Program-made: the position numbers and the translations under genes
In this document: positions 1 to 64,000 of the stretch, in pieces
How positions within the stretch are numbered: position 1 is the stretch's first letter
Layout: the number at the start of each line of letters is the position of its first letter
Notes under the pieces: generated by a model
Seen by the model: only the letters and a program-made list of their open reading frames with translations
Told to the model about the DNA's origin: nothing
Database searches by the model: none
NCBI GenBank assembly: GCA_963678705.1
Contig: OY783207.1
Span: 9,936,001-10,000,000 of the forward strand
Origin: Panorpa germanica
Taxonomy: Eukaryota > Arthropoda > Insecta > Mecoptera > Panorpidae
Direction of reading: 5' to 3'
Length of the DNA stretch: 64,000 nt

Positions 1-286
1 AATTTCCAGTTGGAAGTGGGAAGTTGAATCAAATAATAAAATAGATAGTTACAGTGAAGAGAGAAAAGTAATAAAAATGATTATAGTAAATATAATAATT
101 TATGTTAAATAATATGCACAATGCTGACGTACCACGCATGCACAATAAGTACATTCAAAATAAAAAGTAAGAACAATACTAAAATTGTAGGTGGAAATGG
201 AATTTTACACTAATATTTTGAATAAAATATCTATTCATTTTTATTTTATGATATTATAGCGGTTTTAATAACAATTCAGAACAATA

Positions 287-815
287 AAGCCTTATTCACA
301 CTCACTGTTTTGATATTTAATATTTAATTTACTGTTTTTATTTAATATTGTAATCTAGATTTCATGTTCTCGTTTAAGCATTCCTTTCCACATTTTGTGT
401 TTTAATTTAAGTTTAGTTAATTTAGTTGGTGCGTGTGCATCGTTAGTAATATAAATTTTGACAGTTCGACACAATTGTATGTGAAATAATTAAACTTGCT
501 ATTTTTAATAACAATTATTAATAGAAATTGTTTTCACTTCTATATTTTTCAAAAACTGATATTAAACTTCTTTTAAAAGTAAATCCTAATGCATTTTGAC
601 AGATTGTCATATTTTGGAGGTTATAATATAATACAGTTTTTCTTAATTTAATATTTTTAATTTATAACATTAATGTTCTAAAAAAAGCTAAGAAAACTTG
701 AAAAAGAAATTAAAGTAAAAATAGCACTGTAAATGGCTACGCGCATTGCCATAAGCTAAACAATTTAAATTAAATACAAAATAAAATTAAAGCAGTGAGT
801 GGGAATGATACTTAA
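287..815. repeat. MITE with TTAA-type ends, copy 1
   Basis: About 530 bases bounded by imperfect inverted ends: AAGCCTTATTCACACTCACTG on the left and CAGTGAGTGGGAATGATAC followed by TTAA on the right. A second copy lies in inverted orientation at 18403-18900, and a left-end fragment at 13187-13410 begins TTAAGCCCCATTCTCACTC. The TTAA at the ends and the C-rich start recall piggyBac-type non-autonomous elements; that assignment is inference. No coding capacity is visible. Confidence 0.6.
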
Positions 816-904
816 GCGTCAATCGCGTAGAATTTAATTATTTTTAACTAATAAATAACTACAAAATTTATATGTTTAAGTAAAAAAAACATATATAGAC
901 AACA

Positions 905-1070
905 CAGTGAACTGTTTCTTCGGGTTCGATCCCCGGACCAGAGTTATATTTTCCGGGTTTAGTTGTTATTAAGTTAAATTAAATATGTAGCCCACATATA
1001 TGAGGCAATGACACCGCACTCAAACTCAGCATCGGATATAGGCCGACGTCGAATTAAATAAATAAAAAAA
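905..1070 (+). mobile_element. tRNA-derived SINE copy
   Basis: It contains a pol III B-box-like string GGTTCGATCCCCGGAC, then a body with TTTAGTTGTTATTAAGTTAA and TGTAGCCCACATATATGAGG, and ends in an A-rich tail near 1060. Parts of the same body recur at 13900-14015 and 31650-31815, so this is a dispersed family. The upstream A box is poorly preserved, suggesting 5' truncation. Confidence 0.55.
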
Positions 1071-1620
1071 GTAAAAAATTAATTCGTAAAAGTGAATTAA
1101 ACAATAAAAAATTAGAAATAAAAATTGAACTTACCATCGTATATATTCACGAGTTGAACAAATTTTAATTTGAAGATCTAAATTTATCAAAATTTCGGAG
1201 TCAACTGACTTATTTTAAATGAAATCTTGTTCTTTGCATCCAAATTATGTATTCCAATCTATATTATAGTAATTTATAAAATAAGTGGTGGGGTGTATAC
1301 AAAGTATTCATTAACTTGATATACGAGTATTTACTGAACAATTTTAGCGAGATGAGGATTTACAATTCGTAATTCTATTTTAATACACCTTAATTAAATT
1401 ATAACTGCATATTTTGAAGTCAGATTTGTATTAAATTTTCGACAGGCATATATGTTGTATTTTTTCTCGGCGGATATTTTTTACTCACTCCACAGCACTG
1501 CTTTAAACTTAAACTTTAATCGTTGTTGTCAGTCACTATCATGTCTAAGATTTTTGTGCTGTGTTGAAAATATCTGGAAAAAGAATCTGCTGGCGATTAT
1601 TTTTTCTTTCACAACATTGT
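1071..1620. other. AT-rich stretch without recognised feature
   Basis: No gene, repeat end or RNA recognised. The short open frame that runs from 1452 into the tRNA is not a gene. Confidence 0.4.
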
Positions 1621-1623
1621 ATA

Positions 1624-1696
1624 GTTTCCGTGGTGTAGTGGTTATCACATCCGCCTAACACGCGGAAGGCCCCCGGTTCGATCCCGGGCGGAAACA
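1624..1696 (+). tRNA. tRNA-Val (anticodon AAC)
   Basis: A full 73-nt cloverleaf. The acceptor stem GTTTCCG (1624-1630) pairs with CGGAAAC (1689-1695), with discriminator A at 1696. The A box is TGGTGTAGTGG and the B box GGTTCGATCCC. The anticodon stem TCCGC/GCGGA closes the loop CTAACAC, giving anticodon AAC. There is no intron, and a T7 run follows immediately. It looks functional: all four stems pair. Confidence 0.95.
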
Positions 1697-1703
1697 TTTT
1701 TTT
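1697..1703 (+). terminator. Pol III terminator of tRNA-Val
   Basis: A run of seven T directly after the discriminator base, the usual pol III stop signal. Confidence 0.85.
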
Positions 1704-1764
1704 GAATAGTTAGTATATAGTCAATATAGTTAATAGTTAATATAGTCAATAGTTAATATAGTCA
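1704..1764. repeat. Short degenerate tandem repeat
   Basis: Units close to TAGTTAATATAGTCAA are repeated about three to four times right after the tRNA terminator. Confidence 0.6.
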
Positions 1765-1800
1765 ACGGCCATACCATGTTCAACGCACCAGTTCTCGTAC
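1762..1800 (+). repeat. 5S rRNA-like 5' segment
   Basis: CGGCCATACCATGTTCAACG followed by CACCAGTTCTCGTAC resembles the first ~40 nt of animal 5S rRNA (from memory about three quarters of positions agree). The internal promoter region does not follow, so this is a 5S fragment or the head of a 5S-derived SINE rather than an active gene. Confidence 0.4.
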
Positions 1801-3114
1801 ATTTCTAACACTGGCAGGTGTTACACACATGCAAAGACACTTTCCTTTTATAGATCTTTGCCAGTCAGCACAAATCCCCTGATACGAGAGTTAGGATTAT
1901 ACCAGGCAAGTGATTATACATTAATCAGAATGCAGTGTTACATTATAGAACGCCCTACTGCCCCCGCTGACGCATCGATAGTCTTACACTATTAGGAAAT
2001 AATCATGACGATAAATTTATAATATTTCTTCTGGACTATTATAAGTTGGTCAAATTATTTTGATTATGATGCATACTGACCTTTAACTGGATTTTCTATA
2101 TCCACCTACCACGTCCCACGAATGTTGGACATATAGCAAAGTTACGTTCTATAACTTTCTTTTGTGTATTTTTATAAATTTTAACATATAAATCACTTGT
2201 CAAAATTATGATATATTTCAAATTGTACACATAAGTTGTATAATTGGTTGCATATCTAATATTTGTAAGGCGTTTTCAATCTTTATTTATAAACACGCCC
2301 CTGTGCAGACTTCTTAGCTTTATTATTATTGCTATATTATCGTGAAATGTCCGTCCGGTCCAAAGGATGGCGTTAAATTGTTTTAAGCAGGTATGTCAAC
2401 TAATTTTCTAATTCTTTTCCATGTTATTTTCAAAAGTTTACTATCGCAGGTTATGGAGGGCGTATCCTTTCGGCACTGCATCTATTACATAAAATGAGCA
2501 TAACTTCATTGGCAGGGTAGGGGCTCTAAATGATGATCCGCCCATACCGACCGCATACCTGACTTCCAACCTACCGCGTACACATACAGATGCAATTTAT
2601 GTACTTAAATTTAGCGAGTTATGACCAAAATCATATAGGCTGGTATCGCAAAGGCTCCAGGAGTGGAGGAAAATCAATCTTGATTATACTGCACACAAGT
2701 GTAGTGTACTACTCGTACTCCGAATAGTTAATATATATAATACATAATATTATGCAAGTTTTACTTAAAACTGTCGGTTCTTCATGTAAAATATATGTCA
2801 TTTCCTTTACATTGTAGTTTAAAATAAAATATCTACTTATTAAAATTGTTAGCAGGTTAAGCTAATTACTTATAACCAATTAGTTATCTGAGTGCGTACT
2901 AGAATTGTGAATTGTAAAGAGCCGACGCGACCCCGGGACCTGGTAATTTGCCATTATATGTTTTTATCATTTAGTGAAATAATATTAGAGACTACTAGAC
3001 TAATTGCAATACGTTTGTTATCAAATCTTCTAGGATACCAAATATTTCAATTAATACTCGCTACACACAGAACATGGATATATCTTTAAATACGGAACCG
3101 AAACAAATCTTAAA
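1801..3114. other. Intergenic, no gene recognised
   Basis: AT-rich, with scattered short open frames lacking any family resemblance. I see no RNA gene and no element ends. Confidence 0.4.
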
Positions 3115-4110
3115 TACGTATATAAGTTCAATTCATGTAGTTTTGCCATTGTTTTGATTGACTTGTGACACGGTGCGTTGTCTTGATGAAACAAAATTTT
3201 TTTCTTTGCCATATGCGGTCGTTTCTTTGCAATTTCGGCGTTCAAACGCTCCAATAACGCTATATAATATTCACTGTTAATGGTATTTCCTTTCTCAAGA
3301 TAGTCGATGAATATTACACCACGCACATCCCAAAATACCGAGGCCATAACCTTTCCAGCCGATTGTTGTGCTTTCGGGCGCTTTGGACGAGGTTCACCAG
3401 TTGCTGTTCACTCAGATGACGATCGTTTTGATTCCGGAGTGAAGTGATGGATCCATGTTTCATCCATTGTCACATATCGACGCAAAAATTCCGGTTTTTT
3501 ACGTTTAAACATGGCCAAACACTGCTCAGAATCATCCAGACGTTCTCGGTTTTGGTCAACAGTAAGCAAACGCGGCACCCACTTTGAACAGAGCTTTCTC
3601 ATAGTCAAATGCTCATGCAATATAAAGCCATCACGTTCTTTTGATATCTTTACGATGTCAGCTAACTCACGCAACTTCACTTTTCGATCATTCAAAACGA
3701 TTTTGTGGATTTTTTTTATGTTTTCTGGTGTTACCGCCTCATTTGGACGTCCACTGCGTTCTGCATCATCGGTGTCTCTACGACCACGTTTGAAGTCAGC
3801 AAACCAACGTTTTATTGTTGTTTCTGATGGAGCGGAGTCCCCATAACACTTTTCAAGCCATTGCTTCGCTTGAACGGTATTTTTTCCCATCAAGAAGCAG
3901 TGTAAAATTAAAACACGAAATTGTTTTTGATCCATTGTTTTGAAAATAACAAAAGTAGCGTCACTCTTAGCACAATAACTCACAAACTACTGAATAGAAT
4001 ATCATGAAATTTTAGCAGCTGTCTTTTGAAGGTTAGTATTAACTGAAAAAAGGTGACTGCAATAAAACTAGCGCCATCTATGTGTTAGGCCCGGGTCTTT
4101 TCAGCCCATG
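3115..4110 (-). mobile_element. Mariner transposon relic
   Basis: A Tc1/mariner transposase on the minus strand. The open frame 3408-3983 has the N-terminal region (start MDQKQFRVLILHCFLMGK), an HTH segment with QAKQWLEKCYGD and ETTIKRWFADFKRG, and the motif MDETWIHHFTPESK carrying the first catalytic Asp. The second piece (3051-3347) has MASVFWD and FHQDNAPCHKS with the second Asp. The frame breaks between them and the C-terminal part (third Asp) is missing. The 5' terminal repeat is near 4090-4110 (GGGCTGAAAAGACCCGGGCC on the minus strand); the opposite end is lost. It is non-functional. Confidence 0.9.
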
Positions 4111-4929
4111 TGCTATATGTGTTTATTCTTTAAAAATTTAATTTACATTATAACTCACTAAACACACTTATGTGTATATAAGTACCGAACACATACGTAT
4201 GACTTAAACATGCGACATCCTTAAACATTTGTTGTAAACAGTTGTGCAACACGTCCGCACAAGTGTGGCATGTAACTTAATACGTCAGAAGCTTTCATAT
4301 TTTGAACAAATAATAAATAAAAGGCCACTAACAATTAGCCCCGGCATTCAGTATGGTCATCACATAGCAGGTGCTGTCTAATATAGCTGCTTGTACTCCA
4401 AACTAGACTTTGAAATAATGTTAAATAAGTTGGGGAGTAATAAAACTAACAAACTAGCGTTATTTATCAAGCAGTTTACAAGTAGCTTGGTAAGTACAAG
4501 CCGTGATTGACTCATATGATGAACTTAATTGCCAGCGCAGTGATTCTAATAACGACTAGGGTACAAGAGTGTTAACATCGAATAATAAGTCATAACTTAA
4601 CTAAGTTGTAATAATATGATTGATGACTTATTTATTTAATGAATGTAAACATTATGGATCACTCAGACCAGTGCAACGTGTCAACTATCATACTCATTGA
4701 AATGTAGTAAAATGAAAGATGTAATCATCCTTTCTATGACTGTCTTTATAGGTCTTTTTTATAAAAATATCTCATTATCCGGGTTTTTCGATATTTTGTC
4801 GATTTATTGAATAGATTTAAATTGAGAATTCAGCAGTTCAATTCGTATTGGGTGTATTCACTGCTTGTGCCACTGGACACATGCCATATGTACTTATTTT
4901 AAATCCGTTGTTCCGGGTAAATGTCTATA
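4111..4929. other. Intergenic, no gene recognised
   Basis: AT-rich, with no convincing frame or repeat boundary. Confidence 0.4.
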
Positions 4930-5780
4930 CCCAGTAAACAATTTGGTTAAGTGCCCTATTTGGTGAAGTTCGAGTCACTCGTACAATTCTATTCTAACGC
5001 TTTACAAGTTCTCTACCTGTCACAGATTTTGTGTTAGTTATTCTTTCTAGTATTCTTTCTTTTTCCAACATCATTCATTAAGTATTTCTGTTTCTTTCCC
5101 ACATGGATATATTTTTTTTAAGTTCACTTTCATCTCATTTATTCCAAAGTGAGAGAGAAACGAGATGCGGTTAGACAAGTAAAATATATTTTTCACGGTT
5201 ACACTTGTATATTTGTATAATATTTCGTTCAGTACAGTAGTTTAAAGTATATGCTATCCTTTTTCAACAAATATTTCTTTAATGGTAATAGACAGACGCT
5301 ATCTCCCTCAATCCCCGAATATAATGTATATAAACGAAGTTAGCATCTAGCGATGGTAAGACAGAGGTTTTAAACCTAACGTAGACCTGCCGATCGTGGA
5401 TTTTTGAATCACCAAAACAATGTAAAAAACTAATATAACGAGTATTGTTGAAGATGAATAATATTCATTTAAAAAATCACGATCCGTACTAAAGATTACA
5501 TTTATTTATTTCTTCATTTAAATATTTATATTTTGCAGACTCTAAAAAGTAGAATTCCATTAAGTTTTATACCCCGGCTAGTATCAAGTTTATAACTCCG
5601 GTCATAAATCATAAACCGACTCCGCTTTTAATTCAGCAGTGAACCGTCGTTGCAATGTCTGTAGCTCATAAAAAGGGCCTTTCCTATGAACGACTGAATA
5701 GAAAACGAACACGTTCCAGACAAAAAATTCATGATATGTAATAGAAATTAAGTAGAATTTACTCCAAAATGTTTACTGGG
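4930..5780. repeat. MITE family CCCAGT, full copy
   Basis: The 851-bp element begins CCCAGTAAACAATTTGG and ends with the reverse complement CCAAAATGTTTACTGGG (16 of 17 match). It is flanked on both sides by TA, the target duplication of Tc1/mariner-type transposition. It has no coding capacity. Two further copies lie at 10516-10884 (right part lost) and 40288-41088 (inverted). Confidence 0.8.
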
Positions 5781-6230
5781 TAGGGATAGATCGCAGTATA
5801 CATAAATTAAATTTTAAAGAAAATTCAGATATCTCGGAAAGTAGTTGTAACAAGATAGTTTTATTTAAAAGAATGTTATATTGGCTCGGGAACTTCCTTA
5901 TTTGGAATGTGGAGTCTTTTGTACGGTTAATTTAGTAACGACCAAAGCGACTTATTTTTGCAACTGATCATTGTAATCAAGCATGTATTCAGGAAACAAT
6001 TTAATGTCGCGCCAGAAAATTGATTGTTCAGTGGGTGGACACGTTTATAAATTTTGGTCTAACTTCATGAACCACCAGGACACCAGAAAACACTGGAAGA
6101 GTAAGACAGCCGGTTTTGAAACCCCCTAAATGATATGCAGCAAACATGCAGCTGCTCTAACAATTTCTGATCGCACAATTTCTGATCATACAACTACAAT
6201 TACATACAATTTAGCACCCAGTGATTATTA
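5781..6230. other. Intergenic, no gene recognised
   Basis: No gene seen. A repeat that starts ACAGGGTGTCCTAAAATTC begins near 6234; this kind of terminus is common in arthropod DNA transposons, but I cannot place its other end. Confidence 0.3.
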
Positions 6231-6894
6231 TACAGGGTGTCCTAAAATTCAACGATAAGCGGGCACCAGAGGGTGGTCCTGCTCATGACTACACGAGAAA
6301 AAAAAAAAAAATTATCTCATTTTATTTTGAAATTAAAAAAAAATAAAAATCTTTCGAAAATTGAAACACCTTAAGATGTTTTTAACTACCATGATCACAA
6401 TTTTTTAAATATTTCTGATTTCTTTTTTGTATCGGCTACCTAAATAGCACAGCTATCCACTACAACCATTAAAAATCCCAGAATGCTAGTAGTTTTTACA
6501 CAAGAATCAATCGAAATTATTTTTTTCCCTAAATTTTTAAAAGATTTTTACTTTCTGTCCACTTTAACTCTTCAGGATTCCAAAATGGTATAATACTCTA
6601 GGAAAACTAGCAATAAAAAAAAATTATGCATACTATTTCTAAACAAGAACCATATTTCATAAATTATTGTTGTTGATAGTTATCACTTTTACAATACCCA
6701 AAATAGGTTTTTTATTGTTGAATGGTACAAACAATTTTTCATTTATTTTATGGTAAACTCATTTAATTGAGAATTTAAAAATTCATCTTCCCTATATTTT
6801 GTATTTTATATTACCGAGAGATAAACTTTATGCATTGGCGGTACGTCATATACCTACTTAGGTCTTATTAAGCCTTTAGATGTCGCCAACATGT

Positions 6895-7225
6895 GCGGGG
6901 GCAGTTTTTGCCGAGAATAAAAATTGTGCTAGAAAGTTGAAATTTTGTATATAGGCTAACCTTGATAACTTATTTCCGAATCTAAAAAAAAATCCCAAAT
7001 TTTGAAAAAAAGTTGGTCAAATAACTATTTGACAAATTTTAACAAATAAATATTTTTTATTTTGATAAAAAAAATATATTTTTTTAGTCAATTTATTATT
7101 GAGCGAGTTTATTATTTCAATTTAAAAATAGAGTTAAATATGAAATGTAATTACGAATTATTTTATTGGATTCAAATCATACACGCCAAAAAGACGTCGC
7201 ATTGCGACGGGGGTACACTCTAGTA
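6895..7225 (-). repeat. Dispersed repeat, copy A
   Basis: Includes CGCCAAAAAGACGTCGCATT and GAAATGTAATTACGAATTATT. The same sequence in reverse orientation is at 57505-57865, and a shorter diverged piece at 35790-35890. The family is not identified. Confidence 0.6.
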
Positions 7226-7381
7226 ATCTATAAAACACATATAGAAACCAACCATCATACTTTCACGAAGGTGAGTGAGATTTTACGTACCTTTTGCACA
7301 TACTACCTATAAAAGGATCGCTTTCAAGCTAGCAAGATCTCATACGTTCTTAACTACATATTATACTGTTTATTCTCTCTA

Positions 7382-8056
7382 AGGCCTGTCTCAGTATGGG
7401 ACCGTATTTAAGCGAATTTCTGCCGGACGTATACGGGCTACTACGCTTTACCTATCCGAACCATGTAAATGTAATGAGATCGCTCTGGAGCTCTCAGACT
7501 GCACGCTACAAAGCAGTCCGAATACGGGCGGCACTACCTCGCACATTAGTAGCGTATAAAGGCGAATATTATCCAAGCGTTACCACTACTACAACGATAC
7601 CCTATATGAACCTTTGTAAATGCAAAAAGCCGCATCAGACTGGAGGGGGATACCTAAGATCGCCTTTTGTTACGCTGCAATACGCGGTCAAATGAAATCT
7701 ATCGGCGACATGGGTATGTTCTGCATGCAATTTATGTTTGTACTTCAGTGAATCATGGGCACGGATGCCCATACCAATAGGATAGAACTAAATTTAAATT
7801 CACGCCCACCAGAACTCAGATATATAATAAATGCTAAAGTCCCTTTAATACCAGTAGTGTATCGATAAAAATTAAAGTTAAAGTTTGCTCTCATGATAAA
7901 TTATATAAGTGTTAAAGAACTCCAATACACCCCCTAATACACGACTACAGACATCTGTGACACACATAGGGCGGTTTGCTTTGTAGCTCATTCAAACCGC
8001 CGATTTACGTCCGAATACGCCGTCGCTTAAATACGGTCCCATACTGAGACAGGCCT
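7382..8056. repeat. MITE with ~34-bp terminal inverted repeats
   Basis: Starts AGGCCTGTCTCAGTATGGGA and continues CCGTATTTAAGCGA; the right end is the exact reverse complement. Length is 675 bp. Internal similarity to 39808-40217 (CTACGCTTTACCTATCCGAA) shows a family. The 99-codon open frame inside (7396-7695) starts within the inverted repeat and is not taken as a gene. Confidence 0.8.
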
Positions 8057-8551
8057 AAGACGTTAGTCTGGAGGCTCTAGGTTCTTACTCTATTATGGTT
8101 CTCAACCCATCATCTCGAATAATCATCCGTTAATGAAATGTAATTCTAACCGACGCGTCGCGACGTACTATGAACACAGACCGTTGTTGTGTTACAACCA
8201 TGTAATGGTTAAGTGAATATCACTCAATTTAAAATCAGTTATAAAATTATTTTAATTATAGCTACTGGTGCTCCATGTGTTGCGTCGAGTTGAGACGGTA
8301 GCCTGGTAGACGCTATGTATCTGTGATACCATTTGATACGAAACGTTCTTGACGGAGCAGTTTCTTTGATATATAATATGAAACACGTGTTGGTGACATC
8401 TAAAGGCTTAATAAGACTTAAGTAGGTATATGACGTACCACCAATGCATGAAGTATATGTCCCGGTAAAGCAGGCGACAGGCGATGCGTTTTTTTTGTCT
8501 TACTGCAAATTAATGCCGGCAAAAAATAAATTTAAAAGACTATGGTAAACT

Positions 8552-8553
<2 letters not shown>

Positions 8554-8608
<55 letters not shown>
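8554..8608. repeat. (TA)n microsatellite
   Basis: About 27 uninterrupted TA units. Confidence 0.95.
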
Positions 8609-8610
<2 letters not shown>

Positions 8611-9707
8611 CACATGGACTGAAAAGTGCCGGGTCCCGGGAAAGTTATTTCTTATATTTTCAGTTTAAAACTTTATTAATAAATAAATTATAAAATTAAT
8701 ATGCAAAGATATTTTATATATTTTGATTAAATTACTTCATTGTTATGTCATTCTTGTTATCTTTGTCGTTATTGTAATCCTTCTCATCGTCATCGTCATC
8801 ATCTACAAAGAAAAATTAACTCTCGTTAATACAATGACATTAAATATTTATATTTTTGTGTTTAAATTTATATATGACGAGGGTAAACACTAGTATTTTA
8901 TAAAACTAAACTTGATTAAAAAAAAAATATGAAATAAAATAATGATATAAAAAGAAAATAAACATCCAATAAAATACGATATATGTACTTACCATCGATT
9001 TCTACAATTCTTGCTATTACAAATATTAGTTAAGTTAGGTAAAATAAAACATGTTTTTTATTTATTATTTAGCACACAAAGATTAAATCTTTCTTCAACT
9101 AAATCTAAGTACCAAGTGAAAGAAATCATATATACATAAATATAACATTATCTATCTCTATCTAACTCATTATTGCATCTATCTATCTCTCTATAACTCG
9201 TTATTTCATATTCATATCTTTTAACAGTAGAATCTATTTGTTACAGCCATAGCATGTATTACAAATTTTTTTTGAACATCTTAAGTTTAAAAAGGTTTAC
9301 TAAGTTTGAATTACATAAAACGATAGGATCATAATTTTGTTTATGACTAAGGCAGGGTCATGTAATAATGTTTATGATGAGACGAGGTTTACTTTACTTT
9401 ATTTAGTATGAAAAGAGGAGTATAGATCCCTTTTAGGGTTAGGATAGGTCTAAAATTTCGACTCGGGCTGCTATGAAAAAAGAAAAGTATTTTTAGAAAC
9501 CGCATATAAAAATATACAAAATCAGTTGTTACTTTTCCGGCATTAAATTAAATTTCATTCGTTCCGTTTCCATTAAATTCATTAAATTTGTTGTTCAGAG
9601 AGACCTTCAGTTTGATATACTCGTATTATACGAGTTTTATTAAGTAATAAACAGATGTAACTACAAATATTTAACCGTCTCGTCTGTGGTCCGCGTAAAT
9701 TTCTTAT
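8609..9707. other. Intergenic, no gene recognised
   Basis: AT-rich, with a short degenerate ATCTATCT-type simple repeat near 9150-9200. Nothing else is supported. Confidence 0.35.
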
Positions 9708-9850
9708 TTAATTGATTTCTTCTTTGGCTGTCGTTTTGACAACTTCTCCGTTCTTAAGATGTTTGCCAACTTTCATTGGTTTGAAGCCACGACTGAAGTA
9801 ACGACACACAATGGCAGACTGCTCTTGATTTAATAATAGATTATACAATT
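9708..9850 (-). pseudogene. Unrecognised coding-like C-terminal fragment
   Basis: The minus strand reads about 48 codons in one frame and ends in TAA at 9708. The composition looks protein-like and basic (RYFSRGFKPMKVGKHLKNGE, then VVKTTAKEEIN). There is no start codon upstream in frame. I do not recognise the family. It could be the tail of a processed pseudogene or a transposon protein. Confidence 0.25.
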
Positions 9851-10515
9851 GTTTTACATTGCTTTAAATTATTATTGTTTTCGTACTAAAATATCAAATC
9901 GTACATTTGTTGCAGGTTATAGCTGGTTTGCAGTCTAGATGAGCAGTGAGTAGCTATAAAGGGAGTTGGCAGTCAGGTTCCATTAAAATTTAAATTAAAT
10001 GACGAAATGCACTTATGCATTTAATTGTTTAGCTTAAGGCCTGTACAAACTGGTGATACGAATTTGTCTTGGCTCTTGTCTTGGAATATTGAGACAACAC
10101 CATGTGAGCACATAGAATAATCTGCGCGTATCCAGTTGTTTCACATTAGCGGTTTTTTTCATAAGCTTTTATTATATTATTTATTAAGTTGCAATTTTTC
10201 TTTTTTTCATTTTTTTTAAGATTACTGTGTAAAAATTTGAAATCGATGTTGTATTCTGGATATATTTAAAGCTAGAAGAGTATGATTTTCACATGAGTAT
10301 ACTAATAAATCTGCAATGTTATGAGTATACTAATAAACCTGCAAAGTATTACGTCTAGGTTTAAGTTCCCAAGGCACTTATCTACTGATAAGTCAAGTGT
10401 TCAAGTCAGTCTATTAATTTCATATATGAGTGCTGACTTATGTAAACATTCCCAGCTAGTTGTGTGGGCCTGTATCTTTTAAATCAACCCTTGGAACTTT
10501 AGATAACAAAAGCTA

Positions 10516-10884
10516 CCCAGTAAACAATTTGGTGAAGTGCCCTATTGAGTGACGTTCGAGTCACTCGTACAATTCTATTCTAACGCTTTCCAAGTTCTCT
10601 ACCTGTCACAGATTTTGTGTTAGTTGTTAGAATTTTTTCATAATAATATTCTTTCTTTTTCCAACATCATTCATTAAGTAGCAGTTGTTTGTTTCACACT
10701 AAGATATATATTTGTTTAGTTCATTTTCATTCCAAAGTGAGAGAGAAACGAGATGCGGTTTGACAAGTAAAATATATTTTTCACCGTTACACTTGTATAC
10801 TTGTATAGTATTTCGTTCAGTACAGTATGTTTAAAGTATATGCTATTCTTTTTCAACAAATATTTCTTTAATGGTAATAGGCAC
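10516..10884. repeat. MITE family CCCAGT, truncated copy
   Basis: Same left end (CCCAGTAAACAATTTGG preceded by TA) and body as 4930-5780, but the match stops near 10884, so the right half is missing. Confidence 0.75.
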
Positions 10885-11734
10885 AGTATGCACTGTATAT
10901 ATTATGAAAATTAATATTATGGGATCTGAATTTTATTAAAACCTAGTTATAAAATATGCTTTACAATTGTTTTAAAATTTATTCAGTTTTTCTTTGAGAG
11001 TATACGTGTAGGTGTGGAGTGGAAATAGCATACCCGGAGTATATAATCTTGGAATGCAGAATAACGGAAGGATCAGCGGATTCTCACTTAAAATAAAAGC
11101 GACCCCACTTGATTACTATGAAGTAAAATTCTCGGCGACACAACATCAGAAGGGAATGAAGGGAGAAGGGTGTACACTTCAAGAACAGCTTTTAGCGACA
11201 CCATTGATTTTCTATGTATATTGTATAGAGTAATGCAAAAGGCGAAAAAAGACTTAATTAAAAAAATATATGTGTAGTAATGGAGGAAGGAACTTCATCT
11301 CTTCTTATCTTTTGCAATTTTTCCACATAAAAAATAATTTTCTTTCCAATTAAAATTATCTATTAATAATAAAAAAAAAGTCTTTACCTCCAAATTAATT
11401 TTTTTATTTTATTTAAAATAAAAAAATAATAATTCTTTTATTATATATTATTTCGACTTTATTACGGTATCAATTTTGGGTATTTTAAATTAGCAATATT
11501 TAATAAAAGAAGTCATCGAAATCGGAGTTGGGTTGACTGGTTTTCTGGTCGTTTTACCCCACTATCAGCATAAATTTGAACTTGAGACTAAGAAAAAAGT
11601 GATACAAAGAGACTGGGTCGATGATTAGATGCACTCTGGATTGACACCGCGTAATGATAGTTAGCAGCTAGTAGGAGCACGGTCACAAATCGAGTAACAA
11701 ACAGTTGGTGCGGTGCTGGTGATTTATTACTACG

Positions 11735-14700
11735 ATGGATGTCAACGCTGATAATAAACAGAACGAGGCACGTCGCAATAGTCTCATATTCTTCGTAAAT
11801 GGAAAAAAGGTATGTAATATTCAATAAGCATTAAAATTATTTAATATGGACGGTACAGTTGCCAAGAACCGTGATGCTTAGCCGCAGATTGCACCCGCGT
11901 TCAAATTGTGATTGTGGTGGTATGAAAATGAGGGTAACATCCGTTGACATTGCATCCCTGGTGCCATCGGCGAACAGTGTTCGGTTCATCCTTATACTTT
12001 TATTGGTTATTTGGTTAATGATCATTTTTTAGGATAAAGGTAATGTAGAAGCTAGACTAGCGATCAATTTTAAGAGGAATGGATTTCTAATTTGATATAA
12101 AAGCGTAGTAATCTGGAATAACTCTCTCTTGTAAGTTTGCCATGTTATAAGAAAAGATGCGTTAAGAATGCTATAGAATATTACAATTTTTTATTTGCCT
12201 TGACTTTTATTCGTCATAGCCACCACCTTTTATACATATTTCATATTTATTAATCTATTTTACAAATTTCTAAATATTTAACGAATTCACTAATTAATTT
12301 TGAATCACTTAACAAAAATTTAGTATTCACAGGAAAAGTTTTAATCACATCTAATATTTCACTGTTGAATTTTGATCTTTCTAAACTATAATTTATGCAT
12401 TCAAATATAATATGATCCAAAGTTCCTTCCTTCACGACATTGACATATATCTATTACAATTTAATAAATAAACTTTTAATTGGAAAGATAAAGTTTTTTC
12501 TAAATTCTATATACATACGAGTATATAAGTCTTATATAAGTCGAAAATAGGCCGAAGATAAATAAAGTAAACATGTATCATGTGAATTTATGTATGCATA
12601 TTGATTTATTTTAGATGTTAACAACTCAATTTATTTATTTACTACGATTTATTTTAGGTATTTACTGCGTGATTACGAATTTACGCATTTTAAGTTTTTG
12701 AAACATGTTTCGGGGCACAATGAATCGATTAAAGTAACTTCTATTTTGCATATTTTACAGAAAATATATATTTGTGCATGTTTGTCTCGGTTTTACTTAT
12801 TTTTGTTGTATATTTTAATTTGTTTTATTTAGATATCTAAAAATAAGTGCATATTACATGCACATTTTCAATTTTCAATGCTCGGTTAATGTTTTTGAAA
12901 ATTGCCTATTTTGTAGATTATTTCTAAACTTTTGGCGTTATCTTCGGCGACTAATTTTGAAAAAACGCTTCTTTTAGTCCATTAAAGATAGGAAGAACAG
13001 ATTGAAACTTTGTATATGTATTTTGCTATTGATTGTGAAAATCTTTCTTAATTTTGAAATAATAAAATGAAAAAAGATGCATTCAAGTCAAAATTAGGCG
13101 GCTGGGTGATTAATTAATAAAAAAATATATTGCAATTACAAAAATCGGTTCTAGTGGTGCTAGAACGGTCTTGTTTATAGGGCTGTTTAAGCCCCATTCT
13201 CACTCACAGAGTTTTAGTGTTCATTTAAGGTTTTAACCTAAAATGTAAGTTTCAGTTTGTGAAATATAAAAAAATAAAATTAATTATATTAAATACAATA
13301 ATTTATATTAAATAAAGATAGTAATTATTACAAAATAATGTATATTGCTGTCACATGAAGCAAGATGTCTCAAGTTCAAAATATATTTAAGGTTAAAACC
13401 TTATTATCTAAAAAAACGGAGAAACCAGGCCCGGATTTGAGAGAGAGCAGGCGGGGTTCAGGAAAGAGGAGCACTCACAATAGAGATAAAAGCAATACAC
13501 GTTTAAAAGACTAGACGGAAAAAAATTGTTCCTTTTGTACACCTCCAAATTCGGCACTGGAAGCAACCGCTAGTTGTTTATCATTACCAACAAATTAATC
13601 AATAAGAATGTAAAAAGTAATTCATTACATATTTAAAAATCTTTATTAAAACATATGCATCAAAAACTACGTTAAGATATTGCCATTTAAAATCCTTCTC
13701 CAGTTGTAGACCTGCAGGATAATGACAAAAATATGGCAACATTTGTATGAACATGAACCTAACCGCTGAACGTCGGGGTGGAACTTTTTGGAAAACTGAC
13801 TTATTTGTAAATATTATTATACAAACATTCATGCATTTTCCAGTAGTTAATACACAGAAAACTTGTATGGATCGAATGTCATACCGATGCATTCAGTAGG
13901 CTAGAGAGTGAATGATGCTTGATGCTGACCACTGCGTCCTCGGGTTTGATCCTCGAACTTCTAGGTTTGGCTGTTATCAAGTTAAATTGATTATGTATAT
14001 GCATATGCACTTCATATACCCTACAAACAATTTGGCATAGTTTATATTCAGAAGTAAAATGCATAACCCTACTCCATAAAATTAAGCTTTAAAGTTCGAA
14101 ATTCCTTTTCCTGAACGTAACCAAAAATATTCTTGGTCATGTACCTCCTTAAATTAATTAAATTATTTTCCTATCTTTCTGAGTTTTGGTTATCTAATAC
14201 AGCGGTTCTCAAAGTGTGGGGCGCGACCCCTAAGGGGGGCGCAATGAAGGCTCAGGGGGGGCCCAAAGCTTGGTTGAAAAATTAATTAAATTTACTTACA
14301 AAATAATAAAGCAAACTTTTTTTTTTAAAATTACAACAAGTGTATAATTTTTAGTCAACGTCGTAAGAGTGCCGAACATTTTTTTTTGTTTATCAGAAAA
14401 TACAGAAAAAGATGCAAACCTTCTGCAATGGATTGAAAAGGTGAAAAGCTTTGTAATGAAGCTAAGTTTGTACGAGGGCGGTCTGAAAAGTGACTAATCT
14501 TAAAATTATGATTGAAGAAATCGATCTCAAAACTATTCTAACTATGCTTTCTTAAACACTTAGAAATCCTCAAATCTTGTTTGGAAAAATATTTTAATGA
14601 GAACTTGGACGGTTTGGCATGGATTCAAAACCATCAGTTGATGTGTCTTCCTCAACATGAAAGAAAAAGAAAATCTCATTAACCTCCAAGGTGACACTGG

Positions 14701-17700
14701 GCTTAAAATGAAGTTTTAAGAATCTTCTCTCACATCGTTCTGGATTGGTGTACAAAAGGAACATCCAATTTTGAGTGAAAGGGCATTGAAAATACTCACT
14801 CCATTCGCAATACTCACTCCATTCGCAATACTCACTCACTCTTGTGAAACTGGGTTTTCTCCTCTAGCTGCCATGAAGAGTAAATATCGCTCAAGACTGG
14901 ATGTGACCAAGGAACTCAGAGTATAGCGTTATCAGAACTGACACCGCGTTTCAAGAAACTATGCGCAGAAAAAAACAAGCACATCCGTCACACTGAAGCT
15001 CTTTTTATTATTATTGCTTTGAGTTACACATAACAATTATGTATTATAGTAGCTAAAATACCTAAATAAATTGTAATTCTTTGTATAGAATTTGTTGTTT
15101 GAGTACGATTAAACCTATTGCCCCATAAGAGTGAATGTGCAAAACTTAACTAAATAAAAATTGACTGTAAAATGTTAAAATGCGACTCCCTTATAATAAA
15201 TAGTACGCTTACATGTAGGGGGGCCCGGCTTACAGCTGGATTATGCAAGGGGGCTCGAAGTAATAAGTTTGAGAACCGCTGATCTAATATATATGTTATT
15301 TACAAACATAAATGAACCCAGTGACCATGACATTCCATTTTAAAAACAAGTTTGTTGCATGATAGCAGCGCAGCGTAAGATTGAAGTCACGCTATTACGT
15401 AAACAAACCATCATTAAAAATAACATTATATCGACATATACGAGATAGAATCAATCGCATTTATGGTAATATGGAATTCAATTAAAATCTAATGACATAT
15501 TAGATCAGGGATGAGCAACGTTTTTGTGTGGTAATATTATAATTCTTTTTATTTTTTTTCCTTGACTTTTATTTGTCATAGCCACCATCGAACATTTTTT
15601 ATACATCTTTTATAATTTATAATTCAATTTTACAAATTTCTAAATATTTCAATTATTTATTTTATTTTCACTAACTATTTTGAATCACTTAACAAAAATT
15701 TAGTATTAACAGGAAAAGTTTTAATCACATCTAATATTTCACTATTGAATTTTAATCTTTCTAAACTATAATTTATGCACTCAAATATAATATGATCCAA
15801 AGTTCCTTCTTCACCACATTGACATCTATCGTCGGATTTAATGTTAATTTTGTACAGGTGAGCTGGAGTTTTACAATGATTACTTTTGATTCTGATTATA
15901 GTTGATATAATTTTGCGGGACTCATTTCTAAACCATCTTTTTTTACTTAAATTTGGATGTAACATATAATAATCTCTTCCTTTTAACTGACTTATGTTAA
16001 TGAAATCTTGGTTTGTCAAATAGAAGTTTAATTTTTTGATTATATTAAAAATTTCATATGAAGGTAATTTAACTTTCATCTCAATTTCCAAATTTATTGA
16101 TTCCTTTGCCAATTTATCCGCAATTTCGTTTCCTGTTATTCCACAATGTCCTGGTATCCACATAAATTTTATGGTATTATTCCTATTTATTATATTGAAA
16201 TTCATCTCCTTAATTTTGCATGTCAAAATATCATTATTTGATTTGTAATCATTAGAATTTAAATTTTTTAAAACACTTAAAAAATCCGTTATTAATATAA
16301 TTTTATTATTGTTAATATTTTCATTAATTTCCAATGCTAATTTTTCACCAGTATAAGAGCAAACTTTGTTATTTAATTTAAATTTATCATATCTTAAATT
16401 TATTTGTTCATATATAGCAAATCCTGCTTTATTTCTTTCTAAATCAATAGATGCATCTGTATATATTATTTTTGTAAAATTTGTATTAAATTAATGCATT
16501 AGGTTTAAAAAAAATTCATTATTTATCGCATTATTAAATGTTTTTGATAATAATTGTGTGTTATTATATAATATAATTAATATATTAATATGTATTACAA
16601 ATAATAATTACAAATTATAAGCCGGATATAATATTCGTACAATATTTTTTATTAACAAATATAAGAACTGTATATAAAGCAATGTAAGATGTATGAATGT
16701 TCATAATGGCCATAGACTAGTATGGACTTAAGCTCAAGGGTTAAAGTGTACTTGGAATTGCAGTAGTTAGAGCGCAATATCGCTAACGGTAAGAGGTATG
16801 TATTATTTTTTGTAGGGTTGATTTACGTTAATATTGTTAAAAAAGGGGCAATTTGTGTTTTTACGTATTACGTTTTTTATAATGCTTAGGGATAATGGTT
16901 GAATACCCCTGAATCAGATAATATTATTATTAGCGATATTTTTCTCTAAGACTCTCAGTCAAGGAGCTGTAACACGCACTTATACTTCCGGGGATAGTTG
17001 GTATCGAAGTTAAATTAATTACAAATCACGTAATCATAAAGTCTTATCAGACAGTGATGTAGGTCATACATAAGGTTATAAAATCTGTCAACATATGAGA
17101 GTGAGAGAGAGAAAATTGTGGCGAATTAAAATCAATGAGTCTAAATCAACACACGTAAATTTCACAAACCAAATGAATACTAAAAATCTGCCCATACTCA
17201 TAAACGCAAACACAATTCCTCATGCGAATGAAGCAAAATGTCTAGGAATGATGCTTGATGCTAAGTTAATATGGAAAACGCATGTCAAAAAGAAAAAGGA
17301 AGAACTGAACATAAAATACAAGAATATGTATTGGCTAATTGGACGACGCTCTGATCTAAACATTGAAAACAAAGCTGCTCATATATAAACAAGTGCTAAA
17401 GCCAGTGTGGACGTATGGAGTGCAATTTTGAGATTGCACCAAGAAATCGAACATTAAAGAAATACAAACGTTCCAAAATAAAGTTCTGCGAGGAATAGTT
17501 AATCCGCAATGGCGACATACATCGAGACCTGGAGATTAACACAATCGGAGAAGAAATCAAATCTATAGCAGCGAAGCACGAGTTGAGACTTCGTAACCAC
17601 GAAAACATCGCCGTGACGCAAATGTTGCTTGATAGTAATGATGTTCGAAGACTTCGCAGGACTAAACCCTCGGACCTAGTAACCTAATCATGTAGAATTG

Positions 17701-20700
17701 TTTATTGGAGCAATCTCTACTACACCGTGTAATTATTGAAATGTAAGCCACTAGAGTTTATCTATTCTTAGTTATAGTATTATTTATAAAAAAAATTTAT
17801 GAGAGTATGAGATCGACAGTGATAGTACTAAGCATCGGAAATATAGGTACTAACTTAATTATTCAAGACAAAAAAGGTAAATCTCAGAATGGGAGGTAAT
17901 AAGTCGTCTCAAATATCTCGTGTTTTTTAAAAGTAAAAGACTACAAAATCTAATTTTTGTAGAGATCTTACTATGCTCTAAATGACATTAAGAGTTATTA
18001 CTGATTTTGATTTCAAGCATTTTTTCGTATAATCAATCGTTCCCAAGATATAGCGCAGAGAGTAAGAGCCGCACATCTGAGTATATGATAATGCTAACAG
18101 GGGATTTATTTGTAGAGGCAGTGCAACTTGCACAAAAATGTGAAATTTGGTACAGTGAAAGAATTTATTGAATAGATAATTTTTAGATGTGGAGCTGGTT
18201 AAATTTTCTCCTGTTTCCCTAATTTATGGAGGATTCAAAATGCCATCATCATCGTATAAGTGCGATTGCGGTGGATAAGTAGATTTAATGCTTGGTACGG
18301 ATTGGTGCGATATCCAACATTTATATATTTTCATTTATAAGTTGACATTATTTAGACATGAGTGTACACCACATGCACTTTTAGACTAATAACATGCTAG
18401 TCAACAATTTTGTATTTAATTTGAATTGTTTAGAAAATGACAATACGCGTTTTTAATTAATTTTATTTTTTAAGTTTTCTTAGTTTTTTAAGAAAAAATG
18501 TTTTAAATTAAAAATAATAAATTAAGAAAAAAAGCTATACTATATTACAACCTCCAAAATGTGACAGTCTGCCGAAATGCAGTAGAAGTTATATTTAAAG
18601 GAAGTTTAATGTAAGTTTGTCAAAAATAAAAAAATGAAAATAATTTCTATTACTAATTGTTATTAAAAACAGCAATTTATATAATTCTACATTTAATTTT
18701 GACCAACTGCCGAACTGCCAAAACTTATATTTATTATAAGTACTAAAAAAGACGCATGCGCACCAACTAAATTAACTAAACTCAAATTAAAACACGAATG
18801 TGACAAGGAATGCCTATTCTGAAAACCTGAAATCTAGACTAAAATAATAAATAAAAACAGTAAATTAAATATCAAAACAGTGAGTGAGAATAAGGCTTAA
18901 CTCTTTGAAAAGCTCTTGTATCACTTAATAGTTATGTAATAAAGTCAATTAATGATTTATAAATTTCCAGATCATTGAAAAATTCCCGGACCCTGAATGG
19001 ACACTGCTATTTTACTTGAGAAATAATCTTCGTTTATGCGGCACAAAACTTGGTTGTGGTGAAGGAGGTTGCGGAGCTTGCACGGTCATGGTTTCAAAAT
19101 ACAATCGATCAAAGGATCAGATAAGGTACCTTGAAATACATACGAATAGTCTTCTGTACCAAGGTAGAAAATTCTTCTCCATGCTAGTTTGCCACAAGCT
19201 AATTTCAATGTTCATTTTTTATATCTCTTACAAAAATTGTATTACAATGAAAATTTCCCATTTGCTAGCTTACTACAAGCTAATTCAAGGATTATGTTTT
19301 CTACCTGGGTACTAATTATAATAATGTAATCAAATATATGTTCGCAGCCACAAAGCGGTCAATGCCTGTCTAACGCCTGTGTGTGCGATGCATGGTATGT
19401 CTGTAACAACTGTTGAAGGCATCGGAAGTACTCGCAGTCGACTACATCCGGTTCAAGAACGAATAGCATTAGCACATGGCTCCCAATGCGGTTTCTGTAC
19501 GCCTGGAATAGTGATGTCCATGTACGCCCTTCTACGAAATGCTCCAGTTCCTTCTATGGTTGATCTGGAGACAGCATTCCAGGGTAACTTATGCCGTTGT
19601 ACTGGATACAGACCAATAATTGAAGGCTACAAAACTTTTACACAAGAGTTTCAAATGAATGGTGTCTGTCAACTGGGAAGTGAATGTTGTAAAAATAAAA
19701 ATGGAGCCAATGGACTTCGTAAGGAAGATGATGAAAAACTGTTCGAATCGAGTAAGTTTACGCCGCTGGATCCTAGTCAGGAACCAATATTCCCTCCTGA
19801 GTTGAAATTATATGATGATCTTGATAAAGAGCCAATTCAATTTAAAGGCTCAAAAGTTACATGGTTTAGACCTTCTACAATGAAAGAACTTCTTACAATT
19901 AAAAAGGAATTTAATGACGCGAAAATTGTAGTAGGAAACACTGAAGTTGGAGTTGAGGTTAAATTTAAACATTGCGTTTATCCGGTTTTAATTTATCCTA
20001 CACAAGTGTCTGAATTAAACTCAATAGAAGATATTGGCAGCGGATTAAAGTTTGGAGCTTCAACAACACTCAGCGATTTAGAAGATGTGTTGCGAAAAGA
20101 AATCAATACCAAACCTGAATATGAAACCAGAGTATACACTGCTATTGTTGAAATGCTCCAGTATTTTGCTGGTAAGCAAATAAGAAATGCAGCATCAATT
20201 GGAGGAAACATAATGACCGGAAGTCCTATATCTGATCTAATCCCTATATTTACTGCAGCTAAATGTGCATTAGAAGTTGAAAGTCTGGAAAGGGGTCGTC
20301 GGATTGTGCGTATGGGGGAAGGTTTCTTCACATCGTATAGAAACAATATAATCAAAGAAGATGAGGTACTAGTGACTATTACATTACCTAAAACTAACAG
20401 AAACAACTATTTCCTAGCTTTTAAACAAGCAAAACGACGTGATGATGATATTGCTATAGTAAATGCAGCATTTGATGTGGTATTGGAAGATAACTCTGAT
20501 ATTGTAAAAGATATAGCTATAGCGTATGGAGGCATGGCTCCAACTGTTGCCATAGCTACTAAGACTCAGGCAATACTGAAAGGTAAACGTTGGACTGCTG
20601 AAATGTTGGAGCCCGCATATGCCACGTTAATAGATGATTTACCTCTTGCCCCAAGTGCTCCTGGTGGAACTGTTTTGTATCGGCGTTCGTTAACTCTAAG

Positions 20701-23700
20701 TTTATTCTTCAAAGCCTACATACACATTAGCGAAAAACTGCAATCAGTCATTCCTAGTCGTGCACCTATATCAGTAAAAGATAAGAGTGGTGCTCAGCTG
20801 TTCAAACGTGACATTCCTAAAAGTACACAGGTATTTGAAATTATACAACCTGAAAAGTCAACTGTGGATTCAATTGGAAAACCAAAAGTACACGTATCTG
20901 CATTTAAACAAGCTACAGGAGAAGCACTTTATTGTGACGATCTTCCACGAATTGAAGGAGAGTTATATTTAGCGTTAGTTTTCAGTACTAAAGCACACGC
21001 TAAATTGGTTAATATAAATGCTGATGATGCTTTAGCCATGCCTGGAGTTTGTGCATTCTTCAGTGCCCAAGACTTAACAGAAGAGCAAAATAAAATTGGA
21101 CCTATTTTTGCTGATGAAGAGCTTTTTACAAAAGATTTAGTGACAAGTCATGGACAAATTCTCGGGGCAATAGTAGCAGATAATCAATTTAATGCACAAC
21201 GTGCCGCTAGAAAAGTGAAAGTTGATTACGAAGAACTTCACCCTATTATAATCAGTATTGAAGATGCTATAATGCACAACAGCTTCTTCGATGGTTATCC
21301 AAAAAAACTAGAAAAGGGAAATGTACTACAAGCTTTAGGTGAATCAGATCATGTTGTAAGTGGGGTATGCAGACTAGGAGCTCAGGAACACTTCTACCTA
21401 GAAACGCATGCTGCAATAGCTATTCCAAAGGGGGAAGATGATGAATTGGAGTTATATTGCTCTACTCAACACCCTACTGATATTCAGGTTAGTACTTTGA
21501 ATTAGTAAACTAAATATAGTATAAACCCCATCCCCCCCCCTCTAGACCTTTACGGAGGGTTATTTCTTAATTTACTTTTTTACTATTTTTAAACTTCTTC
21601 ATTTATATCTTATTTACCGGAATTATTTTATACAATTACTCTACATTCAAACTATGCCACCTAATTTAAATTTAAGCTGTAAATTAGGAAATCAGTGAAT
21701 ATTAATAACAAAAAAAAATACAATTAAATATAACTATTGATTAACCATATGAGCTAATGAACTCCGCGGTCCGATCTAAGACAGTTTTGCCTTCAATACA
21801 AAGTGTACAAGTGTATCAAAACCATTAATAAGAATCATTATCATAAAACCGGAATCTAATACTAAGCGATGCACATTGGATATGAGAAAATCAAGGTATA
21901 TTACTTACATGAAAAATAAAAACACATTTAAAAAACAACAGATAAATGAAATAATATTTAAACAAAAAAAAAACTTAAAATTACATATAAAAAGAGTTAC
22001 AACAAACAACGTGAATTTATTCGACCTCTCCGAGAGAAGGCCGAAGTGTGGAGAATCTATGGTTTACTTTATAATTAATAATCTACTTTAATCATCTAGT
22101 TTAAAGTATAATATCTACATGTTGAAATAAGATTGTTGTGAATTTTGAAAAAAAAATTGTCCTGATGTTCCCTCGGTTCTTGTTTTTATGCGTTTTTCCA
22201 AGTACACCTTCTTTTGGTTTCTCTTTCATTATTGTATCTGAACTTTTTTGTTTTAGAAACTAGCAGCTCACATTTTAAGTGTCCCAATAAATCGCATTGT
22301 AGCACGAACCAAACGAATAGGTGGCGGATTTGGTGGCAAAGAATCACGTAGTATATTAACAGCACTTCCGGTGGCGTTAGCAGCTTCCCGTCTTGGTAAA
22401 CCCGTACGTTGCATGCTAGACAGAGATGAAGATATGACTATATCTGGAAACAGACATCCATTCTTATGTAAATATAAAGTTGCATTTAGTGTGGATGGTA
22501 AAATTACAGGCTGTGATATACAAATGTACAACAACGCTGGAAATTCTATGGATCTTTCATGTGCTGTAAGAAATAATAAATGAATTGAAATGTATTTAGA
22601 GGAAATATTTGTTGTACACTCATTAATAATATTACAGGTAATGGAACGAGCGATGCACCATTTCGAGAACTCTTATTATATCCCGAACATACGAGCCCAG
22701 GGATGGGTTTGCCGTACTAATCTCCCGTCCAACACAGCATTTCGTGGGTTTGGAGGACCCCAAGGAATGTTTGCAGGAGAACATATTATTCGGGATGTAG
22801 CTCGTGTTCTGAATAAAGACTACATTGAAATAGCCCGTTTGAATTTATACAAGGAAGGAGATGTCACCCATTATAATCAAATTCTTGACAATTGTACGTT
22901 ATTACGATGCTGGGACGAATGTTTACAAAAAGCGAATTTTACGAAGAGACGATCAGAAATTGAAGCATTTAATAAGCAACACAGATGGAGGAAGCGCGGG
23001 ATTAGTGCTGTATCGACGAAGTTTGGAATTGCTTTCACCCCACTTTTCCTGAACCAGGCCGGAGCTTTAGTACATGTTTATTGCGATGGTTCTGTTCTTC
23101 TATCACACGGCGGCATTGAAATGGGACAAGGACTGTACACTAAAATGGTTCAAGTAGCTGCCCAGGTCCTAAACATACCAATGGAATATATACATACCGC
23201 AGAGACATCTACAGATAAAGTACCCAACACTTCATCAACTGCCGCAAGCGTTGGATCAGACTTAAATGGAATGGCAGTACTAAATGCTTGTCAAGAAATA
23301 TCCAATCGATTGGAACCGTACAGAAAACAATTTCCGGAAGAGGGTTGGAAATCGTGGATTTCTAAAGCCTATTTTGATAGAGTAAGTTTATCTTCAACGG
23401 GATTCTACGCCAGTCCTGGAACAAAATATGATTTTGAAACTAACACAGGAACGCCATATAATTATTTCACGTATGGAGCTGCAGTAAGTGAAGTTGAAAT
23501 TGACTGCCTAACAGGGGATCATCTAGTGTTACGAACTGACATTGTAATGGATCTGGGATCTAGCTTGAACCCTGCTATTGATATTGGTCAAATTGAAGGA
23601 GCCTTTATGCAAGGATATGGATTATTTACGTTGGAAGAATTAATCACTTCTCCGGAAGGAGCACTATTATCTAAAGGACCTGGAACTTATAAAATTCCAG

Positions 23701-25519
23701 GATTTGCAGATATTCCTATTGAATTTAATGTCTCATTGTTGAAAGGTGCTCCAAATCCTAGAGCTGTGTACTCTTCTAAGGCATGTATCCTAAATAACGT
23801 ATGAATTTCTTCTATATATTATTTAATTTATATAATAAAAACATTTTAACATAGGCTGTTGGAGAACCACCGCTATTTCTAGCTTCTTCGATATTCTTTG
23901 CAATAAAGGAAGCAATTGGCTTTGCTAGAGAAGACGCTGGGTTGGACCAATATTTCTATTTGGAATCGCCAGCTACTGCGGCAAGAATTCGGATGGGATG
24001 CCAAGATCATTTAACAAATAAGGTAGGAATGCAAAGTATTCTCGAATATGTATTGATTTGACTATCTATTGTTACTGGCCAACTGTTGACGCGTTTAAGT
24101 TTATTTAAGACAACACGATTATAGTCCAGCAGGCAGAAGCCGATTTATTAGGTGGTTTGTACAATTTATTGTTCTTGGTATGAAAGGAAAAGTTTGTAGA
24201 AATGTATAGACTTATGTACAACCTCAAATATGTAATGTGACAAACTACATCTCAAAACTGTTGTGAAATAATTCAATTAAGAACGTGTTAAATGACCTTT
24301 CCTTCTTTTAGTTCATATGCGAAATCAATTGTATTTAGTGACAAATGCCTTCTATCCTATCTTTAATTTTTAATAATTGTTTGTGGAGTTTGGGCTTTAT
24401 AGAGGATCTATAAGCTGCTACGGTGTACCTGCGATCTGTCGGCGGTATCCAAGTTCTCGAACGGCAAATGTCGCTCAGTTCCTTTCAATAGCTTAGTGGG
24501 CGCACAATTTGATTATGAAGGACCTTTTAGCTATTAAGTAATTAAAAGCAATTTTTTATTTATATCAAAAGACACAGCAAAACATCAGAACTTTTTTAGA
24601 TTACATTTATTCTAAACTACACTATTGAATTACATATAAATTGATTAAATACTTTAGGTAATAAGAATACTAATTACGACACTAGGTAAACGTAACTCGC
24701 GGTTTAAGTTATAAATAAAAATATGTGTAATTATTATTTTATGTAAATGCACCAAAAAGGTTAAGCGTGCTGTAGGTTTAAGTGTTGAAGCGATAAGAAC
24801 GAATTAGGAGCAAATGCGTAGTGTCGAACCCTAGAGAAGTGAATCGTATAAACAAAGGACGTTTACATAAGAAGACGTGGTTTGCCCACAGAGAGCAGTG
24901 TATTATATGAAACAACTAGATATAAAATATAAATGAATTGAGACAAAGAAATTAACATGACATTAATTAAAAATAAAAGCAACATATTGATATACAAATA
25001 TGAATATTGCATGCATTTATTAACAGTAATGATATCTATTTTATCTTCTATTCTTAATAAATGCAGAAGCAGATGTACTAGTTCGATGTTAAAGTTAAAA
25101 GTTCTTCTTCTTCGCTCATATGTCTTTGCATATTCTATTATATTCCTCAGAAATTGAGGTATTAAAGGTCTATTAAAATACTTAATTATTATAAAGACTA
25201 AGATTATTAATAGAAACTATAACTCAATTATTATAAAGACCGCCGAGCAGAATGGTGCGCAACGCCGGTATCCACAGAAGGGTTCTCTTGTGAGCGACTC
25301 CTTTGAACCGCTATTGATAGAGATCTTGATGGTATTAAATCACTTTAGCTTAATTTTCGAATTCGTATTTTGTAAGCATCAATATATTACACAGGAGCAG
25401 TAGTTTGTCAAGTTAATGCACCTGCAGGTACGATTCCTATTTTATTAAAATATTGTTTTCTATTACAGTTTGTGCAGCCACCAACAAGTTCTTTCGTACC
25501 ATGGAATATAGTACCATAA
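11735..25519 (+). CDS. XDH: Xanthine dehydrogenase (7 coding exons)
   Basis: Molybdo-flavoenzyme oxidising hypoxanthine to xanthine and uric acid with NAD+; in insects it serves purine excretion and eye pigment (rosy). Exons: 11735-11809, 18971-19125, 19348-21487, 22257-22565, 22638-23780, 23855-24022, 25469-25519; all join in phase, 1,346 aa, normal for the family. The first exon (MDVNADNKQ...FFVNGKK) lies 7.2 kb upstream; its ATG is the family start, just before FFVNGKK. Seen: plant-type 2Fe-2S cysteines C54, C59, C62, C84; second cluster C124, C127, C159, C161; FAD domain about 190-450; molybdenum domains with GGFGGKES (E819), NTAFRGFGG (R929) and GEPPLF (E1278, the catalytic Glu); C-terminus PWNIVP. 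The substrate residues fit XDH rather than aldehyde oxidase. Intron 5 starts GC. No broken frame is seen, so it is likely functional. Confidence 0.95.
12187..12440 (-). mobile_element. LINE 3' end fragment (I-like, RNase H type)
   Basis: The minus-strand frame matches the last ~60 residues of the element at 15545-16490 ([14 protein letters not shown], then [14 protein letters not shown]) with the same 3' untranslated end. 5'-truncated and inside XDH intron 1. Confidence 0.75.
12441..13186. other. XDH intron 1, no recognised element
   Basis: AT-rich intronic sequence; nothing supported. Confidence 0.4.
13187..13410. repeat. MITE with TTAA-type ends, fragment
   Basis: The left end TTAAGCCCCATTCTCACTC resembles the termini of 287-815 and 18403-18900. 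An inner inverted pair (AAGGTTTTAACCT) lies near 13217 and 13390. It sits in XDH intron 1. Confidence 0.45.
13900..14015 (+). mobile_element. SINE fragment
   Basis: Shares CGGGTTTGATCC and GGCTGTTATCAAGTTAAATT with the SINE at 905-1070. Located in XDH intron 1. Confidence 0.4.
14200..15281 (+). mobile_element. hAT transposon relic with perfect 8-bp TSD
   Basis: The ends are inverted: CAGCGGTTCTCAAA on the left, TTTGAGAACCGCTG on the right, the classic hAT terminus. ATCTAATA flanks both sides (14192-14199 and 15282-15289), a perfect 8-bp target duplication. Near 14855-15000 the plus strand keeps the degenerate C-terminus of a ZBED5/FAM200-like transposase ([18 protein letters not shown]; a stop and frame shifts follow). 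Length is 1,082 bp, much shorter than an autonomous hAT, so it is internally deleted and dead. A 17-bp unit (near ACTCACTCCATTCGCAAT) is repeated around 14795-14840. It lies in XDH intron 1. Confidence 0.88.
15545..16490 (-). mobile_element. LINE 3' part with RNase H (I-like clade)
   Basis: The 219-codon minus-strand frame (15675-16334) is the end of a LINE ORF2: RNase H with [20 protein letters not shown] (the conserved His/Asp region), then a zinc-knuckle-like segment [16 protein letters not shown]. The 3' untranslated end (TGACAAATAAAAGTCAAGG) is shared with 12187-12440. Reverse transcriptase and endonuclease are missing, so this is a 5'-truncated copy. It lies antisense in XDH intron 1. 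Confidence 0.85.
17060..17700 (+). mobile_element. Jockey-type LINE fragment
   Basis: C-terminal part of a jockey reverse transcriptase: [34 protein letters not shown], then, in another frame, a degenerate continuation ending near [13 protein letters not shown]. Frame breaks occur around 17388 and 17430. The 5' part is lost. Related fragments are at 31880-32640 and 42140-42880. Confidence 0.85.
17701..18402. other. XDH intron 1, no recognised element
   Basis: No gene or repeat boundary supported. Confidence 0.4.
18403..18900. repeat. MITE with TTAA-type ends, copy 2 (inverted)
   Basis: Reverse-complement relative of 287-815. It ends CAGTGAGTGAGAATAAGGC followed by TTAA; its left terminal repeat is lost. 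It finishes 70 bp before XDH exon 2. Confidence 0.65.
24023..25468. other. XDH last intron
   Basis: A 1.45-kb intron between the GEPPLF exon and the 17-codon terminal exon. I see no gene in it; two short diverged GC-richer stretches (about 24420-24540 and 25230-25330) may belong to one repeat. Confidence 0.5.
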
Positions 25520-26433
25520 TAGACTTAAAAGAAAAGTGTATCATTTAACTTATATATAATGTATCATGCATATTATTGTATTTAATATGTTTGATTTACA
25601 ATTCATGTTGCATTTCGTTTTAACACTAATAGAGCAGGATCCCAGAGCCGCAAGACATCGCTTATTTTCTGATGAACAAAATGTGTAAGATTGAGTAGTG
25701 TTAGTATGTACAATGATTGTATGCCTACCTGCTAACTTGACCAGGTGGCCATGATCCAGGTATCATGTAATCAAGGTTTATGTCTCACTCACTCTCATGC
25801 ACACGAATAATCCCCTCTCTCCTACTCATAGCGGAAATAAAATTGGGTCTAGGGGATGTTTGGCCCCTTGAATCGGCCTGTCCTCTTTATAATATTTTAC
25901 AAGAGGACAGAGGATAAGTTTTAATAATGTTATAATTTTAATTTAGGTTATAATCCGGTCAAAATAAACAATAAAATATTGGTAAATTAGGTATAGTTCG
26001 CATAGAGCTGAAAGGTGGTATACACCTTGGGGACATTATTACAAATAAAAATAATTATATAAATTATGTGGAATATGACTTCAACTTTTAAAATCGCAAT
26101 ATCTCAGGAATGGTGATTCTTAGGAATTATGGGGAATTATGATCCACAACTTTGGTCTGATCTATTTTTATGATTAAACCAACAGTTTACCGGAAAAATT
26201 GGAGAAACCATTTTTGTTGACTTTTAATCTTGAATAACTTTTTTTGTAGATGTGCGATCGGTGAGGACTTCTAGTATTTTATTTGTAATAGTGTACTCAA
26301 GGTCTGTACCAACTTTCAGCTCTGTGCGTAATATAGTTAATTCAAATGTTTATTTTGTCCGGGTTATTAGTGGTTCTTAGTTTTTACAATTTAATCTATG
26401 TAAATTTAAGCATTTATCATTTGGTAAGTATAC
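25520..26433. other. Spacer between convergent XDH and STE24
   Basis: The 3' flank of XDH; no clear AATAAA lies close to the stop. No gene seen. Confidence 0.4.
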
Positions 26434-26528
26434 TTGCAGTTAGTATTTAAAGTATTTAAACTAACATTAAACCGTGGTTAGAAATATCATGGTTTAATGT
26501 AGGTCAGACTAATGTCTAGACATAACTA
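26434..26528. repeat. Dispersed repeat R3, copy 1
   Basis: Shares AGTATTTAAA...AACATTAAACCG and GTCTA(G/T)ACATAACT with 31174-31270. The two copies bracket the STE24 gene. The core is a near palindrome (AAACCGTGGTTAGAAATATC then ATGGTTT). Confidence 0.55.
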
Positions 26529-26692
26529 TTGTAATTATTTGGTTAATGATAATTGGTTAGAGTAAGGATTATGTATATGTTAGATCGCATTGACGGGATT
26601 TTGTAGCTACCGAACTTCTAATTTAATAAATAAACTTTTAATTGTAAACTTTTAAATAATATATTTTGAAGCATTAAAACAGAAATTTTATT

Positions 26693-29600
26693 CTAATAAA
26701 CCGGATCTGGTGTCGGTATGTTGTTTAATCTTCTCAGTCGATGCAGTAATGAAGGATGCGATTCATCCAACAAATAATATAGCCAATCGTATGTCGGGCA
26801 TGTCAGATTGTGAATGTGTAGTTTAACTAAGGCTCTCTTAAGAGGTTCAGCATATCCCATTGACTTAGCATAGTCGTCAGCATCAAATTCCATAATTCTT
26901 GTTATAAACACCAGAGTAATACTGCTCAAAATATTAATAGGAGCCATAACTAATTCTAGCACTGTAAAAAGTCTGATGAGAGCTGGATCATCTTGGTAAA
27001 AACCAAATGCTCGTAGTAAAGGTTTCACACTCCTTAAATGTGAATAAACTACTAAAGATATCAACGAATTTATCTGAACAAAAAGTAATCGAATTAGTAA
27101 GTGGTTCCTCTTCCAATGTCCGAATTCGTGACAGATAATTGCCAGAATTTCTTCGTCCGAACAAATGGGGTTGCTGTTGGTTATTTCATTCGGTTCTGAT
27201 CCAGTATTTTCCCGTTCTACAAGTGTATCATACAAAACAATTCTTTTTGAGTCTCCAACGCCAGCAAAGTAAGCGTTTGTATGCCGGGAGTGGTCGGACG
27301 CTTTAAAGACGTATATATTTTCTGAAGGAAAATCGACAGATGTTGCTAAGGTTTCGAAGCCCCTTTTCAGAGATCCTTCCTGGAGTTTTGTTGTTATCAA
27401 CTGCAAGCTAAACTCAAACATCGGTATGCTACAATTGATCACTAGGCATAGCGCACAAGTAAATACCCACAAACATATGTAGAATCTTTCACCAGTGTAT
27501 TTGATTATGAAGACTGTTATTGCTGATATCGGAAGAAAGGCAGTCTGGGAAACCAGTAAGTAAGTGATGCGGTCCGAAAGGAACATGCTGATGGTCTGCA
27601 TATTGAATCCATGCTGACCTTCCACAACAAAGGTGTCGAAGATTAATATTGGTAGGTCTATTAATACATTTGACCCGTTGTTTAAAAACATAAATATCAT
27701 ACTGCTAACAATTTCGCTTCTGATTCTCGTATATTTTAATAAAATATCCCTCGATTTTTTCCAAAGATACGCGTTCCAACTGAAAATGACGAAAATTGTG
27801 TTGATTGTCTGAAAAATATAAAAACAACTTGTTAAATCTTTTCTAGTAGAAAAGTTTGTTGGTTGAAATATTGGCTAATGGTTGTAATCTGTGGTGTATA
27901 TATTTTATGAGTCAATTAGATTCATTGAATAATGTGCTTGTGTCCTCATTTTTTAGTGGTCGATTTTCCAATTGTTGATTGAAATTGAAGTAAATAAATG
28001 TGTATTGGTGTGTCAATTTTATTAAATATCTAAATATTGACGGAGATATAGCAATTAAAATTTGAATTGTAGTTTTAGCGCTAGAAATGGTCGGCCATAT
28101 TTGGATGAGGTGAAATGCATTTTAACGTCAGTTATTTGTTGAGTAGATCAGTGCTGTGGTAATGTTCTGTAGCTGTTGGTAGTCAAATAATCAAGTCAAG
28201 TCAAAGAGTAAAAGTTTTTATTTTCTTTAACCCTGCTAAGGCAGACATAATATTGAAATTTTATTGTTCCTTGTAAATAATATTTGATATTTTGATATAT
28301 AAATACATATAGCAGAGATTTGTGAGCAGTAAGGTTGGCAGCGATTGTGATGTCACATGCATTTGGAATGTTGTTCAACGTTGAATCCCTTTAATAATTA
28401 AACAGACAAAATGACTTTTATAATTGTTAATATCTCTTAACATATAAGAAGTTATTAATAAATAATTGAACATTTGGGGTTCTAGTAACCCACTTTATCA
28501 ATATGTAGTACAGTTTTATAGAAATTAAGACATAGGACACAAGCCTTTTATTTGAGATATATCTTCTCTGACATGTTCTGATTGTCATATTTCAGCTATG
28601 ATAGTAATTTCAGAGATAAAATCTGATAAAGACTTTATCGTGCAATCCAGTTACTTCGCTTTGACCGCATGATTCGTTTTTACTTTTAGTCCGCGCTGAT
28701 TAGATCGCGTAAAGTTGAAGTTTTCGTTTTGCACATAACATTTTATAAAAGAAATTTAAAAAGTGGTTACAGTGTGCAAAAGATTTAAATCAAGTTATGG
28801 AAAACTAAAATCGTATACATTACTTAAAGTGCCAAAAGATCGAATATTCAACCAAATAGTAATTATCATATACAGCCCTAATTTCAAAAATCCGTAACAA
28901 AATTCAAGGTTACACCAATTAGGATTATTCCAATTACACAAAATTCTATGCCACATTAAGATTTTATTTTTAATGTTAGTTCTCTTTTCTCAGAAGGCCA
29001 GCCACAACAGATGTCAAAGGAAGTAAAGAAAAGAGAGGCTGAAATAAGCAGAAAAAAAATCTTTCCTGCGTCTCGCTCCTGACTTACCGCACACAATGAA
29101 GCACTTAGAAAAGACTGTGTCGGACAAAAATAAGAACAACTTCAAAAGCATCTGCTCATCACCATCTCCATCTTAGGTATCTTCATACCAAAAATAAAAG
29201 TAAAAATAATAAATTCCAAAAGTTGACAAACAGCCTACAGCAAATCCATCGAAAAGAGCCTAACGGCAATAGCCGATGATATTTCTAAGCAATAGCTTTG
29301 CAGATCTTTTAAGATATCACTTGTCCACAGATATCCACAGCTTCGTGCCAGAAGATATTGGTACATGAACAATACAGTAGTACAAAATGGATTAAACAAG
29401 ATTCTCAAGGAATATCCTTGCTGAAGAACGGGGAGAAGGGTCAGAATTGGAAGAAATTTGTGTGACGTAATTTATGGAAGTCAAGTAAAATGAATTCCGT
29501 GTTTGTTTGGGACACCCTATTTGAAAATTCGCGTGGCCTTATTTTAAAAGAAAAGTACATACACAATAATACAACGTTCTCCCAATATGTAACAACGTTC

Positions 29601-29790
29601 GGTCGTTTGCATAGTTCCTTGTTTTCTCATAAATTTCCTGTGGCATCACATCCTCAAGACCTTCTGGTATTTCTCTCTGCCCTTTTACTGCCTTTAATTG
29701 CCTTTTCATTAGATAAAGCTGGAATGAAGTATCGACCCAGATGAACAGTACAGTTGCACTGAAGATAAGTGATTCTATACCGAACCGCAT
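26693..29790 (-). CDS. STE24 endopeptidase (CAAX prenyl protease 1)
   Basis: Zinc metalloprotease of the ER/inner nuclear membrane that trims prenylated CAAX proteins. Two coding exons on the minus strand, 29790-29563 (76 codons) and 27808-26693, join in phase with a GT-AG intron of 1,754 bp: 447 aa, close to the usual length. Seen: M48 N-terminal region with repeated hydrophobic segments; ASDHSRHTNAYFAG and KRIVLYDTL; zinc site HEFGH (H303, E304, H307); third ligand in EFDAD (E383); C-terminal SHPSLLHRLRRL. HEFGH with EFDAD replaces the common HELGH/EFQAD but keeps every ligand. AATAAA follows within a few bases of the stop. The intron carries a MITE and a THAP relic. The gene is convergent with XDH. 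Insects often have several STE24 paralogues; which one this is cannot be told. Confidence 0.93.
27934..28546. repeat. MITE R1, copy A (in STE24 intron)
   Basis: Inverted ends: GTGCTTGTGTCCTCATTTTT on the left, and on the right AGGACACAAGCC. A copy of very similar length lies at 58628-59224. No coding. Confidence 0.7.
28763..28860 (+). pseudogene. THAP-domain fragment
   Basis: The plus strand reads KRFKSSYGKLKSYTLLKVPK then DR, a match to the C-x-Y...F/L-K-V-P-K-D core of the THAP zinc finger (from memory of the family). The upstream Cys pair, the conserved Trp and downstream parts are not readable. Probably a relic of a P-element/THAP-type transposase or gene, inside the STE24 intron and antisense to it. 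Confidence 0.45.
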
Positions 29791-30006
29791 ATTGATTTTA
29801 TGTTATTTCTTTATAAGAGGAGGTTTCATTTCATTTTCATTATTTATTGTTGTTTGGTAACATTATTGAAAGCTTTCTACGAAATTTTAATCATTTTTAA
29901 TTTTTCATTTTTATATAAAAATGTCGTTCTATTTTTGAAGCATGCTATGATGTTTGAATTTATGTCAGAGTATTGAGAGTATTTGTCTTACGATATGTAT
30001 TCTTAT

Positions 30007-30010
<4 letters not shown>

Positions 30011-30095
<85 letters not shown>
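30011..30095. repeat. (TA)n microsatellite
   Basis: More than 40 TA units, 220 bp upstream of the STE24 start codon on its 5' side. Confidence 0.95.
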
Positions 30096-30098
<3 letters not shown>

Positions 30099-30190
30099 GG
30101 TCTATCTTACACCTTAGTGAGTGTTAGTTAGATTTCCAGCTGTGGTTTTATAGCAGTTTGATGTTAAATAAATCCTGAGTTGAGCACAAT
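30094..30190. repeat. Repeat R2, copy A
   Basis: TATGTGGGTCTAT...TTAGATTTCCAGCTGTGG then GCAGTTTGATGTTAAATAAA. The same unit is at 59279-59366, where it lies only ~55 bp after the other copy of MITE R1. Confidence 0.65.
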
Positions 30191-30707
30191 ATAGTTGAAA
30201 CATTAAAAAATTGAGCTCAAAATTGAAATATTTAAAAATTTTCATTGAGGTGCCCTATTTTGCAGTGATGTAGCTCCGTCCCTGTAAGACATACAAAAAA
30301 ATATTGTATACCAAAGTTGTAGGGAATTTAGTCCTCTATAAGTTTGATAATAACTATTTTTATCGTAGAACGCACTAGTAACAAGATATTGCTAAAAAAC
30401 CGTTTCCGGCCGTAATTTTTCCAAGATGGCGGCGCATGCCGGTGTTGGATAACTTAGGGTTTTCATTAACGGCCCTAACTTTAAAACATATCTAAAAATG
30501 AGAACTACCGGCCCTCATGTCAGGTAAGTGCCTTTTTTCGGCTCTGGGAACTGGGTTATATGAATTCGACCAAATTAAATACATACATAACATTTTAGGG
30601 TTTGTTTATTAGAAAAAGAAAAATATACATGTAAAATGATAATTAGTGATTAATTAATTATAAGTTTTAATATAATTGTAATTGTTCTTTAATTTAGTCT
30701 AATTATA

Positions 30708-30930
30708 CAGGGCGCTCAAAGTGTTACCAATTTCAATCTGCTGTAGCAACCACACGGCTAATGACAACGCGCTAATTTTTTGAAAATCTTCAGGTTGTTA
30801 TGTTGGTTAAAGCTTATAGAAATGGAATTCAAACGCAACAGTGTTATTGCTTTGTATTTCGCTGAAAATCAGCAACCAGCCATTGTTAATAAGCTCCGAC
30901 ATTTACATGTGAACAAAATGTTTGTATACT
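30708..30930 (+). mobile_element. Tc1/mariner-type transposon 5' fragment
   Basis: Begins ACAGGGCGCTCAAAGTGTTA and then encodes MEFKRNSVIALYFAENQQPA then IVNKLRHLHVNKMFVY, the N-terminus of a mariner-superfamily transposase seen in many insects. A stop follows; the rest is missing or scrambled to about 31130. Confidence 0.65.
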
Positions 30931-31173
30931 AGTAGCATCAAAAAACGCCATACAACTAAAAACAACAATGGGTGCAAAAATAGTTCATAGAAATAATCCA
31001 CGACAAAGCGCAGTTCAATTGGCGGAGGCAAGGGGCGTATATTAAAAAATGAACGAAGATTGACTGAAGTTTTTAAATTAATAAAAAACAAAATTGACTT
31101 AATCACGCCGACCTCTGTAGTTTAAATATTTATGTTAGTTAAAGGATGTATTATTAAATAAGAAATATTTACA

Positions 31174-31270
31174 GGTAGTATTTAAAGGATTTAAATAAAC
31201 ATTAAACCGTAATTAGAAATACCAAGGTTTAATATAGGTCGGACTATAATTTATCATGTCTATACATAAC
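31174..31270. repeat. Dispersed repeat R3, copy 2
   Basis: Partner of 26434-26528, same orientation. Confidence 0.55.
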
Positions 31271-31649
31271 TAAAGATTTATTTTGTTCATGATTTAAGTA
31301 CATACATAGAAAATTTGATGTCAATCCGACTAATATTTTCGAATTACAATTCATGATGCTGTTGCCAGAGGGTCAATGAATTTTTTGCTTTTAAGCTTGA
31401 GATTATGCATCCCATCTATGCAGATCTCAGCAATGAAAAATTATTTGAAAGGTGTGTTGGAGGTTTCACGCAAAACAACAAGTCACCCCGAAATTCTTTC
31501 CATGTGGCTTTAAAATTGTGAAAGTGGCTGCACACATCGCTGTCGGCATATTTAATAAAGGTATATTTAGCATTTATATAAATATAGGTATAGTTGAAAT
31601 TACGATAAAAACGATAGCCTATGGAATCCCTGGATTAAGATTTGATCAA

Positions 31650-31815
31650 CAATAGCTCAGAGCAAGTGCTTGGTGCGAGACTTCTGTGCTTTCGTGTTCG
31701 TTCCCCTGACGAGCGCTACATACTCTCGGTTTGGTTGTTATTACAATTAACTGGATTATGCGCTCTTAATTATAACACTTATGAAGCAGCGGTGTAGCCC
31801 ACATATATGAGGTAG
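31650..31815 (+). mobile_element. tRNA-derived SINE copy
   Basis: AGCTCAGAGCAAGTGCTTGG (A-box region), a weak B box (GTGTTCGTTCCCC), then GTTTGGTTGTTATTACAATT and GTAGCCCACATATATGAGG as in 905-1070. The more complete head shows the family is tRNA-derived. Confidence 0.55.
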
Positions 31816-31879
31816 CTCTTTAATCATTATCATTAACATTATCAAATATTGTGTTCATATACAACTGACAGATACTTCC

Positions 31880-32640
31880 GAGTAAAAGAAGAAGAACCAT
31901 CTCAGATTTAAAAGAAATGCAAGCAGGCGTTCCAAGGGGAAGTGTTTTAGGTCCGGCACTGTACCTGTTATGTACTGCCAATATTCCAACACTCGATAAT
32001 TGTACAATAGCAACTTTTGCTGATGCTACTGCCATACTAGCAGTTGGTAGCTACAACCAGCTGTTGACTAAATAAATAATTGAAAAAACGATAGAAAATT
32101 AAATTAAATAAATCGAAATCGGTTTATATAAACTTTACAAAAAGAAAGATGGAGAACATCCAAATATATATTAACAATAATGTAGTACCTTACTCAAACA
32201 CCGCGAAGTACTTGGGATTAACACTAGATGCTAAACTGCGCTGGAAAGAACATGTTAAGAAAACAACTTAATATAAAATACAAGGAATTGTACTTGCTGA
32301 TTGGAAAGGATTCCACTCTGTCAGTACAAAATAAGATATTAATATACAGACAGATTCTTAAACCAGTGTGGACTTAGCAATGTGGACTCGTTATAATATC
32401 CAGCTATGGGGCTGTACCAGTCAGAGTAACAAGGATTTAACCCAAAGGTTCCAGAATAATGTGCTAAGAAACAGTGATCTTCACCGTGACTTAAAGATGG
32501 AAACTGTGGACACTACAATAAGGAAATTATTCACAGTTAGGAAAACAATCAATGTATCGTACAATTGTTCTTCCCTTACTAATCATTTCAATGCGCGAAC
32601 GTGTTTTGTTAAATCATCAATATAATTACGTAGACCATTA
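31880..32640 (+). mobile_element. Jockey-type LINE fragment
   Basis: Reverse transcriptase pieces: QAGVPRGSVLGPALYLL, then TIATFADATAILAVG (the catalytic FADD box here reads FADA), then NTAKYLGLTLDAKLRWKEHV, then YNIQLWGCTSQSNKDLTQRF. Several stops and frame shifts; dead. It lies tail to tail with the fucosyltransferase-like gene. Confidence 0.88.
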
Positions 32641-32890
32641 GTCGTTCTCACTTAACAAGGGATGTCTCTGTTAACAGCTTTAAATGATGTGTGATCATCA
32701 TTTGCTTATTTACATATCGCTCCTCTAAAAGCGACAAAGCCACTGAATAATTGTCAGCGCTTGTTTTAATCCCGTAAAATTATAACTTAATATACGAAAA
32801 ATCAATAAATCAAAATCGAATAAAAAGAACAGTATTTTTTCTTGTTAGAATACATGATAGATATAATACACTACCCGCAACGATAGTTTC

Positions 32891-34021
32891 CTAATTCTTG
32901 GAATGATCTACCCATCGAACATATTTTTGTTTTAATTCATATAGATTAAAGTATAAATAATTTCTATCTACGTCATAGTATACAGATGATATTTTCTCAG
33001 ACATTTCACTAAACTTAATGTCAGATACATTTTCAGGTTTACTAATTCTAGCACCATTATTCCCAATGTACCAATTTTCCAATAAATTTGCAAAAATCCA
33101 CGTCTCTTGGGTAACATTGAAAGCAACTACTTCTCCGCCAGCTAAATACGCTCCCCAAAAGCCGAAGGTCCCAGCAGTAAGTATAGAATGATTGCACGAT
33201 GCTAGTAGAGCTAAATCCAACGCCGGAGAATTTTCTTTAAACAACATCTCAGACAGATATATATTTTGTCTTATTGGCAGTAAGTGCCGACGAGTCCATG
33301 AATTGTCGTCAGTAGCTGCAACGAAAATAACGTTTTTGTACCTCCCTTCAAAATGTTCTATAGCCGCTCTATAATAGTTTATATTTGCGTAATATGGATT
33401 ATCTGTCCTTCGAACATGGATACCAACAAAAGTAAATTCCTTCGGAGATGCTCCTTCTACTTCACCATTTATTCTGTTCAACCTTACAGCCTTCTGAAGC
33501 ATTTCTTGACTCTTTTTTATTAAATGTGCCTTAAAAATTAGCAGTTTTTTAAAAGTTTCTCTGGATTTAAGAATTTCATATATTATTTGTAAATGTAAAT
33601 AATGACAAAAACTTCTTAAAACAGCAATTTTATGTCTAGCAATTATTTTATAATGATTTTTATCGGGTTTACAATGATTATAACAGTGCTGTATTTGATT
33701 CATAGATGGTATTGCCACTTCAAACACTTTGCTTAACCTTTCATACAGACATGGCGGTAAATAGGGTTTCCATTCATTTCTTCGGCGGGATTCAATCCAA
33801 AGAACTACGTATTCAAAAATATGGTTACCGAGTCTTCCCCCTGCACGAACTGTAATAACTTGACGGGTGCATTCATGTTGTACAAATAAGTGTGGATATT
33901 CTTCATTTTTCGGATACCCAGAACATAGAAACTTGGTAAACTTCAGGTCACAAAAATTCGTTTCGAAGAGAAATGAATATCCAGCAGAAAATGATATTAA
34001 TAATATCAGTAATTTTCGGTT
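32891..34021 (-). CDS. GT11 alpha-1,2-fucosyltransferase-like, main exon
   Basis: Golgi type II enzyme family transferring fucose from GDP-fucose to galactose in alpha-1,2 linkage. Seen: one uninterrupted exon of about 376 codons with a hydrophobic N-terminal segment (LLILLISFSAGYSFL), then AGGRLGNHIFEYV (family G-R-L-G-N-Q-x-F-E-Y), GIHVRRTDN (the GDP-fucose motif H-V-R-R-x-D) and TFGFWGAYLAGG (family T/S-F-x-W-W-A-A-Y-L). The length fits the family. The 5' edge is a strong splice acceptor on the minus strand (TTTCTTTTTTGCAG ending at 34022); no ATG lies in frame before the hydrophobic segment, so a short upstream exon must supply the start and I could not find it. A relic of a second copy of the 3' end is 2.7 kb upstream. 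The substrate is unknown. Confidence 0.85.
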   Translation of the reverse strand, partial: NRKLLILLISFSAGYSFLFETNFCDLKFTKFLCSGYPKNEEYPHLFVQHECTRQVITVRAGGRLGNHIFEYVVLWIESRRRNEWKPYLPPCLYERLSKVFEVAIPSMNQIQHCYNHCKPDKNHYKIIARHKIAVLRSFCHYLHLQIIYEILKSRETFKKLLIFKAHLIKKSQEMLQKAVRLNRINGEVEGASPKEFTFVGIHVRRTDNPYYANINYYRAAIEHFEGRYKNVIFVAATDDNSWTRRHLLPIRQNIYLSEMLFKENSPALDLALLASCNHSILTAGTFGFWGAYLAGGEVVAFNVTQETWIFANLLENWYIGNNGARISKPENVSDIKFSEMSEKISSVYYDVDRNYLYFNLYELKQKYVRWVDHSKN

Positions 34022-34329
34022 CTGCAAAAAAGAAATTACATTTGTAAAGTTAGGCGGTGTGAGAATTCGTATTACTTATATTGTTTTTCTATTATTGTTT
34101 AAATGCTTAAAGGGTCCCTGGGTTTATATGAAAAAACCATAAGAACATACAGTTTATATAGAACGGTAGGACAATAGAACGATGGAGCGATATTTATTCG
34201 GTACTGAAATCGTATATGGTATCTTTTAAACAGCGTCTACAAAGTTTTTCAAATTTTGATATTTTATAGAGAACGAATATCTACGTCATTGAAATTTTGC
34301 CTGAATTTCCGTGAAAGAACTTATTCTAG

Positions 34330-35710
34330 AAAAACATAAAATTTTTAATGAATACTTTTGGAAATATCTCACGAACTGGAAAACTGAAACTTAGGATTTG
34401 TATTGAGACCATAATTGTGCAAATTTGGTAATATTTTGTGGGCAATGTTAGAATAGAATTGCAACGTTGAAATTAAGTATGTAGGCTCGCTGCAGATAGC
34501 AATGAATGGCGGAAGTTAAGACGGTAAAAGCCAATATTGAATAAAAAAAATATATAAACTTTGGGTATGTATTGAGACACTAATTCTGCATTGTTGCTAA
34601 TATCTCACGCACTAAAATATTTATACAGTAGCGGCGCAATGTAGCAAAAGAGCTATAACATTTAAATTTGAAACGTTGGCCCTCTGTAGACGGGCATTAA
34701 AGAAAAACTATAGAATACTGCAAATTTCCAGAGACAAATTTCTTGCAAATATCTTATGAACTAGAAAAGATTGAAAACTGAAAATGTGGGTCTGCATTGA
34801 GATCATAATTGTGCACAATTCAGTAGCGGCACGAATTTCTGAGGGCAATGTGAGAATGGAGTTATAACGTTTAAATTTGGTATGTAGGCTCGCTGTAAAC
34901 AGTAATTAAGGTAGTTGTATCGTGGAATGACTTTTCAAAGGATTTTAATAAAACTTCATTTAATTGCTCTTTAATTAATTATAAGACATATTGACCTCAG
35001 GTCGATTAAAATTTACCACTCCATTATTGAGAAAAACGATATTAAAGTTTTGTTATTTTAACACAGGCTTTAACATGGGAAATAGTAATTTCAATGTTAT
35101 TTTTATCGAATAAAATAAAAACGATTCAAAGGAATTCAATAAAAATTTAATATATTATAGAAACAGTAGTTATTAATCACATAAAAAAAATGGAAATTAT
35201 TGTCCACGCCATTACAGAAATAAAATTTTGTAAACATTGAAAATTTTTATAAAATCAAGAAATGACTGTGTATGTGTATGTACGTGTAGATACTATTTAC
35301 ATGTAGTGAGAACAGTGAGACTGTACTTTCACAAAAATTTTAAACGAGACTATTTGACACTAACGTTTCAGCTACATTATAATTTTAGGTTGCTGAGTTA
35401 TACTTTTGAGCATGACTAGCACAACTACCTTAAGGAAAAAATTGAAAACCCCAAATTTCCAGTTGTGGTGGGAGCGTAAAATGAGACCGTAAAATTTAAA
35501 AATATTGAATAAAGAAAATTTTTACTTACGATTGGGGAGAGGTGAGATAGTCAATAACCCAAAAAATCAAATAAAAGAAATAAATACTATATATGTGCAT
35601 TTTTGCAAAAAATAGTTAAACCTCTGTAGCGGCTCGAATTTGGGGAAGTGGGGGCAGGGAAGGCTTTGCAAAAGAGGTCAATTTTGAAATTTAGTATGTG
35701 TAGGGTCTCT
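34330..35710. repeat. Degenerate internally repeated region
   Basis: A diverged unit recurs at least three to four times (about 34370-34500, 34570-34690, 34740-34900, 35610-35700), each with phrases such as TTGAGA.CATAATTGTGCA, AGTAGCGGC and TATGTAGGCTCGCTG. It is probably the tail of one old repeat family; no coding. Confidence 0.5.
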
Positions 35711-35789
35711 ATAAAAGGTCATTTATAAAAGGTACGGAGAATATTTACAAGCAAATTGGATTGCTATTAGATTTCAGTTAGAAAATAGC

Positions 35790-35890
35790 ATTAAAATATG
35801 AAATGAAATTACGAATGATTATATTGAACTTAAATCATACATACGAAGAAGACGTCGTTTTGCGACTGAAGTAATTACTAATCACTTGAT
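35790..35890 (-). repeat. Dispersed repeat, short piece
   Basis: Diverged match to 6895-7225 and 57505-57865 (GAAATGAAATTACGAATGATT, GAAGACGTCGTTTTGCGAC). Confidence 0.45.
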
Positions 35891-35899
35891 ATTGTAGTG

Positions 35900-36696
35900 G
35901 AATTATAGATGTATATTGGTTTCTTACATTTTTTTAGCATGGAACTTTAAAGTACACTTAATTTGAATAAATTTGAACTAAGCGTTTTCAATATTAATAT
36001 GCAAAATATTCTAAAAACTCACCATCTTATTATTTATTAAAATAACTAATTACTTATTACACTCCAACAATCACGTCTCACTGCCTTATTGTCTATAATC
36101 TGTTTGATTTTATAGAAGTATGTAATTCTTAGATAAATTAAATAACAATATCATTCATTGTTGAAATCCACGTAATCTAATGAATTTATTCGCTAAAATG
36201 AATCAATAGGATTGTGAAATTCCTTTATTTATAAACATTAAATATTTTTATTCAGAATAGCGACAGCTCTATAAGTATTTTAATTTCATTAAAAACAAAT
36301 AATATTAAATATTTAAAATTCCACTCTTCCGACTAATATTTAACTACGTTTCCATTTATACTTACCTTTTCAGTTGATTAAAAAAAGATGATAATCACAA
36401 CTAAATTTATTTAGATATGTTTTTCATCCAACAATTTACCTGCTCTGCAATAATATCTAACGAACCTTTTTAAATATTTCATTTCACCACAGTGCACGCG
36501 GGCATCGGTTTTATTCTCTTTTATGCAAATGAACAAAATATGTCGAATTTAATTTGATTTTATTTATAATTTGTCTCATTCCCTCGCAACACATAATTTG
36601 TAAGGAATGAGTTGCTATTACAAGAAAGTGTTATTAAAGTTGCATTTGAACTTTCGCAGGGGCTGTATATTTGATCGGTATACTTTAATAGTAAGT
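35900..36696. other. Intergenic, no gene recognised
   Basis: AT-rich; nothing supported. Confidence 0.4.
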
Positions 36697-36960
36697 TGAT
36701 CAATAAATCATATAAATAAAAAGAAGAGTATTTTTTCTATCAATTATTATATCAATTAAATAAAAAGAAGAGTATTTTTTCTTGTTAGAATACATGTTAG
36801 ATATAATACACTACTCGTAACGCTAGTGTCATACCTTCCTAAGTCTTAAGAAATAATCTTCCCATGGAATAGATTTTTGATTTAAATAATATTGATTCAA
36901 GTAACTATAAGTAATTTCCATCTTCGTCATAGTATTTTTTAAGGAGGTATAGGACCTAAA
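36697..36960 (-). pseudogene. Relic of the GT11 gene 3' end
   Basis: Diverged copy of 32801-32990: shared GAGTATTTTTTCTTGTTAGA and ATACATG.TAGATATAATAC in the 3' flank, then the last codons of the fucosyltransferase region with many differences, including a frame loss. One piece (AATAAAAAGAAGAGTATTTT) is itself doubled at 36715-36780. The match stops near 36960, so only the gene end survives. Confidence 0.7.
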
Positions 36961-37429
36961 AATAATCTTTTCTGAAACTATTACAAAAAGAAAATTATCA
37001 AAAGAATACCTATATACGAAAATAATTAAATGAAACCAGTAAGAGGCAGTACATGTGGGTTATGAGCTGGCAACGTTGCAAATGGCAAATCGAGTGGGAA
37101 ATTCAAAATATGAAAAAATAGTGACACGGGTTTTTATAAAATATAACAATTTGGCTGTCAAAAAAAAAAAACAAAACACGCATGCATCAACACACGTAAA
37201 TTTACAACGTTGCCAAATTTTATATTAATTTTTCAAAATATTTAATTTGAATTTAAATTGAATTAATATAAATTTGATATTAATTATAGGTCATTTTTTA
37301 TTTATTAAACTATTATATGCAAAAAATAAAATCATTTTAGAAGGCAAAAAGCCATTAATTTAAAGCCAGGGAATTGAAAAATTTATTTTCAAAGGTACAG
37401 TCCCAATATTTGCTCGTCCCTCACATATT

Positions 37430-37510
37430 TCGAATTACGTATTTCGTATTACCGAGACATAAACTTTTTACATTGACGGTACGTCCTGTACCTCCCTAAC
37501 ATTGTTAGTG
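37430..37510. repeat. Left arm of composite element family
   Basis: TTACCGAGACATAAACTTTT then ACATTGACGGTACGTCCTGT, matching the arm at about 6800-6870. Confidence 0.5.
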
Positions 37511-37547
37511 TCAGTGTTTTCCTGGATAGCTCTCTCTTTTAGTTTTT

Positions 37548-37840
37548 TTTAAGAGGGTACACTTCAAGAACCGCTTAAAGCGACATTATTTATTGAAGTA
37601 TCTTCTATGAACTAAATTTACTCACTTGCTAATGTAGTTTAATGGAACAAAAGATTTAACAGTCTGTTGGACACGATGAACGATTTAACCGTCTGATTAG
37701 TTCAACCGTTTGATGACTTTAACGGTCAGATGGAACGAAAGATAATTTATAATATTAAAACCTTTACATTTCTTCATTCCCTTCTTATGTTGGGTCGCCG
37801 AGAATTTTAGTTCGTAGCGGTTTATTCCATGTCGAAGAAT
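37548..37840. repeat. Dispersed repeat with GTACACTTCAAGAACCGCTT end
   Basis: GGGTACACTTCAAGAACCGC on the left; on the right CATTCCCTTCTTATGTTGGG then TCGCCGAGAATTTTAG. Pieces of the same family are at 11125-11215, 43750-43890 and 47930-48040. No coding. Confidence 0.5.
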
Positions 37841-37908
37841 TTTACTCTAAGTGATAGTACCCTATTATAGGCTATGAATGACCCCTATAAGGAATATAAA
37901 AAAAATTG

Positions 37909-37963
37909 GGCTCGTCCGGGATTTGAACCCTAAGCGAGAATCATACCCCTAGACCAACGAGCC
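37909..37963 (-). pseudogene. tRNA-Pro pseudogene with internal deletion
   Basis: The minus strand starts GGCTCGTTGGTCTAGGGGTA and ends AAATCCCGGACGAGCC. The acceptor ends pair (GGCTCG/CGAGCC) and the A box is intact, but about 16-17 nt between the anticodon loop and the T loop are gone, leaving 55 nt. By comparison with eukaryotic tRNA-Pro (known sequence) the deletion lies between two GGGT repeats. Not a working tRNA. Confidence 0.85.
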
Positions 37964-38324
37964 GCTTATGATTAAAATAAATTTTGATTCTGTGGTAATT
38001 GAGAGACTATGCACCTTACTAATTAGTAAATAGTCTTCTCCAAATAATAAAAATCCAAAACATGACGAAAATCATTTGTCCATTCCAAAAATACTATTGC
38101 CTTTTTAAAAAGATTAAGGAAACGATGACAGAAGCACCGAATTTGTAACAGACTTATCACAGATTTATACTTTTATTTATCTTAGCTGTATTTTACTCTG
38201 TTAAAATTTATTACAGGTTTCTTTATGTTTCTACATGTGCACATGTGATTTTTATGAAAGCATGAAAAGCTACCAGGCGTTGGGTATCGCGCTACGTCAC
38301 TCAGACCCGAAAACGCATTCGAAT
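37964..38324. other. Intergenic, no gene recognised
   Basis: Nothing supported. Confidence 0.35.
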
Positions 38325-38570
38325 AAAATCACGAATTTGGATTCGAATTGATTGCTCACCCACCATATTCACCAAATTCTATTTTAGACATATCTATTTT
38401 CGTACGCTGAAAGGAGGAGGTTTGCACATTCGTAAACGTCTCTTTTGCAGAACAAGATGTCAACCTTTATTTAGACGGCTTAAAAGGATGGCAGCACCGC
38501 TGAGAAAATTAAATAGTATTACAATGACACTATGTTGAGAAATTAAAAAAAAAAATGACAAAAAAGATAC
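38325..38570 (+). mobile_element. Mariner transposase C-terminal relic
   Basis: The plus strand reads FGFELIAHPPYSPNSILD, the segment just before the third catalytic Asp in mariner transposases (usual form HPPYSPDLAPSD). Downstream the frame decays. No terminal repeats found. Confidence 0.55.
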
Positions 38571-39044
38571 TTGACTGTTTGTGAGGCATAACTCGTTTCA
38601 GACCCTTGTGTTTCAAAATATTCATTTGTTTCATTTAAAAATAAATATTTAAAAAAAAATTTTTTATGTAAAATATACAATAAATTTGTTACGTAAATAT
38701 TAACAACTCTTTGCTGTGTATTAATAAAGTAAATGTTACATCAACTATTCACTGGGTAATTATCTTAATTAACTATAGGGCCCTTCAACAAGACCTGTCA
38801 TTTTAAATTTCGCACCATTTTTTAACTGTCAACGTAGAACTATCATTGCGGGGACATTTGGCAGATATTGCATTCCATTAGTAACTTTAGCGATTGTACA
38901 TCAGATTAAATTAAAAATGTTAACACTTTTCATGAAAATATTGCGTTTTTTTTGTAGATTTTAAAGGGCACTTTTTATTGAAAAACCCAAAATACTTGTT
39001 GCTAAAATAATATAGAAAAAGAATTCTATTTTGCGTATACACGC

Positions 39045-39799
39045 TAGGGCTTCGCACGAGACGTAATAAGGCGAGAGCTTCAAAAATCTCGCCTCGGTCT
39101 CGTTAGTTTAGAAAAAAATAGGTATCGTTTTAGTCTCGGTTTCGTCTCGTCACATGTCGTTATTGTGAGAACTTACTCCTAAGATAGTCTTAAACAAAGT
39201 AATTCATTATATTATTTTGGCAGATTATATTTTTTATTCTAAATTTTTCACACGCTAAGCAAATCGCTTTTTTCTTACCAATAATTGTATAAAATTTAAA
39301 AAAATTTAAACTTTGAACATTTTTTTTTATACACAGTTGAACTGGTTCAATTTCACTTAATGCATCATCACTTTCATCTAATCTCTGTCTTTTTGTCAGG
39401 TCATTTTTGCGGCAACTAAAAGCTAAACTGTCTTCAAATAATCGCATTGTAAATAATTTATATTCAAATTTATTTTCCCTTAAAACATTCGTTTCCGTTC
39501 GGCTACAAAATGTTGTAAAAGACAAAGTTATAAAATAAAATATTTAACAGATGTTTGTTTACCAGATTTTATATTTCGTAAATATACGACCTAATTTTTT
39601 TTGTAATAAAAAAAGTTGAACGTTTATGTTTCTTGTTACTTTATTTTTCTCGGATTTTTTTTTGAAATAACGTCAACGAGACCAGAATCGAGACTCTCGG
39701 GTCTCGTCGTCAGTGGTCTCGGTACCGTCTCACTAGTTTTAAGAAAGGTTTCGTCTCGTCTCGCTTTGAAGAAAAGCCTCGTGTTCGTGTGAAGCCCTA
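39045..39799 (-). mobile_element. hAT-type element with 8-bp TSD
   Basis: Ends TAGGGCTTCGCACGA and, inverted, TCGTGTGAAGCCCTA-like (14 of 15 match). Flanks ATACACGC (39037-39044) and ATACGCGC (39800-39807) form an 8-bp target duplication with one difference. The minus strand has a short frame with a BED-finger-like piece (KKAICLACEKFRI). At 755 bp it is a non-autonomous derivative. A second copy is at 45371-46034. Confidence 0.82.
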
Positions 39800-39807
39800 A
39801 TACGCGC

Positions 39808-40217
39808 TACTACGCTTTACCTATCCGAACCCTGTAAATGTATTGAACTCGCACACTGCAAGCGACAACGCCGTCCGAATACGGGCGTTACGTAGTTCTC
39901 ACACAGCAGTCGTTTATCATCGAATTAATTAATTAAGCGTATACATGCTACAAGAATAACTTATCCAACCTTGCATATGCAATCAGCCGTCTCAGACTGG
40001 AAGGGATATGGAAGGGAATGCTATAATTTCTTTCATAAGAGTGGTGTATCGATTAAAATTCAAGTATTATTTTGTACGTGCAAAACAACTACAATACACC
40101 CGAAAATAAACAAGTTTGACTTGGCGTACTATCGTATGAGTATTATGACAACATTCAAAGAACCAAGGAGTCGGTTTGTTTTGAGAGCTTAAATACGCTT
40201 GCAGTGTGCGACGGGCC
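39808..40217. repeat. MITE related to 7382-8056, split by hAT insertion
   Basis: CTACGCTTTACCTATCCGAA and CCGTCCGAATACGGGCG are shared with the MITE at 7382-8056. The right end CGACGGGCCTAAG resembles its GGCCT terminus. The hAT at 39045-39799 interrupts its left side. Confidence 0.5.
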
Positions 40218-40287
40218 TAAGAGTACGAGTATGTCAGCACCGCATGCATTGAATTATAATTTAGTATTACTTTTAAGGATTTCACAA

Positions 40288-41088
40288 CCCAGTTTGGAGT
40301 AAATTCTACTTAATTTCTATTACATATCATGAGTATATGAATATTTAAATGAAGAAATAAATAGATGTAATCTTTAGTACGGATCGTGATTTTTTTAATG
40401 AATATTATTCATCTTCAACAATACTCGTTATATTAGTTTTTTACATTGTTTTGGTGATTCAAAAATCCACAATCGGCAGGTCTGCGTTAGGTTTAAAACC
40501 TCTGTCTTAGCATCGCTGTTTAGAGTATTCGTTTAAACACATTATATTCGGAGATTGAGGGAGACAGCGTGTGCCTATTACCATTAAAGAAATATTTGTT
40601 GAAAAAGGATAGCATATACTTTAAACATACTGTACTGAACGAAATGCTATATAAGTATACAAGTGTAACGGTGAAAAATATATTTTACTTGTCTAACCGC
40701 ATCTCGTTTCTCTCTCACTTTGGAATGAAAATGAACTAAAAAAATATATATCCTAGTGTGAAAGAAACAACTGCTACTTAATGAATGATGTTGGAAAAAG
40801 AAAGAATATTATTATGAAAAAATTCTAACAACTAACACAAAATCTGTGACTGGTAGAGAATCAATTTGAACTAAAAGCGACTTTTGTGTACCACTTTTGA
40901 ACAATTAACGAACTTGCTAAGACTACATATATCAGATTTTATTTCGCAAAATCTTAACAGGTAGGGAATAAATTTGAACTAAAATTGGTTTCTGTGTTGT
41001 TGCTTCGAACTTGTAAAGCGTTAGAATTGAATTGTACGAGTGACTCGAACGTCACTAAATAGGGCACTTCACCAAATTGTTGACTGGG
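40288..41088. repeat. MITE family CCCAGT, inverted copy
   Basis: Near full-length inverted copy of 4930-5780; the first terminal repeat has a short internal deletion and the other reads CCAAATTGTTGACTGGG. It ends 180 bp before the DUF229 start codon, so it lies in or near that gene's 5' region. Confidence 0.75.
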
Positions 41089-41271
41089 AAATACATACTT
41101 AAATCTTACAACCAATTGTATCTAGTCACAGTTCCTATGAAGAAGTGCGACTCTTAAATCTCCAGCACTAGAGGTGCCAATGAATCTCACTCCATCATGA
41201 AAAGTGAGGAGGTTTTGTTTACATATGTATTTAATTATTTTTTCAGAAATGCTTGAGAGACGTTCTATACG

Positions 41272-44200
41272 ATGAATTTGAATATACCTACAAAAGTTTC
41301 ACATTTTGCAAAATGTTTGGCAATTCCCTTAGTAGTGGGATTTCTATACTTTTTAGCTACGAACTACTGGACTAACAGCAGGACTTCAACTGAGTACAGC
41401 CAGGTATTTTTCTTTTAAATGTGGTCTAGAGCTTGAAAATTTAAGGTATTTTCAGGATTGCTTTTTTTTTATAATAAAAAAAAATTAGAAACATTATTAT
41501 AACTTTTTAGGCTTATTATTACAAATATTCTAAATACAAAAAAATCTTTTTTGAAATTTAAAAAAGTTTTTAATTATTTTAAAAAAGGCGCTGAAGTAGA
41601 CCATGTCAAAATAATGGACCTGGACGATGTTGCCGATTTTGGCTCTTCTATTAATCTAGAAAAATAAGAACCAAGAAAATTATTAATTAGTGTGTTATTA
41701 ATTAGAGTACAGTTTTGGTCGGGACTAGAGAAAAATAAAATATTGAAAATTGACAAAATGGCGCACTTTTGAAATTGAAGTTCAGTTCTAAAAACCGGGT
41801 TCTTTTTACTAGTTATTTAATTAAAAAAATACGAAATTATTTAAATAAAAAATTTATTGTAGATGCAGTTCCAACGATTGCTATTAATCTTGTGAATAAT
41901 ATATTAAGTTCAGATTCGCCAAGAAAAGTAGTTTAGAGATAAAGGGGATTAAAGTTTTAAGTATGGATATTACTATATAATATATGCTATGGCTATTGAC
42001 ATATAGTTCAAATCTCGATAGTTTGTCGGTGACTTATTCTTAAAAGTGGTTATAAGAGCGGTATGATAATGAATTGTATCTTATTCGTTTCTATATACAT
42101 TATAGAAAAATAAGTGAGTCAGTGCTTTTTAGTAATATCGGCAGTTTATACCCCACAACGTGTTTTAAGTATGAGTCGCCGCCGAACTCTCGTAATTTGA
42201 ACTATATCAAGCAACATTTGCGTCACTGTGATGTTTTCGTGGTTACGAAGTCTCAACTCGTGTTTCGCTGCTATAGTTTTGATTTCTTCTCCCTCTGTGT
42301 TAATCTTCAGGTCTCTATGTAAGTCATCATTGCGAATATACCACGGTGCATTAACTATTCCTCGCAGAACTTCATTTTGGAACGTTTGTATTTCTATAAT
42401 GTTCGATTTCTTGGTGCAACCCCAGAGTTGCACTCCATATGTCTCCACTGGCTTTAGCACTTGTTTATATATAAGCAGCTTGTTTTCAATGTTCAGTTCA
42501 GAGCATCGTCGAATTAGCCAATACATATTCCTGTATTTTATTTTAGTTCTTCCTTTTCCTTTTTGACATGCGTTTTCCACCTTAGCTTAGCATCTAACGT
42601 CATTCCTAGATATTTTCCTTCATTCGCATGAGAATTTGTGTTGAATTTATGAGTATTTGTATCTGTTTGTGAAATTTACATGTATTGACTTAGATTCATT
42701 GAGTTTAATTCGCCACACTTTTGTCCAAGAGTTGACCTTGGTCATTGCTTTTTAAAGTTTCATTGTGGCTTCATCGATAGTGTTCCCAACGGCCAAGATA
42801 GTATTATCATCCGCAAAGGTGGCCATTGTTGTTTCCTCATCTTGTGGTATATCTCTTGTGATTCAATTGAATGATTTCATAATCTTCGTAGATATTTTTA
42901 ACTGATGACTTCATTTCGTACTTTACGCAAAGTATACCTAGATCTTGGTGAATGAGCCAGTTTGAAACATATCTTGGAAGGTTAGCGATTAGTCACTGAA
43001 CATTAGTAATGAGTTTTATATAAATGACTACATTTACCCCGTTTTCTGAATTATACAAAGACTCAATTTTTTCCTGAACTTAGTTTTACGTCACTTGGAA
43101 AAAAACAGGCAGTGGAATTTTTCAAAAGAGTCATGTATTTCAATTCATTCATACATAGCAATTAAAATATTTCTCTAACGCAGTCATGTAATGAATACCA
43201 CATTATGGGATGGCTTATTATAATATAAATAAATAATTAAATATTAATATGCTAATAATTTCTATCCAGGAACCGCGCTATGTTATAAATAGTCAGTCAT
43301 GCCGCATCCTGAACTTCAATCAATTCGACAATAATGTGAAGCGCTTTTTCCAACGAAAAGAATTTGAACCATGCAATGAGAAACATCTTCTAACCAGAGT
43401 CAGTCAGTTGACTAACGGAAGTTTCGCTATCAATATTGAAGGAAACGTTACAAAAGAATATCATAACCCTGCTGAAGAGAAGTTAACTTGCTGCTATGAG
43501 GTGGTGACTAGAAAATCGGAGAATTCACTCTCGTACGTATAATTAATCTATAGATTCAGTCTAGAAGTAATCTCTTCCAGGTCATTTTTTCAGTCAAGTT
43601 TCACGCTGCATGTCAGAAGTGCAGAGTTCTATAGCATTCATTTATGATGAGATGCCCCACGATATCGTTTAAGGAAAGCATTACACTTGTTAGGGTAGTG
43701 TTCACAAATTGTGTTTAACGGGTGTAGGTAGGGATATATGTACAGTGTACATATAGTGTACTCCCTTCACCCTTCATTCCCTTCTTATGTTGAGTCACCG
43801 AAAATTTTAGTTCATAGAAGATATAATATTCCAAGAGATCACCAAAAGCGATTTACTCCATGTCAAAGAATTTTACTCTAAGTGATAGTACTCTCTGCAT
43901 ATCCTTCGCACCTTCAAGTCGTAAAATAGTACATTATATTATTGTGTATGCCGTTAGACTTTACTATTCTACATTTCTCAATTTCTAAAAGAAATTATAC
44001 TTCTTATTCTCCTTGTTTCTTCTAGTTCTCAACTTCTCCATGTTTCTCTCCTGTTTTTATACTTCTATTATATTTACTTCCTGTCGCAAGGCTTTACACT
44101 CTTCTTTTTAAATCTTCCACTATAAATTTTTTTTCCATTATACTAACTTAGACCAATTTCAATCCATCTTAGACTTCAAAATTAATTACTCAATTTTCTT

Positions 44201-47200
44201 CCTTCCCTATGTTCTATCTTTTCCTATTCTTTAACTTCTTTTCGCTACACTTGCTTTCTCTTTATTTTCCTGGGACCATCTTTGTCCATTTTTCCCACAC
44301 CTTCATAATTCGCTTATTATACCTCCTTTTGCACTTATTCTCTGCTTAAACAGCCAGTAGTATTCTCTCTTCATTTCGTTTTTATGTCTCTCCTTCCATC
44401 CACACTTTCCTGTATTTTTACCTCCTTTTTTCTGCCCATATTCTCAGTCCTCTTGTACTTCCCTTTCCTACCTTGCTAAATCTTGTTTCTTATCCGGATA
44501 GCTTTACCTTGCGATCGCAATACTATTACATATTTTTATATCAATATTTCTCACTCCTTACTTTTGTCTTCTTTACCTTGTCTATCTAAATATTTTATCG
44601 CAGCTCATCTCTTATCCACTTTTCACTTTTCTCTCTCTCTATTTGATTTCAATTTTAGTTCTCTTTTAACACCTCATTATTTTTCCTATGTCTCCTCTGT
44701 TTCGTTCTCCTTTTTGCCGTGGACGGCTTTCTTTCTACACTTTCGACGTCTCATTATCTCTTTCTCTCTTTGCTTTCTTTCGAAAGAGAATATTTGAGTA
44801 AGAATAACTATAAATAATAATACTTGTTTTGCAGAAAATCCAAGTGCATGGAAATCAAGGAAGAAACAATTCTGGACGTAGCAGTTGAATATATATTAGT
44901 AACTTGCAATGCGAGTCATTCAACTTTTAACTATTCACGGGAAGTTTACAAAGATGCTCACGCCATCGTACCTGTAAAACCAGATGTAAGAACTCGCTTG
45001 ACTGAGTTTAAATCGAAAAGAGCAGAGAAAAAAGTAGTGACACCACCAAGTGTCTTAATGTTTGCGATCGACAGTGTCTCTCGACTTAACTTTAGACGAA
45101 TTATGTCGCGAACTTTGCAGCATCTTCAAGCCACCGGTTGGGTTGAACTTAACGCGTACAACAAGGTATGGGTATATCACACTGGAACTATTACTTGATA
45201 CATTCGGCCTCTTCAGCGGTGTGTGTTGTGTCGCATTAGCACGCTTTATCCTGAGAGGAAGATTCTCCTTTAAAATTTATCAATGCACCATTGTGCCGTA
45301 GAAGTATGTACATCCGTATTCATAATATGGTTCAAACATATGTATATAAAAGTGCCGCACATCGTTATACTCTAGAGTTTCAAAAATCTCGCCACGTTCT
45401 TGTTAGTTTAGAAAACAATAGGTATCGTTTTTGTCTCGTCTCGTCTCTTCACATCTCGTTTTTGTGAGAACTTACTCCTAAGATAGTCCTAAACAAAGTA
45501 ATTTATTATATTATTTCGGCTAATTATTTCTTTTATTCCAAATTTTTCACACACTAAGCATATCGCTTTTTTCTCACCATTAATTGTATCAAATTTAAAA
45601 GAAAATTTAAACTTTGAAGAATTTTTTTTTATACACAGTTGATCAACTGGTTCAATTTCACTTTACGCATCATTACTTTCATATAATCTCGGCCCTTTTG
45701 TCAATTTGACACTACTAACACCTACACTCAACGACATTTTTGCGGCAAAATGTCTTCAAACAATCGCATTGTAAATAATTTATATTCACATTTATTTTCC
45801 CTTAAAACATTCGTTTCCGTTCGGCTACAAAATGTTGTAAAAGACAAAATTATAAAACAAAATATTTAACAGATGTTTGTTTACCAGATTTTATATTTCG
45901 TAAATTTACGACCTAAGGTTGAACGTTTATATTGCTGTTAGTTTATTTTTGTAGCAATTTTTTTTAAATAACGACAACAAGACCAGAAACGAGACTCTCG
46001 CCGTATATGATCTCGGTGCTAGTGTGAAGCCCTAGTGATTGAACATAATTAATTTTAGGGAAGACTATTACATCTTATAATTGATTTTGACGAAGCTAAT
46101 TAAATAATTCCGACCCCGACTGTGAGAGTGCCCTAAAAATACAACTTGTATACTGAATGGTAATTTTTTCAATATTTGTTCTTATAGATTGCAGATGTCA
46201 CCTACCCCAACGCAATGGCTTTGTTTGGTGGTTATAATTACTCGGAAAGCTTCGGTTTATGTCGGCCACGAGAATTAGGAGGCTTAGATAATTGCTCGAT
46301 AATTTGGAGCAAATTCCAAGATAATGGTTACGTCACTGCATACGTAGAAGACGCACCTACAATAAATACATTTAACTTTAGAAAGAAAGGATTTTTAAAA
46401 CAACCGACAGATTACTATTCTCGGACATATTTTATGGCCATGGAATCATCTTTACCTTTTAAATCTGATTCGTTCTGCTTGGGATCCATTACGGAAAGTG
46501 AACGAATATTGAAGTATATGATTGATTTCACACACACTTTTAAGAGTGATCCATATTTTGGAATATTTTGGATAAATTCGTTATGCCATAATTCTCTGGA
46601 AATGCCACCATCCATGGATATAAAAATCAAAGACACATTTGTTAAACTTTCCAATGCTGGCATTTTAAATAATACTATCATATTTTTCTTCAGTGATCAT
46701 GGAATTCGATTTAAGAAAGTAAAGCTCTTACCTACTGCTGTCTTCGAAGAACGCTTGCCTTTCATGCATGTTTGGATTCCCCAGAAGTTTCGTGTAAGTC
46801 ATCCTGAACTCTTCGCTAATCTTGTACAAAACTCCAACAAATTAACGACACCATACGACATTCACATGACGCTTCAACACATACTGAGTCTTTTTAGCAA
46901 TGACACGCAACAGCCTAGTAGAGGATGCCCGAAATGCAGTAGTATTCTTAAACCAATTCCATTCGATAGGTCATGTGCAGAAGCAGGCGTCAATGTCCAT
47001 TGGTGTGCTTGTGACGTATATGAGCGATTGAGAGTAGATGATGCTAGGGTAATTGCAGTTGCAGAATTCGTAGTCCTTCATATCAACAATGTTATATTTG
47101 ATGTGAGCAAGCAATATCCTTTGAAGTTGAAGCGAATCTTATATGCAAGTGTTATGAAGAATGGTACCATTGATCCTAAATCCAAAGAGACTTCTGTTTT

Positions 47201-47321
47201 ACATACTTTCTGCGTTGGATTAGTCACGATCCCTGGTAATACACAATTTGAATCTTCTGTAACAGTGGATAAAAATAATACATTTGAAATTGAACGATCA
47301 GTTAACAGACTTTATGATTAG
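41272..47321 (+). CDS. DUF229 (alkaline phosphatase/sulfatase fold) membrane protein
   Basis: Family of type II membrane or secreted proteins with the alkaline-phosphatase/sulfatase fold; reaction unknown, common in insects and nematodes. Exons 41272-41403, 43270-43532, 44835-45165, 46188-47321 join in phase: 619 aa, family-typical. Exon 1 (44 aa) carries a signal anchor (about 14-32: CLAIPLVVGFLYFLA); just upstream is an acceptor (AG at 41245-41246) of a 5'UTR intron. Seen: cysteine-rich region (SCRIL, LTCCYEV, KSKCM); PPSVLMFAIDSVSR with metal-site D211; YNK/TYPN; FFFSDHGIRF (D412, H413), then FEERLPFMHVWIP and LTTPYDIHMTL, all classic DUF229. Where relatives have SHDxxN this one reads CHNSLE. 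AATAAA is at 47502. Intron 1 holds an antisense jockey piece, intron 2 a long pyrimidine-rich tract, intron 3 a hAT copy. Frame intact; likely functional. Confidence 0.9.
42140..42880 (-). mobile_element. Jockey-type LINE fragment
   Basis: Minus strand: TTMATFADDNTILAVGNTID (intact FADD box), then KVWRIKLNESKSIHVNFTN, a frame break, then KIKYRNMYWLIRRCSELNIE, TYGVQLWGCTKKSN and ENITVTQMLLDIVQI to about 42146. Antisense in DUF229 intron 1. Confidence 0.88.
43750..43890. repeat. Dispersed repeat piece (family of 37548)
   Basis: CATTCCCTTCTTATGTTGAG and GAATTTTACTCTAAGTGATA match 37760-37840. Lies in DUF229 intron 2. Confidence 0.5.
43965..44790. repeat. Long pyrimidine-rich tract in DUF229 intron 2
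   Basis: More than 800 bp strongly biased to C and T on the plus strand, without a simple repeat unit (for example CTTCTCCATGTTTCTCTCC, CTTTTCTCTCTCTCTATTTG). It ends 44 bp before the exon 3 acceptor. Confidence 0.7.
45371..46034 (-). mobile_element. hAT-type element, copy 2
   Basis: Diverged copy of 39045-39799, same orientation; left terminus lost, right terminus GTGTGAAGCCCTA kept. In DUF229 intron 3. Confidence 0.75.
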
Positions 47322-48045
47322 AAGTCAGAAGTGAGAAAAATTTTGCGTTATCTTATCAGTATTCTGGATATTTAAAAAAAAGTTTTCTGGGAATTCCAGG
47401 AAATATAAGAAGAATAACTTTCTTCTATAATACAACATTAGGCAAAACAATACATATGTTTTAAATAATATTATTAAAGATTAGGTTTAAAGAAAGTGAG
47501 AAATAAATGCATTTGAGGAACACCCATAAAGTATTACACAAAATAATTTTAATAAAGTTAATTTTTTATAGTTTTGGACAAATGTTTTGTTTATATTTAT
47601 TTATATAACGTTTTTGCTTCAACCATCCTCTTTCCTGAAGCGTTTTTCTGTTGAATATTTTACTTATATTTGTCTTAAGGTGAAACATTACTTCATGGCT
47701 CTACAGTTCGATATAGATGGCAACAGTGTACTAAAATGACAATCCATTTGTAACTTTGCACTGACACTTCGTGTTTTCAAATATAGAAACGTTAATTACT
47801 GTGAAATTAAACTAATCGTAGGTTGCACAGCCGAGTTAGTGTATGGTGCTTACAAGGGTCCTTTCACTTATAATAGAATTCCTCGACACGAAAATAACTG
47901 ATTTTAACGACCTCTCCAGATCCTCTATCTTCTATGAACTAAAATTCTCGGCGACTCAACATAAGAGGATATGAAAGGGGAAAGGTACATTTAAAAAAAG
48001 CGCTTTTATCGACAGCATTGGATCTTCTATGAATTCTATCATATC
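47322..48045. other. 3' flank of DUF229 and spacer
   Basis: Contains the DUF229 AATAAA at 47502-47507 and a piece of the 37548 repeat family at 47930-48040 (CTAAAATTCTCGGCGACTCA). No gene. Confidence 0.5.
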
Positions 48046-51000
48046 ACAACGAAATGCGTAGTTTCAATAGTACATAGTTTTACAATCGCAATGATAAAAA
48101 CAACTAGTTATTACACTACATTTGTTTGCAAAACTCTAACTATTTACGTCGATGACAATAACAATATTACACCTAATAATATAGTTAAACTGGATTACAA
48201 TTCACAATAATTTAACAACTAGTTAACTAACATATTCCTGAATGTAAAAAGACGCCATACAACTCAACATACAAGTATCTACAAGTATCAGTAATTTGCG
48301 CGCGAAAATGTACCGTCAGCATACAATTGGTCCAGCGAACGGCTTTAATCAATTCTCTTACTGTTCGGTGAATCCGTGTGCTTACTACAATGAGAGCGAA
48401 CGCATTAGCGTAGTCCACAATCATTACAAAGCAGTGTTTGTAACATTCAAACATAACTTAATATTAGCAATGTTCTTAACCTATTTTTACAGAGTTCTTA
48501 ATAATAATTATTTCTTAAACTAATTATATTTATTCTTAAATTATTTCCCACATTTGTCATCGTCTCAGCAAAATTTGATTATGGTCCCACGGGACAGATT
48601 ATTAATTATGTTGACTTTAATAAAGAAAAAAACTTAAATCATTCGTAAAACTTTTAATAATTCATGACAGATTATAAATATAAATAGTTCAATAATAAAT
48701 TAATTCGATTGAGAGTGCTTCATTTGCAAAGCCAATCGCGTAATTTAAATAATGTCTGATTTGGCTGGCACATATACCTACGAGATTAACTTAAGTTATA
48801 AAGTGCGGTTGCGTTAAAGGTACCAGCACGACACTGACTCTCTTTATTCCTATCGAAGGACAATATCCCTATCAAATAGTCCTTATATACATATGAATTT
48901 TTTCTTTCCATTGAACCTTCCTCAGGATAAGATACCATTCGCTCAAAATTTTTGCTTATAATTCCACTGCCATTTTCATCTGGACAAATTTCTGTTATTT
49001 CTGAAAAATTAATTTTAACTTAATATATGATGAAATGATACTGTTCTTCAAATTGGTCCAACGTACCTGCCGTAACGTTAGTGAAACCTATGTAATCCTG
49101 TGAATAAAGAGCATCCTTTGGAATATCCTGCAAAAAACAATAAGATATATAACATGTACTTTTATATATATATATATATAATAAAATGTAATTCCACAAA
49201 AATAATAAGTAAATAATTCTCAAGTTTTGTTATGTTCAATTTTGTATACTTCTTCTAGATAAATATCGGAAATGATTAAACCCAGCTTCAATAAGCGCGT
49301 TCCAGCAGTTCGAATTCATATGTTAACCATACTGGGGCTTAATAAGTTTTATGGTTACATGAACACAACCTAGGTTAAAATAAGGAACGGTAAACTTACA
49401 TAAGCAGTATTGCTGAGTATCTTCTGATTGAAGTATAGGCAAACTGGACGAATTATATATGAAGGTACTAAAACTTTTTCCATTTTTAACAACCAAAACT
49501 TTTTACCCTGCCTGTTTGCTTCTCTTCTGAAAGTTTACAATATAATAATAATAAACTAGTTCTATTGAGTACAGTCACAGGCAGTTGATAACTTACATAT
49601 CAAAATCGTACCCGATGTCGCTATAGAACGCGAATTTGTCCTTCTCATTTTGCCATCCTAAAGATAGCTTTCCCATACCTACTGCAAACATAGAACTGTT
49701 CCTTAACTTTCCTTCTGCATCAGTAAAGCATTTTTTATCTGAAAGAAAGAAGGATCTTATTAGTTAATGTTACGGTTATTAGATGAATGATGAAATCTTT
49801 TATACCTGTAATGATTAATTTGTTTTCTACGTTATCCCAATCATCAGAGTCAATAAGTGTTCCTCTACATATTACAACAGGATTTGAACCAGGATTCTTC
49901 TCATAAATATAAACTTTCCAAGGTTCCAAAGCTACTTTTAAATACTCCTCACCGTATTTATTTTTAATTTCATTTTCCATTTCTATATTGTCATTCACAT
50001 CTCTTGTTATGTAGGTCCTACCGCACTCTAAAATAATGGAAGTTATTTGTCCATTCAGTAACTCATATAACATCAAACAAAGAAGTGAAGTTCACAAAGA
50101 GATCGTAAGGAATTTATCTTAAGTTAAGAGTGAAATAACTACAGACATACGAAGGAGCCTTATGTTGGCTTCATGTCATGGATTACCGGACAAGCTACAT
50201 GTTAGCTACTTACCACATTTTACCAGTGCACAATGCAGAGTCCACAATTACTAACTTACTTAAAAATCCATAATCTCAACGATTCGATGTATCTGTATTT
50301 ATGCTGTACTATTTACTCATCTCGCAAAACAGTTTTTTTTATAACGATCTAAAGTTTTCGTGCACTTTCGTCAGTAATGCAGAAATTACTACAACATCTG
50401 TGTCTAAAAAGAAGCTTTCTTATCTCAAAGGAACGCTTAAAGTTATTCTAATATGACTTTATTAACATCAATTACATACGAATTAATGTCTTAATAATGT
50501 TCTTTTATTCTCCGTGCATATTTCTAATAAGATAAGGGATAACTAAATTGCTAAAATAATAGATTCATAAACTACGGTAGTATGATCAAGACTGGTTACA
50601 ATACATAAATTAAATTAAATGATCCTCCTAAATAATGGACAAGATGTCGTTGCAACAGACACTTTTAAATGTCAAAAACTTTAGAAATATGCAAATTAAT
50701 TTCGGTGTTTCTGTTTACTTGTAAGAATTACTTATACCAATGATATCATATACCGAATAATCTTCAAAAATAGATAAATTCATATACCTGATTCACAATT
50801 TACTAAAGGAAAGTTCCATGTGGAGTCTTCTTCGCACGTAAGAATATTATAGAATAGTTTAGGACGTAGGAACCCAGAAAGACAGGTAACAGTGACCTCA
50901 GTTCCAGGAACTAGTGCATCGTTGCAAGATACGTTAATGGTTTTATACAACATGCATTTTAAGGACGTTCCGTCATAACGCTGAAGTGGCTCACACGGCT

Positions 51001-51050
51001 CTGAAATTACAATCCAAATGTTCTTTACCATATCCTGAGGTAAATTTAGA
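48046..51050. repeat. Segmental duplication, left copy
   Basis: Aligns by eye with 59552-64000 (window edge), exons and introns alike, from CACAACGAAATGCGTAGTTT onward. Differences: the right copy has an extra ~1.2 kb (59778-61010) and a solo LTR (62714-63058); the left copy has ~110 bp in an intron (about 49240-49350) that the right copy lacks. Confidence 0.85.
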
Positions 51051-54000
51051 CAAAACAAATCGTTAACATAAGATAAATGGAGACTGTACTTTTGCAACTT
51101 GGTAGAGTGGGAAGCCATTGACCTTCAGAACAATAAACGGTCGAGCCAGAGGTCAAAACAAAGTTTTTGTTACATTTATATTCTAGCATAGTTCCATCTT
51201 TAGTTGGTGTCCAAGCTGGTGGCACTGTTTCTGAAGCGTAAATTGTGTAACTTCCATTTCCTGGTTTAGTAGGTAGAATACAACTTCCGGCGAGCACTTC
51301 GGCCCTGCAAACATGTATGTGTTTACAATAACGAAAAGAAATTTGTATCTTAACACAACTTTGACTTACGATTCTACGCCATCAACCTTGGTACATAATT
51401 CCATAGACTCATCCGAACCATCATCACAGTCAACTATCTGAAAGTACCAAAAAAGGGTTACAACTCAAATATCTACAATTGATGTACCTATCAGAAGTAA
51501 ATGGAAGATTATTGTGCCTTTATACCTACATGATAAATACATATTCAATAATTTTGTGTCTTTCTCTTAAAGTTGTCTAAAACTAAATATATGTTCAAAA
51601 CACGAAAATGAAGTGAATAATATTGATCTTACCCCATCACACATATCTTGCATGGTAATTCTTTTTCCGGAAGTACATATAAACACCTCCGGTTCTCCAT
51701 AAGCCTTCTGATCCTGTAGCCATGGTAGGAATTGACTTACAGATGTAAACAACGTATACTTGTACGAATCGCACAATCCATCGTCATTAGTTGGTCCAGT
51801 AGACACAACGCCCCTCAGATAGAAGGCATTCTTAACGTCATCATAGAAGATCAAACCACCCCCGCTGTCTCCATGACAAAGACTGGAACCTTAAAGTTAA
51901 ATATCAAGACTAATATCAATTAAGTACCAGAAACATGAAAGCAGGCAATATATACTCATTAGAAAATCATTATAAAATTAATGACTAATACGCAATTTTG
52001 TGGTAATTAAGCGTTATTTATATCTGCATCAAACTATTGTAGTTTGCGCCGTTTTTTCTAAACCTTTCGCTTTGGCTTTAGGCAAGACGTACGCAACGTA
52101 AGACGTTAGCGTAATGCCTCCGCACTTCTCGTATCAGCTCTCGGATAAAGAACAGCTAGCGGCTGCTCACCGAGGTCAACGAACATGTTGTACAAAACAT
52201 AGTGACGAGATACAAATTTAAAATGGTGAATAATATTTTATTATTTAGTGAAAATGTAACAGAATGTATGTGAGTGATCACCAATGATAAATCCGACGAA
52301 CGCAATTTGAGCCAAACTCAGATTACTCGCTAATTGCTAATGATATTTATGCTACAGTATACACTATATTCCCATATAAGTACAATTGGCTTACTGTTTC
52401 CAAATCCTGCACAGATTTTATCAGCTGTTACATACGGCCTAAAATTTCCAGGAGAATTGTTCCTGCATTTCGTTCTTGAGACAACTGGCATGTTCAACTG
52501 CATCAGCTGTGGGCTAAGTGCGCCTTCTTCTGTTATCTTTCCCCATCCTGGAACCTAATTTCATATTCTGTTGTTAAGGTCTGAACTTTTTCTGACAAGA
52601 TAGAGCAGATCAGTAACTAACTAATTTTAGGTACTAACTTTTCCAAGAACTCCCGGCTGTATGCTGTCTTCGCTATCGTCAGTCCAGTCAACGCAAATAG
52701 GCTTGATCATCTGATTGAATTCTATAACGTTCAATAAGACCACTATTGCTATGTCCTGCGCATAACTTTGGACGATATCGCGGTAACTGTAAATTTAAAA
52801 TAAGATACTAAGATAATAAGATACCGCAATTAACTAGTGCTTATATAATTGTTTAGTTGGTAAACTTGCTTAGGATGTAAAATAAGTTGTTTGACGTCTG
52901 TGTAAATTCCAAATGTATCATCGCTATTCATCCAGTCACTAAATTCTTTCCCATAACCAACTGCAAATGACTCAGCATTTCGGGCTTTCTGATTCTCGCC
53001 ATCCCAGAAACAATGTGCAGCTGATAATTAAACAGAATGATCAACACTTTTATTAAATAGCAGTATATCTTCAAAAAACCTTTACAACAATTTACCTGAT
53101 ATAATTTTATTAGCAGACACAATCGTGCCACCACAAATAAATCCAGGTTCATTAGGTATAGCCGAATGTTGTTTATCGTAGATGGCTGCATGCCAAGGGA
53201 ATTGATGTTGATGTGCTTTGTGGGCGTTGATTGCAAACTTAGAACCCATGGGAGTTGTTCCGCATTCTAGAATTTAAACTAACTTTACTATGTATAAAGA
53301 ATTTGCATGATTATTGAAGATAGTTATTACCAGGATTGCATAAAAGGAATGAATGTTCCCATTCGCCATTTTCCAAGCAGTAAATCGTTTCTCCAGGAAG
53401 TACAACAGGTTTGTAGTTTTCCTTGCAAGTTAAAAATGCTTTCGTTCCTGCTTGTGTTGATTTTTCACAAGAAACTTGAACTCCGTGTAAATTACAACTG
53501 TATTCAATTGAAGAAGACTGCAGCGGCTTACAGGTTCCTGAAATTTTGTTTTTGAGGTTTTGAGGTATATTTTAAAGGTATCATAAAGGGTGATTATCTT
53601 CCTCAATATGAGCAATTTCTTCTGTTTATTAATTGAAAATTTATAAGATGCATTATAAAATAAACAACTTCTTACATAAAATCGTTAACTAACTTACTTA
53701 AGCGAGCTATTTTATCTTCTGACCACTTTCCCTCTGAACAGAAAATTCGATTTGCGGTACTGAGAGCATAATTAGCCGTGCAATGTATGTCTAAGAATGT
53801 GAATTCCTTAACTACGGTTCCAGCTATTGGTAAAGCAGTTTCCCCCACGATGGAGTAGCTGCCGTGTGGTGGTATTGGAGGTAGTATACAGTTCCTGGAT
53901 ACCTCAACTGCGTCTCTACGTAATCTGAGATGCTGCAACTCACTTATTGTATCTGATGTTGGTAAAGATAGACCTACAATTTTTAAAGAGAAAATTTAAT

Positions 54001-55075
54001 GGCATAACCATTCGTGATGATCTAGAATTGAATTGATAAGTAGCCTTTTTCTTGGCTATTCGCGTTCATTGATGAATGTACCAGATATTAATATTTTGTA
54101 CTTGCCTCTAGAAATAGATCTAAAGAGGAATAGCTGATTAAGATACGGAGTGAGCCGCTGACCTGACAGTAGACGCAGCTGCATCTGTATACTGTCAGGT
54201 TAGCAGCTCCACTGATCTGGACCGGACACACGATCATGAGTACCTACCGTGACTCAAGCGAGTAGCAGCCTAAAGTCCTGTTGCATTGTGACGTTGTTTT
54301 TTTTCTTAAATCTAAATTTAAATACCCTACGCAGTCAGAGTAAGTAGTTATAGATAATTAGTAGAATATTAAAAATAACTGCTCGGTAACATTTTCTTTT
54401 GGATTTTATCTAAAACAAGCAAAACAAGAAATGTCTAATCATAAAATGTTCCACTTTACCTAAATTCGTTTTAAATATTAAGTAGGAAACTTTTTATAAT
54501 CTTCAAAATAAATTATAATTTTTATAATAATTTGTTCGAATTTGTTTTCTGAGAGTTTAGAATAACATTTTCTATGTTAAACGATATATATTTCTTGTAG
54601 CTTTTGTAATCTGAAATGTTACTTTATCATTTAATTGTTGTTTTTTTAGAAAAACTAAATACATTTGAAATCATATGTGGAATGGTTAAAAGTGATAAAT
54701 TCAAAGCAGTGCTGGAGGTGAATGAACAGGTGGTGCCTGACAGAACAATAAATTCTTTTATTAAAAATAGAAATAAGCAGAATGTATAAATTTAGAAATA
54801 ACGTTTAATCAAATCAAGGAGATATTCATTGCTACAAAAATAACAAAGCGTTGTATATTTGGTAATACTTTTTTAATATGTTCAGCGAGTCTATACATTC
54901 TGTATCTTGTTATTTCAATTGAATACATACACGGTTATTAGGATTTTGACTCAATGCCCATTAACACATACGATATAAACATAATCATAGCTAATTAGTA
55001 AAAAAATTGAGTACCTCCAAGAAGTCCGCAAGATGCAATCAGTGTCAACAGTAGGCACATCTTCATGGTCAACAT
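48786..55075 (-). CDS. Modular serine protease, two ModSP-like units fused
   Basis: ModSP/HP14 family: secreted hemolymph protease that starts Toll and melanization cascades (known); this role is inferred here. Sixteen exons, all in phase, 897 aa: 55075-55015, 53973-53698, 53537-53331, 53266-53096, 53020-52870, 52786-52639, 52554-52395, 51889-51633, 51437-51370, 51304-51090, 51000-50788, 50027-49806, 49738-49597, 49526-49400, 49127-49067, 49000-48786. Order: signal peptide (MLTMKMCLLLTLIASCGLLG); Sushi ~50-114; Wonton-like ~115-178; protease ~182-450 with H241 (AAHC), D300 (QDIAIV), S400 (GDSGG) and Ser at the S1 position (S394), so not trypsin-like; LDLa ~455-492 with four cysteines; Sushi ~502-570; Wonton-like ~572-640; protease-like ~643-885 with K719, N836 and no catalytic Asp. 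Exon 8 encodes both the end of protease 1 and the LDLa start, so the fusion is not an annotation artefact. Intron 5 starts GC. No cDNA support. Confidence 0.88.
49155..49180. repeat. Short (TA)n in intron
   Basis: About ten TA units; the homologous position in the right duplicate (61885-61942) has expanded to about 29. Confidence 0.8.
54149..54213. other. 65-nt near-perfect hairpin in protease intron 1
   Basis: Left arm 54149-54171 (ends ACCTGACAGTA) pairs with right arm 54190-54213 (starts TACTGTCAGGT). The stem has roughly 21 pairs with one bulge and one mismatch, and the loop contains a further GACGCA/TGCATC pairing. Could be a pre-miRNA-like fold, or two transposon ends. Confidence 0.6.
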
Positions 55076-55156
55076 TTCTTCTTTTCTGCTGTTTAGACAC
55101 TTCCAGTCGTCGTGACCCTCAAGAGTAAGACTAACATTGCAATATTTGTACGAATG

Positions 55157-55164
55157 AATTTATA
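55157..55164 (-). promoter_or_regulatory. Possible TATA box of modular protease gene
   Basis: TATAAATT on the minus strand, about 80 bp upstream of the ATG; a pyrimidine/AGTC initiator-like site sits ~28 bp downstream (near 55130). Position and spacing fit; no other proof. Confidence 0.4.
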
Positions 55165-55199
55165 GTCAAAATTAAATCAGTAGCGGCGCGGTAATGTTT

Positions 55200-56380
55200 G
55201 AAATACAAAAACTAGTTGACCTGTGGTCTAGAGCAAATATTGATTAACTATAATTACACTGTAATAATTACTATGTGAAATAGTGACTAGGTGTTATAAT
55301 GGAATTATAACATATATACGAATTCTTATATTATAGTTTAATAATAGTGTGACCCATAAAATATAATTGAACATACTACTACACTAGTTTATTTCGGAAA
55401 TTAAATAGAGAATATTAATATATTTTTAATGTATGCCATACCTACGCTACTGCGTTTGGTTTGATCATCATTGAACACCTTGAAGAGGAGACACATGCAA
55501 TATATTTTGAATTATTTTATCTTATTTTCATCAAATTCTTTAAACCGGTTCATCTGTAACTGGTTATTGTTTGCCAAAACAAAATTTGTTAACTATTTAA
55601 ATGTTAACACCTTATTAAACCTCACAGTATTATAGCTGAATTTAAGAGAAGGTTAAACAATAATACGTCGGAGAAGTACGCAGTCGATTTGGACTAGTAG
55701 TGTCAATCAAAATTAATTCGGTATTAAATCGAACTGTAAATTACATGGATAATCAGTACATTTAAACTAATATTTAAATGATATTAGACTGTAGAAGTAG
55801 CACCCTAAATATTATTGTTTGGGAACACTTGAACACTTTGTTGCTTAATGAATATTAAGCAAATTTTCCTTTTAAAAATAGATTAAATGATACGTGTCTT
55901 AAATAATTAAAAAAATTCAGCCGTAATAAATACTAATTTACTTTAAAAATTACAATTGATGTAAGCCATGTGCAATGACAGCTCTTACTCACATGTGTGC
56001 ACGCAACTCATATAAATATGATGTTGCTCATTTTTAATCAAATTTGCTTTAAAAAATAGATTAACAAATACGTCCTTTAAATAGTTTCTAAATTTTAGCC
56101 GTAATTGACACTTATTTAATTCTGAATTTGTGCAGAAACATGTACAAGGGCAGTTTATGAGTTGACTGTACACCTATGAACAAGAGCAGTCATTGTACAT
56201 GGGTTAAATAAATTGTAATTTTTAAAGTAAATAAGTATTTCTATTTTGCAATAGGTATATGAATTTCTAGAACTTTCGTCGTTTTTAAATTTATCCCCTA
56301 ATATCCTAGAAACCTGCAAATTTTGAACATTTTTTTCATTCACAATTTCAGGAGGTTTGAAAACAAGAAAAGTCGATTCT
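55200..56380. other. 5' flank of protease gene, no gene recognised
   Basis: AT-rich with an internal near-repeat (about 55850-55990 versus 56010-56160: AAATAGATTAA...TACGT, then AGCCGTAAT). Short minus-strand frames here have no family match. Confidence 0.35.
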
Positions 56381-56777
56381 TTAACAATCCGGTCCGTGTT
56401 TTACAAGAGTACACGGCTGTTGTTCAGCATTCAAACCATATGCACCGGTATCTTCATTTATTAAATCTAATGCGTTGACTTCTTTCATGATCACTTTGTG
56501 AACACTTGCGGCAAAACAGGGAATATGGAATCTTATCATGTCGGAAGGCTTAGTTTCATATACCACGTGCTGTAAAAGACTATGCTAGCAAGTTTCATAT
56601 CTTTTTAATTACTTCTTCCTTATTTTCACACTTTTTTGCTTTACAAATGTTGCAGCAAGTGTCATGTTTATATTCCCTGTTTTTATATTTCATCTCCTTA
56701 GGATTCCAAAGACATTGATATTGTCTATAGGTTTCAATTAAACTTATACAAGTTTCATTTGTCCATTTAAAAATCAT
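56381..56777 (-). pseudogene. MADF/Myb-SANT-like fragment
   Basis: Minus strand 56777-56595 reads MIFKWTNETCISLIETYRQY then LWNPKEMKYKNREYKHDTC, the start of a MADF-type domain (usual form LIELYRE..CLWNP...YKNR), ending EEVIKKI and a stop. A second frame (56566-56381) has no match I know. Such domains occur in Adf-1-like genes and in the second protein of PIF/Harbinger transposons; it is a fragment here. Confidence 0.5.
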
Positions 56778-56805
56778 TTTTACTTTTTTTATTTATTTAC
56801 TAAAT

Positions 56806-57115
56806 ACGAGGTCTGTACAAAAAATAAGGTGAATTTTCAGTCAAGGTCAAATTTCGCGGGCTACGTACATTCGATTATCGATTTTTTTATTTTGTTATGT
56901 TGGTACACTCGTCTCGAACATATGTTCACAGTTTTAGCTATATAGCACATTTAGTTTGTTTGTGAGAAGCATAAAAGTTAAAAGTGTTTTGCGTGTTCGG
57001 CGATTTTCTGCTATCGAAAAACATGGATTAAAGAGTTTGAAATGAATTTTGTGTGAAAAATGGAAGCAAGTGCTCCAAAACACTTGAAATGTTGAAAGTG
57101 GCAAACTGCATTTTT
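56806..57115 (+). mobile_element. Mariner 5' fragment
   Basis: Preceded by TA, begins CGAGGTCTGTACAAAAAATA, a mariner-type terminal repeat; further in, the plus strand resembles a transposase N-terminus (NEFCVKNGSKCSKTLEMLKV) with a stop before it. The remainder is missing. Confidence 0.65.
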
Positions 57116-57117
57116 AG

Positions 57118-57480
57118 CCGCATCTTCAAATAATCTAAAATCTAAATGGCCCAATCACGCCTCCAGACCACATAGCGCACCATACAGTGACACGTTGAGC
57201 ATGCAAAGGTTCTCAACAATCTCTCTTGGATTTTCAGTAGCCAAAATGTGGCAATTTTGCTTATTGACGTATCCAAACAAATGAAAATGAGCTTCGTCTA
57301 AATTATATTTTCATTACTTGCACCTTGTCTTCAAAGTTAAATCCTTACGCAAAATTCGCCATATTGTTGTTTTGGATAACTTAGTTAATTGTTGCGACCA
57401 TCGAGGAATTGACAAATCTTCTTGAAGACTTCACTTGAACGAACCTATCTGACACGCATTGGTTGACACATTATGTATCG
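57118..57480 (-). mobile_element. Tc1/mariner-like transposase fragment
   Basis: The minus strand reads DEAHFHLFGYVNKQNCHILA then TENPREIVENLCMLNVSLYG, the central catalytic region of a transposase found in many arthropods, interrupted by stops. It could belong to the same kind of element as 30708-30930. Confidence 0.65.
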
Positions 57481-57504
57481 AGCCTTTTGATTCAAACTTA
57501 TCGA

Positions 57505-58215
57505 CTAACTAGAGCTTACCCCAGTCGCAATGCGACGTCTTTTTAGTGTGTATGATTTGAATCCAACAAAATAATTCGTAATTTCATTTCAAATTTTAAT
57601 TCTGTTGTCAAATTGAATATGTAACTCGCCCAATAATAAAATAATTTTTCATATACTCGTAAATCGCCTAAAAAATATTTTTTCTTTCAATAAAATATAA
57701 GATATTTTCAATTTATTTCTTATTTGACCAACTTTTTTTTTAAATTTGGTTTTTTTTTTCGATTCGTAAATCAGGTACCGAAGTTAGCCCATATATCAAA
57801 TTTCAACTTTCTAGGTCACTTTTTACCTTTGCTAAAATCGCACCCGTGCCCCCAAATAAAATTTTTGAATTTTGATTTTTTTTTTTAATAATACGTTTTA
57901 TTATTAATCATCCAAAATTTAAGTTTTCTCCAAAGTTTCCAACCCTAATTTTCTCAACGCCCTATTTCCCAATTTCTTAATTTCTAATACACATACTAAA
58001 TTTCAACTTTCTATCTTTTACGAATTAAAAGTTATAGAGCAAAAAGTAAAAATTTTTTTTTTTACTTTTTCCAAAATTACGGGTTTTTAGGAAATTCAGG
58101 GGAAAATCTGGAGACGCGTCTTAGAATTTTTTTCTCTACAAAATAGCAAACTTTCAAAAACATTGACGGAGCCGTTTTCATTTTACCATACGAATTTCAG
58201 CAACAAACAAACATA
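57505..58215 (+). repeat. Dispersed repeat, copy B (longer)
   Basis: The first 360 bp are the reverse complement of 6895-7225 (CAATGCGACGTCTTTTTAGT); the rest is AT-rich and ends near CAACAAACAAACATATAAAT. Possibly the untranslated tail of a LINE or a large DNA element; not identified. The following 75-codon frame (58227-58454) has no match I know. Confidence 0.55.
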
Positions 58216-58627
58216 TAAATATACACTTGGAACATTATAATATAGGACGATTTCTTAATAGCAGTCTCAGAAGGACGATTACGTTGGCCGAAAATACCAC
58301 TATTGTAATGCGATTTTCGAGCAAAATTAAATTTATTAGAGCAATGGCCAAAGAATTTACTATTGATGTGTTAAAAAACCAAATTCAAAACTGTTATGTT
58401 GTTGGTGTTGCCCCTATTGAAAAAACAAAGTTCTTGTTAAAAAATTCTTTATAAACCCCGCTGTTCGTTGCTTGCGGTTTACAAAATATATAATAAATAT
58501 ATAAATATATAATTATGTTATTTTATTAAAAAAGAAAAACAATTAATAAATCTAATATGTAATCTTAAGTCAAAACATCATAGAATAAGCTACTTTATAC
58601 ATAACATTAATACTCATATCACAGAAT

Positions 58628-59224
58628 GGGCTTGTGGCCTCATTTTTTAGTGGTCGATTTTTCAATTTTTGATTGAAATTGATGTTAATAATTGTTGACG
58701 GAGATATAGCAATTAAAAGTTTGAATTGTAGTTTCAGCGCTAAAAATGGTCGGCCATATTTGTATGACGTGAAATGCATTTTAACGTCAGTTATTTGTTG
58801 AGTAGGTCAGTGCTGTGGTAATGTTCTGTAGCTGTTAGTAGTCAAATAATCAAGTCAAATCAAAGAATAGTAAGTTTTTATTTTATTTAACCCTGCTAAG
58901 GCAGACATAATATTGAAATTTGATTGTTCCTTGAAATAGCTGTAAATAATATTTGATATTTTGATATATAAATACATATAGCAGAGATTTATGATCTGTA
59001 AGGTTGGTAACCTTACACAAGGATTGTGATGTCACATGCACTTGGAATATGTACAACATTGAATCCCTTTAATAATTAAAGAGACAAAATGACTTTTTTA
59101 ATTGTTAATATCTCCTTACATATAAGGAGTTATTAACAAATAATGGAACATTTGAGGTTCTAGTAACTCACTTTATCAATATATAGTACACTTTTGTAGA
59201 AATTAAGACATAGGACACAAGCCC
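58628..59224. repeat. MITE R1, copy B
   Basis: GGGCTTGTGGCCTCATTTTT at the left, AGGACACAAGCCC at the right, inverted. Same family as 27934-28546. Confidence 0.75.
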
Positions 59225-59278
59225 ATTAGCAATAGAATGCGTCATCGGTGGACAGTCATATACAGACAGACATACTTA

Positions 59279-59366
59279 TGTGGGTCTATACACCTTAGTG
59301 AGTGTGAGTTAGATTTCCAGCTGTGGTTTAATAGCAGTTTGATGTTAAATAAATCCTAAGCTGAGC
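59279..59366. repeat. Repeat R2, copy B
   Basis: Matches 30094-30190; preceded by CAGACAGACATAC. Confidence 0.65.
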
Positions 59367-59787
59367 CCCCATAATACAATAATGTCTTTATTATGGATAG
59401 TTTAACGTATAACTCCTTAATTAATTTTTCTTCATTTAATTATTTCGCAAAAACAATTACATTAAAATTAATAAGTCAAAAAAAGAGTTCACAATGATAA
59501 CGCTTAGTTAAATACAATGCATAGGTTTGAAAACCTTCTAACAACGCTTGCATATCACAACGAAATGCGTAGTTTCAATGGTACATAGTTTTACAATCAC
59601 AATGATGAAAACAACTAGTTATTACACTACATTTGTTTGCAAAACTCTAACTATTTACGTCGATAACAATAACAATATTACACCTAATAATATAGTTAAA
59701 CTGGATTACAATTCACAATGATATTAACAACTAGTTAACTAACATATTCCTGAATGAAAAAAGACGCCATACAACTCTGTGTATATC

Positions 59788-61000
59788 CAAAGATAATATA
59801 TATACTCTAGATCGGTAACTCTAATGTTAAGCTATGGTCCTATGATATATTCATGTTATTTGTCAAGGACTTTTGCCTTTGTTCTACATGAAGTTCTTGC
59901 AAGACACAAAAAAGCGGGAATGAGTAGATGTTTGAATTGTTATAAATATAAAAAAATTTATAAATTAAAAAAAACACGCAATATTTAGGTAACAATGTTT
60001 ATTGTAATTAATGTATTTGTATATACATAAAAATTCTTCCTAAAAAAACAAAAATATTAAATTATTTAATTAATGTAATTGCATATAAACCAAAATCCTT
60101 CTTGATTTTTGATGATGTAGTTGTTTAGCTAGCTAGTTAATTCATCTGCTGCCTATTGCCTCTTACATTTCTTTGGCAGCTCCCAATATATAATGCTTTG
60201 GCCCCAATTTATAGTCCTGAAAAGTATTATAAAGTCTAATAAAATAATATGTTATATATGTATAATTAACAATGACGCCAGTGTTAGAGTTAGTGTATTT
60301 GCTTTAAAAGTAATAAATAGTTTAAAAGTGCAAATTTAATTGAAGTTTCTCGTATATTATACAAATAGCGATAAGAAAAATAATAGTTGGCAGGTAAAAT
60401 ATTAATAGTTGTTATTATCTTAATTGAAAGTAAAACACTAATCACTTAGAAATATAACAATACGGCAGCCATATGCATAAAACTCGGAGATGCTCGTAAA
60501 TATGACGTCAGAGGAGTAAGATAAATTTGTATATTAGTAAGAGGCGTATTTAGAAGTTTCATTAAAGACGTTCCTTAAAAGAAGGTAATCCAAAGCAAAA
60601 ATTCAAAAATCTATTACTATTTCTACATTACAACATTTCCTAATTTTATTCATAAAAAAATGTAATTAATTAATATAAAAGATCGAATTCTTCTAATGGT
60701 GACTCAAAAGTACTTATTCGAAATAATTATAACTAAAATCAACATTAAAGGCAAATATAAATATTTGGTTCTTTGATTTTCTATGTCTGTTCATTTTTAT
60801 TTCCTTTTAAATAAGATAATTTAATTTTTTTAATATTCTAGGGCACTTAAATAAATCTTTCTGAAGTGGTACCTGGATTAAATGGCGTATGTCTAAAAAT
60901 ATGTACAGTCAAGCCTATAAACTTTCTTATAAAATACAGGGCAAATCTTAGTTCGACATGAAGTATAGTACTAGTTGTCCCTATATGAGTTACTACACCA
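59788..61000. other. Extra block in right duplicate, no gene recognised
   Basis: About 1.2 kb of AT-rich DNA absent from the left copy. No frame with a family resemblance and no clear inverted ends. Confidence 0.45.
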
Positions 61001-61509
61001 TGTGTATATCTACAAGTATCAGTAATTTGCGCGCGAACATGTACCGTCAGCATACAATTGCTCCAGCGAACGGCTTTAATCAGTTCTCTTACTGTTCGGT
61101 GAATCCGTGTGCTTACTACAATGAGAGCGAACGCATTAGCGTAGTCCACAATCATTTCAAAACAGTGTTTGTAACATTCAAGCATAACTTAATATTAGCA
61201 ATGTTCTTAACCTATTTTTACAGAGTTCTTAATAATAATTATTTCTTCAACTAATTATATTTATTCTTAAATTATTTCCCACATTTGTCATCGTCTCAGC
61301 AAAATTTGATCATGGTCCCACGGGACAGATTATTAATTATATTAACTTTAATAAAGAAAAAAACTTAAATCAATTATTCGTAATTCATGATAGATTTGTA
61401 AATATAAATAGTTAAATAATAAATTAATTCGATTAACAGTGCTTCATTTGCAAAGCCAATCGCGTACTTTAAATAATGTCTGATTTGGCTTGCACATATA
61501 CCTACGAGA

Positions 61510-61882
61510 TTAACTTAAGTCATAAAGTGAGGTTGCGTTAAAGGTACCACTACGACACTGACTCTCTTTATTCCTATCGAAGGACAATGTCCCTATCAAA
61601 TAGTTCTTATATACAAATGAAATTTTTGATTCGATTGAACCTTCCGTAGAATAAGATACCACTCGCTCAATAATTTTGCTTATAATTCCACTGCCATTTT
61701 CATCTGGACAAATTTCTTTTTTTTCTGAAAAATTAATTTTAACTTAATATATGATGAAATGATACTCTTCTTCAAATTGGTCCAACGTACCTGCCGTAAC
61801 GTTAGTGAAACCTATGTAATCCTGTGAATAAAGAGCATCCTTTGGAAGAGCCTGCAAAAAACAATAAGATATATAACATGTA

Positions 61883-61945
<63 letters not shown>

Positions 61946-64000
61946 AAATGTAATTCCACAAAAATAATAAGTAAATAATTCTCAAGTTTTGTTATGTTCA
62001 ATTTTACATGAACACAACCTAGGTTAAAATAAGGAACGGTAAACTTACATAATCAGTATAGCTGAGTATCATCTGATTGAAGTATATGCAAACTGGACGA
62101 ATTATATATGAAGGTACTAAAATTTTTTCCATTTTTAACAACCAAATCTTTTTACCATGCCCGTGTGCTTCTCTTCTGAAAGTTTACAATATAATAATAA
62201 TAAACTAGTTCTATTAAGTACAGTCACAGGCAGTTGATCACTTACCTATCTAAATCGTACCCGATGTCGCTATAGAAAGCGAATTTGTTTGTCTCATTTT
62301 GCCATCCTGAAGATAGCTTTCCCATACCTACTGCAAACATAGAACTGTTCCTTAACTTTCCTTCTGCATCAGTTAAGCATTTTTTATCTGAAAGAATGAA
62401 GGATCTTATTAGTTAATGTTGCGGTTATTAGTTGAATTACCAAACCTTTTATACCTGTAATAATTGCTTTGTAATCTAGATAATACGCATCTTCAAGAGT
62501 AATAAGTGTTCCTCTACATATTACAACAGGATCTGCGCCAGGTATCTTCTCATAAATATAAGCTATCCAAGGTTTTAAAGCGCCTTTTAAATACTCCTCA
62601 CCGTATTTACTTTTAATTTCATTTTCCATTTCTATATTGTCATTCGCATTTCTTGTTATGTAAGTCGTACCGCACTCTAAAATAATGGAAGGTATTAGGC
62701 GATTCAGTAACTCTGTTGGGAAATATTCTCGCAGAGTTTGAATAAAAGATTATATTTATAAGATGTATATTTTAATAAAAAGTATTCTGTATGTAGTATT
62801 AGCACTGGTTTCACAAAGAGCGTCCTTTCTGTACCACGTTAGGATTCACAAGGATTTTCTTGCCTCATGCGCCATGACGAAGCACTCTCGGTACTTTTAG
62901 TTAGTGTTACCAATCGCAGATGGCTCATGTGTTCCTTGTACTAGTACTACGATGGTATCTACATTAATATCTACACTGGTAACTTATTTTACTATGACAA
63001 CACATATATTTATAATTAGCGGTGAATACAAAACTAATTATTTACTATAATTACAACAAACTCATATAACATCAAACAAAAAAGTTAAGTTCACAAAGAG
63101 ATCGTAAGGAATTTATCTTAAGTTAAGAGTGAAATAACTACAGACATACGAAGGAGCCTTATGTTGGCTTCATGGCATGGATAACTGGACAAGCTACATG
63201 TTAGCTACTTACCACATTTTACCAGTGCACAATGCAGAGTCCACAATTACTAACTTACTTAAAAATCCTTAATCTCAACGATTCGATGAATCTGGATTTA
63301 TGCTGTACTATTTACTCATCTCGCAAAATAGTTTTTTTTATAACGATCTAAAGTTTTCTGAACTGTCGTCAGTAATGCAGAAATTACTACAACATCTGTG
63401 TCTAAAAAGAAGCTTTCTTATCTCAAAGGAACGCTTAAAGTTATTCTAATATGACTTTATTAACATCAATTACATACGAATTAATGTCTTAATAATGTTC
63501 TTTTATTTTCCGTGCATATTTCTAATAAGATAAGGGATAACTACATTGCTAAAGTAATAGATTCATAAACTACGGTAGTATAATCAAGACTGGTTACAAT
63601 ACATAAATTAAATTAAATAATCCTCCTAAATAATGAACAAGATGTCGTTGCAACAGACACTTTTAAATGTCAAAAACTATAGAAATATGCAAATTAATTT
63701 CGGTGTTTCTGTTTACTTGTAACAATTACTTATACCAATGAAACCATATACCAAATAATCTTCAAAATTAGTTACCTGATTCACAATTTACTAAAGGAAA
63801 GTTCCATGTGGAGTCTTCTTCGCACGTAAGAATATTATAGAAAAGTTTAGGACGTAGGAACCCAGAAAGACAGGTAACACTGACCTCAGTTCCAGGAACT
63901 AGTGCATCGTTGCAAGATACGTTAATGGTTTTGTACAACATGCATTTTAAGGACGTTCCGTCATAACGCTGAAGTGGCTCACACGGCTCTGAAATTACAA
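61510..64000 (-). CDS. Tandem paralogue of the modular protease, 3' part
   Basis: Six exons of a second gene whose 5' part lies beyond the window: 63988-63776 (Wonton-like, starts after an intron at the edge), 62676-62455, 62387-62246, 62175-62049, 61851-61791, 61724-61510 (stop). Every exon has the same length and phase as its partner in the neighbouring gene (213, 222, 142, 127, 61, 215 bp). It encodes the pseudoprotease end: KKC replaces AAHC and CPDENGSG replaces the GDSGG region. The protein ends SLYDLS. All six frames are open, so it may be expressed. Whether its upstream part also carries an active protease cannot be seen. Confidence 0.82.
61885..61942. repeat. (TA)n microsatellite
   Basis: About 29 TA units in an intron of the second protease gene; expanded relative to 49155-49180. 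Confidence 0.95.
62714..63058. mobile_element. Solo LTR, copia-like (fossil)
   Basis: 345 bp beginning TGTTGGGAAATATTC and ending TTACAACA, with AACTC on both sides (62709-62713 and 63059-63063), a 5-bp target duplication. TG...CA ends and the TGTTGG/CAACA termini resemble Ty1/copia LTRs. No internal region, so it is a solo LTR left by recombination. Absent from the homologous intron of the neighbouring gene, hence younger than the duplication. Confidence 0.8.

Follow-up and report, generated by a model that had tools for sequence, protein, structure and literature searches.

The closest described counterparts of the gene reported here come from the beetle Tenebrio molitor, in which seven polypeptidases were found as transcripts (PMC11172050). 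Four of the seven (pSerP448, pSerP900, pSerP333 and pSerP382 in Table 5 of that paper) have the layout Sushi(2)-SP-Sushi(2)-SPH, are 837-892 amino acids long, and combine a chymotrypsin-like first domain with a dead second one. In the available part of PMC11172050, the authors propose for the dead domain a modulating role toward the live one, place most of the polypeptidases in a clade with MSP, and describe expression mainly in pupae and adults; an L|I activation site ahead of each domain is common to six of the polypeptidases and lies outside their definition. Tribolium SP14 is cited in the same paper, and the term is absent from the available part of PMC2375007. The ModSP and HP14 proteins carry an N-terminal array of about 4-5 LDLa modules (PMC1761132, PMC7215089), with more in Ostrinia (PMC10036332), and Manduca HP14 binds a recognition protein through these N-terminal domains (PMC7215089). 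The Wonton is a Sushi-like module with six cysteines as against four in Sushi (PMC10036332). Nudel joins a live and a dead protease in one chain with LDLa between them (Ostrinia OfuSP104, Apis SP20 and Tenebrio pSerP1050; PMC10036332, PMC1761132, PMC11172050), and human polyserases, as cited in PMC11172050, hold live and dead S1A domains in tandem in one chain. Besides Nudel and the proteins of PMC11172050, no further two-unit Sushi protease was found in the literature covered, which was mostly open-access and available in part. An earlier, sequence-only reading of the DNA analysed here had assumed that only one-unit proteins were known, a premise contradicted by the Sushi(2)-SP-Sushi(2)-SPH polypeptidases of Tenebrio (PMC11172050).

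Here, we describe a two-unit gene of the mecopteran Panorpa germanica. It lies in a stretch of 64,000 nucleotides, referred to as the window (contig OY783207.1, positions 9,936,001 to 10,000,000), and all coordinates below are positions within that stretch. When the gene was rebuilt from its splice sites, its 16 exons (55075..48786, minus strand) joined in phase, as had been claimed, into 2694 coding bases and 897 amino acids, with the terminal codon as the sole stop. Fourteen of the 15 introns are GT-AG; intron 5 (donor 52869) is GC-AG, a junction preferred for keeping the phase and yielding the protease-like HPNYRDIV. The predicted product runs from a signal-peptide-like stretch through Sushi, Wonton, protease, degenerate LDLa, Sushi and Wonton to a pseudoprotease, and the previously proposed order of these modules was borne out by a Pfam domain search of the 897 residues, by the cysteines and by the exon phases. 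Pfam, which was applied to 10 of the 33 listed open frames of the window and to the two-unit gene itself, placed Trypsin at residues 194-449 (E 1.1e-36 for the whole protein), Sushi in three stretches above the cut-off rather than four (E 1.1e-17), and LDLa at 458-490 (28.8 bits, cut-off 24.1). The exons are as follows.

55015..55075, minus strand: exon 1, start codon, and a stretch at residues 1-20 that resembles a signal peptide (hydropathy 2.8 by a simple rule)
53698..53973, minus strand: exon 2, unit 1 Sushi without its fourth cysteine (splice model, Pfam and alignment)
53331..53537, minus strand: exon 3, unit 1 Wonton with six cysteines, C115-C179 (Wonton as in the available part of PMC10036332)
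53096..53266, minus strand: exon 4, start of protease 1 with the activation site F193|AINA
52870..53020, minus strand: exon 5, protease 1 with H241, followed by the GC-AG intron
52639..52786, minus strand: exon 6, protease 1 with D300
52395..52554, minus strand: exon 7, protease 1
51633..51889, minus strand: exon 8, in which the last section of protease 1 (S400) and the beginning of the LDLa share a single open frame
51370..51437, minus strand: exon 9, remainder of the LDLa, without standard cysteines 1 and 3
51090..51304, minus strand: exon 10, unit 2 Sushi
50788..51000, minus strand: exon 11, unit 2 Wonton with six cysteines, C574-C640
49806..50027, minus strand: exon 12, first part of the pseudoprotease
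49597..49738, minus strand: exon 13, pseudoprotease, K719 replacing the catalytic His
49400..49526, minus strand: exon 14, pseudoprotease, K773 replacing the catalytic Asp (placed by its distance to C793)
49067..49127, minus strand: exon 15, pseudoprotease, exceeded in length by exon 7 by 99 bases (no significant similarity to protease 1)
48786..49000, minus strand: exon 16, pseudoprotease, N836 replacing the catalytic Ser, and stop codon (similarity to protease 1 not significant)

A further signal-peptide-like start, by the hydropathy rule, occurs upstream at 55374 and was left out of the gene model.

The best reading of this locus is one gene made of two homologous ModSP-type units, the second of which appears catalytically dead. 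The two units match by BLASTP with E 7e-35 (84 of 297 columns identical, 28%), and all six intron phases from the Sushi to the last protease exon agree (1,1,1,2,0,1 in both); the first three of these introns lie at aligned residues and the last three near the expected places, in weakly aligned or unaligned sequence. The origin by tandem duplication and fusion that had been suggested fits this six-out-of-six agreement. Exon 8 was said to bridge protease 1 and the LDLa, and indeed no stop separates them. A simple hydropathy rule found no separate signal-peptide-like start in 50788-51640 (exons 9-11 and introns 8-10), and no poly(A) signal of the form AATAAA or ATTAAA occurs between 52242 and 50509. 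The open exon 8, the matched phases and the lack of an internal start or poly(A) signal in these intervals support duplication, fusion and a single transcript, and the gene is probably expressed as a single protein.

Protease 1 had been described as active-looking, and this holds for its catalytic triad (H241, D300 and S400), which was hand-read as intact from the sequence and alignments. It is less certain for the enzyme itself; the activation site SKF|AINAHKA predicts an alanine at the new N-terminus. Since the usual residue at the new N-terminus of such proteases is isoleucine or valine, the activity of protease 1 may be weak or conditional, and its ready activation is doubtful. Specificity positions 189, 216 and 226, hand-read from an alignment to thrombin, are S394, G423 and T437, a combination pointing to a chymotrypsin-like or related specificity. 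Six cysteines are present at the Wonton position of both units (C115-C179 and C574-C640). The fourth cysteine of the unit 1 Sushi is absent, leaving C85 without an evident partner. The LDLa retains four cysteines and lacks the first and third; since these two pair with each other in standard LDLa modules, the double loss is coherent. That unit 1 has no N-terminal LDLa and that a single degenerate LDLa separates the units, as had been read, was upheld by Pfam and by a simple motif scan of the window, a scan blind to modules split by introns, which gave no other sign of an LDLa. The idea that upstream LDLa exons are missing from the model was dropped, there being no motif for them in this same scan.

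The second protease domain was likewise correctly called a pseudoprotease: its triad positions are held by K719, K773 and N836, identical in both of the gene copies described below. Because MAFFT placed the C-terminal halves of the two units wrongly, exon borders and cysteines served as guides for setting the equivalences there manually. Taken alone, residues 643-897 matched no Pfam family at E up to 1 and gave a single weak match in the PDB (E 0.23), and a two-row profile built from both dead domains matched one urokinase stretch there (E 1.1). Homology to protease 1 is clear for the N-terminal half of the pseudoprotease (z 21.9, score reached by 0 of 1000 shuffles; hhalign probability 97.1 over 76 columns). 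Similarity was not significant between residues 807-897 and protease 1 (z 1.2, score reached by 123 of 1000 shuffles), nor between exon 16 and exon 8 (z 1.9, 63 of 1000). Six cysteines (C644, C696, C720, C793, C832 and C883) correspond to the pairs 1-122, 42-58 and 191-220; pair 168-182 is absent, as are the 33 residues that exon 15 lacks relative to exon 7. Exon phases and cysteine placement suggest that the C-terminal part also shares the protease fold.

A tandem copy of exons 11-16 came to light at the right edge of the window (63988-61510) in a comparison of the gene with the window's own frames; the earlier reading made no mention of it. The match starts at 64000, in intron 10, where the window edge cuts the view. 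The six exons of this copy (copy B) have the same lengths as those of the gene described above (copy A), and GT and AG are kept at the visible borders.

63776..63988, minus strand: copy B exon 11 (Wonton), 3 of 213 bases differ
62455..62676, minus strand: copy B exon 12, 33 of 222 bases differ
62246..62387, minus strand: copy B exon 13, 8 of 142 bases differ
62049..62175, minus strand: copy B exon 14, 9 of 127 bases differ
61791..61851, minus strand: copy B exon 15, 2 of 61 bases differ
61510..61724, minus strand: copy B exon 16, ending in the stop seen in copy A, 19 of 215 bases differ

Over the pseudoprotease exons 12-16, 71 of 767 bases differ between the copies, with no indels and no stops. 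The noncoding difference is 72 of 1869 alignable bases, counted inside BLAST matches and excluding a 345-base and a 1229-base stretch without counterpart as well as part of the intron 14 repeat. By intron, 28 of 749 bases differ in intron 11, 7 of 67 in intron 12, 1 of 161 in intron 14, and 4 of 297 in introns 13-15; the figure for exon 12 is a direct count, BLAST giving 28 of 221 with a pair of gaps placed. At the protein level, 54 of the 255 dead-domain residues are changed (79% identity), and the six cysteines of the domain are present in both copies. Allelic duplication in the assembly was dropped as an explanation, given the 79% identity of the dead domains and the tandem arrangement of the copies. 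Relatives were also sought in viral contigs and in prokaryote genome contigs, collections not made for insect genomes, where neither the single viral candidate stretch nor any of the 32 prokaryote ones was confirmed.

The changes between the two dead domains are mostly replacements. In exons 12-16, 61.5 changes are replacements and 9.5 are silent (dN/dS 1.85, Fisher p 0.10; about 1.5 to 2.1 by other counting methods), and a pairwise codon model gives an omega of 1.55 for the whole domain (p 0.23). The replacement rate (61.5 per 599 sites) exceeds the noncoding rate of 72 per 1869 (p 1.1e-8), and the silent rate is not above it (p 0.21). When exons 13-16 are taken alone, a split chosen after seeing the data, 36 replacement changes in 426 sites stand against 2 silent changes in 117 (p 0.0076), omega is 4.3 (p 0.02), and the replacement rate is higher than that of all noncoding sequence (p 1.9e-4) and of introns 13-15 (p 1.9e-5). 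The latter yardstick is biased toward a selection reading, since introns 13-15 are less diverged than intron 11 (p 0.046). Exon 12 alone has an omega of 0.73, and since its silent sites (7.5 of 50.6) and intron 12 are diverged too, this block may have a different history; its divergence points to mosaic descent or gene conversion. In the adjacent Wonton exon 11, a single replacement falls among about 160 sites (contrast p 1.7e-4). Among 5000 neutral simulations with 71 random changes, 97.5% acquired a stop; within the 125 stop-free runs, to which the silent-change test was confined, 4% had no more silent changes than the actual copies (p 0.04). Replacements are also clustered, with 10 falling within one 12-residue stretch, which a fraction of 0.0006 of shuffles matched. 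Coming from two copies and a post hoc split, these results are suggestive of diversifying selection on the dead domain, which is plausible, not proven; gene conversion or relaxed constraint may be responsible instead.

In our judgement, the gene probably encodes a secreted two-unit serine polypeptidase of ModSP-like ancestry, in which a live protease is tethered to a diversified dead binding domain. An ancestor of the order LDLa-Sushi-Wonton-protease would have undergone tandem duplication and fusion, leaving the N-terminal chymotrypsin-like protease tied to the dead domain via the LDLa and the Sushi and Wonton of unit 2. Protease 1 would cut once cleaved behind F193, and the dead domain would provide a surface for binding a partner, be it a substrate, an inhibitor or a foreign molecule, on which the protease is thereby aimed or restrained; this surface may then have diversified after the later tandem duplication. 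It is possible that the tethered dead domain regulates the live one, as proposed for the Tenebrio proteins. A role in development or reproduction is also possible, because the Tenebrio polypeptidases are expressed mainly in pupae and adults in the available account (PMC11172050), and a role as immune initiator seems less likely than the sequence-only reading had it. More tentatively, the dead domain can be imagined as a fast-diversifying recognition module, with the tandem genes forming a repertoire of differently aimed proteases used in defence or in reproductive conflict; positive selection would then have acted on the dead-domain surface following duplication while the Wonton remained constrained.

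The rapid change of the dead domain could also reflect decay. If unit 2 were jobless, lost constraint together with gene conversion from an unseen third copy might explain the loss of three catalytic residues and of 33 further residues, a whole-domain omega that does not differ from 1 (and lies below it in exon 12), the strong divergence of exon 12 and intron 12 alike, and the change of 10 of 12 residues in one stretch, as from a conversion tract. However, a decaying domain would hardly be expected to keep all six cysteines in both copies or to pass through 767 bases of sequence free of indels and stops, when only 2.5% of the 5000 neutral simulations with equal changes stayed stop-free. Moreover, lost constraint alone does not yield a replacement rate in exons 13-16 above that of noncoding sequence. 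We thus regard decay as unlikely, although it deserves more weight than the two alternatives that follow.

That the protein is an immune initiating protease of ModSP type, with its pseudoprotease controlling autoactivation or acting as a scaffold, appears improbable to us. Its units are of ModSP type by Pfam, the modulation by a dead domain and the grouping of most polypeptidases with MSP described in the available part of PMC11172050 would agree with such a role, and a phenylalanine at the activation site would suit a chymotrypsin-like enzyme that cuts its own kind. Nevertheless, the N-terminal LDLa array, with which HP14 engages its recognition protein according to the available text of PMC7215089, is absent, which makes the label of initiating protease doubtful, and the new N-terminus would be Ala, not Ile. 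We give still less credence to the idea that two genes were read as one, with transcripts ending after protease 1 and a second gene beginning before the LDLa. Retention of intron 8 would add about 20 residues and a stop, as this idea would have it, but the reading frame of exon 8 continues without a stop from protease 1 to the LDLa, the intervals searched offer neither a second signal-peptide start nor a poly(A) signal, and single transcripts of such a layout are described from Tenebrio in the available part of PMC11172050. The tethered two-unit polypeptidase thus remains our preferred reading.

Set beside the Tenebrio proteins by their descriptions in the available part of PMC11172050, the Panorpa gene fits, by layout, an insect polypeptidase of the Sushi kind. 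It resembles the four in its length (897 versus 837-892 amino acids), its signal peptide, its two Sushi-type domains per peptidase domain, and its pairing of a chymotrypsin-like first domain bearing Ser189 with a dead second one; the loss of all three triad residues from the latter is shared with pSerP333 in Table 5. Unlike the four as described, it has an LDLa between the units, is predicted to be activated at F|AINA rather than L|I, has no recognisable site in unit 2, and shows a pocket of S/G/T instead of S/S/G or S/A/G. The Sushi-Wonton-protease order of both units is that of ModSP, Manduca HP14 and Tenebrio MSP, from which the gene differs in having two units, the second of them dead, and no N-terminal LDLa array; because this array is absent, it is not a ModSP as defined. 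As in Nudel, live and dead protease domains are joined with LDLa between them, whereas Nudel has several LDLa modules, is trypsin-like, shows no Sushi or Wonton in the available tables, and is membrane-anchored in Tenebrio. The Panorpa gene, with its Sushi domains, its single LDLa and its serine at position 189, is not a Nudel. To our knowledge, human polyserases are without Sushi-Wonton units. Why animals retain proteases that are unable to cut is an open question, and since the live and dead domains sit here in one chain, the effect of the one on the other is directly testable; faster change of the dead part, if confirmed, would identify it as the portion in contact with a changing partner. 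The layout itself is already known from a beetle, and what seems to be new in Panorpa is the tandem copy of the dead part and its seemingly unusually fast change.

The two-unit protease gene (gene A, minus strand) shares the window with part of a tandem copy of itself (copy B, minus strand, at the right window edge) and with other features, all listed here:

3408-3986, minus strand: Mos1-type HTH frame
15675-16490, minus strand: RNase H / zf-RVT frame
19325-23804, plus strand: frames carrying aldehyde oxidase / xanthine dehydrogenase domains
26693-27874, minus strand: 393-codon open frame with M48 CAAX prenyl protease domains
32891-34075, minus strand: 394-codon open frame carrying a domain of glycosyltransferase family 11 (E 1.6e-28)
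44821-47321, plus strand: DUF229 / sulfatase-like frames
59535-59777: copied portion of the gene A 3' flank, belonging to the tandem copy
61510-64000: copy of exons 11-16 of gene A, in tandem with it

The frames at 3408-3986 and 15675-16490 are mobile element remnants. The DUF229 / sulfatase-like frames lie on the opposite strand to gene A and end about 1.5 kb from its 3' end.

Two stretches of copy B are without counterpart at gene A, namely 345 bases of intron 11 (62714-63058) and 1229 bases of the 3' flank (59778-61006), the latter having no further match within the window (threshold E 1e-5). Both are perhaps insertions. The TA repeat of intron 14 (61885-61941 in copy B) exceeds that of gene A in length.

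Within gene A itself, the Sushi domain (53698-53973, minus strand) of unit 1, the Sushi-Wonton-protease half, lacks the fourth cysteine. C85 of this domain, which is unpaired, could link the protein into a disulfide-bonded dimer.
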